DNA from: Auricularia sp. M13
Lineage: Eukaryota; Basidiomycota; Agaricomycetes; Auriculariales; Auriculariaceae
Reading direction: 5' to 3'
DNA: 64,000 nt
Assembly: GCA_037042915.1 (NCBI GenBank)
Contig: CM073197.1
Span: 3,596,001 to 3,660,000 of the forward strand
The notes under the pieces were generated by a model that saw only the letters and a list, made by a program, of their open reading frames with translations, was not told where the DNA came from and searched no databases. This document shows positions 1 to 64,000 of the stretch, in pieces; positions within the stretch are counted from its first letter, which is position 1; each line of letters begins with the position of its first letter. A program made the translations under genes and the position numbers.

Positions 1-758
1 CTGACACCTGAGGCTATCATGATCAATGTGCAGCGTCGACAAAGATAGCACCGACAGCCTCAGGCTGTATGCATTCAATGACATTGAGATCGTCCGACCG
101 ATTCCTGCTCGCAGACTGAAATTCGACACTGGCAGCGTTGTCTCAGTCTGTGATTTGTGCCTCTCCCTCACCGGACGAGTAGGCGCCGTCGACAAAGATA
201 GCACCGACGATCGGCATGCATTCAATGACATCGAGATCGTCCTACTACAGCGAAAGCGAGTTCCGCACAGGCTGGAAATTGAATGACCACCGGCGGCGGC
301 GGCGGCGGTGAGAGACGACCATCATGATTGACTTGGCGCCAAAAATACAGTAAGTACCTACTATACTCGTGTTGTTGAGATTTGAGTTGCAGAACCCAAA
401 GATAGCCAGTCCGCAGACGAAGCATTGAACGCGCCAAAAATACCAATGTGCCCTCAGTCTGCATACGCATAACCGTAACGGTCTGACTGGAATCGAAGGC
501 GTATGCACTGGCAGGACTGCAGGTATGGCGTCGTCAAGTGCAAGTTGCTTCTCAGGCTCCTCGCCATCCACGGTAGGACCGGTGGCTACTCCAGTGCGAC
601 GACGCTTCCCTGGCACTGGCACTGGCTCGCGAATGGCGATCTGAAGCCTTGCGATTGCCGATCTGTTCTATGTATGGTGGTCAGTGTTCTGAGCGCGCGA
701 ACATCAACAAGCCGCGGTAGGTAGACCTGCAGTGGTTTCGCTTTCACTTTCGCTTCTG

Positions 759-840
759 TCAATTGGCGGCGTCGAACCACTGCTCGGTTCTCTCAATTGG
801 CGGCGACTCGGAGAACCGCTGCTCAGGCTGCCCTATAAAT
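759..840 (+). promoter_or_regulatory. Possible promoter: direct repeats plus TATA box
   Basis: TCAATTGGCGGCG occurs at about 759 and again at about 793, each followed by a related GAACCRCTGCTC stretch, and TATAAAT follows at 834-840. The arrangement (two upstream repeats, then TATA) resembles a fungal core promoter, but no credible ORF follows within the next kilobase, so this may be an orphan or decayed promoter. Confidence 0.25.
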
Positions 841-1259
841 ACACTATGGTATGAGATGGAGAGCGCTGCCGTGACCGGTGAGGGAGGCGCGAGCAATCCG
901 GCATCGATATCGTCAGGACAGGTACTACATAGCTAACGCATATACGCCATAGTACTGCCAGTGGAAACTAGGGAGCTTGGACTCAGGACATGCGGAGGGA
1001 CGCGCTGCAGAAGAGGAAGGAGGGTCCGAGTCACGATCAGCCTGCTCGCTCGCGTGAAGCCGAACGACGAACGTGAGCGCGAGAGGTTTCGCCACAGGGA
1101 GCGCCTGCTTCCGATCGGGATTGCGTACGCAAGGCAAGACTACTCATACTGTAATAAGAAACGCGCCGTGCGTGCCAGCAGCTGCAGTGATCCGTATTCG
1201 CCCTATCGTCCAGCAGCCGGGACTCCTCAGAGGTGACGCGCAGGACGGCTTACTGTAGT

Positions 1260-1385
1260 ATGAAGGGATGGATGCGTAGGACGGCATAGTATGGATGGAC
1301 GCGCAGGATGGCATGAATGGATGCGAAGGACGGCATGAATGGATGCGCAGGACGGCATAGTCTAAGTATGGATGGATGCGCAGAG
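1260..1385. repeat. Minisatellite, about 22 bp unit
   Basis: Imperfect tandem copies of a unit like GGATGCGCAGGACGGCATGA run through this interval, five to six copies with small indels between them. It is a simple tandem repeat with no coding meaning that I can see. Confidence 0.7.
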
Positions 1386-2149
1386 CTGCCAAATGCCCAG
1401 GGTCAATGCATTGAGGCGGGCTATATCGGCACGGTGAATGGTGCAAATGACGTCCTAGCCATGGCAATGTAACGCGCGGGACGTCGAGATCTTCCGCAAG
1501 CGAAGAGCAGAGAAGGGGAGAAGCGGAGAGCTCAGGGTCGCGTGGCGACAGATTCAGAATCCAGATTCAGAGGCGTGCGCTGGCACGCGATCGATATCTT
1601 TTTGCGAGATCGCGCGTCCGAGTCGCACAATTAGCAACTAGCAGAACACAGAGAGACAGAGCGAGCAGCTACGGTAAGGTGCATGAATTCGAATACATGC
1701 GCAGCGGGCGTCCAGATCCCAGATCCTAGATCCCAGATTGCAGCTTCGGTTGCCAACACGTCCGTCCATACGCCGAGCCTTTCCCATCGGGACTCGAGTC
1801 TCGAGTGGTAGATATCATACGGCGCACGGTCCGGCGGCGCTCTCGACATCGCGGGCTCGGGCAGAAACGGCGCGTCGGGGGATGTCGGGACCGGGATGCG
1901 GGCGTCCAGTTGCGCGTTTTTTGTTCCAGCGCGTGAAAGGGAACGCAGGGAGGGAGCGAGGGCAGAGCAGGATGTATGCGGCCAGACGAGAGAGAGGATG
2001 GGGAAAGCGATGTCGCCAGGATAGGGGCAAAGCAAAAGCGGTGTGACAGGAAGGCGGGGAGACTTAGAAATGGACCTCTGGGAGGCAGGCGGGCTAGCCA
2101 CGAGGCTCGGCAACGTCCATTGCTCTCGCTCCCCCCCTTGCTACGCCTG

Positions 2150-2156
2150 TTTATAA
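2150..2156 (+). promoter_or_regulatory. TATA box of the six-exon gene
   Basis: TTTATAA lies 57 bp before the ATG at 2213, followed by a C-rich leader, the usual basidiomycete arrangement of TATA box and pyrimidine-rich transcription start region. Confidence 0.5.
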
Positions 2157-2212
2157 CCCCCCCCTTGTTCCTCGCATTCCCCGCTACCCCCCACCGCAAT
2201 ACTTCCAGCAGA

Positions 2213-2970
2213 ATGCTCTCCGTCCTCCCGCAGTCCGCGTCCGCGTCGTCGTCGAAGCTGTCCTCTTCGTCGTCGTCCTCGTCGTCAGTCTCGTCTGCGC
2301 GCTTCCAGCAGGTGCGCATAACCCCGCTGCCTGCCGGACGACGCTGACGATGACGTCCTCCGTGCTGCATGCAGTTCGACGACCATCTCAGCGCGCTCGA
2401 GCCCTTCACAAAGTCCGTCCTGCCCTTCCCCTTCTCCCCATTCCCGCTAACCGCGACGCATTGCAGACTGATCCTGGCGTCCGCGCCGTCGCGCACGGTC
2501 CGGATCCACTGCACCGTGCCCACCTGGACGCCGCCCGACAACCACGGTCCGTCCTCCTTGCCCATCCTCCCTCCTCCCATCGCTAACGCGCCCAACAGCA
2601 ATGTCGCTCGACGACCTGCACGACCTGCGCACGCGCGCGCTCTACTTCATCCACAACCTGCTCACCCAGCTGCGCGCCGCCGGGGTATGTCCTGGTCGTG
2701 TGACCTAAACTGGCCCCTGACTCTATGACTATTAGGTCCAGGCGACGTACCACCTGGCGCCCGCAAGCGGCACCACCGTCGCCCTGCGCGCCCTCCCGCT
2801 CTCCGCGCGCCAGCCTCACCGCCCCGCGCCGCTCGCCGTGCCCGCCGCCAGCCGGTCCGTTGCTTCGTCCGCCTCCGCTGCCAGCTTTGATGCTCACGTG
2901 TTTTCGCCTTCGTAGGGATACGGCGTTCATGGCCAGCATCGACGGCGTGCCCACCCTCGCGTTATCCTGA
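2213..2970 (+). CDS. Small six-exon gene, product unknown (158 aa)
   Basis: Exons 2213-2311, 2375-2412, 2467-2546, 2599-2684, 2736-2854 and 2916-2970 join in a single open frame of 158 codons plus stop. All five introns are 51-63 bp, start with GT, end with AG, and most have a CTAAC/CTGAC branch point shortly before the acceptor; phases are consistent at every junction. The product starts with a serine-rich tract (residues about 8-30), then a globular part rich in hydrophobic positions, including a segment around residues 73-100 that looks helical. I do not recognise the family and see no signal peptide, membrane span or catalytic motif. The model is well supported by splice logic; the function is not known. 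Longer unspliced frames in this interval are shadows. Confidence 0.75.
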
Positions 2971-4388
2971 CCCCCGCTCTCAACACTACACAACACAAGC
3001 GTATATACACTACTTCCCGGACTCTCGTCGTCGCTTTTTTCTTCTCTCTATCTCTGGTGTCAAGTGTAGGATTGTACTTAGGGGCTGCACAACAACGAAC
3101 AACGAACAACGAACACAATTCTCGCGTCCCAAGTGTGAGTCGGTCGTGTGAGATATGCATCAGCGGCGGGGCGGGCGTCCGTCGATCATTCATGCGCCGT
3201 TACGTTACGTTAGCGACGCCCGGAGCCAAACAAAGCGGACCGCTCACGCGCTCACGTGCAGCGTGCCGCCTCCCGGCATCAGCATGAAACTCGGGAGTTC
3301 GTCTGCTACTTAGCGATTGGCCAGTGGAGTGTACAATGCGCAATACCAGTCGACACTGCAGCTGCGCGCTCGACGGCGGACGGTGCCTTACTTGGACTTG
3401 GAGAAAGACTCAGGAGGCGGATGTACCAACCGCCGTAATGGACATGGGGGACGCCGCGCCGCTCGATGATGATGACGGCGGCGACGTCAGGATGAGACAA
3501 TATTAATGTGCCGTACAGGACAGCTGCAGGCGTACTACATACTAATAGTGACAACCCCCCGTTGTCGTTTGTCGTTTGTCGTACATATTTCAACTGGCGA
3601 GTTGGATGTGTGAAGGTGCTTCGAGTTTACTCAGACTGGAATTGGGCCGGCTGGGTCACGAGTGGGACTGTGGGGGCTGGCTGACTTGGCGGCGGGTCGG
3701 GAAGTACTGTAGCTGTAGCTGTAGTCCGGTGGCCACGCGCCACGAGTCGGATTATTTTTGTCGTCTGACACGGTCAGATGCTGTGATGTTTATTAGTGGT
3801 GGTGTTTTTCAGCGGTCTCAGTCTGAGCCGCAGCGGTGCAAGGGGTTTCAAGGAGGAGACGGCGACTAGTAAGTGGCCACGGGGAGGCTGAAACCTACTG
3901 TCAGTGTAATTCAAGGTCACGAGAGCCCGTCTGTCCTCGGAACCCGTTACATAAGTAGAGCATTTAATTCCGACTCTGCAGCTGACTCTGAGCAAGCACC
4001 TGGATTCCGCCGCAGAACGTCGCTCAGCGGCCTGCCAGTGCTGGAGAGTGAGAAGCGCCCAAACAGGGTACCTGAGGTTTTTGAGTCAATTTCAAGTTGA
4101 ATGTGATTGCCCAGGACAACATCTTAGGAGGCGGGCTGGGAATTCTCGCACCCGGCGTTCGCGTCTGGACAGTGGACTGTGGACAGTGGGTGAGAGTGGG
4201 ACGGCCCAGGAGCATCGGATTCTTCCCGTAAGTTAACTCAGAGAATGGCCAGACGCCCAGATACTGTAAACCTCGCTGTCGCCGGTGGTAGAAATCCGCC
4301 CCCCTGAGTCTGAGTGCGCCGGTGCGGAGTGCGGAGCATCCGAGTCTCAGAGATTTCTGTCGCCCATCATGCCATGCAGCACGGGTCG
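2971..4388. other. Intergenic region, nothing recognised
   Basis: This holds the presumed 3' region of the six-exon gene and the flank of gypsy element 1. I see short simple repeats (AACAACG near 3090-3115, GTAGCT near 3710-3725) but no ORF with recognisable protein character and no RNA gene. Confidence 0.5.
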
Positions 4389-4392
4389 GCAT

Positions 4393-4972
4393 TGTATGGC
4401 CCAACTCGCAGCCAGCCTGCGAATTGGGTCCATAATAGCCCCGAAACGCTGGTGCGCCCCGGAACCAGCCGAAGCGCGCACCAGCGGCTCAGGCCTCGAT
4501 TCCGGGCGCGCTTTCACGCGCCAGCGTCAGCCGTATGGAGTCAGCGGGCGCCCGAACGAATCCCGGCGCCGAGACGCGGTCCAGGAGCGCGCGGAGCCGC
4601 CGTTAGCGCCGTTGCTATCCCCGTCGCTGGACACCGTTTCCAGCTGGTACTCATACCCGGGACCGATTTCCCAGTATCTTAGTAACTCAGTGACTCGAAA
4701 TGACTCAGATTTGATACCGCTTTTGTATATAAGAGAGAGAGCCAGGTCAGAATATCATCATTCCCCGAGCAGAGCAGCTCAGAGACAGTGTCACAAAAGC
4801 GGCCATTGAGCCTGAGTGATTAAGCCAATACAAGCTACTTCATAGCCTCGATCTCGCGTTATTCTCACGCGTTTCTTGGCGGCCAACAATCCGATTCTCA
4901 GTATTCAGTAAACGGCGGCTCGTATCATTCTGCCTCCCTGTTCCACAGCAAATCGAACCTACAATCTATACA
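4393..4972 (+). repeat. 5' LTR of gypsy element 1
   Basis: Begins TGTATGG and ends ATACA, the TG...CA termini expected of an LTR. A TATATAA box lies near 4724-4730. Matches the 3' LTR at 21418-21999 apart from a 2 bp indel in the GAAGCGCGC region. Confidence 0.93.
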
Positions 4973-4974
4973 AC

Positions 4975-4992
4975 TGGTGACCACCCGCTAGG
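4975..4992 (+). promoter_or_regulatory. Primer binding site of gypsy element 1
   Basis: TGGTGACCACCCGCTAGG starts two bases after the 5' LTR. TGG would pair with the CCA end of a tRNA primer. Element 2 has TGGTGACCACACGCAAGG at the same place, so the first ten bases are conserved. I cannot name the tRNA without a search. Confidence 0.6.
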
Positions 4993-5383
4993 GACAAAGG
5001 CAAAAACACCGCCGAGTCCCCTGGAGAAGCTCTGGCCAAAGAGAAGAGAGTCCCATTCCATCTCAGGCCAAAAGCACAGTCTCTCCGACTTCTTCCGCGC
5101 CGCGGAGGACAAACAGAATCAAGACCGCTTCTGGTAGACAATAACGCGACCTCGGGTCCGTCTCAGCAGCAGGAGGACGAGCCAGAGTCTCCATTAACAA
5201 CCTTAGCGGACGACGATCCATTACTCGGCGAATTCGACGAGCATTGCGCAGCAGCTGTACCAGATCCACGATCGATCAGTTGAGCGCGCAAATCAGATCC
5301 TTGAGCAAGGAGGTGTATTCCGCCGATCAGCATCAATTCCTCAGAACCCTATTTCACCGACAAGACCTCCAACGCCAGCCACG

Positions 5384-7568
5384 ATGGCCGCCGTACCAAT
5401 GCTCACACCGAATGATCCCAAAGCACCTAAATTCAGCGGAAATGACCGCACACTCGTCCAGTTCCTGGATGACTATTCGCGAATGGCGGATGCGGCGCAG
5501 TTGTCACCATACCAAAAATGCTACAAACTCGCCGGTTACCTATCGACGGAAGTACGCGAAGATCTCGAGCAGTACGACGAATACAGTAGTCTCACTGAAG
5601 CAAATGCCACGGCAGACTCATGGGGCAAATTGGTCGACCGGTTCTTCAAAGATTACCCCAATGCGAAGCGAGCGCGAAATCACGCGCGCGACGATTACAA
5701 CAGTTTCAGTAGCGCGCAGCGAGAGCCGAGAAATCAAGACGGAAGAAGAGCTCAACGCGTTCACGCGCGAATTCCGACGGTATACGACGCAGCTGATCAA
5801 GAATAATCTCCTTGCCAAACCAGACGTAGCCACCACGTTCTACCGGTTGTTGCTCAAAGATATCGGCCACGATCTCACCCTGGCACTCAAGTTGCAAAAA
5901 CCGAATTCGGACGATTTCGAGCTCGAAGAAATCGTTGACAGTGCGCGGCGTTTGATCAAGAAAAGATCGAATAATACGGGGATCGGCTTGGTCTTCGACC
6001 CGATTATTATGACAGCGAATGCATCCACGAGCAATCCGGCGCCCTTGGCGCAGATCATCAAGCAAGAAGAGCCACTGTCAGCAAAGTTCCAGGCACTGAC
6101 ATCGCGTATTGAAGCGTTGGAAAAAGAGCGAGACAGTCTCTTAGGGAAGAAGAAGACGTACACGAATAGCGCGGCTCCTAGCCCACAGCGCTCGAATGCC
6201 AGTAACGGAATTATCTGTTATTATTGCCCAAAAGACGGTCATACGATGGGCCAGTGTCCCCTGCTCGAAGAAGATCTCAAGAAGGGGCGATGCAAGCGGG
6301 ATGACAACAATCGCATCGTATTCCCCGATGGCTCGCGCATTCCGTCCGGACCCGGTCGCAAGATGAGCGAAGGAGTCGCGGAATGGAACAGAACGAAGGA
6401 AGAAGCAGCAGCTGTCCATGCGGTCTCAGCGATGTTGGTCGAAGTCAGTGATGACCTGGTGCAAGAATCTGCGCCGACGCCGCGCGCGCCTGTATTCACG
6501 ACGCGAGAAGCGGAAGAATCCTGGTGGGCGTTCATGATGGATCAGGCAGCAGCATACCAGCAGGCAGCAGCAGCAGGGCGAACGGGTCTGCGCAGCCAGA
6601 ATAAGAAGCCAGAGGACCGCGAGAGTACAACTCGCGACCCGCCCCCGCACATTGGCAAGTCGCCCGTGTCGAAGGAATTCGAGCCGCGCGCAACGTCGCG
6701 TCGCGCGGAGCCAGCGCGTTCCGAAGCCACACGTTCTGATACCGCCAAGGAATCGAGCGCCCAGCCAGCGGCCCAGGAACCGGAGATCAGAGATGGAACC
6801 GCGCGCGTGGTACTGCCCGCGGGACTGGCGCAACCTGCGCGCCCGCAATTCAAGGTCCAAGCGCCAGTTGAGCGGGACGGCGTAGCCAAGAAGATTGCCG
6901 AGCGCGCGATGGATGCGCAAGTTATTTGCACTTTGGAGGAACTCGCTGCGATCGCGCCCGAACTGCAGCGATATGTCAGAATGAAGGTGACGCCCAAGAG
7001 GGTCAATGCAGGCAGCATTGAGCAGGCCGAAGACGGCGTAGACGTCTGGCGGTATCGCGTGGTAGACGAACCTGAGAGCGGTTGGACGCCGGACACGGTG
7101 ACGGCAAAGGTATCAATGCCGCTTCGGTACCTCGACTGCCGCGTTGGGAAATTCGAAGTGGAGGGCGTGCTCGACGGAGGAGCGCAGATCGTCATTATCT
7201 CAAAGCGGCTGTGGGTGGACTTGGAGCGACCGATCGACAAAAATTTCCCCCGCATTACGCTGGAGGCGGCGAACAACTCGAAAGAGAAAACGATCGGCTT
7301 GTGCGCAAATCTGGAAGTCACAATTTTCGACATAACTTTCTATCTCCAAGCGCACGTTGTGGAGGAGGCACCGTTTGACCTCCTCCTCGGCCGACCATTC
7401 TTGTCGCTCGCGAAGGCAAAGGAAGAGGCAACAACGGACGGCGGGTCGTTCATCACACTGCACGATCCGAACTCGGACATTGCACTGCGTGCGCCAACCA
7501 AAGCACGGGCGAATCGACGTGTCGGCCAGGCAGAAAAGGACGTCGCGTCGGCTCAGTCGCATTTTTAG
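5384..7568 (+). pseudogene. gag-protease of gypsy element 1, frameshifted
   Basis: From the ATG at 5384 the frame encodes a Gag capsid region matching that of element 2, then shifts by one base near 5708 (one extra A relative to the element 2 alignment), after which the new frame runs to the TAG at 7566-7568. The shifted frame holds a zinc knuckle CX2CX4HX4C (6216-6257) and a retropepsin-like domain ending in an LLLGRPF motif. The catalytic triplet at 7173-7181 reads D-G-G, where element 2 has D-T-G. Homology to element 2 also continues upstream of 5384, with another apparent shift near 5255. As the homologous region of element 2 has no shift at 5708, I read it as damage, not programmed recoding. 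The stop overlaps the start of the pol frame. Confidence 0.85.
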
Positions 7569-7625
7569 TGCGGGAAGGGCGGACACACTTACCAACGGAA
7601 TCACCATCGGCACCGACCCTTCCCG
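7560..7625 (+). promoter_or_regulatory. Putative recoding signal at the gag-pol junction (element 1)
   Basis: The gag-protease frame ends CAT TTT TAG; the pol frame is -1 relative to it and opens at the overlapping GTG. A run of five T directly precedes the stop, so a -1 slip from TTT to TTT is possible. Two bases into pol, CGGGAAGGG (7571-7579) can pair perfectly with CCCTTCCCG (7617-7625) across a 37-base loop. Element 2 has the same T-run, a TAATG overlap and a 10 bp version of the stem although the loop sequence differs. Function is inferred. Confidence 0.55.
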
Positions 7626-10529
7626 AACATGCGATTTACGCCGCAACTACAAATCCAAAGTGCCCCGCGGATTGCGTCAGAGAGCATCAGTGGGGAAAAG
7701 AAGAAGAGAAGAATGAGGACGAGACTGACCATGTAGAAATCTTTACGATCACAAACACGAATCAGCGCCCAGCGCTTTCCTATTACGAGTCCCAGAGCAA
7801 GAGCAAGCCTTCAGCGGAAGGAAGATCAGTCGTCAGCTCTCTACAAGAGGAAGTAGAAGAGCTACGAAAACTCTCACCTGATGAGCGAGACGACAAGAGG
7901 CGCGAGCGCACGCCAAACGAAGAAAGGAAAATCGGAACAGAGCAGTTTGTCGCGACGTTAGCGGATGTCGAGGAAATGGATGACGACAACGGCGAGGTGG
8001 GAGACGAGGAAGTAAGGGCCGAGGAGATCGATTGGGGGAGCGGCGAATACCTGTTGTTCTATGTCCAACCGGACGATGGAATTCTTGCGAGGTCGAACGG
8101 AGACGCGTACGCTCAAATCTACAACATGACGCAGCCGTCAGATGTAGAGCAAGCAGCAAGACAGGAAAACTCACCGCCGATCCGCATTCCGTCGGGCCCG
8201 CGACCAAAAACGGGGAGGCCAACGAAGCGGTACAAGCCTGTAGCCCTCAAAGTCAAGCCAACGTCCGAGCGACTGCCGGAAGACTACCGAGTGGTGAGAG
8301 AAAGGCCAGCAGACTGTATGGATGGGTTACCAGAGCTACCGGAACATCCGCCGGAGTGGAAAGCCACGACTTCGCATCTCTCAGAGGAAAGAATGCGCGG
8401 GTTTCAGCTCGACGAGAGCAGTTTCTTGCTGCCAGAAGAAGTCAAGCTGTTCAAGTTCATAATTGAGCATCATCAATCTGTGTTCGCATGGGAGGAACGC
8501 GAACGGCGCCGCTTCAAGACCACTTACTTCAAACCTATCAAGTACCCTGTCGTGCCGCACGAACCGTGGGCCGACAAACATCATCCTATACCACCAGGAG
8601 TACGAGATCGGCTGATTGAGTTGTTGAAGGCCAAGATCGCGGCAGGAGTCTACGAACCATCAAGCTCTTCGTACCGATCGGGTTGGTTCTGTGTCATGAA
8701 AAAGGATGGGAAGTCGTTACGGATCGTGCACAACCTGCAACGTCTCAATTCAGTAACGATTCGTGACGCGGGAACGTTGCCTACGCCCGACGAATTCTCA
8801 GAATCCTGCGCGGGAAGGACGGTGATCGGCGCGTTGGACCAGTTCTCCTCATACGACTTGCAACTGGTCGACGCGGCATCCAGAGACTATACCACGTTTC
8901 AGACACCCCTTGGACCGTATCGAATAGTGTCTCTACCGATGGGATGGACGAATTCCGTGTCTATTCAGCACGGCAACATTACGTTCATACTGCAGCCAGA
9001 AATGCCCGAAGACTGCGGCGCTTTCATCGACGACATATTCGTGTTAGGCCCGCGTTCGTATTACAAGAAAGACGATGGGACGTACGAGACCATAGCTGCG
9101 AACCCAGGGATACGCCGGTTCATGTGGGAATACGCGCAGAAGTTGAATCGGGTGCTGCAACGTCTCGATCACTCGGGCGCGTCGGTATCGGGAAAGAAGG
9201 CCCAGATCGCAGCACCAGCCACGCTTGTAACGGGCTACACAGTCTCGTACGAGGGGAGAACGCCGCACCAAGAAAATGTGCAGCGGGTGCTGGACTGGCC
9301 GGCGTGCGAAAATGTTCGCGACGTTCGCGGGTTCCTGGGGACAGCGGGCTTGTCACGACTGTGGATCAAGGACTTCGCTCAGAAGGCGAAACCATTGACT
9401 AATCTAGTCAAAAAGGACGTACCATTCGACTTCAACGACGCGTGCCATCTAGCCATGCACATTATCAAACTTGCCGTCGCAACAGCGCCGTGTCTCAGAC
9501 CCATCGATTATCGCAGCGGGAGGGAAGTCATCCTCGCGGTCGATTCTTCGGTGATCGGCGTCGGCTGCGTGCTGATGCAGCTGGGGGAGAAAGGCGAGCG
9601 GTTCCCGGCGCGTTACCACAGCATCACATGGAACGACGTGGAAAGCAGGTACTCACAAGCCAAGTTGGAATTGTACGGCCTATGGCGAGCACTGCGATCG
9701 ATGCGGTTATGGTTGTTCCAGGCGCCGCTGCTCGTTGTAGAGGTCGACGCGAAGTATATCAAAGGCATGCTAAACAATCCGGACATTCAGCCCAATGCTA
9801 CGATAAACAGGTGGATAGCAGGAATCCTGCTCTTCCATTTCAAGCTGCGGCACGTACCAGGAGAAAAGCATTCTGGGGCTGACGGCCTGTCACGACGACG
9901 CGCTTCGCCCAACGATCCGGGAGAATTAGATGATCCTGAGGAATGGCTGGATCATCAGCTGGGCCTGTGGGTCTCTGCGATACTGGAACGACTGGGACGA
10001 ACGCTACCACCGGTCTCAACTGCCGGGAGACGCGTTCAGTACCCGGAGGCGCAATCGGCTCGGGTACGCACGTATTTCAAGTGCCCCGCGGTCGGCGCGT
10101 TCGCGACAACGATGGCGACGCGAGATAATCGCGAAGTCTTGGTCAATCCAAGCGAAGTTGTGATTGTTCCGCCTCGAAATGAAGGGCTGTTAGCAAAAGA
10201 CAAAGAATTGGAGGAGATACGACAGTATCTCACCGATTTCTCGGCACCGGATTGGCCAGATAAAAAGTTGCTCGAATTCGTGCAGAAAGCGAAGCGGTAT
10301 TTCATATTCGACGGGCGTCTCATGAGGAGGGATGATCACCACAAACACCGGGTGGTTATTCTGGATCAGCGACAGCGAGTACGCATCTTGCGAGAGGCGC
10401 ACGACGATTTGGGGCACAAAGGGCCGTTTCCGACAAGAACGCTCATTCGAGAGCGATTCTGGTGGCCTGGGCTAGATGCAGACGTGAGATGGTGGTGCGC
10501 GACATGTCAATTGTGCCAGGAGCGCCAGC
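7568..10529 (+). pseudogene. pol of gypsy element 1, 5' part (RT, RNase H, integrase zinc finger)
   Basis: Open from 7568 until the KDZ transposon interrupts it. Residues about 220-280 are a conserved linker also seen in element 2; RT follows with the active site FIDD at residues 486-489 and a preceding LPMGWTNS motif; RNase H begins near residue 650 (AVDSS) and ends with GADGLSRR; the integrase HHCC zinc finger is at about residues 945-983. The frame has no stop of its own: it now ends in TIR sequence at 10558. Reading continues at 18913 in the same frame once the insert and one copy of GCGCCAGC are removed. Intact apart from the insertion, so non-functional only because it is split. Confidence 0.9.
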
Positions 10530-10923
10530 CACCTGTACCTTACCCTAAAACCCAATAAGTAATGGACTGATCTGAGTGAGATCCGTCCATTGCATATGAG
10601 GGTTTCGAGCTATCACCATTCACAGCTGTATTTCCTCTGTAAATACAGCTGGGACAGCAAAGCCATGGCTCAGTTGGTAAGGTGCTGGGTCGTCGGAGGT
10701 TGAGGCCGCTGTGTCCGCGGCCGGCGCCATGACAAACACCCGGCTCATCGCGCCGGCCATCATCAACACTGTTTGGCATCGTTGCCCGCCGCTGCCCGCC
10801 GCCGCTGTCGTCGTCGTGCCGACGCCGCCGACTCAACACTTCGCCGTTTCACTCCGGAAAAAAAGCGCACATACTAAAGTTTATATAACTAAGCCAATGG
10901 CACCATCTAATAAAATAAATTAT
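10530..10923 (+). repeat. Left TIR of the KDZ transposon
   Basis: About 394 bp matching, in inverse orientation, 18531-18912 with a few substitutions and a small indel in the GTC-repeat part. It contains a perfect 11 bp stem with a 7-base loop (10623-10651) and a stretch TGGCTCAGTTGG (10666-10677) that fits the Pol III A-box consensus. Left-end ORFs here are shadows. Confidence 0.88.
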
Positions 10924-10993
10924 GGGTTTCTGCTCCAGTATAATGATGTTGACTCAGATATATTGTGCTCGGGCTCAAGGGCAAGACTCTGCT

Positions 10994-11059
10994 CATATGC
11001 AATGGACGGATCTCACTCAGATCAGTCCATTACTTATTGGGTTTTAGGGTAAGGTACAG
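10994..11059 (+). repeat. Extra internal copy of the KDZ right terminus
   Basis: This 66 bp block repeats, in the same orientation, the outermost part of the right TIR (about 18844-18909), ending at GGTACAG but without the final GTG. It lies 70 bp inside the left TIR, so the interval 10530-11059 is itself bounded by inverted termini like a short non-autonomous derivative. Confidence 0.75.
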
Positions 11060-11291
11060 CAGGGTGCACTTGCATGCTCACACATAGAAAGTACGAGACA
11101 AGGTCATTCTATTGGCGGCCATGTAAGTCTAACGGCGGGTGAGGGACATGGTGCATGACAGAAGCGGCAGAGCAAGACAGAGCATGAATGAGGACGGCAT
11201 AGGGAAACTACGAGACATAGGTGATAGAGGGACAGCGCGACGTGCGCGCGGAGGCAGGCTCGCGCGGAGAGCGCGCGCTGGCGCGCGCGCT

Positions 11292-12831
11292 CTAGTCGCT
11301 GCCGCCGTCGCTCTCCTCCTCGTCACCGCTGCCGGGGTCGCTCTCCGGGTCGCTGGGCTCATCGCTGCTGGCGCGCGTTGCGGCGCGCTTCCGCGGTGCG
11401 CGCTTCGTCTTCTGCGTCGGCTTGCGCGCGGTGTCCTCTTTCTCCGCAGTCGGCGAGTCGTTGGCATTTGTCTTACGAGCCTTGCGTGGGCCGCGTGGCA
11501 CGCCCGCGTCACTGCGCTTCTTGCGCTTCTTAGTTGCCTGCTTTTCCGGGGCCACCCAGTCGGGCACGAGCTCCCAATGACACTCCTCGGTGATCAGCTT
11601 CGTACAAGACGCGCAAGTTGTCGACACCGGAGATGCTGGCCGGTTGGCAAACAGGGCCAGGGAGCCACCCAACCAGCCGGACACCATGCTTCTGGACGAC
11701 GGCCTGCTCGTACGAGGCGTAATTGATCGCCTCCTGGGGCGCGGCGCCTGCGTAGCGTTTGTCAAGGATCTGCGCTGTAAAGCTGTCAGTGTTGCCATAG
11801 AAGAAAAAGCCGGGCTTTGCGCACCGTAGGTATTCTGCACGAGGCGCCGGATGTCCTTGACGAGGTCGGCCGACGACTTCTTGTTGATGCCGAGCACGCC
11901 TGCACAGACGCGTTAGCAAACGCAGAAGATGAAATGAATCCACGTACCGCGAACACCGCCGATGCACCACATCTCGAAGAGCGAGAGGATTTGATCCAAT
12001 GTCTTGCCCAGGATAATGTTGAAGAATTGCGACACGGCGGGCGAGCAAGCGTAGAACGGCTGGATTGTTTGGAAGGGATCGGAGCGCGCGCAGAAGAAAA
12101 CTCCCTTCGCGCCGGTGCGCACTTCGAGCGTCTCAATCTAAGCAAGGATGGTCAGTAAGTGGAATATGGCATCGGGCATGCAACACACCTCATGCCCGAT
12201 GGTCCTACAAACGTAGGAGACGTCTTGATTCTCGGCCTGGCGGTTGACACGTCTCTCGACGTTCTTCTTCGCCTGGAACTCATTGTACTCTTGTATCCAG
12301 GCGTCCTTGACCGCGTCGGGCTCGTCCTTGTAGACCTTTTCCTCGCTTTTGATGGTCTCGAGGATCTCGCTGAGCTTGAGCTTTCGGCCGCGAGCCTCGA
12401 CGGCCTCGTCTGAAGAGCAATAAAATATTAGCCATAATAAAAGCAGAAAACAGGCTGCACTTACCAGAGTTAAGCTCCTCAGAGCGGTGGTGCACATAGG
12501 CGTGCCAGATGCGCACAGTCTTGATGCGCGAGCGAGTGATGAAGGCTTTGCCCTTCGAGCCGCCGAAGACGCGCGAGCGCACGTAGGACCGCGTTCTAAT
12601 GGTATCGAGGCATGAGCAACACATCATTGAAAGCAGGTTAAAAGAAGACTTACTTGCCAAATTTTTCGGCCGCTTCGTCGCAGCGTGAGTAGCTCGGTGA
12701 CGATTTCCTCGATGGCGATGTTGAGCGCGTGGTTGACGCCAGCCTGTTTTGCGCTTTTTGTTCGGGTCAGACGGTGCACGCCTGCCCGTGGGCTTGAAGG
12801 TCCTGCGCTTGGTCGTGAACGTCAGCGGCAT
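11292..12831 (-). pseudogene. KDZ accessory gene B, broken
   Basis: Start taken at the ATG at 12831. Several short introns are clear (for example between 12656 and 12594, 12475 and 12417, 12188 and 12139, 11946 and 11899, 11823 and 11775), and the exons read a protein with a charged helical middle (motif around SEILETIKSEEK), a conserved-looking part with GVFFCARSDPF and NNILGKTLDQI-like segments, a segment around KHGVRLVGWLPGP, and a basic, acidic-ended tail. Single-base shifts are needed near 12745, near 12675 and near 11612 to keep the recognisable frame, so I call it a pseudogene. I recall similar proteins as companions of KDZ transposases in mushrooms, but function is unknown. Confidence 0.55.
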
Positions 12832-12972
12832 AGGAGGGGATGCGTGGGGATGGGGAAAAAAAAGGATGGTTGGCTCGGACTTCAAATACCATGTTCTCCC
12901 GATGAGCACGGGGCCACCACAAAGACTGCACAAATATCACTAGAATTTTATTGGGAAGAGGCAGGCAGGTGA

Positions 12973-14170
12973 CTACTGAAGAGAAAGAACTCCATATCCG
13001 GCATGCAAATCTTCACAATATGCCCAGAGAACTTGTGCCGCGTGACGAATACAATAATCGCTGCCGCACAGCGCCTCGTACATGTCCACCTCGTCGTGCC
13101 CAGCGAGAATGTCAATGAGCTGCCTCTCGTCGCCCTCCTGGAGTGCAAGGTTGGCAAGCACAAACGGGAGGTGCGGCGAGCTGACGGCTTTGGGTGCTGG
13201 TCCGCTGCAGATTCGGCGATGGAGCGCGCAACCTGGCGAAGCTCGGTGACGCGTTGCGAGTGCTGGGTACGGGGTGCAGTACAGCGGCATGCCGGGCATG
13301 TCACAGGGGGAAGGGTGGGTGCGGGGCGTGGGGTGCGCGTGGCGAGAAGGCTGCCCGTGGGAAGCACGGCAGAAGGGCCAGAAGTCGCGTCAGCGTGGCC
13401 AGCCGTGGAGTCAGCACGGCTCGGGCTGCGTGAGCGGGCTCCCGCGGGGTCGAGAGGCGCCCTGCTTGTGGGCGACGTAGCATGCGTGCGGTTGCTGTGG
13501 ACTGGCGAGACGGGGCGAGCGTCAAGAGTATTGTCCGATGCGGATGTGGATGGGAACGATAAATCAGAGACATTTTCGAGGTCGGAATCGTCGGTCCTGA
13601 TGGTGGAAGACGCGGCGGAAGAGAGTCGTGGGCCGGAAGAGTGATTTTGGGCATGATAGTGCGCGAGATCCCAGGGGTAGAACGAGTCCTGCAACTCGCG
13701 GCACTTTCCACAGAATAGAAGACCGTGACGGTCGAATAATTCCTCAATAACCTCCTCATCTGAAGAGCGCGAAGGACTGGGGGATGGCGGGGGAGTGGGA
13801 GACGAGGGTGACGATGTTGTGGACGGCGGTGTGAAGCGTACGGCTGGACGGGCAGCGCTGCTGGCCGGACGCGTTGCGCGACGAGCCGATGCATCGCTGG
13901 GCGCTGGGCCCCTGTTATCGCGCAGAGCCGGACGCGCTGGGCGAGCGGCCAGCGTCTCCCACTCGCTGGATGTCGGAGGCGGCAGCACGGGCAGCGGTCG
14001 TTGCGCTGCTGCTCGCGTCTTAGAAGACGCACTTTCTGGGTGTTTCTACGAGGTGTCAGGCATGTAAAAAGACGAACGTTGTATCAACACACCTTCGCAC
14101 CGTCACTGGTGCGCATATTTTGAAGTTGACCGTCTGCAACGGCCGGTGAACGCGCGCAACCTGCAGCAAG
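12973..14170 (-). pseudogene. KDZ accessory gene A, broken, start uncertain
   Basis: A minus-strand frame runs from an exon near 14160-14095, across a short intron (GTGTGT at about 14093 to the AG at about 14047), into a long proline/serine/alanine-rich frame ending in a segment with CGKCRELQDSFYPWDLAHYH (a CX2C followed by histidines, possibly metal binding) and a CPACRC motif. Near 13180 the frame must shift by one base to reach a conserved-looking C-terminal part (LIDILAGHDEVDMYEAL...) ending at about 12973. I do not know the family or the true start; upstream exons may exist as far as 14700. It sits tail-to-head between transposase and gene B. Confidence 0.4.
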
Positions 14171-14954
14171 TCAGCAAATCGACAAAGCGAGAAAATGCGC
14201 ATCCTCTGCGCACGAAACGCTGCGTATAGCCAGTGGGTATAGGCAGCGCTCGTTGCGCAGCGAATGCGCGCGGTTGTGTGGACATACGCTGCCGTCGGTC
14301 GAGGTTGGTCAGGAGCAAGCAGCCCGTCGGCTCTTTCCGCATCCTCTCGCCCTGCTACTTGTTGCACGCAGGGAGATTGGATGCACCAAAGGACTCGTCC
14401 TCTTAGATTTGCTTTTACGATTTGTACATCTGCAAGTTGCCCGAGTTTCGAGAAAATCGGGCGAACGGTTCCAGTGATGCCACACCACCGACTTCAGAGT
14501 GTCTTTGTGCATAGCAGCACTCTGGCTGAACCATAGCATAATCCAACACGAGGAATTTACTTTGAACGAGCTAATTGATAATCTCCGTAAAAAATTGGGC
14601 CATATTGTTGACGCTATACTAAGAGTACAATCGATGTGTGTTGCAACAAGACCACAAGAAACCACCTCAATTTCCCAGTGGATTCTTGCTGCACTCATGG
14701 CAAACTGCAGGGATACCATCTGTTAACATATATGGTCGAATTGGTCACGTTTTCGAGTATCCCTGGGCCCCAATGCTTGGGCTCGAGGTTGGGGAGCTCT
14801 GCATTGTACGGAGCGTCTTGTACTTTGCAGCTCAATGTGTCGGCCAGCTCTCTTGTGTCAACTTGGAGACCACATTCACCAGAGGCACGCCCATGTGCAC
14901 AAGCATTGAACTACGTATATTGAGCACGGTACGGACTTCACAAACGCGGGTAAG

Positions 14955-17900
14955 CTACGTCTCATCTAACTCTACAATAAAGTCCTCGATGGCATGATAA
15001 TCCTGGGCGCGTTCTTCGTCCTCGTCATCTTCGTCCTCGTCGTCCTCGCCGACGCCCACACCCACATCAATAGCCGCGCTCGCGCTGCCTTCGCCGGGGC
15101 TGTTGGTTGTCTGGTCTCGGCTGCTGTCGAGGCGCGATCCGGGCATAAGAGCCCCAGCGAACATTGGGAACTGACGCGCCAGCTTGCTGAGGCGCTGACG
15201 ATGGATGTCGTTGACGGACATGCGGCGTAACATGAAGTGGTGCAGCTCACGCGCGAGCGGCGCGTTTGTTGTGGTCAAGTTGGCGTGCACACGGCGCATG
15301 TCGTCTTCCTCGTTCGACATTGCGGTAACGAGGCGCCGCATCTCGACGCGGCAACGCACCAGCTCCTCGCGTGCACGAGCGAGCTTGTGGTATTTTACTG
15401 CGGCCAGGCGGTTTGCGGATTGCGCCCAAGGCCGATTGGCAAGGTCCCCGCCGCGCGTGTGACGCAGGAGCTCGAACTCCTGCAGTTGCGTCCACTCCAT
15501 CAGCGTGCTGAAGTCCACAGGTTGCGCGGCGGCGTCAGCGCGCAGCAGCGGCATTGTTGTACTTTGTCACGGCGGTGCGAATAGCGCGGGACCTCGCCTT
15601 GAGTCCCTTTCCGATAGCCTCGCGCATTTTGTAGCCTGCAATAAAAAATGTGAGCAACTTGCGCTGAAGCGGTGAAAGTAAGGCATACCTGTGCCAAACG
15701 CGTGCGCCTTCGCGAGCTCGAACATGCGCTGGACCATCAAGAACTCAAGACGGTCCAGTGCTGGCGTCGCCAGCTGCGCTCGCTGGTTTTCCTTTGCGCG
15801 GCGATGTACTGCTCGTCGTCGGGCTGCCAGCGTTGCTCACGCCAAGTGCAGACTCGAGCGCGACCGCCGCATCGAGTGCCGCGGTATATTTCTTGTACGC
15901 ATCCGGCGCTCCTTGTTGCGTTTGCGGATATCGCTGGGTGACAGCCGGTCGCGCGCAATCTCGCGCGCGCTGACGGCAGGCGGCGACAGCCCGGTCTTGA
16001 AGGCGCGAAGGCAGTCTTTCATCTTTAACCTGAAAAAGAGGCGTTAGAGCTGGACGAGAACACGAAGCAGCTGACGCACTCAAGTTGCGCTAGCTCCTCG
16101 AGATGCTCAACGTAATCCATCTCGAGCACATCGCGCTCAGGTTCGGCCGTAAGATTCTCGAGGTAGGTGAGCTCATCGTTGAGCCACCCCTCGATGTCGT
16201 TGTCTGTGTACCCGGTGGTCTCTTGGAAGCTCTTCAGCGACGGCGCGAGTTCGGCAATGATACGAAACGCCTGGACAACGTTGTTGTAGATGAATTTACC
16301 TAGTTGAAACGTCAGAATAGAATAAAAAAGAAATAGAGCGGTGACTTACTAAGATCCATGTACTTGTCATCGTCCCATTGCTTCAGGAAAAGGTCGAGGA
16401 ATTGCACGTAGTGGAAGTACGAAGCATGTCGCACGAGAGGCGCGACAGCGTTAGACGCCGAAAAGAAACGTTCGCAGGTTTCCAAGTCTTCCAGACCAAA
16501 GCCCTTGCGATACAGGGGGTGGTGCTTGAGCTGGCAGAGGCGGTTATGGCCGTATCCGTGGAACGAGTTGAGGCCAAAGGACACGTTCGCGAGACGCCGA
16601 CGCCGCCCAGACAGCTGCGCGACAACGTCCCTTGAAACGCGCAGCCGATATCGTATCCCACGTAACGGTCTCGAAGACCAACGTTGAGCATCTGCGAAAC
16701 AATCCGAGCCGTACTTGGCGCTGTTGTCTCGTCAGCTTGGAACAATGAGATAAAAAGCATTAGTACGTACAGCTCACCGCTCCGGACCATCTCCGTATAC
16801 CAGAGCGGAAACCCGTGCCTGCATAGGCATACGAAAATCCCCGTTTGGTCGAAGAGGCCAGGCGCCGTCTTGAAGTGCTCGGCCTTGGCGTTTTTCCATC
16901 GCTGCGAGCAGACTGATGGCGATGGCGCGTCATCGCCGGGTTCGCCTGACTCGCTGACCGTATGCCACTGCTGCTCGTCGGTTTCCGTTGCTGGCTGGAG
17001 ATAGTGAGTAAAGTGCCATAAATTAGACAACGCGTGCAAACCTTGCGACCGGGCTGAACGCGGCGTCCGACCTCGTTCGCGTACAGGTCAATGTGAGAGG
17101 TTGGGACGCGACGCCGACTCAAGACGCGCCCGTCTGCGCGACCTGCGGCGGCGCTGCGTTTGAGCGATTGGCCGCCGTCCATGGCCACCATTGCACCGAT
17201 GTCGAGCTGCTCCTCGTCGTTTAGCTGCTAACGGGTTAGAATGATCTATATACGCGCAGCGCGCTGTGAACAAAAGCCACGCGCTCACCTGGTAGCTGCA
17301 GCTCGGGCAGACATTCTTGGCGCGCCAGTGCGGCGCGTCGCGACCCAGCGCGCTCGCGATGCGCCGGTCGACCTCTCTGAGTATCGCCAGGTAGACATCG
17401 ACGGCCTGCGCAAACTGCTCGCGCAGATGCGGCCGGTATGCGCACTGGAGAACCGTGAGCAGCTGCCTACCTGTCCTAGAACACTAACGTACGTTATACC
17501 TATCGCAGAGAGCCCGCACAAAGGGCTGAATGCCGAGTCGGGGTGCGTGACGCCGAAGCCGGTGATAGAACTCCAGGAGCCCGATGGAAATGGCCACAGT
17601 GGGCTGCTTTGGCGTGCAGGCCGAGCAGGCCAACGGCCATGAGGGCGAGGATGGGGTGCTGGCCGTCACGGTACGGTACAAGATATTCATGAACATAATC
17701 TAGACACAACGTCAGCAAGCGAAGCAAGGAAAATGTATTTGCGTACCCGTGTCGCGGACTGCGTTGATCACAAAGCAGGGCACCGCGTCAGGTTCCTCGT
17801 CCTCGCCGGGCAATGGCGTCTGCGCGGAAGGCGAGCCGGCAGAGGTTGGCGGGTCGGCGCTGTGCTTCCATTGCAAGTAGGCGTCCACGAGCGCTGGAAG

Positions 17901-18459
17901 GACAGAGTCCCAACCAGCCTGCTCGGCTTTTATCTGGTCGGCGCGGGTGCGCGTGTCATCGCGGGTCTTGTAAGGAACACTGGGAACTCGTGGGCGGGTG
18001 CTATAATCAACAGCGGAAGATGCACGCACCACGTTGGCAAGAACCCCGAGTTGCTGGCATCAGTCAGCTGGACAGGGGCTCCAGCGCTGCCTCCTTGCAG
18101 TGTATCGGTGTATGGCTCATACGGATTGAATAGAAACGGTTCGTTGTCGTCGACCCACTGTCCGTCGTCATCCGGTTGAACAGGGTCGCGAGCGCGCGCG
18201 GCATCGAGCTCTTGTTGCATTTCTGTGGCGGCTTGTTCGTCAGCAACGTGGCACGGCAACAATGGTGTGGCAGATGCTCACGGTGAAGCGTCTTCTGACG
18301 CTTTGACACCTGAGCGGTGTTCTCCTTCTCGATTGTAGCCAGGCTGCGCACATGACGTCCGGTCCGTTTGGGCATCACAACGTCGACGCCAGGAGGGACA
18401 TCACATATGCGGGTAGGGTGCCAGACATTTTTGCGGGATAGCACACTTGTCCGCTTCAT
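14955..18459 (-). pseudogene. KDZ transposase, multiply frameshifted
   Basis: Start at the ATG at 18459; ten or so introns of about 45-60 bp interrupt it. Family motifs seen in order: an N-terminal segment with RTRADQIKAEQAGWDSVLPALVDAY (split over codons near 17960-17860), KQPTVAIS near 17600, the CPSCSYQ zinc motif near 17300, AMVAMDGGQSLKR near 17180, RWKNAKAEHFK and FDQTGIFVCLCRHG near 16890-16810, the conserved YDIGC at 16641-16655, FHGYGHNRLCQ at about 16531-16563 and LEDLETCERFFSASN near 16455-16495. The C-terminal part (GYKMREAIGKGL, WAQSANRLAAVKYHKL) ends at ELDET before a stop at 14955. One-base shifts are needed on both sides of YDIGC, at least three times in the exon 16030-15690, and twice near 15545. 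It is therefore a pseudogene, though homology is unmistakable. Confidence 0.85.
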
Positions 18460-18530
18460 GTTGGACAAGAGTGCTTCGGAAGTTTATCCTCTCTCAGACA
18501 ATATGTAGCAGTAGACAGCTATAATTTATT

Positions 18531-18912
18531 TTATTAGATGGTGCCATTGGCTTAGTTATATAAACTTTAGTATGTGCGCTTTTTTTCCGGAGTGAAACGG
18601 CGAAGTGTTGAGTCGGCGGCGTCGACGACGACGACGGCGGCGGCGGGCAGCGGCGGGCAACGATGCCAAACAGTGTTGATGATGGCCGGCGCGATGAGCC
18701 GGGTGTTTGTCATGGCGCCGGCCGCGGACACAGCGGCCTCAACCTCCGACGACCCAGCACCTTACCAACTGAGCCATGGCTTTGCTGTCCCAGCTGTATT
18801 TACAGAGGAAATACAGCTGTGAATGGTGATAGCTCGAAACCCTCATATGCAATGGACGGATCTCACTCAGATCAGTCCATTACTTATTGGGTTTTAGGGT
18901 AAGGTACAGGTG
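18531..18912 (-). repeat. Right TIR of the KDZ transposon
   Basis: Inverse copy of 10530-10923, about 382 bp, ending GGTACAGGTG against the duplicated GCGCCAGC. Confidence 0.88.
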
Positions 18913-19981
18913 GCGCCAGCGTACCGTTGTGCGAATTCCGCCGACAGTCGCAAGGATCGCGACGCTGTTCCAGAAGGCCTACATGGACACGATGTTCATG
19001 CCACTCTCCAACAAGAGGAAAGCAATCGTCCATGCACGTTGTTCTTTGTCCTCGTACCCGGAATTCCGAATTCTATCGCGTGAAACCGCGGACGCGATCG
19101 GCAAGTTCATCCTCGAAGATTTGCTCTGTCGATGGGGCTATATTTCAGAAATCGTGACGGACAATGGCACCCCCTACGTGGCAGCGTTAGATTGGCTCGC
19201 TGAGAAGTACGGAATAAGGCACATACGGATCTCGGGGTACAATTCCCAAGCAAACGGCGCAATCGAGGCAAAGCATTACAGCGTCCGAGAAGCGATCGTA
19301 AAGCTATGCGACGACGACATTTACAAATGGCCAGACGTAGCTCACCTCATCTTCTGGGCGGAGCGTGTGACGATCCGAAAAACAACGGGGATGTCGCCAT
19401 ACTATATGGTCCACGGCGTGGAACCTGTGCTGCCCTTCGATCTCGCAGAAGCGACGTTTCTCTCACCAGCTATGGAGCCTGGGATGACAACGGAGGACCT
19501 GATCGCGACCCGCGCGAGGCAGTTAGCGCGACGACCAGAGGATCTCGCAGCCGCGCGCGACCGCGTCTACGCCGCCCGGTTTAGTTCACTTCGTCAGTTC
19601 ACAGCAAAGTACGGACACACCATCAAGGACTACGATTTCAAGCCCGGCCAGCTGGTCATGGTAAAGAATACCGTTGCGGAGGCCGAGATCGGATGGAGGA
19701 AATACGAGGACAAGTATTTCGGACCGCAGGTCGTGATCAAACGACACCGCGGCGGCTCGTACGTTCTGGCCGAACTAGATGGCTCGATTGCGATGTTACG
19801 TTGCGCAGCGTTCAGAGTCGTTCCGTATTATCCACGGCTGGACGCGATATTTGATATACGAAGTATATTGGAGGAAGGGCGCCAGCGCCTAGAGCAGTTG
19901 GAAGACGACGACATACACGACGGCCCGAAAGAAATGGATGACGAGGAAGTGGAGGAAGAGGTCGCAAACGAGCGGCAGTGA
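18913..19981 (+). pseudogene. pol of gypsy element 1, 3' part (integrase core and C-terminus)
   Basis: Continues the frame broken at 10529. It holds the integrase catalytic residues: D in AYMDTMF, D in IVTDNGTP and E in NGAIEAKH; 34 residues separate the second D and the E, as in element 2. A C-terminal part with FGPQVVIKRHRGGSYVLAELDG follows, then an acidic tail to the TGA at 19979-19981. It ends 23 bp before the stop of the convergent antisense gene. Confidence 0.9.
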
Positions 19982-20004
19982 GGAGAAGAGGGTGTGCGGA
20001 AAGA

Positions 20005-21286
20005 CTAGGTGTAATGGGTGAGGCGTTCGGAGCTCTGCTCGATCAAGTCAAAGAGCGCCTCTGCGAGGCGGATGAGCTGGCCGAGCGGGTCGAGGAGGTC
20101 GCGCCCGCGCAGGTCGCGGATGAACTGCTCGCGAGCGGGCGGGATATCGCTGGCCAGGTTGCCAGACTGCTCATCGATGTAGGAGCGGCTCTCGAAGAGC
20201 GACGACGCGCGGACCCGCGACTGGTACACGCGGTGATGCTTGCCCTGCAAGATCTTGTACGCGGTCGCGCAGGGGTGGCAGGCGTCGATCAGAGCCTGGA
20301 CGAGAGACGGATGAGCAAGAAAATACTACGAGAAAAATAGGAAATCATACCAGAACGATGTCCGCGTCATGAATGAAGTCGTAAAGCACCTGACCCTCGG
20401 GAGCGGCGACTTCGGGATGGAACCGAGGCTCGGCGCGGAGCAGCTGCTGTGCGAGGTGCTCGATGGCCTCGATAGCTGAGAACCCGTCCTGGACGCGCGG
20501 GAAGAGCTCCCAAGCCGCGTACGGGCCCCGGAGGTTTGAAGCGGCGTGAAGGTCGCGAACGGAGCGCACAATGTCGTATAGCTGTGCCTGTGCACGGTCA
20601 ATGGTTACCGCACAAAGAGGAAAATATCACACACCGCCTGAGAGTGCTTGCGACGGAGCCGCGCCTCCAGGGCATCGATACGGAGGCGGCTGAGCCGATT
20701 CTGAACCTCCTCGCTAGCCTGAACGAGGTTCGTAGCGACGATGGGCTCGGGCTCGCCGATGGGAGTTCCAGCCTCGAGAGGGGGAGGAGACGTTGAGGGA
20801 GCGGAGGAAGGAGTAGACGTGCGGGACGTTGCGCGCTCGTCTGCGGACGGATACGGCGTCCTAGGAACACGTGTTCATCAGCAAACTGATCTGCGCGCCC
20901 AAACAAACGAGGAATCAAAAGACGCACCCGCGACGCCTGCTCTTCGGTTTGCAGACCTTGAACGGATGCGCTGCGCACCCAATACAGCTGGGCTGCTCGC
21001 GGATGGGCTCGAGAGAAGGCTCTGGAACGGGAGCGGCCTCTTCGCCCGGAGCGATGTTGACGGACGACGGCGGATCTTCGGAAACGATGATTGCCGTGAA
21101 CGCGCCAGCATCATACAGGAGCTGCGCCGCCGCAGGCGTCAGACCCGAGTCAACGGCGCCGGGCGCGCGGTCGGTGGCCCAGTCCATGAGCTCGTTGTCG
21201 CCCAAAAGCAGAGAGAGGGAGGTAGCGGCGGCCGGCGCCTCAGAAGCAGTGAATGTAACGGGCGTCTGCGCAGCGGACTGAGCCAT
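20005..21286 (-). CDS. Spliced antisense gene of gypsy element 1 (370 aa), function unknown
   Basis: Exons 21286-20928, 20860-20635, 20587-20351 and 20295-20005 join to 370 codons plus TAG with no defect; introns are 47-67 bp, GT-AG, in phases 2, 0, 0. Start is the ATG at 21286; an in-frame upstream TTG is not needed. The protein has an acidic N-terminus, a small Cys/His cluster C101-X2-C104-X2-H107-X4-C112 followed by a basic stretch, a proline/serine-rich linker, and a helical C-terminal half. Element 2 has a homologue at 59237-60435 with the same four exons and phases, a Cys/His cluster at the same place, and a last exon of identical length (291 bp). A TATA box lies about 80 bp upstream, beside the 3' LTR. 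I do not recognise the domain; a nucleic-acid binding or regulatory role is only a guess. Confidence 0.85.
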
Positions 21287-21362
21287 GTCAAATGGAAGCA
21301 AGAGTGTGATGTTTGGAAAAAGGGAGGGAATGTGTCAAGATGCGGTTTCCCCGCCGCAACGG

Positions 21363-21417
21363 TTTTTTTTATAGGCGACATGGTCAGGGACGACCATGAT
21401 TTCAAGTGCCCCGCGGA
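21363..21417 (-). promoter_or_regulatory. TATA box and conserved block of the antisense gene (element 1)
   Basis: On the minus strand GTCGCCTATAAAAA is followed about 80 bp later by the antisense ATG. The block from the TATA to the LTR edge is conserved in element 2 (GTCGCCTATAAA, CAGGGACG, CCCCGCGGATG on the respective strands), whereas the leaders between TATA and ATG differ. The block also occupies the place where a polypurine tract is expected, but it is not purine-rich. Confidence 0.6.
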
Positions 21418-21999
21418 TGTATGGCCCAACTCGCAGCCAGCCTGCGAATTGGGTCCATAATAGCCCCGAAACGCTGGTGCGCCCCGGAACCAGCCGAAGT
21501 GCGCGCACCAGCGGCTCAGGCCTCGATTCCGGGCGCGCTTTCACGCGCCAGCGTCAGCCGTATGGAGTCAGCGGGCGCCCGAACGAATCCCGGCGCCGAG
21601 ACGCGGTCCAGGAGCGCGCGGAGCCGCCGTTAGCGCCGTTGCTATCCCCGTCGCTGGACACCGTTTCCAGCTGGTACTCATACCCGGGACCGATTTCCCA
21701 GTATCTTAGTAACTCAGTGACTCGAAATGACTCAGATTTGATACCGCTTTTGTATATAAGAGAGAGAGCCAGGTCAGAATATCATCATTCCCCGAGCAGA
21801 GCAGCTCAGAGACAGTGTCACAAAAGCGGCCATTGAGCCTGAGTGATTAAGCCAATACAAGCTACTTCATAGCCTCGATCTCGCGTTATTCTCACGCGTT
21901 TCTTGGCGGCCAACAATCCGATTCTCAGTATTCAGTAAACGGCGGCTCGTATCATTCTGCCTCCCTGTTCCACAGCAAATCGAACCTACAATCTATACA
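21418..21999 (+). repeat. 3' LTR of gypsy element 1
   Basis: 582 bp, TGTATGG...ATACA, matching 4393-4972 except for an added TG. Followed by the duplicated GCAT. Confidence 0.93.
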
Positions 22000-22003
22000 G
22001 CAT

Positions 22004-22951
22004 GAATGTGGCTGATTACTTATGCGGCGAGGCGGCTGGCAGGAATCTCGAATGGATCCAGGGCAGTGAACGAGACGGAGCATAAGTATGATCTAGATTC
22101 CCAGAGAGATTAACGGCCAGACCCACTGTCACTTGTGGGATACTGCCTCGCGTGTCGTGGATAGGTAGTCAGCCCGGTCCGATGTGCTGCAACCCTGCCA
22201 AGCGCATCCGCCCGTGTCGGTGGGATACTCGCACGGTCCGACGTCGTGCAACCCTGCCAAGGGAGTGCGAATGCGAATGGGGAAGGGGAAGGAGAAGGGC
22301 GAGAGAGAGCCAAGCAAATTCGTGAGGGGAGATGAGTGCAAGTGAAGTGGTGAATTGTGATGAGTTGCATTGGCCGCGGAGGCAAGGAAACATGTCCGAA
22401 GCAGAAAAAGCGACTCAGAGGACGGGGCGCAGCGGCGGTAAGGAGCATACATAGTAGTATTCACGGCGCGCAGAATCAGCAATGGGCTGCCCGGAGTCCG
22501 CGTGCCAGCCTGCTCCGCGCGCTATATTGATGCCTGAAAACCCAGGGAAGAGCGGATGTCCGGCATGCGAATGCTAGAGTGTAGTCATGTTGTGCGGGTA
22601 CCCCTCAGTGCAGACAGGATGAGATGCATCGTCAGAGTTTACACGAGCAGGCGGGACGAGACGCGGCACACTCGTCCGAAGTTGTATGACAGAGTTGTCC
22701 GTATTGTCCGTGCGAATCCTAGAAAACGCATTGCAGACAGGATGAGACGCATCGGAGGACGTTACAAGCCAAAATACCAGATTTCACGAACCGCTCGGGC
22801 GTGCGACGCATTGCCGTCAACAGGTTATTGAGCCCAGAGCCATGGGGCAGCAGGCAGGCATGATAGCTTGCAGGGCTGAGGAGCGGGGCAATAACCAAGA
22901 CGCCAAAACGGGGCAGCCCGATGTCGAGAGTGCAAAAGGAGATGAAGGGTG
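22004..22951. other. Intergenic region with a short direct repeat
   Basis: No supported gene. A 28 bp block beginning CGGTCCGA occurs at 22175-22202 and 22234-22261 with four or so differences, each preceded by a GTGGGATACT copy, so an 80 bp unit seems partly duplicated. The open frames here look non-coding. Confidence 0.45.
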
Positions 22952-23758
22952 TACAGTGGGGAAACTTGAGAATGCCGGCCGATAAAATCGCATATACCAC
23001 GGAATCTACTGAATGGAGGACTATGGTGTATATATGAGACTTGTAGCTCTCGAGGAGCTCTATCAGGTGGTATATGATTACTTGCCAAAGGGTGCAATCC
23101 GGGGGTGAGAGAGAGGATCCGATGAAGAGGTCGAAAATCACATCGCCAGAAACGCGTCCTCCAGATCATTTGAGGTTGGCCTCTTATTCTATACGTAATT
23201 CTGAGGTGGGTTTACCATTTGAGTCAAGGTGGTTGGATATCCCATTCTGGAGCAATTCCTCAATTAACCTGGATTCCATGATTTCTATATCCGGGAATTG
23301 AATGACCTTGATGGCCAACCAAGGGTCAGAAACTCCTTCTCACAGCCTAAAACTACGTATAATGTACTCTAGAGCATGTCTTGGTTCAGGGAAATGCAGT
23401 TAGGTAGGCCATTGGCTGTTTGAGAGGTTGAGCAAGCAGAAATTGTAGGTGCACTAGCTCCAGAATTGGATATCCAACCACCTTGACTCAAATGGTAAAC
23501 CCACCTCAGAATTACGTATAGAATAAGAGGCCAACCTCAAATGATCTGGAGGACGCGTTTCTGGCGATGTGATTTTCGACCTCTTCATCGGATCCTCTCT
23601 CTCACCCCCGGATTGCACCCTTTGGCAAGTAATCATATACCACCTGATAGAGCTCCTCGAGAGCTACAAGTCTCATATATACACCATAGTCCTCCATGCA
23701 GTAGATTCCGTGGTATATGCGATTTTATCGACCGGCATTCTCAAGTTTCCCCACTGTA
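22952..23758. repeat. Long inverted repeat, 302 bp arms
   Basis: Arms 22952-23253 and 23457-23758 are inverse copies of equal length with only a few differences, separated by about 203 bp. The outer tips read TACAGTGGGG and CCCCACTGTA. No transposase and no clear flanking duplication. It could be a foldback non-autonomous transposon or a hairpin-RNA source. The paired ORFs within it mirror each other and are not called. Confidence 0.85.
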
Positions 23759-24792
23759 TGAGAGCACCGGGCTTGAGCAGAGGGCAGAGTCTGAGCACTA
23801 TGATGGCGCGATATGGAGGAGCAGATGCGACACAGAAATGCAAATCTCCAAATATCAAAGATGGACTGAGCGGACATGGGTTTTGTTTTCAGCAACAAGA
23901 CAGGCGTGCGACGCTTTAACGCTCCAACAGGTTATGATATGAGCCCCGGTCCAGGGGCAGCCAGCCAGCCAGCCGTGGCTGGTATGCCCTAGGACCGGGT
24001 TCAGAACCAAAGCAATAAAACGGAGCAAGCTGCTGTGCGAGAACGAGGAAAGTGGGTTGGACCAGATTGAGACATGTTGAAATAGATGACGGTCAGAGGC
24101 TACGAGGTCCGCGCGATATGCTGCGAGGTGTGGTCGGCGACTGGGAGGCGTCGGATACTCGAGAAACCTGGAAGCTAGGCAGGGCCTTCTTCAGCTGTGA
24201 TACAAAAAAGCCCGACAGTGATGGACGCGCGCGGGCCTTTCTACCAGGTGTGCACGCGAGGGTCAGAAAACCGAGGCATCCATGGTGCAGCCGCTGCCGC
24301 CGCTGAGGTAGGACAAGAGCCTGAGCCCGCATGGCGCCTGCAAGCCCTCACTCTCTTCAAGGGGGTTGCACCTCAGCTGCCCCAGCTCAATGGCACTGAA
24401 AGGTCGATGGAGGAGGAAAGAGGAAGAAGAGTGATGATAAGGATTCGGCCGACGTGCGACGCGTTGGCTCGGCGTCCGCGCCGAACTGCCACGCTCAGTT
24501 CTGCAAGTTCTTGGCTCGCGCTGCTGAGAAAGTCTATCTATCGAGAGAAATCCCTGTTCCGAACCCGGCGCAGAGGCCGAGATGAGTATGGACTGGAAGC
24601 AGCGGCAGAGCATCACGTAAGGGCGACTCAAATGTTCAGGCTGTCACACATGGATATTGCTCATTGTCGATACAATCTCCACTCAGAAGATACGGTCATT
24701 CATGGCACGACAATGTGTTGCACCAGGCTGTCGCACAACTTGATGGCCGTCACGCAAACGACCAGCCGCTCAACTCCATCCGCATCCTCACC
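23759..24792. other. Region without a supported gene
   Basis: Contains a compact hairpin at about 23944-23999 (CCGGTCC/GGACCGG arms around a CAGC-repeat loop) and open frames, including one of 230 codons at 24197, with no recognisable protein character. Confidence 0.4.
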
Positions 24793-25177
24793 ATACTGTA
24801 TTGGCATGACCGGGAGTTCATTGTCCTTGAGCGTGACACCTTTAGGCCGTCAGTTCACCAGTTCAAATGGAAGGTTTGGGCGTGACTGAACTCAACGGCC
24901 AACTCATAAGCAACTATTTACTCAGTATTCTATGTATCAAAATGCCTTATTGCTCAGTTTCAGACCTCTACATGCTCACCTTGAACCAATCTCACTTGTG
25001 GCTGCTGTTTCAAGCTGCTGAGAATGCATCCGGGAGATGATTTGCTTCCGGTGGCAACAGACGATGGTCTGGAGGCCAGTTCACTGCTGCTCGGTGGCCG
25101 TGACATCACGCCATTTCAGTTCAGTTCGAAAGTCTCTGTGACGCGTGACTGAACTCCCGGTCATGCCAGTACAGTAT
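24793..25177. mobile_element. Small TIR element (385 bp), possible MITE
   Basis: A 28 bp terminal sequence starting ATACTGTA and containing GGCATGACCGGGAGTTCA is repeated in inverse orientation at 25150-25177 with one mismatch. The interior is non-coding. I see no convincing target duplication, so the family is open. Its right end overlaps the last codons of the TAP-like pseudogene at 25161. Confidence 0.5.
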
Positions 25178-27560
25178 CCTCCGACGAGCGCGCAAGCAAC
25201 TCCACCAGCCGGTGGTCCTCAATGCTCATGGCAGAAAGGGTGAGAGCACGGTCCTCGTCTGTGTCGAAAATCCCATGGTCTCCCTTGCAGTGCGTCTTGT
25301 TTTCGGGCAGCTCCCCGTGGTGATAGTACGCGCGGACCGCTTTCACCGTGCAGAGCGACATTACCATCGCTTGAGTGCTGTGGCCGCAGGTGTTCTGGAT
25401 GAGGAGGCGCGTGGAGTTGGGCATGAGCTTGTTGACGAGGCGCGCGCTCGCGAGAGGGGTGACGCTGTTGCCAACAGACCACCGTCAGATTAGGCGCGCG
25501 GCTGGCTGCAAGGGGAGAGGGCCCACTTACGGATCGGACACGGAGCTGGGGATCAGCATCGGGTTCGCGAGCGTGTGGTTGAAGGGCCCGGTGAACCGCT
25601 CCGGCTCGCGCCCTTTCGTCGGCCAGAACTCGCACGCGCCGTCCGGCTCCACGGACGGCACACTGTGGTCGAGTTGCACATCATCAGCATTTACCAGGCA
25701 GATTCTCTCGCAAAGACGAACCTGAGATCGAATCTCGGAGTGACCTTAAGCACCTCCAGGGAGCTGCGCGCAAGGTCTTCAGCGCTTGCTCTGCTCTTGC
25801 TCACATACGAGTCGGCGCACGACACCGCCGACCGCGCAAGATCGCCGTTCGCATTGGGGCGAGGTGGAAGCTCGGGCGGGGTCGTCCTGTGCGCGTAGAG
25901 CGGCGTCAGGTCGCCCTTCATCACGAGAGCAAAATATTCGGCAATCTTGGGCCACTGCCGCGGCGCATTCGTCGCAAAGTAAAGCGACACTAGACGTTGC
26001 ATTAGCGCGGGTCCACGGAGAGAGGTCAAGTATCAGATGACAGACCTCGCGCCTGCCCGGAAGTGAGGATACCGGGACGAGAATGGTTGGTGATCAGGAC
26101 GGGGTTGTAGTACAGGTCGTCGAAATAATCGTCGATTCTCTTCGCGATGCTGCGGCCATCAAATCCTTCTCAGCGAGCGCGCATCTTCCTGGTCCAGCCT
26201 GCAAGGTACGAGCGCAGTGTCAGCCTCGACCTGCGAAAGGAAGGTAATTCTGCCACCTTCACACAGTCGTCCAAAAGCCACTGATATGTGCCCTCGGTTT
26301 CAACCATCCACTCTTTGAGCCAGTCATTCGTCGCGCCATCTGTCAGAGGCGTCAGCAATGTGTTCCTTCCTCACTTGCCAGTACTCACTCACCCATAGGA
26401 CCGGATCGACGATTCCATCGATGAGGACCCTCCTGACGCGGTCAGGCAGCCTAGCATCCATTTGTTGAGGCATAAATCTGGGTTACAAAGGAATCCAACT
26501 TACATATTGACGAGGTATGACCCGAGGATCGAGCCGTACAATCCTTGCAAAGGGGGAAGGATTGAATGAGCATGCTACGATTATTACAAGTCTCGCACCT
26601 CCAAAATAATGACTGAATGGTGGAGATGTCAGATATACAACAGCAAGGCCTCGATGACGCTCACATTGGCGCATTCGGGCCGTCGAACATCTGGGCCATG
26701 TAATCAATGTCGCGCACGACAGTCGCGGTCCCATGTATTGGAGCTCATCAGCATGGACTTCCCTGCAGAGGCGGTACTGTGCAGCAAACAGGGAACGCCA
26801 CTCGGCCCATTGGCGCACGATATCAGCGTATCCTGCTGCCGACGTGGGAACCGGAGGAAGATTGAAGCCTTTTTCGAGGACGGTCCCCATCTTGAACGCC
26901 TGGAAGTCGAACTTGGACGGGAAACACTGCACTACCGGTCTGTCGTTTGCTCAGTGTCAGTCATTGAGCCTACAATGAAGTCAAAGCGCCTACCTGCTCG
27001 CTCCAATGCCGCGGGGGTCGAAGCCGACAATGTCGTATTCCCCTTGCACGATCTCAGAAAGCTAGGGTTGTGGCTGAGACGAGAAGCGCAATTGGTCTTA
27101 ATTACAGCACATACTGTTTTCGCGAACCTCAGTGCAAAGTATATGCCAGAGCCTCCCGGCCCGCCTGGTGGAAGTCATGGGTATAATGCAAACCAACAAA
27201 GCCGCGGTCATACCTGGGTTAATAAATCTGGAGCCTTTCTTTTCCTTCGCGTGGCCACGAAGGATGGCGGTGGCGATCATGGATGTTCCCGCAGACCAGT
27301 CGAAGTAGTCCGTTGGGACGCTGCAACGAGAGGTCATTCATTCAGTATATGCCAGGATGGCGCTGTGTCCCCGGTGCGTACAGAACATTCGTGCATTCAA
27401 GGTCTGTTTCTCCTGGACAAGGGTAAAGTTGCAGGCTTTGGTTGTTGGACACAACATCGAAATCCCAAGTGGGGCGGCCAACCGATCGAGTTGCGGACCG
27501 TTTGAAAAACGGCACATAGAATCGTAGGTGCAAGCTTAACAGCCATGCAAGCAGAAGCAT
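25161..27560 (-). pseudogene. TAP/S33-type alpha/beta hydrolase, inactivated
   Basis: Start placed at the ATG at 27560, giving a hydrophobic leader (MLLLAWLLSLHL) like a signal peptide or anchor. Exons I can delimit: 27560-27382, 27320-27214, 27164-27115, 27052-26994, 26939-26665, then further short exons to the TGA at 25161-25163. Family marks: VPTDYFD, NPGGPGGSG (oxyanion region), DIVGFDPRGIG, LVNM...DRVRRVLIDGIVDPVLW, CEFWP, FNHTLANPML, the catalytic-Asp segment SDPVTP and the catalytic-His segment GHST. The nucleophile elbow, normally G-X-S-Y-G, reads G-L-Y-G with TTG at 26539-26541 where TCG would give serine. One-base frameshifts are also needed near 26730 and near 26168. Family members are secreted or membrane-linked serine peptidases/esterases; this copy should be dead. 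Confidence 0.75.
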
Positions 27561-27830
27561 GCTGCCGTAGATCGGCCAACTGGTCTTGGACCTGGTACGC
27601 TTGGCAGTGTCGCTTTGGCCTTCCACAGGAGGGTGACCGTCGCGCGCACACCCTTTGGCCGGTTGTATGGCAAGTGCGTTGATGAATAGTGTGGCCTTGT
27701 CAACAGTGAACTCACATGGGGCATGACAGCAATATGCGTTCAAGAAGACTCCGCGCAAGTCACGGAGTCCTGACACGAACTTCGAGCTCCGAGATTTGCA
27801 CAGTGCAAACAACTGTGCCGCAGCGCGCAC

Positions 27831-28993
27831 GCAAATACATCCGCGGCTCGTTTCTTTCTCGACCAGCTCAACGCCCGCACTGCTAATACACAAAATCACA
27901 CCATTTGGCCCTCCCTCTACAGTGGTATATATGCATGAGATGCACGCAGACCTCAATCTGCGGACGATTCTGAGCTGCTCAACTTAGAGCCCGTTCGGCA
28001 ACTGCCTCCGCTCGGCTCGGCCCCATACAAACTCAGAGCGGACCCAAGCCGAGGACTGCCCGACGCAAAGCGGAGCAGACGGGCGTTCGGTAACCGCGCT
28101 CCGCCTCCGTCTGATCTGCTTCAACACTCTCGGCGACATATTTACCTCCGGGATGATCCCGACCCAAATGCGACTCCTAGTTGACCCAGGTTCCCAAATC
28201 AAGACATTGAACTTAATAATATGTTAATAGCCTAATTTGAGCACTGTTATATGCCTAGGAAAATTATTCCATAGTCAGGCACCACTGTAGAACACACACA
28301 CTACTATGTAGATAGTGTCCCATATGTTTTCCTGTATACTATAACTCAAGACAATTATTGGTAATTTGATAGGGTTGAAATTTCCCCTTAACCTCACTAT
28401 ATAGCTGTGTTAACCAGATAATATGTATTTACAAGTTGAGGTTAAATACTCTTGACCGAGGCCGAGGCCGAGCAGCGGACTGTTCGGTAACCACGCGCTC
28501 CGCTCCTCCGCCTGGCTTTGAGATTTGCATCCGGGGCCGGTGCGGAGCTGAGCTGAGCGGAGCCGGTTGCCGAACGGGCTCTTAGCCCCTCAAAGCACGC
28601 GCACCAATGCCGGCGTCTTCTGCCCAAGATGATACTGGACTCTGCTTCTTTCCCCGCAACACGGCAGTTTGACTCCCTTTTGGTCTATGACCCTGACAAT
28701 CTGGCTGTTCAGTTACTCAGATTTCTGGACGTATAGGCGAGCATTTGGCGGCTGAGGTGACTGACTGGCTTCAACATAACCCAACTGCTCGACGCTCGCA
28801 ACAAGGAGGACGAAACATGCGCTGCAGAGCCCGCATCAACCATCAGCGCAACCAATCGCAGCGGGTACCTGCTCCGTTGTTGACAGTTCAGCGCTCAAGA
28901 GCTTAACGTCCCATCGTCTCATTCTTCTGCCCTCAGACCGCGCCCAGGCCATCCATGCCGGATTATCTGGCACCCCCACCTTCGTTACAAGGG
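27831..28993 (+). repeat. Promoter-region duplication, copy 1 (with MITE)
   Basis: Apart from the 595 bp MITE inside it, this segment is similar along its whole length to 32467-33043. It covers the upstream region and the first codons (MPDYLAPPPSL) of the GTPase-kinase gene. The divergence between copies, with scattered substitutions and small indels, implies an older event than the gypsy insertions. Confidence 0.85.
27987..28581. mobile_element. PIF/Harbinger-like MITE (595 bp)
   Basis: Termini GAGCCCGTTCGGCAAC and the inverse GTTGCCGAACGGGCTC are flanked by TTA on both sides (27984-27986, 28582-28584). The second copy of the host segment (near 32628) reads CTCAACTTAGCCCC, an empty site with one TTA, which proves the insertion and its 3 bp duplication. 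TWA duplications and this kind of tip are characteristic of PIF/Harbinger. No ORF; AT-rich centre. Confidence 0.8.
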
Positions 28994-31108
28994 CCGCGCA
29001 GCGTCTATGACTCGCTCGTTAAATGGGTGTACAGCCCCTTCTCCCGCGGCGCTGGCTCAGATAGCCCAACCTCGCCGAGCGCTGGCGCTGGCGCTGGCAG
29101 CGCGAAACCCGCAAAACATCAGTCGCTACCAATGCCGCTCTATATGACTCCTTCCGATCCCGCAGCGCCCGTGCCCCCGCGGCGCGCGGTATCGGGGTCG
29201 TACGCGCGCTCGGGCGAGGATTCATGGCAGCCTGCCATTCCTGCCCGCCGTCCGACGATTTGGCAACCCATCGGAGGCATACGGCATGTGCGTATTTCTT
29301 AACGCGGTATTGGCAGTGTCTTATCTGTCGTATTTCATTGTGGCAGATGCGGAAGCGGTCGGACCAGTATGACTATGTCATTGCGGTCGTCGGCGCCGCC
29401 AGCTGCGGCAAGACGACACTCATCAAGAACGGGCTGGGCTCGTGCGAGCTCATGGAGTGCCCAATGCTCCTCACGCTCGGTCCCGCTGGTCTCAAAGGGC
29501 GAATGGACTTCGTCTGGTCTACCGCCCCCGGCGCGCAAGTGGCTGAGGACGCGCTTCAGGTAATGCAAATCGACGTGTCCCTGCGCTCTGCACGGGTGCT
29601 GGTCGTCGAAACTTCGCTGCTCAATAAGGATACGCTGAGCATGTGGCCCGTCGGCCTGCCGCGCATGGATGGCGTCGTCGTGTGCTACGACACGACCAAC
29701 GCGGGCTCGTTTGACGAGGTGCCGTCGCTCATGCGCGACTGCCACGACTTGTGCTTGAGCACGGTCCTGGTCGTGTGTAAGAGCGATCTACCGCAGCCTG
29801 AGGCTGTGGACCCGCACTCTGTCACCGAGCAGGCAAGTGCGTATCAGATTGGCCTCTTCGAGGTTGGTGTGAGCGGCGACGGGAGGCGGAAGATGCGCGA
29901 CACGTTCGGCTGGCTCATGCGGGACATTGCCCGCAGTCGGGCGCTGCCTTTCGCGGATTGTAAGCATCGCGTATCTGTCAGTGCTGCCGTGTTGCTGATT
30001 CTCGTTGCAGACCGCGATCTTACCAGTGAACTACAAATGGCCTTTTGGCCATCCAAGTTCGGTGGCCTGTCCGACGTCTACAGCGCAGAGTGGCGAAGCC
30101 CCAATGGTCGCGTCAAAGTATGTGCGTTTCGAGCACACTGAATGATGGTATGAATTGCGCGCAGGTCGCCATCAAAGTTATGCGCCAACATTCGCGCAAC
30201 CAAATGAAGATGTTGCAGGCGCGGTGCTGGCGTCAACGTCGCCGATGAATAGCATCCTCACCTTCGCATAGCGTCTTCGACGGGAAATCTACGTCTGGCA
30301 GCAGCTGCAGCATCCCAACGTTCTGCCCTTATACGGTGTTCATCTCGGAATGGGTGCCTTCCCCTCCCTCGTTTCGCCCTGGTGCGAAAATGGTGACATC
30401 TGCAGCTACCTGCTCTCACGGCGAGACGTTGAGAACCCTGTTGACCTACTTGACCTAAAGCTACGCTTAGTGTGTGCATCCTTTTTCCCACTTAGTGTGT
30501 TGGGCTGATCGACGATTCAGCTGGAGCAAGTGCTTCATGGTCTTCAATATTGTGAGCCCAGCTTTATGCTTATGCTCACATCTGATGTTGACGCAGTGCA
30601 CTCGCACAAGCCTGTTGTCGTGCACGGCGACATCAAAGGCGCAAACATTCTAGTGTCGGACGACCATGTCGTGCAGCTCTGCGACTTCGGCTTTGCAACG
30701 ATGCAAGCGCATTACGACTTCTCGAACGCACACTCGTCGTCAGTGAAAGGCAGCTGGCGCTGGATGGCACCGGAGCTCGTGACGGACAACAATGCATCGT
30801 ACACCACGCACAGCAACATCTGGGCGTATAGTTGCGTCGTCATCGAGGTGCGTCCTGTCTCCCTCCACCAAACTCGCCCGATGGCTCACCAGCTGCAGGT
30901 GCTGGGCGAACGCCTGCCGTACTATGAGAAGCGCAATGACCAATCGGTCATCATGGCCATCTTCAAGGGAGAGCACCCGTTGCGGCCGAGCAAGGTGCCC
31001 GACAGCACGTGGGAGGTGCTTCTCGACTGCTGGGCGGTGGATCTGCAGCTGCGTCCTTCGGTGGATGTCGTGCTGGAGCGCATGCAGGATGTGCGCCGCC
31101 AACTCTAA
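28955..31108 (+). CDS. Ras-like GTPase domain fused to a TKL-type protein kinase (598 aa)
   Basis: Exons 28955-29287, 29347-29959, 30011-30117, 30165-30218, 30272-30469, 30521-30551, 30597-30847 and 30899-31108 join into 598 codons plus stop. Introns are short GT-AG except the one after 30218, which appears to start GC. Residues 1-110 are proline/serine-rich and probably disordered. Residues about 120-310 resemble a small GTPase: P-loop GAASCGKT at 127-134, a VCYDTTN segment, and CKSD in the place of NKxD. The kinase domain follows: glycine-loop region FGGLSDVYSAEW, VAIKV with the lysine near 355, HGD at 455-457 with N462 (HGD instead of HRD), DFG 475-477, APE 503-505. All catalytic residues are present. 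Substrate and pathway unknown; cytosolic signalling is likely. The upstream region is duplicated at 32467. Confidence 0.85.
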
Positions 31109-32466
31109 CATCTTTAGGGTACTGTTTTGCTGTAGCTCTCGGCTCGCTTTCGTCACATCATCCACTCTATTTTGCATACTACACATGCATCACATGCACC
31201 ACTCATGCCGTTACTGTCTATTATCTCTGTACGACTCCATGTACATCAATACGCGCTCCTTGCTACAGACACCGGATATGCTCTCGCTAGCTGAGTTCTA
31301 GCGATCCATTCATTTGAGAACTTGTATAACTCGAATAGACTGTTCAATCTGCATAATCCCTGCACTTCGTGGTGGCTGAATCCGTTGATTCTGAACAAAC
31401 GATGTTGTGGTTCAATCGGCGCTCGTCACAAAATCCTCAGTCTTCTCCGCTGGCCTTCCTCATCCCGTGCTGTAGTCTGCTTGCGTACCACCGCCTGCGT
31501 GCACAACTACATGGTTTCCAAGATATGCGACCCGTTCAGAGCTCGCAATGAATGGCGCTGGTGTCGAGATCCTACTGCGAGTCATGAAAGCAACGCCGCC
31601 GGCCTGAGGAAGAATTTCATTACTTTGCCCAGCGCCGTTCTTTATATAGGCATTACTGCATTCCTACCCAATTGAACGCTGTGTAAAGTCAGCATGAGTG
31701 GCGCACGTTGAGCGAGCGACGCAGTAGCGGATTACGTTCTTTGAGTGAGCTGGACATCGGGGTCGCCGTTGAGCAGTCCCACTGAGCACGAGGAAGGTTG
31801 CCCAGTCGAAATGATATTTCATTTTTCACATTCAACTGCTTTCGGTATAAACACCATAATACCATTCTCATAGCCGCTAAATGTGCCTTCTCTTTCGAAC
31901 GAGTTTCAAAAGCTTCGAAGGCTGCTTGGGATTTTGTTGAGTTGGTGAAAATATACTTAGTGAAGCTTGAAACCCGCTGCGGCGGCGGCGTCTGCAGCCG
32001 TCCGCATCTTGCCTTCCCGCCAACTTGTGGCAACTCTTGCCCTCACCGCCCCGGCTGTGCCAGCCTTCGCACCCATCGCTGCGAGACAGGTGACCGCGGC
32101 CCCCAAAGTCGCTGGGCCGGAGGACCCTGGGATCCTCAACTCTTTGTCGCGTCGACAGACTTTGTGCTGGATGTACAACGTTGGGCTTTGGCCCCCCCAG
32201 CAATGGTGTTGCTTAGGCTTGGTTGCTGTGGGAACGAGGCTTGAGTTGCCCTCGTGAGTAATGGTGCGGTCGGGCGTGAAAACTCGAACCCATGGATTAT
32301 GGGTTCGAACGGCTTGGTTACAGTCGTCCTGCTGCCCATAATTTTTCATCGCTATCCTCTTTGCAAGGATATTTTTCAGAAGTCTTTTTTAGATTATTGA
32401 CTGTCTCATGTATGTGCAAAGGAGTTTTATGGTCAATGGTCAGATCTTTTGGCAACGCGGAAGCTG
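31109..32466. other. Intergenic region downstream of the kinase gene
   Basis: Presumed 3' region of the kinase gene, then DNA with no supported ORF. A 10 bp perfect stem with a 5-base loop (around 32284-32308, TCGAACCCAT/ATGGGTTCGA) is present; it recalls a tRNA T-arm but no tRNA body surrounds it. Confidence 0.45.
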
Positions 32467-33043
32467 GCAAATACATCCGCAGCTCGTTTCTTCCTCAACC
32501 AGCTCAACACCCGCATGTTTACACCGGAAACCACACAGTTTTGGCTGCCCCTCAACAGTGGTATATAGGCTTGAGATGCGCGCGGACTCAATCTGCGGAC
32601 GATCCTTGTTCTGAGCTGCTCAACTTAGCCCCTCAAAGCATGCGCACCGCCGCCGGCGTCTTCTGCCCAACATGATACTGGACTCTGTGCTTCTTTCCCT
32701 GCAACACGGCAGTTCGACTCCCTTTTGGTCTAGGAACCTGACAATCTGGCTGCTCAGTTGCTCAGATTTCTGGACGTATAGACGAGCGTTTGGCGGCTGA
32801 GGTGACTGACTGGCTTCAATACAACACAACTGCTCGACGCTCGCAACAAGGAGGACAAAACGTGCGCTGCAGTGCCCACATCAACCATCAGCGCAACCAA
32901 TCGCAGTGGGTTCCTAGTCCGTTGTTAACAGTTCAGCGCTCAAGAGCTTAACGTCCCATCGTCTCTCTCTTCCGCCCTCTCGGGCAGCGCCCAGGCCAGT
33001 CATACATGCCGGATTACCTGGCACCCCCACCTTCGTTATAAGG
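32467..33043 (+). pseudogene. Truncated second copy of the kinase-gene promoter and start
   Basis: Similar to 27831-28993 without the MITE. The coding start survives at about 33006 (MPDYLAPPPSL), then hits TAA where copy 1 continues with CAA GGG. Beyond 33043 similarity to the kinase gene ends, so this is a 5' fragment joined to unrelated DNA. Confidence 0.75.
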
Positions 33044-33390
33044 AGGAGGCGGTGGTCGACGAAGTCTTCGCATACCAGCCGATTGCCGTCTTTGATGCCA
33101 TCCCATCGAACATTTGCATCACCCCATCCAACTTTCCGGAGGGCACGTCAAGCGGGACTTGGATCAACCAGTCAGCTCCGTCTCCCCCCTGGCACCGGCG
33201 AACTCGGAATACGCTCACAGTGTAACCGACGATATGCATCATCTCAACATCAGCGCCGTTGACACCGCCCTCGACGAGTACATGCTCGTCGAACCGGCTC
33301 TGCCCTTCGCTTTCTAGTGACAACTGTTCTATTTGTATTTATTTCGGGATCTGCGATCCCGAGGAGGGCGAATGCAGCGAATGTATTTAT
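33044..33390. other. Region without a supported gene
   Basis: Open frames of 67-95 codons exist on both strands but none is recognisable. A 7 bp perfect stem-loop (CGGGATC/GATCCCG) lies at about 33346-33362. Confidence 0.4.
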
Positions 33391-33482
33391 TGTTGACTAG
33401 TATCTATGATCATAGCTTGTTTTCCCTCACCCTGGCCCTGGAGTCATTCCCTTAAGTCATCTGTGAGTCAAGGTCTAGTCAT
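33391..33482 (+). repeat. Possible older LTR fragment split by gypsy element 2
   Basis: Joining 33391-33482 to 61138-61322 (removing element 2 and one TCAT) gives a 277 bp segment that starts TGTTGACTAG and ends CCTTACA, with TATTTAAG before a likely transcription start, as in a small copia-like LTR. I see no matching partner LTR or flanking duplication, so this is weak. Confidence 0.3.
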
Positions 33483-34071
33483 TGTATGGCTGGCTGCGCG
33501 GCCAGCCTGCGAACCGTCTCAACGCCGGCGCTTGCGTCGGATTCAGCCGAAGTAATGTTTCAAGCTACCAAGTAGTCCGCCCCTCGAAGATAATATTATT
33601 CACATGCTTCACTAATCATAGTCGGCTCCGCTCGCGCCCGGAGAACGACTGGGGAACCGAGAAATACGGCCTGTGATTACGGATTTAGGCTGGTTGCTGG
33701 CCTGTTGCCAGCAACTGTCTCCACCATGTACTCATTTCCGCGGCTCCCGCAACCTCACGGACGCGTCTCTGACTCTCTCTGACTTGTTTATGACTCGAAG
33801 TTTCAGTATATAAGGACCAGTTCGAGTAGGATAGCAATAACAACGGCTCGGAGCCCAGTTCACCCATCAGCAGCACAATCGAGTGCTTGAGCAGAATCCA
33901 AGCTTTCCCCTCTAGTCCTAGCCTTTCTAAGTCGTTCTCAATCTCTTAGCTCGTCCGAAGCGGCGGCCAACTGCGCGGATTTCGAGCAAAAGAGCATATA
34001 TTCAAGAATCAGTATTACAGAATTCTCCAGCGGCCTCTCAGTCCCTGAAGCGCGAACTTGCAATCTATACA
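33483..34071 (+). repeat. 5' LTR of gypsy element 2
   Basis: TGTATGG...ATACA, TATATAA box near 33807. Near-identical in length and sequence to 60545-61133. The LTR of element 1 shares the ends and scattered blocks (GTATGGC, CAATCTATACA) but is otherwise diverged. Confidence 0.93.
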
Positions 34072-34073
34072 AC

Positions 34074-34091
34074 TGGTGACCACACGCAAGG
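34074..34091 (+). promoter_or_regulatory. Primer binding site of gypsy element 2
   Basis: TGGTGACCACACGCAAGG, two bases after the LTR, matching element 1 in the first ten bases. Confidence 0.6.
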
Positions 34092-34567
34092 GACTAAAGC
34101 CAAAGTCCTGGGCCCCCAAGAGTACTGTGGCTCGTACAAAAGGGCCGAAACCGATCAAACCGCCGGCCAAGCCTCTTCGCTTTCTTCCCCGTCGCGGAGG
34201 ACGCACAAATACCAGACCACTACCAGAAAACAAAGTCGCTGAAATCGCGGAACCGTCTCAGAGCGCTGTCCAGCAAAGCAATAGCGCTGCAGAAGAATTA
34301 GAATCCCCGCTAACTCCGTTATCGTCAAACGACCCCCTCCTCGGGGAATTCAACGAGAATTGGCTCTCGCAGGTCTATCAAGTCCACAGTAACTCGGTAG
34401 CTCGCGCAAACGAGATTCTCCAAAGGAATCCAAACTTCCGAAGGTCGAGCTCGATAGCAACATCACCGCAGAACCGTCCACCGTCTCCATCAGTCCAGCA
34501 GCCGGCTACAATGGCGGCAAATCTAGCTCCTGTCCCGATGTTCACACCAAATGACCCTAAAGCGCCA
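34092..34567 (+). pseudogene. gag of gypsy element 2, 5' fragment
   Basis: The first in-frame ATG is at 34511, but the frame is open upstream through the PBS and aligns to element 1 (motifs SPLT.L, DPLLGEF, RANEIL, FRRSSSI), so Gag probably starts earlier, perhaps at a non-AUG codon or through an upstream exon. Coding is cut after NDPKAP by the 2.4 kb TIR element and resumes at 36974 with KFKGDDRTL. Confidence 0.7.
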
Positions 34568-36973
34568 CACCCGGGTGTCAGCACATCACAGGCTAAAAAG
34601 CCTTGGTGATGGGGGGGGAGTGACATGGCATGTTTCCCTCAAAACGCTACTGAGATACCTTCGCGAATAAAACCGCGAATATCTCAAAAGCGCACGGCCG
34701 GGGAGAAGTCCCGGCGGCAGAGGTGACGTGCTGGGCACCGGGGGCACATGTCATCGCCCCGGATGCGCCGGGATTGCCCCCGCCGCCCATCAACGTCGCG
34801 CGCTGCCCATCACCGTCGTCGTCATCGTGCCCGCCGTCGCTGACGATGACCTCCCGCTGGTGCCCATCCGCTCAGAGTTTAATATATACATATATATACC
34901 AATATAACCGCAAATTAAAGAGCTCTTTCACATGGGATAGTTGAGATACATGGAGTGAGGCTGCAAAGGAGCTACACGGCAGTTCATGTTCTCAGGCACA
35001 ACGGATAAAATACCAGGACATTTGGGCGACAGTACAGCCTGTATTGATGCGCGCTCTCAGTATATATGACCACCCATACTTCTCCTTGCTGGAAGGGGTT
35101 TTTCATAGACAGTATTGGTCTGAATATTGCCGGAAAGCTGGCAGAAGCATCTCCCAGGTCTGTAGCCCGTTCTATGAGTGTGATATTCTTCCCTGCATCC
35201 CCTCACATTTATACACACTGTATAAGCTGATACAGGGCTTTTATAAGAGCTAATTACGTCGGAACCGAGTGCTCTGGCCGTTATCACACTGTCAGACACT
35301 CATGGAGTTCAGACCCCTCCACTGCTATATAAGGGGAATCTGAAGGTTTATTTCTCTTGAAAAGGGCTCTCATACCAGGCATTTACAGTAGGAGAACAAT
35401 TGCAGGTGGGATAATGGTCCAGTGAGACAAACTTTGCTGCAGTCGGGATGTTCAATCTTTCGACCACATAACACGCTCATTACCTCACCCAGTGCTCTAA
35501 GGTTACTACATTAGAGTGAGTTCAATATTATTAAGGATTTTGAATGGTGAGAATGCGTCTAAATCTCATGGAAAGAGCACAGTGCAATGGTCTGCTATTT
35601 GCCCGAACTCAGCACCCTACGCTCAAACCTCAATCAAATAGACTTTTACTGCAGTAAACATACACCGGTACTGGTCTTTACATTGTGTGAGAAGTTACCT
35701 GACAATCGGCTGCGAGTTGCTGTCGCGGTGCATGATTTGGGTGGTTTGCTCGCTCTTGTGCTTGTACCGTACGGTGCTCAACACCAAATTTCAGTTCTTG
35801 TCCCCTCTGCACCAAACTCTGGCCACAGCTTTCTCACTATGAGCTGACCCTCTGGTCGAAATATTGGGTCTCACACGGCCGTTGTGATCTATCCATGCAC
35901 TCATTATGCTCGATGTTGAGGGCCTCTGAGCGCGCGCGGCTTATATCTCTCGCAATTCCGAACGCCCTACCTGTATATCGGCGGAGCACATCGCACAGTA
36001 CCATCTCAATGGGACGCCAGCCACTACAGTGCATTTTTTTCCCTGGCCAGCATGTGGTGCCCAGTTTCTTGCTGGCAGGTGGACACATATTCTCGATTTT
36101 CACCTGCTCTGAAAAATATCTGGCGCTCTGGATGCCTGTTCAACATAGTACACCATTACCCAGACCCTTTATACGATGGTGCCTTGGCTCCAGGTCTCTG
36201 CGGCTGTTGCTCCTGCTCGGCGGAATTGAGGCAACTACCGTATCCTCTGGTCCCTTAACGACGAGACCAAGGCTATAACGGAGCATCGAGCTCTTCGAGG
36301 CGCCTCTACGGACATTGAGGAGTTAGAAAGACATGTTGTTACGGCGTTGGACCATGCCCTGCGGTCGACACACCGTCCGCTGAGCGGTGGTAGTGACAGC
36401 ACGCAAGCATCGGACACCAGTCCAGTTTCCTACACGCTGATTACAGTCAAGTACATTGTGTGTCCTCATACCACCGGATTATGTGATATTTGAGCCACCA
36501 TATAGGCAATCTTCTTGTCCTATAGCCACAATGTCTTGTAGTATGAATGTCATCCTTTGCAAGCACTTTTGTCAGTCACAGGGAATCTGTATATCGAGTA
36601 GTTTATTCAATGTGAAAGAGCTCTAATTTGCGGTTATATTGGTATATATATGTATATACCAAACTCTGAGCGGATGGGCACCAGCGGGAGGTCATCGTCG
36701 GCGACGGCGGGCACGATGACGACGACGGTGATGGGCAGCGCGCGACGTTGATGGGCGGCAGGGGCAATCCTGGCGCATCCGGGGCGATGACATGTGCCCC
36801 CGGTGCCCAGCACGTCACCTCTGCCGCCGGGACTTCTCCCCGGCTGTGCGCTTTTGAGATATTCGCGGTTTTATTCGCGAAGGTATCTCAGTAGCGTTTT
36901 GAGGGAAACATGCCATGTCACTCCCCCCCCATCACCATGGCCTTTTAGCCTGTGATGTGCTGACACCCGGGTG
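34568..36973. mobile_element. 2.4 kb DNA element with 365 bp TIRs, no transposase seen
   Basis: Starts and ends with the palindromic decamer CACCCGGGTG; TIRs 34568-34932 and 36611-36973 match with few differences. The 8 bp duplication AAGCGCCA (34560-34567, 36974-36981) interrupts the gag frame of element 2, which reads through when it is removed. The 1.7 kb interior has only short frames without recognisable protein. Long GC-rich TIRs and 8 bp duplications fit hAT, P or KDZ families; I think a non-autonomous KDZ- or P-like derivative is possible but unproven. Confidence 0.8.
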
Positions 36974-38034
36974 AAGCGCCAAAATTCAAAGGCGATGACC
37001 GCACGCTTGTGCAGTTTCTCGACGATTACTCGCGCATGGCAGACGCCGCGCAGCTGTCTCAATACCAGAAATGCTACAAGCTCGTGGGTTATCTCTCGCC
37101 CGAGGTCCGCAAAGACGTCTAACAGTACGACGAATTCAATAGCCTCGAGGAGGCTTCGTGTCCAAATGACGCATGGAACAAGCTCGTCACGCGATTCCTT
37201 GAGGATTATCCGAATGCGAAGGAAGTTCGAGAGATCACACGCGATGATTATCGCGCGTTCGTCGAGCAGTCAAAGACGAGGACTATAAAAACCGAAGAAG
37301 AACTGAACGCATATACGCGAGAATTCAAGCGCTACACGACGAAGCTCATCAAAAAGGGGCTGGTGTCGGCCGCAGACGCAGCAACGGAGTTCTACCAGAT
37401 CCTGCTCAAGGATCTAGGTCACGATCTCACACTGGCATTGAGGTTTAAAAAGCCAGACTCGGACGATTTCTCAGTCAATGAGATCGTCGAGTGCGCACGG
37501 CGCCTCATCAAGAAACGAGCAAACAATACGGGCATTGGCCTCGTATTCGAGCCAGTAGTGATGAGCGCGCGCGTTACGACCACACTTCCGAACCCGATGG
37601 CTACGATCGTCAAGCAAGAAGAAATAGCCGCCGACGGACTCAGCGCTCTCATGGCGCGTATTGAGGCGCTTGAGAAGCAGCGCGACGCCCTGCTTAAAAA
37701 GTCCGCTACCACAACAGCAGGATCAGCGAGCTATAAGCCGCGCGATCCGTACTGTTTCTACTGTCCAGAGGACCATATGATGAGCCAGTGCCCAAAGTTG
37801 GAGAACGATCTCAGAACAGGCCGATGCAAGCACGATGAGAATAACAAAATCGTATTCCCAGACGGTTCGTGCATCTACCCAATTCCGGGCAAAAAGATAG
37901 GCGACAGGGTCGATGACTGGCACAAGGCAAAGAAAGAAAAGACCGCGAGTGCCAACACAGTCTCAGCGATGCTAGTGGAAGTCGGCGAGGAACTTGTAGC
38001 CGAAGCAGTCGAGGCGTCTACTTCACCGGTTTTC
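36974..38034 (+). pseudogene. gag of gypsy element 2, middle part with nonsense codon
   Basis: Continues Gag from 34567: capsid region with LVQFLDDYSRMADAAQLS, then TAA at 37120-37122 where element 1 reads GAG, then an open frame to the element 3 insertion. The zinc knuckle at 37753-37791 reads CX2CX3HX4C, one residue shorter than the normal CX2CX4HX4C found in element 1. The frame is cut after SPVF by gypsy element 3 and resumes at 48529 with ATKEAEETWW. Confidence 0.85.
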
Positions 38035-38381
38035 TGTAAGGACCGTAGCTTCCTTGTACGGTCGCAGGCCTCCTATTCGCGCAGTCCTGACTTCTTGTAT
38101 TTAGCTTTCTTTCTTACTGATACACATCCTGATAGTCGGGCAAAGAAGCACATAAGAGAATGAGTAAGCACTAACGTGGAGTTTGCAGCGCGTCGTGTAG
38201 CTACGTGGTTCGCTTAGGTAATGCAGTGAGAGCACATGTATTTAAAGGAGGCTCGTCCGAACGACGAGCCTCAGTCTTATATTACTGGAGCACTTGTGCC
38301 ACTCAGTTTCTACGAGTGATACGCGAGCCGGTAAACTTAAGATTCGAAGCGCAAGTCTAACTTACAAAGCTAAGACTTACA
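38035..38381 (+). repeat. 5' LTR of gypsy element 3
   Basis: TGTAAGG...CTTACA. A TATTTAAA box at 38239-38246 is followed at once by a perfect 10 bp stem with a 5-base loop (38248-38272, GAGGCTCGTC/GACGAGCCTC). The only difference from the 3' LTR is in the TATA-like box: TATTTAAA here, TATTTGAA at 48381-48388. Confidence 0.95.
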
Positions 38382-38420
38382 TTTTTTGAGTGTCAGTACT
38401 CCACTAACGACGCCTCCCAG

Positions 38421-41400
38421 ATGTCTAAGCAACGTAGGCCTGATCAACCGAAGTTGCCAGGCATGGGCGGCATCGACCCAGTGCTAGGAACACCCTCGCC
38501 GCGTCTCACTCGTCGGCAACGGCAGTTGGTTGGCGGAAGCCAGCTTACTGATCAGGTAAAGGGCCGTGGAAACGTGTCAGCTGATGAGTCAGACAGGAGA
38601 GGCAGTTCGGAGGCCACGAGAGCTGACGTGGCAGGCAATCAGGGAGAGCCAACACAAGTGGCTCTTCCGGATTCACCACTCAGCGATCTCGCTCGTTCGT
38701 CGAATACACCGTCGAATCACGGTGCTCGAGAGGTGAGTGATGAAATTGAAATCGATGATGCCCGTCATCGAACGGATGCCCGCGGGAATGCGGATGCCCA
38801 CATAGATGTGGATGAAGCTCGGGAAGAGAATTCCCCGACGGTCAGTACCGCGCGGTTGGTTAGCGCAGGTATAGGTATGGCCGAAGAGCACATAGAGGGC
38901 AGTGTAGCTCAACTGGAGCGCAGCCCGCGTAGCGATAGATCCGCCCGTACGAGTAACGGGCTGGAGGGCGGGTCGGTTGAGAACAGCACAGAGCGATCGC
39001 TGTATGCTACGCCCGCACCTGAGCCCGTAACGCCACGTAGGCGTTATAGCGTAGGACCGGGAATACACAGTCCATTCACGCATGAGGAGGCTGTGGATGC
39101 CCTGAGAAGTGGGCTGCGACTTTGGATTCTGGGAACTCGGATTCGCGCGCAAACTCCCTTTGAGGCCATTGAGCACGCGACCGAGACACGAGCGCGATAT
39201 GGACTACCTGTTCGAACTCCAGTTACACCTCCAGCGTCAGTCGCAACAGCTCCGAGCGAGGAGCTTAGTCCTGGATGGGTGACACAGCGAACAATTGCTG
39301 AGTTACCTCCTGTGACAAACGAGAACTCGGGAACGGCTAGCGCAACGGTTGTGGAGGATTTAGAGACAACTGAAAAGGTTGACTCGTTCTGGGATTACGG
39401 GAAGATCAAGGACTGGTCGGCAGAGTTCGATTCGGACTCTTCGTCCGACTGGGAAACGATGACCACGTCAACCCAGCTCGAGTATACGGATGCTGGGCGA
39501 TCTTTGACGCCACTGGATGAGCTACCGCAATCCAGTCCACCTCGTCTGCCGCGCACTGTCGAGTTCGAGTTGGGGTCGGTAAAACGAGAGCCTGACGGGA
39601 CCCTGATACGCGAGCACGCGCTCAAGACGCCGGTGAAGGGCATACCGATCTGGGGGTCGAGTACCGCGAGTAACAGCCGTGCGGTAAGGACGAACAAAGC
39701 ACTGCCGGGAGCGGTGCCAGTGCGCGCAGTCACTATTTCGAAGACCAAGGTCAAACGGGCGCGATCCAGATCCAAGTCGAAGTCGCGGAAAGCGACCAAA
39801 GATAAGGGCAAGGAAAGGGCTAAGACGCCCGAGCGAACACCATCCCCAGTGGCTGGACCGTCGACAGTACTCGAGAAAGAGACGGCGGTGCCAGTGGTGT
39901 TAGATCCAGGCGGTGACCATTCAGACGGCAGTACCGAGTCCAGCAAAAGTTCCAGAGCACATAGACATAGCCATAAGCATCGTTCTCAGACCCAGGACCG
40001 GTCAAGTCGCCGCAGAAGCTCCCAACAGCAGTCCAGACCCATTACTCGAGCGGATATCCCGTTGAGAGATCCCGCGGACAAGCTCAATAGACACAGCAAG
40101 CGCGCGCATACCGAGCGCGATGTACCACCTGGAGGATTATATTCGCGACGGTTGAATACTCCTGGACCTGAAGAAAGAGTGCGCCGTCGTAAGACGGTCG
40201 ACACCGAGCCTTCGGACGATGGAAGTGGCAGTGACAGTGGCGGAACAAGTTCATTCTCCGGTTCCGACTCGTCGAGCTCTAGTGGTAGAGAATATGGATC
40301 GTCCAGTGATGATCCTGGATCCTCTGGTAGCAGCAGTGAATCTGAGAACTCGAATGAACTTCCTGATGAAGAAGAGTTGGAACGCCGGAAGCGTCGCGGC
40401 CGCACTGCACTTCGTAAAATGAAGATGGAAACGCCTAAGTACGACGGCAAAGCCGATTTGGATATTTTCGAGGCCTGGATATTCAAGTATGATACGTATT
40501 GCAGAGCTAAAGAACTGTATGGTTCGTATGCTGTTGAAGCAATGGCTTACGCACTCGAAGGAGAAGCGATGGCTTGGTATATGCGGCATGTTGCTCTAAC
40601 CAAGCTGAAGAAATGGACAGTAGACCGAGTATACCGAAAACTGTACGAGCATTGCTTTCCCGTGCAGTTTCGTGATGATCTTCGCCGGAAGTTGCTTAAA
40701 TCGAAGCAGAAAGGACGGGCAGTCAAGGATTATGCGAAGGACATCGAGAACCTCGCCGTACGGTATGCTGAGATTGATGGTTACACACGAAAGCGTATAT
40801 TCTGGGATGGTGTCGATAATTATATTCGGATGTTTTGGCTCGAGAAAGGCCGCAGCGTGGATCGTGATAGTTATCGCACTTTGGTGCATTATGCTCAACG
40901 GGCAGAACTGCGCGAGCTGGAACGGAGACGAGGAGAACGGGCCCAGCGGGAGGAGCCTGTTGAGCGACCCAGTCGCGAGAAACCGGGGAGCGATTCCCGC
41001 AAACGGGCAGGACCCCGGACACGCTTCCGGAGTCGGCCCAAGGAGTCACATGAGACCCACGCCGGTCAATCCCGAAGTGCGGGGAACGCGTCTGTTCACG
41101 CGATGGGTGTCAATCGTCGTGATAAGCCCAAACGCGGAGCCGGTGGAGAGCGTGGTCGTCAATCATCTCGATTGACACCAGAAGAATATGCCGAGCACCG
41201 AGCCAAGAAACTGTGTTTTACGTGTCACCAACCCAACCACGACGCCAGATCGTGTCCATTGAATAGAGAGGCCGAACCACGAGGTGCCAGAATTGCGGCA
41301 GTCGTGCCGAGTCGTAATCCAACGGTTGGGGACTCTGATAAACCCCGGGTTCGATGCAAGAATCGCCCAGTACCCGCGAGACTCGTGCGGCTCATGATGG

Positions 41401-44400
41401 CGATGCCCTCTGCCAACATTCCCATCTTCGACATCTCTCGAGCCAGCTCTGAGACCATCACCTTGCTCATTAGGGCTGCGTTCGCCGATTGGCACCACGA
41501 GGGAACCGCACGTCGCGCCGGCTACGACTCGCCGCTCGACCGTTGGTCGGTTGCCAGTCACGAGGCCCCGCAGGGCGAGTTCGTACCACTCGACACGTGG
41601 AACGTCTGGGATGAGCTGCATCATGGCTCTTATCTCATCCGCCGCGACGAGCTGGTGGTCGGACAGAGCGGTCTCGATGTGACGTCCTTCCTGCTGGCCG
41701 GACTTTCAATCCATCCCTCCGACGCTCACCGCGTCTTCGTCGCCAACCTTACACCACTTCCGTGGGTGGACGACAGCATGCCATACGAACAGGCGCACAC
41801 CCTCATTCGCGGCTCCTTCCACCTCGTCACCGATTATGTCCACGCGCATTGGCTCGGACTGTCGCAGAGCGAGCGCTGGGTTGTCCAGTGCGATGCAATC
41901 GACATCTGGGTTCTGGACATCGCAACCAATCGCTGCTACCAGACGTCCGTCGAGCTACTGCGTAACGGGATTACGTTGTACGAGGTGCTCAAGTCGCCTG
42001 AATTCTTTAATAAGACGGGCGCGCTGGTGCGCAACAAACGTTATCGCGGACCTGGAGATGACTCCCTCTACAGGTGCGCACCCATCTTCTCGCGTCAGCG
42101 CCTCAGCCCGGAGCTAACTGGCTCGTGCCAGACTCCCCTCCGCCTGAGCGCTATCGTGCGATCGCTAGGCACTACGGTTGGAAACATCGGCAATCGGTTT
42201 TGCGCTTTGAGGACGACTACTTCCTATATCAGCACTCTTCCTTCCTTCAATCCCCTGAAAGGTCTCCTGGGCGTCGCTGCCACTACCTTGGACCCGACCT
42301 CGATGCTGCGGCTGCCGCCCTTCAGCTCTGGCTGGCGGATGGCGCTGTCCGCGCCGAGTACTCGGTTCCTGTGGAGCGCGGCGGTACACCCGTTTCAGCG
42401 GATCCGATGCAGGCTAACAGCGATTCTCCCCCGCCTCTACTTTCCGTTTCAGATTCCTCCGCATCTCACGCTGGATCGGATGCGCGCGTCCCCGTCGGGG
42501 AAACGACTCAGATGCCCTACAAGATCTACTACAGCCAGCAAGAGTTCATCGACGACATCATTGGTCAAGAAGCATCTTCGGACGCCGAGAGTAGCGTCGG
42601 CACGATCTCGCGCTGGACTTGGGCTGGCGAGCCTGCGTGCATTCGCAGCGGGCCCGGCGAGATCGGCACCCCTGCCGAAGAGACTTACGCGGCTTCTATC
42701 TGATGAGCGCGTCGATCACCTGACACGGGTAGCTATGCGTGTAAAGAACGAGTCGAGAATGTTACCCATGCCTGTCGCTGTATCAGTTCTGATTAACGGC
42801 CAGGAATGTTCAGCCTTGATTGATTCTGGCTCCCTCACGGATTTCATGTCCACGACTTTAGCGGATCAACTGAAGATCCCGCTGAGACGTAAGCGCGAAC
42901 CGTTGGAGCTACAATTGGCAATTATCGGATCCCATTCAAAGGTACACGTGGAATGCGATACTCGGTTTGAGTATCAAGGAATTAATGAGGTCCGAACTTG
43001 GGACATAGCCAATGTCGATACATATGACATTGTATTGGGAACACCGTTTATCTATCAGCACTCTGTGATGATCGGACTCAATCCCACACGAGTATACATC
43101 GGGTCAAGGAAGTCATTACCTCTGGAAGGGAAATCTATGTTGGTACTCCGTTCAGGATTGACCATGGTAGAACAGCTAGGCATAGACGAGATGCGTCAGC
43201 AAATACATCGGGAAGCAAGTGATCTATTTTTATCGGCGGCCAATACCCCGTTACCGCCATTACGAGCCATCAACCACGAAATACCCTTGAAGGATGAAAA
43301 TAAAACTTATCCTTATAGGCAGTCTTTGTGCCCAGAGCCATGCCGGAAGCAATGGATAGAGAAAAAGACGGCCTATTTGAATACTGGAAGATGGAAATAC
43401 TCTGCGGGCGGAAACTGTTGCCCGCTCATGATCATTCCGAAGCCGAAAACCAAGGAGGGTGAATTGAGGATACGGACCGTCATAGATACTCGGCCACGAA
43501 ACGCGAACACCATCAAGGTGGCGGCCCCTTTACCCGATATAGAAGAGATTCTCAGGGCAGTTGTCAAACGGAAGTACCGAAGTTTGATCGACGGAACGGA
43601 TGCATATGAGCAAATTCGGGTGAAGCCTGAACACGTACCACGTACATTGTTCAATACTCCAGATGGGACTATGGTCAGCTTGGTCATGCAAATTGGGGAT
43701 TGCAATGCGCCAGCTACCTACCAAACCTTGATGAATCATATCTTCGCTCCGTATATCGGCGTGTTCATGGCCGTGTATTTGGATGACATCATCGTTTATT
43801 CGGACACCGCTGAGGAACATCTCAATCACCTCCGCACTATTCTTGATGTCTTGAGGAAAGAGAAATTTTACCTCAATCCCAAGAAGATGCAGTTATTTGC
43901 TGAAGAGCTCGACATTCTGGGTCACGTGATTGACGATCGCGGGATCAAGATGGATCCGCGGAAGGTAGAAAGCGTGCTTGCCTGGCCAGCGCCTACGAGT
44001 AAGGGAGTGCTTATGTCATTCCTCGGTTCTGTGGGGTTTTTGGCACCAAACTGCAAGGGAATCAGGATACCGATGGGGGTGCTCTCAGGCTTAACAGGCA
44101 GCACCAAAGCGTTCAAGTGGACACCTACCACACAAAGAGCGTTTGACGAAGTGAAGCGAATTGTTCACGAGTACCGGGATCGCCGACGGCATGCTCTCGA
44201 CTACACGATGAAAGCTGGCGCGATCAATCTGGTCACTGATGCCTCATTAACTGGAGCTAGCGGATATATTTGCCAAGGGGATGACTTGAAAACCGCCAAA
44301 GTTATTACCTTTTGGAGCGGAAAATTCAATAGCGCACAACGGAATTATGCGACTCACGAAAGGGAGCTGCTTGCGATAGTTGAATCACTGAAACGTTTTC

Positions 44401-45698
44401 GCTCACTACTGTTTGGTACCAAGTTTCGCATCTGCACGGATAACAAGAGCTTGGTTAGTTTCATGCAACAGTCGGAAATGTCGCATCGGCAAGCACGCTG
44501 GTACGAGCTGATCAGCTCGTTTGATTTCAGCATCGAGTACATCCCTGGGCCCGAGAATGTCCTCGCAGACGGGTTATCACGGATCTATGAGCGAGATCAA
44601 AAGGGGACCGTAAGGGATCAGGTCGAGTATGTACAAGAGAAACGGCATATACCACCTCCAGTTAGCGAGGACGAGACACCTCTGTCTAGCCAAGTATTCG
44701 TCGGACGGGCGGTGCTGATGAACGTGATGGCCGCGCGTACCTTACGATCTCGTAAGACAATCCGGCAAGCCGAGATTTACGTAGCCAGTAGTTCGGCAAG
44801 TGACTCGGAGGGCGAAAACAGGATCATTCGCCGGTCGGCGCGTCTGAAGGGCGAGACCGCTCCGCCAGCACCAGAATTGCGTCTGAGACGTCCCAATCGG
44901 GTTACGGCCAGGACCAAAACGTCCACCGCGCAATCTGACTTGGAGGGCGAGGTGATCACAAGGTCAGAGCCGCGTGGAGTGCTGGTCGAAAAGGGGTCAA
45001 TGCCAGATGGAGAAAATGGCGGAACAGCGGAAGCTGCGCAACGCACGATCGGTGGACCATCTGAGCAATCTGTGGCTGAATCGGGAGACAAGAGTTTCAA
45101 CACTCGTCAACCCCAATCCGCCACTAAAAGTCAGCTTGAGAGTGAACAAACCGACGATGTGCAAGAAGGCTTACCGGAACGGTCAGCAAACGACTCTATC
45201 GCGTACATCGCCGCGGAAAAGCCAGGGTTAGCCAAAATCATCGCTCAGAGCGTACCGGAAATCGTACTAGAGCGCGATCTGGCGGGCCGATATGATCATG
45301 ACAAGATGTTCCAGAAAATTTTGAAAGAACCGGCGGCGTACCGGAACTTCCGGGTGGAGGGCGAGGCAGGGCACCAACTTATTTTTCTGATTAGTGAACC
45401 TGGGCCTTTGCTGTGTATACCCGAAGTTACGGTTCGTGGCGTAAGAATTCGTGAGCATCTGATCGAGCAAGCACACTCGCTATTGGCACACCTTGGAGCC
45501 GAGAAGACATTGACGTACCTGCGCAACGAGGTCTGGTGGAAAGAGATGACGAGAGACGTCAAGGATTACGTAGCGTCCTGTCAGACGTGTCAGACGACCA
45601 AGGATCGCACACAGCGCGTGTTTGGACAGCTGAGACCGTTGCGGTACCCGGAGACCATGGCAGGTGATTGGAATAGATTTCGTGGGACCACTGCCTAA
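38421..45698 (+). pseudogene. gag-pol polyprotein of gypsy element 3 (to start of integrase)
   Basis: One open frame from the ATG at 38421. A long charged, serine/arginine-rich N-terminus (residues 1-660) is followed by a Gag domain (about 670-830), a zinc knuckle CX2CX4HX4C (41214-41255), a 1.3 kb stretch (about 41390-42710) that does not resemble gypsy protein, the protease triplet D-S-G (42822-42830) with LGTPF downstream, RT with YLDD (43776-43787), RNase H (VTDAS, ATHERELLAI, TDNKSLV, ADGLSR), and the integrase zinc finger ending CQTCQ. Near 45668 the frame is off by one from the integrase core, which continues at 45664-46422 in another frame. Confidence 0.85.
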
Positions 45699-46422
45699 AT
45701 CACGTTTGAAGCATGCCTGGTTTGACAGAATCTGTACTATTATTGACTTGTTCACAGCAATGGTTCACCTAGTACCAGTTCGAACTACGTACAAAGCCGC
45801 GGATATTGCGGAAGTCGTATTCGAAGCAGTTTACAAACTTCACGGCATGCCTGAAGCTATCGTTAGTGATCGGGATACGTTGTTCACCAGTTTGTTCTGG
45901 CAGCAACTCACCGAGCTCACCGGAACTCAACTGCGAATGTCGACGTCCTATCACCCGCAAACGGACGGTGCGACAGAAAGGGCAAACCGTACCCTGGGAC
46001 AGATGATTAGGCAATGTGTGGCGACGGACCAGAAGAACTGGGCCGAGAAACTCGCCTCGATTGAGTTTGCAATGAATAGCGCTACTAGCGCTACAACGGG
46101 GTTTAGCCCATTTTACCTGAACTACGGTCAGCATCCGCGAAGCGTGACCTGGGATCGGGACAGCGAATATCCCGGCGTCCAAAGGTTTATTGAGAGCACC
46201 CGTGAAGCGGCGATGGCGGCCCATGATGCCATTATCGCAGCGCGAGTCTCGCAAACATACCATGCCAATAAATTGCGCCGGGATGCACCGTTCGAGAAGG
46301 GCCACTGGGTGTATCTGGACACCAAGAACCTTAGTATCCCGAAATACCACGCGCGGAAGCTCGTACCAAAATTTATTGGGCCATTTTTGATAACCAGAGT
46401 CACTGAACCTGGTAACAAATGA
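45664..46422 (+). pseudogene. Integrase core of gypsy element 3, out of frame with pol
   Basis: Frame with IGIDFVGPLP (first D), VSDRDTLF (second D) and TDGATERAN (E), a DD35E arrangement, then WVYLDTKNLS and KFIGPFLI, usual for this gypsy lineage. It ends at a TGA near 46420 because of another one-base shift; the protein sense continues (ELPRDMRKR, then IHPVFHADLLRMH) in two further frames. There is no splice site that would explain the shifts. Confidence 0.85.
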
Positions 46423-46466
46423 CGAGCTGGAATTGCCGCGAGACATGAGGAAGCGGGATCCATCCG

Positions 46467-48104
46467 GTGTTCCACGCGGACCTGCTGCGCATGCACGTAC
46501 CTAGCGATGACTCGCGGTTCCCAAATCGGAACTGGCAAGACGTTGTACTGTTACCCTATGAAAACAAACGCAAAATTGCGGCTGAAATCGTTGGGATAAT
46601 GGGAAAAGGACACGACTCACTTATTGCCGTTAAGTGGGGGGATGGGACCGTGACGCAAGAAAAGGCGTCCGATGTGGCGCACTTGCAGATATTCATTGAC
46701 TACTGCGAGGCGCATGGAATCAACATGCGGCAACGGTTCGGAATTGAACAGGACACGGTACCGCAAAACCGTGCGGTGCGGTTAGGCATGACTATGGTTC
46801 AAATGGGAACGCATGAGACGTGGCCGATCCTGCAAGAACGTGTTCAGAAATCGCGGAACCAGTTGGCAGAATGGAAATATAAAAGGACGCACCCAGTTCG
46901 TGGAGATTCCTCATCGCACTCTCGAGTGCTTTCGTGGACATCCTGGCGACGCAGACGGTCAACATTCGCATCGTTCTCAATGCCGCATATCCGCCCACCC
47001 GGTTTCAGCGAGGAGGAGCACTACCTGTGCATCCGATGGGCGACTATAGCCCGCCACGCTCTGCTCGGACTACGTCCTCCCTCGACGACTCCGGCTCCAG
47101 CTCGGTATCGCGAATGGCAGGCGGTCAACCCGAGTTGCGAGGAGCAGGACCGCGCTACGACGCTCATGCGCGAGATGGCCGAGGAGGACCACGAGCTCCA
47201 GCGCGCGCCGCGTCACTACGGACTGACAGCCGCTGCGCCTCCCGCTCCTCCGGGAACGTCCGCGTCGAACGACACCATTCGACTGTTCCTGGAGCACGCG
47301 GAGCGACTGCAGGAAACGCAGGCCGCGAGCGTGGTGAGGCCGACCAGACCCATGGAGGGACGCCTCGCGTTCCGACGGCCAGCCCGTCGTCCCGAGTATC
47401 GTACGTCGACTTCCCACAGCGTCCACCGCGCGCATCCTCACCAGAAACTCATAGCCGCCGCCCGGCGCAGCAGGGGAGGATCGTGGCGCAGGCCCGAACG
47501 GCCAGCTCGCGAAGCTCGCCTGGAATCCGCGCGGGCAATTGAGCAGCTGCTTGAGGACTGTATCGCTGCGTCCCGGGAGCGCTCTGCTACCCCTCAGTAC
47601 GATCCTATGACGCTGCGCGCAAGCCAGCCGATGGGCGAAGGAGGGAGCAGCGGTCTCGGAGGGAGCAGCGGTTTCGCAGATGGGGCGCCGCAGTCAGCAA
47701 CGACGGGCGAGGATCTGAACCGCGTACTCACTACTGCGCGCGAGAATTTTGAGGAACTACAGGTCATCAAACCCGAAGATCTTCGTTCAGTGCGCGTTGG
47801 CAATCGCGACGTACTCGTCTACATGCCTGCGCAGTGGAACCAGCAGAACGTGAGCCACGTGCTGGCACCGTTCATGATGCCGACTCACGTCATTGGGGAT
47901 CAGCCCGTTCCCGCTACCCTTCCGTCCGAGGATGTGGCGATGGAATTTGCAGGTACAGGCACGGAGGGCGCGCCAACAGACTCGCGCGTGCGCCAAGTAA
48001 GCGGACCGGAAACGGAGGACGCCGCGCGCTCGGTTACTGAAGGCATCTTCGGAATCAACCTCGGAGGAATTGGATCGGGAAATATGGTTACGCTTGGCAG
48101 CTAG
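46467..48104 (+). pseudogene. Chromodomain-like C-terminus plus unexplained extension (element 3)
   Basis: The frame opens with VFHADLLRMHVP, the normal junction after integrase, and then a chromodomain-like part (IVGIMGKGHDSLIAVKWGDGTVTQEKASDVAHL, seen as separate short motifs around codons 35-70). From about 46890 the sequence becomes GC-rich and encodes about 400 residues rich in Arg, Ala, Pro and Ser that I do not recognise; alternative frames look equally protein-like in the first 150 bp of it, so a shift is possible there. Stop TAG at 48102-48104, 73 bp before the 3' LTR. Confidence 0.6.
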
Positions 48105-48176
48105 GCGAACCGATACTCCATCTCCGTACAAGTTTTCTATCTGTGGCGACTTGCAGTACAAGCCGCGGAGGGCGTG

Positions 48177-48523
48177 TGTAAGGACCGTAGCTTCCTTGTA
48201 CGGTCGCAGGCCTCCTATTCGCGCAGTCCTGACTTCTTGTATTTAGCTTTCTTTCTTACTGATACACATCCTGATAGTCGGGCAAAGAAGCACATAAGAG
48301 AATGAGTAAGCACTAACGTGGAGTTTGCAGCGCGTCGTGTAGCTACGTGGTTCGCTTAGGTAATGCAGTGAGAGCACATGTATTTGAAGGAGGCTCGTCC
48401 GAACGACGAGCCTCAGTCTTATATTACTGGAGCACTTGTGCCACTCAGTTTCTACGAGTGATACGCGAGCCGGTAAACTTAAGATTCGAAGCGCAAGTCT
48501 AACTTACAAAGCTAAGACTTACA
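48177..48523 (+). repeat. 3' LTR of gypsy element 3
   Basis: 347 bp, identical to 38035-38381 except G at 48386 in place of A at 38244. Preceded by GCCGCGGAGGGCG, a weak polypurine tract. Confidence 0.95.
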
Positions 48524-49583
48524 TTTTCGCCACGAAGGAAGCAGAGGAAACGTGGTGGGCCTTCATGATGGACCAGGCCGCAGCATTCCAACAGCGGCGC
48601 AGCGGGTTGAGAAGCCAGGATAAAACAGAGAACCAGTCGGCGAAGCTCGGTGGACAGAACAAGCCCACGCCGCCGCATGACGGCAAGGCGCCAGTGTCAA
48701 AAGCCACGGACCCGCGTCCGCCGCCGCCTGCAGACAAAGCCGCGGCGATCAAGGAGGGCATTCAGTGCTTCGAAAGTGCCGTGAAAGATGACCGACCTAT
48801 TCTGGAGGGAACACCGCGGGTGGTACCAACGACCGAAGCAGCGCAGCCCGCGCGTCCGCAGTTCAAAATCCAGACGCCTGTTGAGCGTGAGGGTCTCGTC
48901 AAACGGATCGGGGAACGCGTCATGGACTCACAAGTTGTGGTGTCCTTGGAAGAACTCGTTGCGATCGCGCCGGACGTGCAACGCTATGTGCGCATGAAGA
49001 TCACGCCGAAGCGTGTCGCGGTCAATGAAGCGGAAGCCGAGGTTGCGGCGACCGAGATCCTCGACTACCGCGTCGTGGGAAGTGATGAGGAAGCATGGAG
49101 GCCCGATCTAATTACTGGCGCACCGATGTTGCCACTACGGTACTTGGATTGTCGCATCGGACCGTTCGAAGTCGAGGGAGTTCTCGACACGGGCGCGCAG
49201 CTCGTCATTATATCGAAGCGTCTTTGGGTCGATTTGGGACGGCCAATCGACGCAAACTTGCCACGGATGACCCTACAGTCAGCAAACACGACGAAGGACC
49301 GCACGGTAGGGCTATGTGCGAACCTGGAAGTGCGCGTTTTCGGCATTCCCTTCTTCCTACAAGCACATGCAGTGGAGGAAGCACCGTTCGACCTGTTGCT
49401 GGGACGCCCGTTCTTTGCGCTCGCAGGAACGGACGAAAAATCGATGCCGAATGGTGACACGGTTATCACCCTGCGCGACCCGAACTCGGACGTCGTCCTA
49501 CAGGTTCCGACAAAAGAAAGACGCGCCAAGCGGCCTGGGGAGCCGAAGGAGAAGGGAACAACTGCCTCGCAGACGCATTTTTA
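48524..49583 (+). pseudogene. gag-protease of gypsy element 2, 3' part
   Basis: Continues after the element 3 insertion with FATKEAEETWWAFMMDQA. The retropepsin-like domain has the normal triplet D-T-G at 49186-49194 (VLDTGAQLVII) and ends LLLGRPFFAL. The frame stops at TAA 49582-49584, overlapping the ATG of pol. Everything in this part is open; the reading frame as a whole is dead because of the insertions and the nonsense codon at 37120. Confidence 0.88.
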
Positions 49584-49638
49584 ATGCGGGAAGGGCAGGA
49601 AACTACCAAGAAGCACGTACCGGCGCTGGCCCTTCCCG
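49577..49638 (+). promoter_or_regulatory. Putative recoding signal at the gag-pol junction (element 2)
   Basis: CAT TTT TAA TG: five T before the stop, with the pol ATG at 49584 overlapping the stop in the -1 frame. CGGGAAGGGC (49587-49596) pairs perfectly with GCCCTTCCCG (49629-49638) over a 32-base loop. The stem arms are conserved in element 1 while the sequence between them is not. Either -1 frameshifting or stop-restart would express pol. Confidence 0.55.
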
Positions 49639-52600
49639 GAGAAATGTTCTATGCCGAGACAGTCAATTCAAAGCACCCCGCGGCTGAGACAAGCGGGAAG
49701 GATGATATAAACAAGGACTTTAGCAATGGGATCACTCAAGACAATGTATGCACCATCGGGTTGAGCAATGCGAAAGAGCGAAGCGCTCTGTACCACTATT
49801 TGCACGACGGGCTCGCCGTCTCAGAAAAAGAGAAGCAAGATCTGAAGAATTTCTTCAGCATGGAAGTCAGCAGCCTCGGCGAGCTGCCAGCGAGCACGCG
49901 CGATGAGCGCGCTCGAAGGAATGTTACGAACCTGATCTCGGAGTATCAGGGGCCAAGAGCGACTAACGAGTCGCGAGAAGAGATCCACGCACCAGTGAGT
50001 GTGTACGCAGTATTGGTGACCGAAGAGGACAAGGATGAGACGACCGAGGAGCGAGAGGACGGGCTAGAGGAGATTCTGTGCGGAAGAGATCATTACGTGT
50101 TCTTCATACAGCCAGACACCGACTCACCACCGGCAACCGCGCAAGAAGCGTACGTCCAGATGTATTCGAACATCGTGGCTGGGGAAAGCGAGCGGGCGGC
50201 GACGCGCGATGCCCCGATGGTTCCGGTCGAATACACAACAGACGGAAGGCTACGAATTCCGTCAGGAACTAAGCCTGGAGGAGGGAGACCAAGAAAAAAG
50301 TACAAACCTGTCGCGATGAAAGTCAAGCCGACGTCCGAAAAGTTGCCTGAGGACTATCGCGTGGTGCGCAAGCGTCCCTCGGACTGCATGGATGGATTGC
50401 CCGCACTGCCGGATCGGCTGCCGGTGTGGCAGCCAACGACAGAGCACTTGTCCCAGGCTCGGATGGATGGCTTTGGACTCGACGGAAATGAGTTCTTGCT
50501 AGCAGAAGAGCGCCAGCTGTTCAAGTTCATCCTGGAAAAGCATCAGAGTGTCTTCGCATGGGAAGAAAACGAACGACGACGCTTCAATACTGACTATTTC
50601 GAGCCAATCAAGTATCCGGTCGTTCCCCACGAGCCATGGGCCGACAAGCATCATCCGATTCCACCAGGGGTGCGCGACAAGCTGATTGAACTGCTGAAGG
50701 CGAAGATAGCCGCTGGCGTATATGAGCCTTCCAGCTCGTCGTACCGCTCAGGCTGGTTCTGCGTCATGAAGAAGGACGGAAAGTCGTTGCGCATCGTCCA
50801 CGACCTGCAGCGGTTGAACTCGGTCACGATCCGCGATGCAGGCACGTTGCCAAGCCCGGACGAGTTTTCAGAAACCTGCGCCGGGCGCACGGTGATTGGC
50901 GCGCTCGATCAATTTTCGTCGTACGATCTGCAACTCGTCCATCAAGACTCGTGGGATTATACTACGTTCCAGACTCCATTGGGGCCATACCGGCTCGTGT
51001 CGCTACCGATGGGCTGGACCAACTCCGTGGCTATACAGCATGGGAACTTGGTCTTCATTTTAAAACCGGAGATGCCGGGGCACTGTGCCGCGTTCATGGA
51101 TGATATATTTCCGCTGGGACCCGTCTCGTACTATCACACAACAGACGGCGGGTTTGAGACTATCCCCGGCAACTCCGGGATCAGACGCTTTATCTGGGAA
51201 TATGCGCATACATTGAACCGTGTGCTCCAACGCTTGGATCACGCCGGCGCGTCCGTATCAGGAAAGAAAGCGCAAATCGCGGTACCATCCACCGTGGTCA
51301 CAGGTTATACAGTCTCCTTCGAAGGCAGAACTCCCAACCAGTCCAATGTCCAACGAATCTTGGACTGGCCGGCCTGCGAGTCTATGCGTGATATCCGCGG
51401 ATTCTTAGGTACCGCCGGCGTTTCGCGCCTATGGATCAAGGACTTCGCAATCATAGCAAAGCCTTTGACAACGCTAGTGAAAAACGACGTTCCCTTTGTT
51501 TTCGACGACGCGTGCCATCTTGCAATGTACGCTTTGAAGATGGCCGTGGCAACCGTGCCGTGCCTGCGACCGATTGACTATCAGTGTGGACGAGAGGTCA
51601 TTCTCGCCGTCGACTCCTCCGTGATCGGGGTCGGGTTCATTCTGTTACAACTAGGAGAAAAAGGACAGCGATTTCCGGCGCGATACAATAGTATAACCTG
51701 GAATGATCGAGAGTCCCGCTACTCTCAGGCGAAGCTGGAACTGTACGGTCTCTGGCGTGCGCTACGGTCTATGAGAATCTGGTTGTTCCAGGCACCAAGC
51801 CTGGTCGTCGAGGTCGACGCTAAGTATATCAAAGGAATGCTTAACAACCCCGATGTGCTGCCCAATGCAACGATCAACAGATGGGTCGCTGGAATCCTGC
51901 TCTTCCACTTTAAACTTCGTCATGTGCCCGGTGAGAAGCATACTGGCGCGGACGGCCTCTCGCGGCGGAGGGCGGCGCCGGAAGACCCAAGCGAGACGGA
52001 CGACCCCAAAGAATGGCTGGACAAACAGCTTGGGCTCAACACGGAGATCTGGACTACGGGACTGTTGGAGCGATGCGGGCGAACGCTACCACCGGTGGGA
52101 ACGGATGGGTCGCTTATAACGTATCCATTGCAAGAATCGCCGCGCGTAGCAGCTTACCAAAAGTATCCTGCGGTCGGCGTCTTCGCGTTAACCATGGCCA
52201 CGAAGGACAACAGAGAAGTACTTGTCGATCCTGGAGAAGTGGTAGTCGTGCCACCACGAAACAAGGAGCTGTTAGCAAAAGATCAAGAGCTGAAGGACAT
52301 GTTAGAATATCTCACAAGTCTCAAAGCACCGGACCTGAGCGACAAAGCCTTGCTGGAGTTCGTGCAACGGGCGAAACGGTTTTTCGTGTTTGAAGGGCGT
52401 CTCATGAGGCGCGACGATCAGCGAAAGCACAAGGTCGTAATCATCGACCAGCGGCAGCGAGTGCGCATTCTCCGCGAGGCACATGACGACCTAGGACACA
52501 AGGGACCGTTCCCAACGCGGGCCTTCATACGCGAGAGGTTCTGGTGGCCAGGGTTAGAAGCGGACGTCAAGTGGTGGTGCGCGACATGCCAGTTGTGTCA

Positions 52601-53227
52601 GGAAAGGCAACGGACCACGATACACATTCCTCCCGTCGTTGCACGGATAGCCACACTATTCCAGAAGGTATATATGGATACCATGTTCATGCCGATGTCG
52701 AAGAAGTTCAAGGCGATCGTGCACGCGCGATGTTCGCTGTCCTCGTATCCAGAGTTTCGCATCCTCACGCGCGAAACAGCGGAAGCGATCGGGCGCTTTG
52801 TACTCGAGAACATCCTCTGCCGCTGGGGATATGTCGCGGAAATCGTCACAGATAACGGCACACCGTATGTCGCGGCGCTCGAATGGCTATCGAAGAAGTA
52901 TGGCATCAACCATATCAGAATCTCGGGTTACAACTCACAAGCGAACGGTGCCATCGAGTCAAAACACTACAGTGTTCGGGAGTCAATAGTCAAGCTCTGT
53001 GACGACGACATTTATCAATGGCCGGACGTTGCGCACCTCATCTTCTGGGCCGAGCGTGTGACCATCCGCCGCGCAACGGGCATGTCGCCGTATTATATGG
53101 TGCACGGAGTGGAACCCGTTATGCCCTTCGACCTCGCTGAGGCGACGTTTTTGTCGCCCGCCGTCGAACCTGGAATAAGCACCGCGGACCTGATTGCCCT
53201 GCGAGCCAGGCAGCTGGCGCGCCGACC
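49584..53227 (+). pseudogene. pol of gypsy element 2, main part
   Basis: Open from ATG 49584 up to the DNA transposon at 53228. RT active site FMDD at residues 504-507 with LPMGWTNS before it; RNase H from about residue 670 to GADGLSRR near 790; integrase HHCC finger near 960-1000; catalytic D in YMDTMF, D in VTDNGTP, E in NGAIESKH with 34 residues between the last two. The only visible damage is the insertion in the integrase C-terminus after ARRP; reading resumes at 58716 with EDLAAARDR. Confidence 0.9.
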
Positions 53228-53330
53228 CAAGGGGCATGCACGATAACGAGCGCTAATATCAGGTCACCCACCTGGGTCTCGCTGTTAGCCGTTTGTTTGG
53301 TGATCGGGCTTCGAGGCGCTCGCTCGACCG
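53228..53330 (+). repeat. Left TIR of the 5.5 kb transposon
   Basis: 103 bp matching the inverse of 58613-58715; the one difference I see is CTTCGAGG against CTTTGAGG. Confidence 0.9.
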
Positions 53331-53412
53331 AACCTCGGAGATACCATCATTTGCATGAGCACACTGTACATTTCTTCGTTTCCAGATACATTGCAGCTAC
53401 TACACACAGTTA

Positions 53413-56400
53413 TCACTTCTTTGACCGCTTTTCCGGCGGCCGCCCCGCTCTACCACTCTCCGATTCTGTAGTAAGTGACCGAGGACGGACAGCACCAATA
53501 GTCTGTGGCCGTTGCTCATACTGATCAATCTGCGATGAAGGCGACAGAACAGCGGGTCGAGCTTCCCTAGGAACAGGTGTAAGAAGGATTGTTTGAGCCT
53601 CCGTTGCGACAGGCCCGCCTGACTGCTCGGGCACAGTCAACAACGTCAAAGGCTCTAAGAGAATCATGTGTAAGCCCAGTGTCTTTCAAAAGAGATGAGC
53701 TTACGCGTGTGAGTATAGTTCTGCTGAATTCTGGGATCATCGGAGTCAGGCAATTGGTACGTGAGTCGAGCACCTGCTGTTGTTGCAGCAGGAATACCCA
53801 ACCGCTCTTCCTCCACGTGTGGGATGTGAGTGGTATGGAAGAATAATGCGACCAAGGCAGGGTCGTTCTCGTTGCGTGCATGACAGCGAATGTAGTGCTC
53901 GCCTGCGCCATATTTCCAGATTGTCTTTGAGCTGTCGTTCGTCAGACCGACGCAAAGGGCGCAGTTAACGGGCAGGTTGGTCGATGGTCCGGTTACTGTA
54001 GACTTTAGAACACGCTTGTAGAAAAGCTTCGTGTAGTGATAGACGCAGGTCGAGCGAATCCGAGGTTTCTTAACCTTTGGCAGGAACTCGATGACCGTCT
54101 GACAACCTGTCAGTCCGCACCAACCGCAAGCATCTGTAATATTGATCATGTGCTGCGCAACCTTCTCAAACAATTAATAGTCCTCTAAACGCCCGTGCCA
54201 ACTCGACATACCTTTGTGAGCGAGGGATCGGGGACATCCCGCACAGCAAGCAAGAGATGCTCTCCGACATGGTGATGCATATACTGCAGTGTTGTTTTCT
54301 GCGAGCATAACTTGCACTCATATTTCTGTGTCGCGCTGTCTGCCGGAGTTGGCTCGCATGATACGGGAGCCGCAGCATCATCCGCGTCAGGTTCTCCGTC
54401 AGGTGCCTTCTCAACGCGCTGCAGCTGAAGCGGAAGGTTGCGAATAATTAAGACAGAAGCACCTATAGCTCATTAGTGTATTTACTGTATGGGATAGCAG
54501 TACGTACCGTCAGGTGAGTGATAGGGTAGTTCCGGTGTTGGCGAAATCCGTGGAAGAAGTCCCACATTCTCAAAGATGTCGTCGGACTCAGGGTCGAGAA
54601 CCTGCCATGCATCATGGCATGCCTGTTCCAGGTCTCCTCGTTTGAACACCCAGGTTTTATCGGGCAGCGGCACTGACGGACTCGTGTCTGCTCTCAGTCA
54701 GCATCTGCCAACTTGTGCGCAATGGCTGAGCTTACCATTCACACCAGTGACCAGACGAGCACCGACAGATGGCCTGACTAGCTCCACAATTGCGGCGGGC
54801 ACTTCGAGCATGTAGTTGCGGCGCACTGCTTGGCCATTTGGTGAAGTGGACAACGGGACGTATTTACCAGTCCAAAACCAGTCCCCAGCGTTGCTGCAGC
54901 GCAGATCGAGGACTTGCCCAAGCACAGTGGCCTTGGAACTGTCACGGTGCTTTGAAAACTCGTCCGCGGTCATCGAGACCTGGACTGCCTTGTTCGGTTT
55001 CCGGAAGCCCGAGATTTCGAATACCACCGGACCATAGTCACCGGCAATTTCTGCGGAGCACACAGCAATGTCGCCACGCTTGACTATGTTCTCGCCGTCG
55101 TTATCTGGATCCCCAGCTGTCAAGAGGCTCGACTTGGACATCAGATCAATCTCGGCGACACCGCGCACACGCAAAGGTCGTAAAGTGACCTTTTTGGCAT
55201 GCGAAGATGTTAGCTTGTGTGCGACATATCTTGCCTTCCAGTAGCTCTTGCCGTTTATGACAAAAGTGGCGGGATGTTTCTGCAGTGGCTGCACGTGGGG
55301 TGCGGAGTGCACGACGGCGCATCCCAAGGCAGATTGCTGATTGGAAGCTGCTGTCGCACTCAGCGCTGTGGCAGCAGAAGACGTGGCAGCATCCTCGTCG
55401 TCATCGGGCAAGTCTTCGGGAAGGAGAGTGTCAAGATTCCAGTCGTTGACTGAGTCGCAAGCTTCCAGATCGTCGGTCTCGCGAGCCGTAGCAGAATCGA
55501 TTTCCCGCTGATTAGCTGCATCATCAGAGACGACAAGCGGGGGACGATTGGCAGCTGGCTCAATATGCTCTGTAACCTCTGGCTCTACAGTCTCAGAGCG
55601 CTCATCGTCAGAGGGAGGAGGTGCATCTGGGCTGGCGCTAACACCAACCCAACTCCCATCAGGACGGAGAAAGTCATGCCCTGCGCTGGTAATGGCAGCG
55701 AAGTCGATTGGTCCAAGGAAGGGCGTGAGAAGAGAAGTGGCACGCTCCCGACCTGCATTCCACACAGTCTCGAGGTCCACATTGTCGACACAGACATCGC
55801 CCTTCCACGACGCGGGATTGAGGTGGTCTAGGCCGACGATGTGAGAGAAGTCGAGACGCCGGTGGCCCTTGTCCAGACGCGGATTACGACTAAAGATGGA
55901 GTGAATGTGGAACGCAGTAGACAGCTTTCGTGCTGCCTCCAGAATGTCGAAGTTGCGGGCATGGTCGAGAGTACGCAGCTCAGCAAAAACATTCTCCAGC
56001 CGGTCAGTACCCTCGTGCAGCAAGTAAAAGCTCCTGTGTTGCCCAAGGAGCTGTAAGCGAGCTACAGTGAAGAAGATATTCTTGACCGTCGCCTGCGTGT
56101 CGGCATAGAGGGCGCTAGTCAACGCGTCGAAGCGATGCTTCACGTAGAGCGCAGCGGCAGCATGAGCATATGCAGAAAGCGATTCTAGCTGCTGAGAAAG
56201 CGACATCTCGATTGTGAAAAATGGGCGGGCGAAATAGTTGAGAACGTCAGAGAATGCGAGAACACTGTGGTGCCGATGCTGATGGGCAGTCTCAAGGGTA
56301 TCGATAGAGCGGCCATGAAGCCCGTGCAACTCTGACATGAGGCGTGTCGCCTTCGGCACGTTCTGCTTGTCAGCAGGGTCAAGAAGCTGGACGGAATAGT

Positions 56401-58283
56401 TGTGCGAGTGCAATGCAACTTTCTCGAGGTTGAGAAGGATGTCCTGCGGAATGAGCACTGTGCGACCAAACATAATCCCTTTCTTGGCACGAAGTAGCGT
56501 CGCAAAGCCTAGAATGTTGTTAACAAAGCAGTTTGCTCATAAATCGGAGGAACTCACGTTTGATGATGTGTTTTGGATCACATGTTGCCGTCGTCTGGCC
56601 GTCTTCGGACGTGAAGAGGTTGAGCCCCGAAAGGCGCGACAGCTTGCAGTGTAGAGGAGTACTGTTTGCAAGTGGCTTGACACAGCAAATGTGGTGCCTC
56701 GCCCAGCGAAACGTTGCGTCTCCATCGCTGGCAAGAGTCCAGATCGGACCGCGCTTCACTGCGCCATTCGGATGCCGATTGTAACAGGAAAGAACGCGCT
56801 GGAGCCATTCCCGAAGATCAGGGCCCTTCTCCGACTTGTCAGAGCCCGCAAGGACGATTGGGACAGGTGAATAGTGCTCCGGCTCAGCAACGGGAGCTAG
56901 GGCCACGGTCGTACCCTGCTTTGCGAAGCGAACCGTCTGTTCCTCGAGCATCGAGGCGAGGCGATCGACATTCTCTGGTGTCGTAGCCTCGGTGTTGGCC
57001 TTCGAACTGCCGAGACTCTCACGGGAGAACCCAACTACATGGTTGGACTGCGGATCGTATTGCGGGCGCTCCTCGAGCGCAACATCGTCAACCATAATCG
57101 TATTCCCAGCAAGAGATGCAGGGTCAGTGTTGTCACCATGCGCCTGCAGCGGCCAGACGTCGGGATCAAGAAACATCGCCAGGTTGCGATCTATTTCCTC
57201 GTCCGAGGCAATACCGACAGAAGCAAGGAGTTGGGCATAGTAATGATGCCGCTTAACGGTGCGCATAGACACGAGCCCGTGTGAGCGCGACAGGGCATAG
57301 AGAAGCCGTGGTCCACCGAGTGCAGCAACGAGGAAGGCAATGTCGCGATCGAGCTGATCGTGACCGTTCGGGGAATAAACCCCCTCCGCAGCACGCAGGA
57401 CACGCTGCAAGAGGCGCACGGGGGATTCACCCCAGTTGAGACCAGCAATCAGAAGCCAACGGAGCCGCGGGACATCGTGCGTGGAGAGAGCAACGACGAA
57501 TCGTTCATATTCTGTTAGTTTACGCCGTGCAACACAAAGGCTGCGGCGTAGCGCTTGCATCTGAAGGTTCAGGGTGAGAAACACAAAACGAACAAAGGTA
57601 CTGAGAATACTGAAGACGCACCTGAGAACGCAAGCACCGCTTATCCGCCGCGATCCTGCGATAGGCCTCAAGGAGCTGGATGTAGTTGCGCAGTTCAGCG
57701 GGCATATACGGGCTCGTATCGTCCATCGCCATGTCCACGATTTCACGAAAACGTGCGGAGCTGATAACCTCCTGACAGGGCTTGCACGGATGCCCGTTGC
57801 TCTGAAGCTGACCCGCGCAGCCATCAGCGCGAATGTAAATCGTCGAGCCCTCGAAGCCTGCAGGAATCCAGCCTAGACTCTCAGGATCCGTATGCTTATG
57901 AAAGGCATAGGACTCCCAAAGGCTGCCGTGGTCCCACTGGAACGGGGCCCCTGTGCAGCGGCAAGCATCTCGTGGGGGAGCGGGAGTCTCGTCAAAGAGT
58001 TCGAGCCGGCGACGAAGATCCGAGTCAGGTGGCTATAAGTATGTCAAAATCAAATATTCACCATTATTCGGGAGCTTACCTCAGTTGCCAGAACGAGAGC
58101 GCGTTTATCGAGACAAGTGACGGTGCCACGGTGCTCGAAAAGACGAGTAGCATGGCCGGATCGGTCGCCGCTCAACCTTTGACCACAAATGTCGCACTCG
58201 ATAATGTGGCGTTGGCCGTCAAAGGTCGTATAGAGGACCTTTCCATCCACAAAGACCGCACGAGGGGCTGTTTTCGGAGGCAT
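53413..58283 (-). CDS. Transposase, P-like, 1506 aa, intact
   Basis: Exons 58283-58080, 58032-57622, 57560-56558, 56508-54736, 54687-54508, 54462-54212, 54161-53705 and 53654-53413 join to 1507 codons including the stop, all phases consistent, all introns 45-61 bp GT-AG. N-terminal zinc finger C30-X2-C33-X10-H44-X6-H51, like a BED/THAP-type DNA-binding domain. Catalytic candidates: D484 in LASDGDATFR, D533 in ATCDPKHIIKR and E711 in HEGTDRLENVF; the DG...D-X-KH-XX-KR and LENXF pattern recalls P-element and hAT RNase H-fold transposases. An acidic linker follows (about 820-900), then Cys/His clusters in the C-terminal third (YECKLCSQK...HHHVGEH, CGWCGLTGC, VNCALC) and a basic end. The family name is inference from motifs and the 8 bp duplication; it could be a separate Agaricomycete lineage. 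Confidence 0.8.
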
Positions 58284-58612
58284 AGAGGACGGGATGCAAG
58301 AGCTCGGGCAGGAGAGGAAACAGCAGCAGCACCAAGATCCAGAGTAAATCGAGGCCTGTTGAGTGTATAAAGCAGCACCCAGAGGCCTTATATACTAGTC
58401 CTGAGCCTTGAACTGCAAGGGTGGGCCGTTGCTGCGGCCAGGAGAAGACTGCAGGCTGCTCACGGTTATGGCACTCAAAACACGACGAGGCAGCACCGTT
58501 TCAGGCAGAAAATCGAGTCATATTGGGTGAAGCATGGTGTTCGTGCAATATTCGTGCTTTTATGACGCGTGACTGCAGCCAACGCTGTGTCGGCGTGCTG
58601 TGTCGGCGCGTC

Positions 58613-58715
58613 CGGTCGAGCGAGCGCCTCAAAGCCCGATCACCAAACAAACGGCTAACAGCGAGACCCAGGTGGGTGACCTGATATTAGCGCTCGTTAT
58701 CGTGCATGCCCCTTG
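58613..58715 (-). repeat. Right TIR of the 5.5 kb transposon
   Basis: Inverse copy of 53228-53330, ending GCATGCCCCTTG against the duplicated CGCCGACC. Confidence 0.9.
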
Positions 58716-59207
58716 CGCCGACCTGAAGATCTCGCGGCGGCACGAGATCGCGTGTATGCTGCGCGATTCAAATCACTACAGCAGTTCAAGGAAAAGTACA
58801 AACACACCATTATAGATTACGATTTCAAGCCGGGAGAGTTGGTCATGGTGAAGAACACGGTTGCAGAGAACGAGATCGGTTGGAGGAAATATGAGGACAA
58901 GTATTTCGGGCCTCAAGTGGTCATCAAACGCCACCGTGGCGGATCATATGTATTGGCCGAGCTCGATGGCTCGATTGCTATGCTCAGGTGTGCTGCCTTT
59001 CGCATCGTACCTTACTATCCGCGCCTGCGAGAGATTTTCGACATATCCGATATATTGCAATCGGGTAGCGAAAGGCTGCGTGACATGGAAAAGGACGACA
59101 TACGGAATGGACCCCGAGAAATGGACGATGAAATGATGGAGGAAGCAGAAGGAATGGAAGGCGGCGGAAGAACAGAACTGGGAAACGACCCGGGTATACG
59201 AAACTGA
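58716..59207 (+). pseudogene. pol of gypsy element 2, integrase C-terminus
   Basis: Resumes the frame cut at 53227. FGPQVVIKRHRGGSYVLAELDGS is shared with element 1 (motif split here at nt 58905-58970), followed by an acidic tail and TGA at 59205-59207, 29 bp before the end of the convergent antisense gene. Confidence 0.88.
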
Positions 59208-59236
59208 CGCATCGCGCGCACGGTGCACGACAACGG

Positions 59237-60435
59237 TCAGGTGTGGCGCTTGCGGCGTTCGGCGTGCGCAAGGACGACGCCGTTCACGGCCTCGAGCGCC
59301 TGAATAATGTTGCCGATCGGAATGGCAACGGCGTCCGCGGCAAGACCCGTTATGAGCTGCTCACCGGCAGGAGCGATGTGGCTCGCAAGCACGTTGCCGT
59401 CCTCATCGATGTACAGTCCCTCCTCATACAGGGAACTGACGCGGCGGCGTGCACTCGCGATAGTACGGCGTACGGAAGCCAGAGCGCGACGGCCCTCAGA
59501 GGAGCGCGTAGACATCCGAATCATCTCCTGTGAACGGGTATTAATCAGAAAGGTTGAATAAAAAGAAGAAAAACGACGCACCGCTGCGATCTCCATGTCG
59601 TGGAGATGATCGTAGACCGTCTGTCCCAGCGGCGCAGCCAGCTGCGGATGGTAGAATAGCTCGGCACGGAGAACCTGGCGGGCGAATGCTTCGGCGGCGT
59701 CCACTGCAGTATGCGAGTCGTGGACGGCGGCGAAAGCTGCCCATGTATCATACGACCCCCGCGGCGCACTGCGGCGGGCCTGCATGTGGACAGCGAATGC
59801 TATATCAGAACTCTGCTGCCGCTGCGTCAACGACGAGGCGCTGCGAAAATAAGGGGGACATACGAGAGCGCGACCAGCGTGCGGACCAAAAGTGGTACGG
59901 GTGTGACCGTTGCCCTCGACGTCGAGCGCCGTGAGGTGCGTCGCTAGCTCCTCGCGGGCGGCCTCCTGGACCTTCGACTGGATGGACTCCTGGTCCGACG
60001 CGGAAACAAGAGACGGGAGAGAAGCGTGCGACGACGTCGTGGACGCCGCGCGGACGGACGTGGGCGGATACGGAGTCCTGATCGCCGATCAGGGATCTGC
60101 GGGACCTGCGCCCAAACAAAGGAGTGCACGTACCCAGCTCGTACCCTAGCGCCGCATCCCTCGTATGCGTGTCCATGATGGCCGGTTGGGCAAGAAAAGC
60201 AGGCGTCCTCCGGCGCTCGCGGCCTGCGAATGATGAACGTCGCCGGCGCACCGCTGTTGTACACAACGTACACTGGGCCAGCCGGAAGATTGCCGACAAT
60301 ATCTCCGATGTCAACAGCGGGCTGCGCGGCCCACTGCATGTAATCGAAGTTGTCCCCGGCCTGCGGGAACGTCACGGGCACAGCGTCGACAGGAGCCGGT
60401 GATGGCGAGTTCGCTCCGTACTCGGGTGATGCCAT
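59237..60435 (-). CDS. Spliced antisense gene of gypsy element 2 (348 aa), function unknown
   Basis: Exons 60435-60134, 60077-59864, 59821-59582 and 59527-59237 give 348 codons plus TGA with no defect; introns 42-56 bp, GT-AG, phases 2, 0, 0 as in the element 1 copy. Last exon is 291 bp in both. Cys/His cluster C79-X2-C82-X6-H89-X4-C94 precedes a basic stretch at the end of exon 1, as in element 1. Exons 3 and 4 align by residues such as the HP-X6-PXGQ.VYD.-HD motif and SYIDE/LYIDEDGN, but overall identity is low, so the gene has long been maintained while diverging. Start is the ATG at 60435, about 60 bp after a TATA box. A regulatory or capsid-related role is conceivable; no family is recognised. 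Confidence 0.83.
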
Positions 60436-60493
60436 GCTGTGAGAATGAATGCAGTAGAAAGGTGGTTGCTCCCCTGCTTTCTGCGGCATCCAG

Positions 60494-60544
60494 CTTTATA
60501 GGCGACTTGGCCAGGGACGGCCAATTATTTAAGCACCCCGCGGA
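60494..60544 (-). promoter_or_regulatory. TATA box and conserved block of the antisense gene (element 2)
   Basis: Minus strand GTCGCCTATAAAG, the same core as at element 1, with the conserved block (CAGGGACG, CCCCGCGGATG on the plus strand) filling the space to the 3' LTR. Confidence 0.6.
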
Positions 60545-61133
60545 TGTATGGCCGGCTGCGCAGCCAGCCTGCGAACCGTCTCAACGCCGGCGCTTGCGTC
60601 GGATTCAGCCGAAGTAATGTTTCAAGCTACCAAGTAGTCTGCCCCTCGAAGATAATATTATTCACATGCTTCACTAATCATAGTCGGCTCCGCTCGCGCC
60701 CGGAGAACGACTGGGGAACCGAGAAATACGGCCTGTGATTACGGATTTAGGCTGGTTGCTGGCCCGTTGCCAGCAACTGTCTCCACCATGTACTCATTTC
60801 CGCGGCTCCCGCAACCTCACGGACGCGTCTCTGACTCTCTCTGACTTGTTTATGACTCGAAGTTTCAGTATATAAGGACCAGTTCGAGTAGGATAGCAAT
60901 AACAACGGCTCGGAGCCCAGTTCACCCATCAGCAGCACAATCGAGTGCTTGAGCAGAATCCAAGCTTTCCCCTCTAGTCCTAGCCTTTCTAAGTCGTTCT
61001 CAATCTCTTAGCTCGTCCGAAGCGGCGGCCAACTGCGCGGATTTCGAGCAAAAGAGCATATATTCAAGAATCAGTATTACAGAATTCTCCAGTGGCCTCT
61101 CAGTCCCTGAAGCGCGAACTTGCAATCTATACA
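60545..61133 (+). repeat. 3' LTR of gypsy element 2
   Basis: 589 bp, TGTATGG...ATACA, about five substitutions from the 5' LTR. Followed by the duplicated TCAT. Confidence 0.93.
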
Positions 61134-61137
61134 TCAT

Positions 61138-61322
61138 AGTCAAGTCATTTATGTACACTGCCTCACTCTACCTGTATTTAAGTAGCGGGTGTTTGCGTTA
61201 GGAGCGCCCAACTTTTTGAACACAGAGATACTTCGCCACTCACGACTCGAGTAAAGCAAACCTCTGCAAGTTCAAATCTCTATTTGCAAGTAACTATCTA
61301 GCAGGTCTAGATAGTCCTTACA
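61138..61322 (+). repeat. Possible older LTR fragment, right part
   Basis: Right half of the split LTR-like segment described at 33391: TATTTAAG near 61172, end CTAGATAGTCCTTACA. Followed by TGGCCCGACGA, which could be a primer binding site. Confidence 0.3.
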
Positions 61323-62162
61323 GTGGCCCGACGACGGTGGCAGTGACGGAGCAATGTTCATGGCGGCCTGCCGCGGCAGGGACCATTGAGCCATTCGATG
61401 CCCAATCAATCGTAGGGGGGCCATCGAGGGCCGCGCGAGGTAGCGCCTGCTGGTGAAAGATGGTGCGGATTAGATCCTCAGCACGGCTTCTGCGTATTGC
61501 GCCAAGGGGCGGTCAGGAATTGATCCCGTAATATACCATTGGTTAGTTAGTCCGGCCATCAGGTTGTTGCGAAAAATTCTGCTTGATACTACTTCTGCCC
61601 CAGAGACAGTCCTGAGATGCCCTGGCAGACACTGAAGGAGTGAGCTCCTACTGAAGACATAGTTCCTGTATATTTAAGGTAGAGTCTTGGGTAGTCCTTG
61701 CCAGTTGGGAGTGGGATGTCAGGTCTTTTGACAGTCGGATGACACTGCGGCTGGCAGTTTGGCAGCTCAGAGCCAACTCGGTGACAGCGAAGTTACTGCT
61801 TTGGGTAATAGTGACGTCATATAGTTAGTTAGTCCAGCGAGCTCAGGCTTGCGGAAAATTCTGATGGTATACACTAAAATATAATTCTGACGGCCCCTTG
61901 TATTGCGCGCGGCAAAAGTGCGTCGGCCGCTGTGTGCCCTAGCAGTACGTCGGCTAGGCTGGCAAGTGCTTGTCTCAGGGCAGTCCAGTGGTGGGTGGCA
62001 GTGGACACGGCAGGAATCGAGGAGGGGCGGGAAAGCGACGTCTAAACGTAATTCTACCTTGTAATCCTATAGTCCATGAACCGAAATCAAATAAGTTGGA
62101 AAGGCCATGTGCAGCGAGCGAACGAAGACCATGGCCGGAGATAGAGTCGAATCTGTGAGACC
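61323..62162. other. Region without a supported gene
   Basis: No ORF of recognisable character and no structured repeat found. Two short related phrases (TTAGTTAGTCCRGC... and GGAAAATTCTG) occur near 61540-61590 and 61825-61870, hinting at a diverged duplication. Confidence 0.4.
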
Positions 62163-63671
62163 TTAATATTGAGCAGATGTGTTTGATGTGGGTGTTTCCA
62201 TCGAAGATGAAGGATGTGTTGGTTGGTAAGAGAGAGACTGGGGTTGAAGAGTGCGCATGGCGTCGTGTGCTGTGATCCAGGAACGAGGTAGTATGCCAAA
62301 TTTGCGGGATGTCGAGGAGTTGAAGCCAATGCCGTTGAAGGGGTGTACACAGTTGTTGAACGACCAGGTCCAGTCTGCGAGGGTGATGCGTGCCATGAGT
62401 CGATAAGCGGGAACTTGATGGTTAAGGTCACGAGCAAGGCCGTCAATGGTGAGAGAATCGTTGATGTGTTCGATGCTTGAGAAGCCGAAGCCGTGGAGCG
62501 AGATAGAGAGCGTGAGATTGTCCGGAGAAGGCGGGTACTTGAAGCGAAGGGCGCGTCTGTACGCCAATCACGCTGCTGCGCAAAGTTATCGAACAGAACA
62601 TCATATCAAAAGCGCGGGCTTGCCTCTCACTACAGCCCATCTCTCGCTCGGATGCTCAGCACCTCGACTCGCTCATATCGATGCTTGCCCACCGTGGAAC
62701 TTGGGCAGTGCAAAGTTGGCGATGGTGTTGCGCAGAAGCTCGTATGTCGCTCGGCCGTCATCGATGCTTGTGTTCAGAAATTGTATCCGGCCCTTGGTGA
62801 CAGGTACTGGGTGGAATGTTATCTTGCGGGGATCCTTGCCGGGCTTGTTCGTGATGGACGGCAGGACAAGGCGGTCTGGGAAGTCAGGCGGAATTTTCCC
62901 GACGATGTAGAGGACAGTCTTCAGCCACTGTGTGAGCCAGCCGTAAGCAAACTGAAAGTGTTCCATCACGAGGCAGAACATGGACAAAGCGGGGCACGTT
63001 GATGCCAGGATGAAGGAGTCGTCAGTGGCTTCTATCATCGCAAGGTGGAGCTGAGCAGGGTCTGTAGGGGTGTGGTGCTCGGCTTTCCGGCCGCAGGTTG
63101 TCTGAATGACGAGGGCGCCTGGATTGTCCTTGCTGATGTCGTGGAGGTAGCGGTTTCCCATGCTGGTTGTGAGCGCCGACTTAAACGGCGAGAGCGAGGC
63201 ACCCTGCGGAGTCACACCGTCAATGACAATCGGGTTGGTGTAGCCGTATGCGGTGCGGATGACGCAGGAGTTGTTGGCATTGGCAGCTCTGTCCAGCGAG
63301 ATGATGGACTCCGGTAGACCGTAAGCGCGAACAGCATCGTAGAAGCCTTCTGGAGCAAGATGGTAAAACCCTTTCATTTGGTTGCGCTTCAGCGTGAATA
63401 CTGTTGTATCGTTCCGATGTGCCCAGCATTGTAATTGCGCTAAGAAACTCGTTAGGTCACGGGACTGGACACCTTGGTGACTGGCAATCTGTGTTTCAGG
63501 GAGTATACCCATCTTCGCCATGTACGGCATGGGCTTGGCTGTCCGCTGCGCACCTCTGACATCGGACGCTTGGTGGACATCGATCCATGGAACTACAATT
63601 AGCATGTAAGAAATTGCATACGCGGATATGGTTGGTATCCTCATGCATGGAAGACAACTGTCGCCTGGCAC
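62163..63671 (-). pseudogene. Non-LTR reverse transcriptase fragment, broken
   Basis: A 332-codon minus-strand frame (62673-63671) has RT features: a finger/palm part around LKRNQMKGFYHLAPEGFYDAV split over 63330-63395, the QGASLSP motif near 63189-63207 and the TDDS active site near 63019-63027. Stops follow at about 62670, and a second homologous frame (62163-62567, with LPVSLHGF-like and DLNHQVPAYR motifs) carries the thumb/C-terminal part. Similar RTs are common in mushroom genomes. The 5' end lies upstream, probably beyond 63700, in degraded sequence. No polyA tail or target duplication was found. Confidence 0.65.
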
Positions 63672-64000
63672 ATACTGTACTGTGTCGTCTTGGGAAGTTG
63701 GTCAGCTTAGTCAGCAATCCCGACGTCTACTGTCCGTTCCGTCGCAGATGTACCCGAAAAACCCACATAGACTGATGCTAGTGCTGTTCAAGTGTTGACC
63801 TCCGAGCCCTAGGGTGAGGAGGATAATAGAAACGGAAAGTAGGTTCATGAGCTCTGCGGAGGACATGGATTGTTTGGTCTGTGGGGAAGTTGGTCACACT
63901 GGGAGCAAGGCTGAGAATCCTTAGAGTATCTATTGAGTATCCTGACTTGACATTCAGATGAATGGCACGAGTTTCCCAAGAGTATCATATCCTGAACTAC

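Follow-up and report, generated by a model that had tools for sequence, protein, structure and literature searches.

An intron-bearing antisense gene for a probable zinc-knuckle protein, and a linked hairpin, in a clade of Gypsy elements from Auricularia sp. M13

Among the genes that are encoded antisense to the remainder of a retroelement, HBZ of HTLV-1 lies near the 3' LTR, has a spliced form and carries a bZIP domain. In Gypsy elements, antisense ORFs between pol and the 3' LTR have been reported from plants and, as brtn, from the element Boty of Botrytis cinerea, and their function is given as not known in the relevant passages of the source (PMC7264820); brtn is also mentioned in a part of PMC8365987 where a consensus lacks its start. 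The plant representatives comprise gene23 of Grande, RIRE2 and the TRP28 ORFs of Retand (passages of PMC11963269), and gene23 has its own promoter according to sections of PMC7264820 and PMC11963269. The word "intron" is absent from the main text of the latter two papers, and the passages of PMC5408684, PMC8220671 and PMC5689174 that touch on the subject contain no spliced antisense gene, the spliced ORF3 messages of rotifer elements in PMC5408684 not being called antisense there. In the open PMC papers searched, neither a spliced antisense gene nor one from a basidiomycete was recognised.

The gene described here, from Gypsy elements of the basidiomycete Auricularia sp. M13, resembles brtn, going by the published descriptions of the latter, in belonging to a fungal Gypsy element, in being antisense to gag-pol and in lying between pol and the 3' LTR. 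With gene23, RIRE2 and TRP28 it similarly shares its strand, its position and its presence in most copies. With plant Gypsy elements and Boty already known to carry antisense genes, it is a variant rather than a new kind, and the impression of novelty for a fungal gene of this type, voiced in a preliminary description of the locus, has to give way to the prior existence of brtn (passages of PMC7264820 and PMC8365987). Unlike brtn, with its startless consensus, the gene is characteristic of an entire clade of elements. What further sets it apart from the plant antisense ORFs is the presence of a CCHC knuckle, of three or four introns and of an associated hairpin, and the lack of a match to PF04195. 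Like HBZ it is an antisense gene near the 3' LTR; unlike HBZ it gives no bZIP match, and a TATA box presumed to belong to it lies outside the 3' LTR, in which the antisense promoter of HTLV is placed in a passage of PMC7264820.

The window, a stretch of 64,000 nucleotides from contig CM073197.1 (positions 3,596,001 to 3,660,000; coordinates below are those of the stretch unless a locus is named), contains two such elements on the plus strand. Element 1 is bounded by LTRs at 4393..4972 and 21418..21999, with the target duplication GCAT seen by eye just upstream of the first and just downstream of the second, and element 2 by LTRs at 33483..34071 and 60545..61133, with TCAT, again by eye, just downstream of the latter. 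The LTR pair of element 1 shows no substitution and two gap positions, that of element 2 five substitutions, and those of two further copies, hereafter the C1 copy and the C2 copy, one and two substitutions respectively. Target duplications of 4 bp were recognised by eye in the flanks of all four elements, which are recent, real insertions. The LTR start of the C1 copy (L017 from 9525) and of the C2 copy (L019 from 8838) contains an inverted repeat with 12-bp arms (CTCGATTCGCAG/CTGCGAATCGAG). In element 1 an insertion with terminal inverted repeats of ~395 bp (10528..18914) splits the integrase region, and the sense frame for the integrase core and C-terminus occupies 18935..19981 on the plus strand. 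Element 2 harbors three nested insertions (34568-36973, 38035-48527 and 53228-58715), two with inverted repeats and one with 351-bp direct repeats that are 99.7% identical and a reverse transcriptase inside; past the insertion at 53228-58715 the integrase C-terminus resumes on the plus strand (58715..59207).

Between the integrase and the 3' LTR, both window elements carry a minus-strand gene of four exons. In element 1 these are exon 1 with the start codon (21286-20928), exon 2 (20860-20635), exon 3 (20587-20351) and exon 4 (20295-20005; 291 nt with the stop codon), which are separated by GT..AG introns of 67 nt (20861..20927, phase 2), 47 nt (20588..20634, phase 0) and 55 nt (20296..20350, phase 0) and encode 370 aa with no internal stop. 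In element 2 exon 1 with the start codon (60435-60134), exon 2 (60077-59864), exon 3 (59815-59582, with a few bases of uncertainty at its 5' edge) and the 291-nt exon 4 (59527-59237) are likewise joined across GT..AG introns and encode 346 aa in the model used; an alternative 3' splice site, noticed by eye, renders intron 2 ambiguous by a few bases and gives 348 aa, and reading frames that need fewer introns also stay open in this interval. Intron phases 2-0-0, the 291-nt last exon and a Cys/His cluster closing exon 1 are common to the two genes. On all these points, as on the coordinates and on the gag of element 1 being broken (it has a frame change), the preliminary description is borne out; its claim of defect-free joining stands for the 370 residues of element 1, but its 348 residues for element 2 require the alternative splice site. 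The TATA box that it placed in abutment with the LTR is indeed present as TATAAA on the minus strand of both elements (21368..21373 and 60495..60500), 65-87 bp upstream of the antisense start codon, but as it stands 45 bp outside the 3' LTR it is near the latter rather than abutting. TATA strings occur in some lineages only, none being found in the C1 copy or in lineages C and D defined below, and the antisense promoter is presumed from them. A gap of 23 bp in element 1 separates the end of the sense integrase frame (19981) from the antisense stop codon (20005), so that the genes are arranged tail to tail without overlap.

Comparison of element 1 with the C1 copy revealed a third-position excess of differences in every exon: the counts at codon positions 1/2/3 are 17/9/28 in exon 1, 12/3/39 in exon 2, 5/4/40 in exon 3 (binomial p 5e-12) and 12/2/38 in the 88 codons of exon 4, and the corresponding dN/dS values are 0.27, 0.09, 0.03 and 0.07-0.08. 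Chance ORFs in GC-rich DNA are ruled out by these codon-position counts. Introns 2 and 3, unlike the exons, have drifted past alignability, with 18/38 and 25/55 aligned bases kept. Intron 1 is unusually conserved, keeping 50/58 aligned bases; a block within it, TTTGTTTGGGCGC, is common to element 1 (20861-20927), the C1 copy and element 2 (60078-60133), and is possibly a conserved non-coding signal. Against the C2 copy, element 1 has dN/dS of 0.07 in exon 3 and 0.165 in exon 4, and the dN of exons 3-4 (0.118) is below that of pol (0.191). Overall, dN/dS is 0.03-0.23 for exons 2-4, 0.27 for exon 1 and 0.34-0.36 for pairs with element 2, all these ratios being approximate as synonymous sites are often near saturation. 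The same tendency is seen in the other lineages, for which fixed codon blocks were used and the exon boundaries in a number of C and D loci were modelled on those of a relative: the best-frame dN/dS is 0.10 and 0.07 in lineage B (a third exon has saturated dS), 0.07-0.21 in C and 0.09-0.23 in D. An open antisense frame is common to the members of each of 17 exon pairs; the ratio ranges from 0.07 to 0.23 in 16 of these pairs, and dS is saturated in the other. On the sense strand, 15 of the same 17 pairs are without a common open frame and the other two give dN/dS of 0.9 and 1.7, whereby a sense-strand gene in the same interval is ruled out. These substitution patterns indicate that the antisense gene is under purifying selection. 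An alternative in which the antisense transcript acts as RNA, by way of dsRNA, small RNA or silencing, and the protein is incidental would accord with the discussion of antisense RNA as a control of retroelements in a passage of PMC7264820; however, it does not predict third-position bias and low exon dN/dS while introns 2 and 3 drift, and is thus extremely improbable.

The state of individual copies is more varied. Among 17 gene copies seven were modelled as complete and open, three are broken and seven are without a full model. In the C1 copy the frame is broken within a run of C in exon 4, where a base-calling error is possible, and L043 looks by eye to be frame-broken at the knuckle. The C2 copy, which inserted recently, has lost exons 1-2 and the knuckle with them; as it moved with only exons 3-4 open, the knuckle may not be required in cis. 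A spliceable short frame in this copy (L019 7980-8880) has seven residues joined in frame to exon 3. The antisense gene of element 2 (59237-60435) has changed far more than the pol of that element: relative to element 1 it has a dN of 0.70 and dN/dS of 0.36, against a pol dN of 0.26, with exon 3-4 proteins 36% alike and pol 68% identical, and relative to the C2 copy its dN/dS is 0.34. The C2 copy in the same comparison has 79% for exons 3-4 and 75% for pol. The gene of element 2 thus looks as if it had been swapped by recombination or were fast-evolving. The preliminary description had deduced selection from the gene being clean in both window elements while gag is broken, an argument that carries little weight, as these copies are young, with near-identical LTRs, and an intact frame in one or two of them means little; moreover, the C1 copy is frame-broken and the C2 copy is without exons 1-2. 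Its conclusion, that the gene is part of the element and under selection, is nevertheless upheld by codon-level constraint between lineages, conserved introns, a constant strand and place and co-inheritance with the integrase, and dN/dS between copies, which it had proposed to compare, is well below 1.

A search of the 52.1-Mb genome (14 contigs) with the integrase recovered 116 matches, and the 30 loci examined, with 1.5-kb flanks, were grouped into lineages A (4), B (2), C (5), D (5) and E (12) and the singles L024 and L026. Codon periodicity with phase shifts is apparent in B, C and D. With a pair gene model the antisense strand had the higher score in 12/12 loci (for example A 144.5 vs 46.5, B 98.1 vs 33.2, C 54.0 vs 4.8, D 41.0 vs 6.7), the lead being narrow in one of them, L036 of lineage E (84.1 vs 79.7). 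Under a harsher intron penalty antisense led in 11/13 loci, the order being reversed in L043 (22.9 vs 29.1) and L047 (29.4 vs 44.5) and the scores close in L040 (11.1 vs 9.9); the integrase matches of these three loci are shortened, and hence the stretch probably includes sense integrase coding. An HMM of exons 3-4 detected a minus-strand match in 15/30 loci at E 5e-5 or better, seven of which had supplied its seeds and eight of which are independent, and a sense match only once, at E 0.33. The matched loci are 15 of the 16 in A-D; the remaining one, L035, corresponds to element 2, in which a nested insertion intervenes before the gene. There was no match in L026 or the 12 E loci within the 1.5-kb flanks, and L024 is full of stops. 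BLASTP of the exon 3-4 proteins in a database of eight sequences connected B with D (5e-16), A with B (3e-9) and B with C (1e-9), and hhalign gave 95.9% for A-B, 97.3% for B-D, 86.1% for B-C, 68.6% for C-D, 24.7% for A-C and 10.6% for A-D; the homology across lineages is thus linked through B, direct matches of A to C or D being weak.

In a midpoint-rooted integrase tree of 30 rows, a branch with support 100/99 sets apart 17 rows, those of A-D together with L024, and L026 and lineage E fall outside the A-D clade. Since the gene and the hairpin considered below belong to one integrase clade, the simplest history would be a single acquisition of both before the A-D split. The placement between pol and the 3' LTR is seen in the window elements and the C1 copy; at the other loci, where LTR pairs are unmapped, the gene is antisense and downstream of the integrase. 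Within this one genome it occurs in most copies of the family with conservation at the protein level. Matches to four lineage queries across the genome, of which the best candidates were scored, fall in A-D elements except for three weak ones outside known elements (C1:5617065, C1:5655724 and C2:2562759), which are near-identical and partly degenerate, and the expectation of the preliminary description that homologues sit in elements is in this genome correct but for these degenerate relatives. Two of them, L071 and L072 (C1:5617065 and C2:2562759), are 99.7% identical over 3.5 kb and contain a degenerate relative of the gene with a knuckle-like CPFCPSSSRGHGGC. These matches, with no pol in the 15.5 kb around one of them, might be taken to mean that the gene is a captured, hitch-hiking host gene or that its homologues are ordinary host genes. 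As the other scored matches lie in A-D elements, the gene and the integrase share one clade, and the constraint persists across lineages, such a history appears very unlikely.

Some further observations concern the relatives of this clade. The loci of lineage E (L036-L039, L041, L042, L044-L046, L048-L050) have downstream of the integrase an antisense two-exon frame with a Cys-rich start, which is outside the reach of the A-D HMM and is frame-broken in several copies; comparison of L036 with L049 gave a third-position bias of 6,4,15 and 11,6,19 (p 0.006 and 0.012). L026, the nearest A-D outgroup in the midpoint-rooted tree, possesses in its single copy a 251-codon sense frame downstream of the integrase, and neither gene nor hairpin within 1.5 kb. 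Beyond this genome, a protein-database search with the integrase found 572 relatives, the few named ones among the 120 listed being agaricomycete (Pleurotus, Leucocoprinus, Sanghuangporus), and an IMG/VR scan with the integrase found no relative. The antisense protein had no relative in two protein-database searches with length limits that excluded single-exon pieces; these filters, and probably gene prediction as well, make such negatives weak tests.

Introns spliced from the genomic RNA of a retroelement are expected to be lost, and antisense introns to persist; those of the present gene could have been spared because reverse transcription acts on genomic RNA of the opposite strand. Complete stop-free models with GT..AG introns were obtained for L025, L027, L028, L030 and L031, that of L025 including near its start a 5-nt exon that is implausible and probably wrong. 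A phase-2 intron follows the knuckle in these five loci and in both window elements. The last intron, in phase 0, falls in one alignment column in five A-D representatives (positions by eye), 15 residues past the start of a GQ motif or its equivalent, and corresponds to intron 3 of element 1. The middle phase-0 intron is common to A, C and D and absent in B.

The knuckle is a Cys-Cys-His-Cys motif on the minus strand, CX2CX2HX4C in element 1 (20951..20986) and CX2CX6HX4C in element 2 (60154..60201), with CX2CX3HX4C in L028 and L040 of lineage C and CX2CX6HX2C in B. CX2CX4HX4C, the canonical spacing of the retroviral nucleocapsid knuckle, is found exactly in L030 and L031 of lineage D. In an alignment of five representatives, the C, C, H, C and P of the knuckle and nine further residues including the start Met are invariant; this alignment and the profile searches made with it used draft models for C and D, which are a few junction residues off the final ones. 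The profile recovered ten weak matches up to E 1 among solved structures, most of them CCHC or Gag proteins, the best being 5o2u (Capsid protein p24; E 0.0016, chain residues 364-474), and the others TUT4, three ZCCHC8, two Gag polyproteins, a Gag-Pol fragment, IscB and RECQL4; the lineage D protein by itself, likewise in a draft version, matched no solved structure. In Pfam there was no match to zf-CCHC, TRP28 (PF04195), bZIP or another DNA-binding family, and one of the five members matched zf-C2H2_10 at 0.0026. The structure prediction that the preliminary description hoped would show a zinc-binding fold was of no use, AlphaFold on three window sequences yielding poor, mostly helical models (pLDDT 43.5). 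Despite the Gag chains among the weak structural matches, the arrangement departs from that of nucleocapsid proteins: the knuckle precedes the conserved domain, while in the Gag of element 1, which has a knuckle of its own, it follows the N-terminal part; its spacing varies in A-C; and it is encoded on the other strand. An origin of the antisense protein from Gag is ruled out, as the 15-column knuckle alone aligns. The pattern of conserved residues suggests that it is a probable zinc-knuckle protein.

The gene is accompanied by a hairpin or palindrome ahead of the 3' LTR, with 6-bp arms and the loop AGGGAC, at 21380..21397 of the plus strand in element 1, 20 bp upstream of the LTR, and with the same loop at 60507..60524 of the plus strand in element 2. 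Its consensus is NTGGYC-RRGGAC-GRCCAN at 20 bases ahead of the 3' LTR, the loops being AGGGAC, GGGGAC or GAGGAC. Among nine distinct sequences 54/54 pair cells are formed and two pairs change on both sides, the covariation being 0.343 against 0.078 in shuffled sets (0/500 as high). Four of the six pairs never vary, two of the five measures used are unexceptional (52/500 shuffles as high for both-side changes, 169/500 for further pair types), and so are the folding energies of six hairpin regions (z -0.30 to -1.95). A pseudoknot of the loop with a downstream CCCC was considered and dropped, as the loop of lineage B does not fit. The pattern is present in the same 15/30 integrase loci as the gene and in both window elements, and was not found in lineage E (12/12 loci) or L026 within 1.5 kb past the integrase match, a distance that may stop short of the 3' LTR, unlocated there. 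In 52 Mb the exact pattern has 20 sites, against 2 for a reversed control: 17 are beside the gene family, two in non-autonomous elements and one, L054, in unrelated sequence resembling an ordinary coding start. As the hairpin and the gene share one clade, their co-occurrence may be inheritance only.

The two non-autonomous elements, L066 (C10:269136) and L070 (C11:1410674), are ~3 kb long with LTR pairs ~2.7-2.9 kb apart and keep the hairpin together with the LTR edge. That on C10 has identical 354-bp LTRs and shares with element 1 the primer-binding site TGGTGACCACC, and its internal part, searched whole with tblastn, has no pol or antisense match; neither element has an HMM match below E 0.5, L070 being covered in the 1.5 kb ahead of the LTR. 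The many-exon sense gene to which the pair model gave the higher score (94.6 vs 56.5) was taken to reflect repeats and rejected as a real gene. Retention of the hairpin in gene-less elements makes it look like a cis-acting sequence needed for mobility, and in these elements it may serve other proteins.

We consider it highly probable, judging from the sequence comparisons above, that this is an accessory gene of ancient standing in the elements, with a knuckle protein that operates in trans on their nucleic acid, perhaps on the hairpin. Antisense transcription would presumably start just inside the 3' LTR and head toward the integrase, and the mRNA would be spliced at three or four introns to encode a Cys-Cys-His-Cys knuckle, likely to bind zinc, followed by a domain of ~170 residues. 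The gene would have been kept by purifying selection since before the A-D split. As the target of the protein the hairpin is the best candidate, although we put this forward only tentatively: in the sense genomic RNA it would occupy the 3' end of the internal region, where its binding might aid packaging, reverse transcription or export.

The same location also allows the hairpin to be seen as a part of plus-strand priming or 3'-end processing, which would be read by the reverse transcriptase/RNase H or the integrase and be unrelated to the antisense protein. Its situation 20 bp before the 3' LTR and near the expected polypurine tract, the very short purine run (~4-6 nt, by eye) ahead of the LTR and the joint retention of hairpin and primer-binding site by the C10 element are in keeping with this; the absence of the pattern from lineage E and L026, with related integrases but no gene, speaks against it, though this comparison is confounded by clade. 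It is a serious possibility that still falls short of being probable. Alternatively, the protein might be a nuclear regulator of the HBZ kind that binds DNA, possibly at the palindrome next to its own promoter, and tunes transcription of the antisense or sense strand or limits copy number. In the window elements the antisense TATA box and the LTR do flank the palindrome, and both HBZ of HTLV-1 and gene23 of plants are described as nuclear antisense products in passages of PMC11963269 and PMC7264820. However, the palindrome is outside the LTR, occurs once per window element with none at the 5' LTR, and persists in non-autonomous elements that lack the gene, lineages C and D have no TATA string, and the protein matches no bZIP or other DNA-binding Pfam family, all of which make such a regulator rather unlikely.

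Returning to the reading of a trans-acting knuckle protein, its fullest form is that the two strands of these elements divide the labor, the sense RNA supplying gag-pol and the 3' hairpin, the intron-bearing antisense gene supplying a zinc-knuckle protein that would recognise this hairpin, and non-autonomous relatives surviving by the hairpin alone; this remains somewhat doubtful as a whole. Clear constraint, introns that would betray a genuine mRNA, a recognisable knuckle, and a hairpin in cis that covaries and is retained in gene-less elements together give this antisense gene a function that can be tested. More generally, its conservation suggests that introns can outlast many rounds of reverse transcription when they reside on the other strand.
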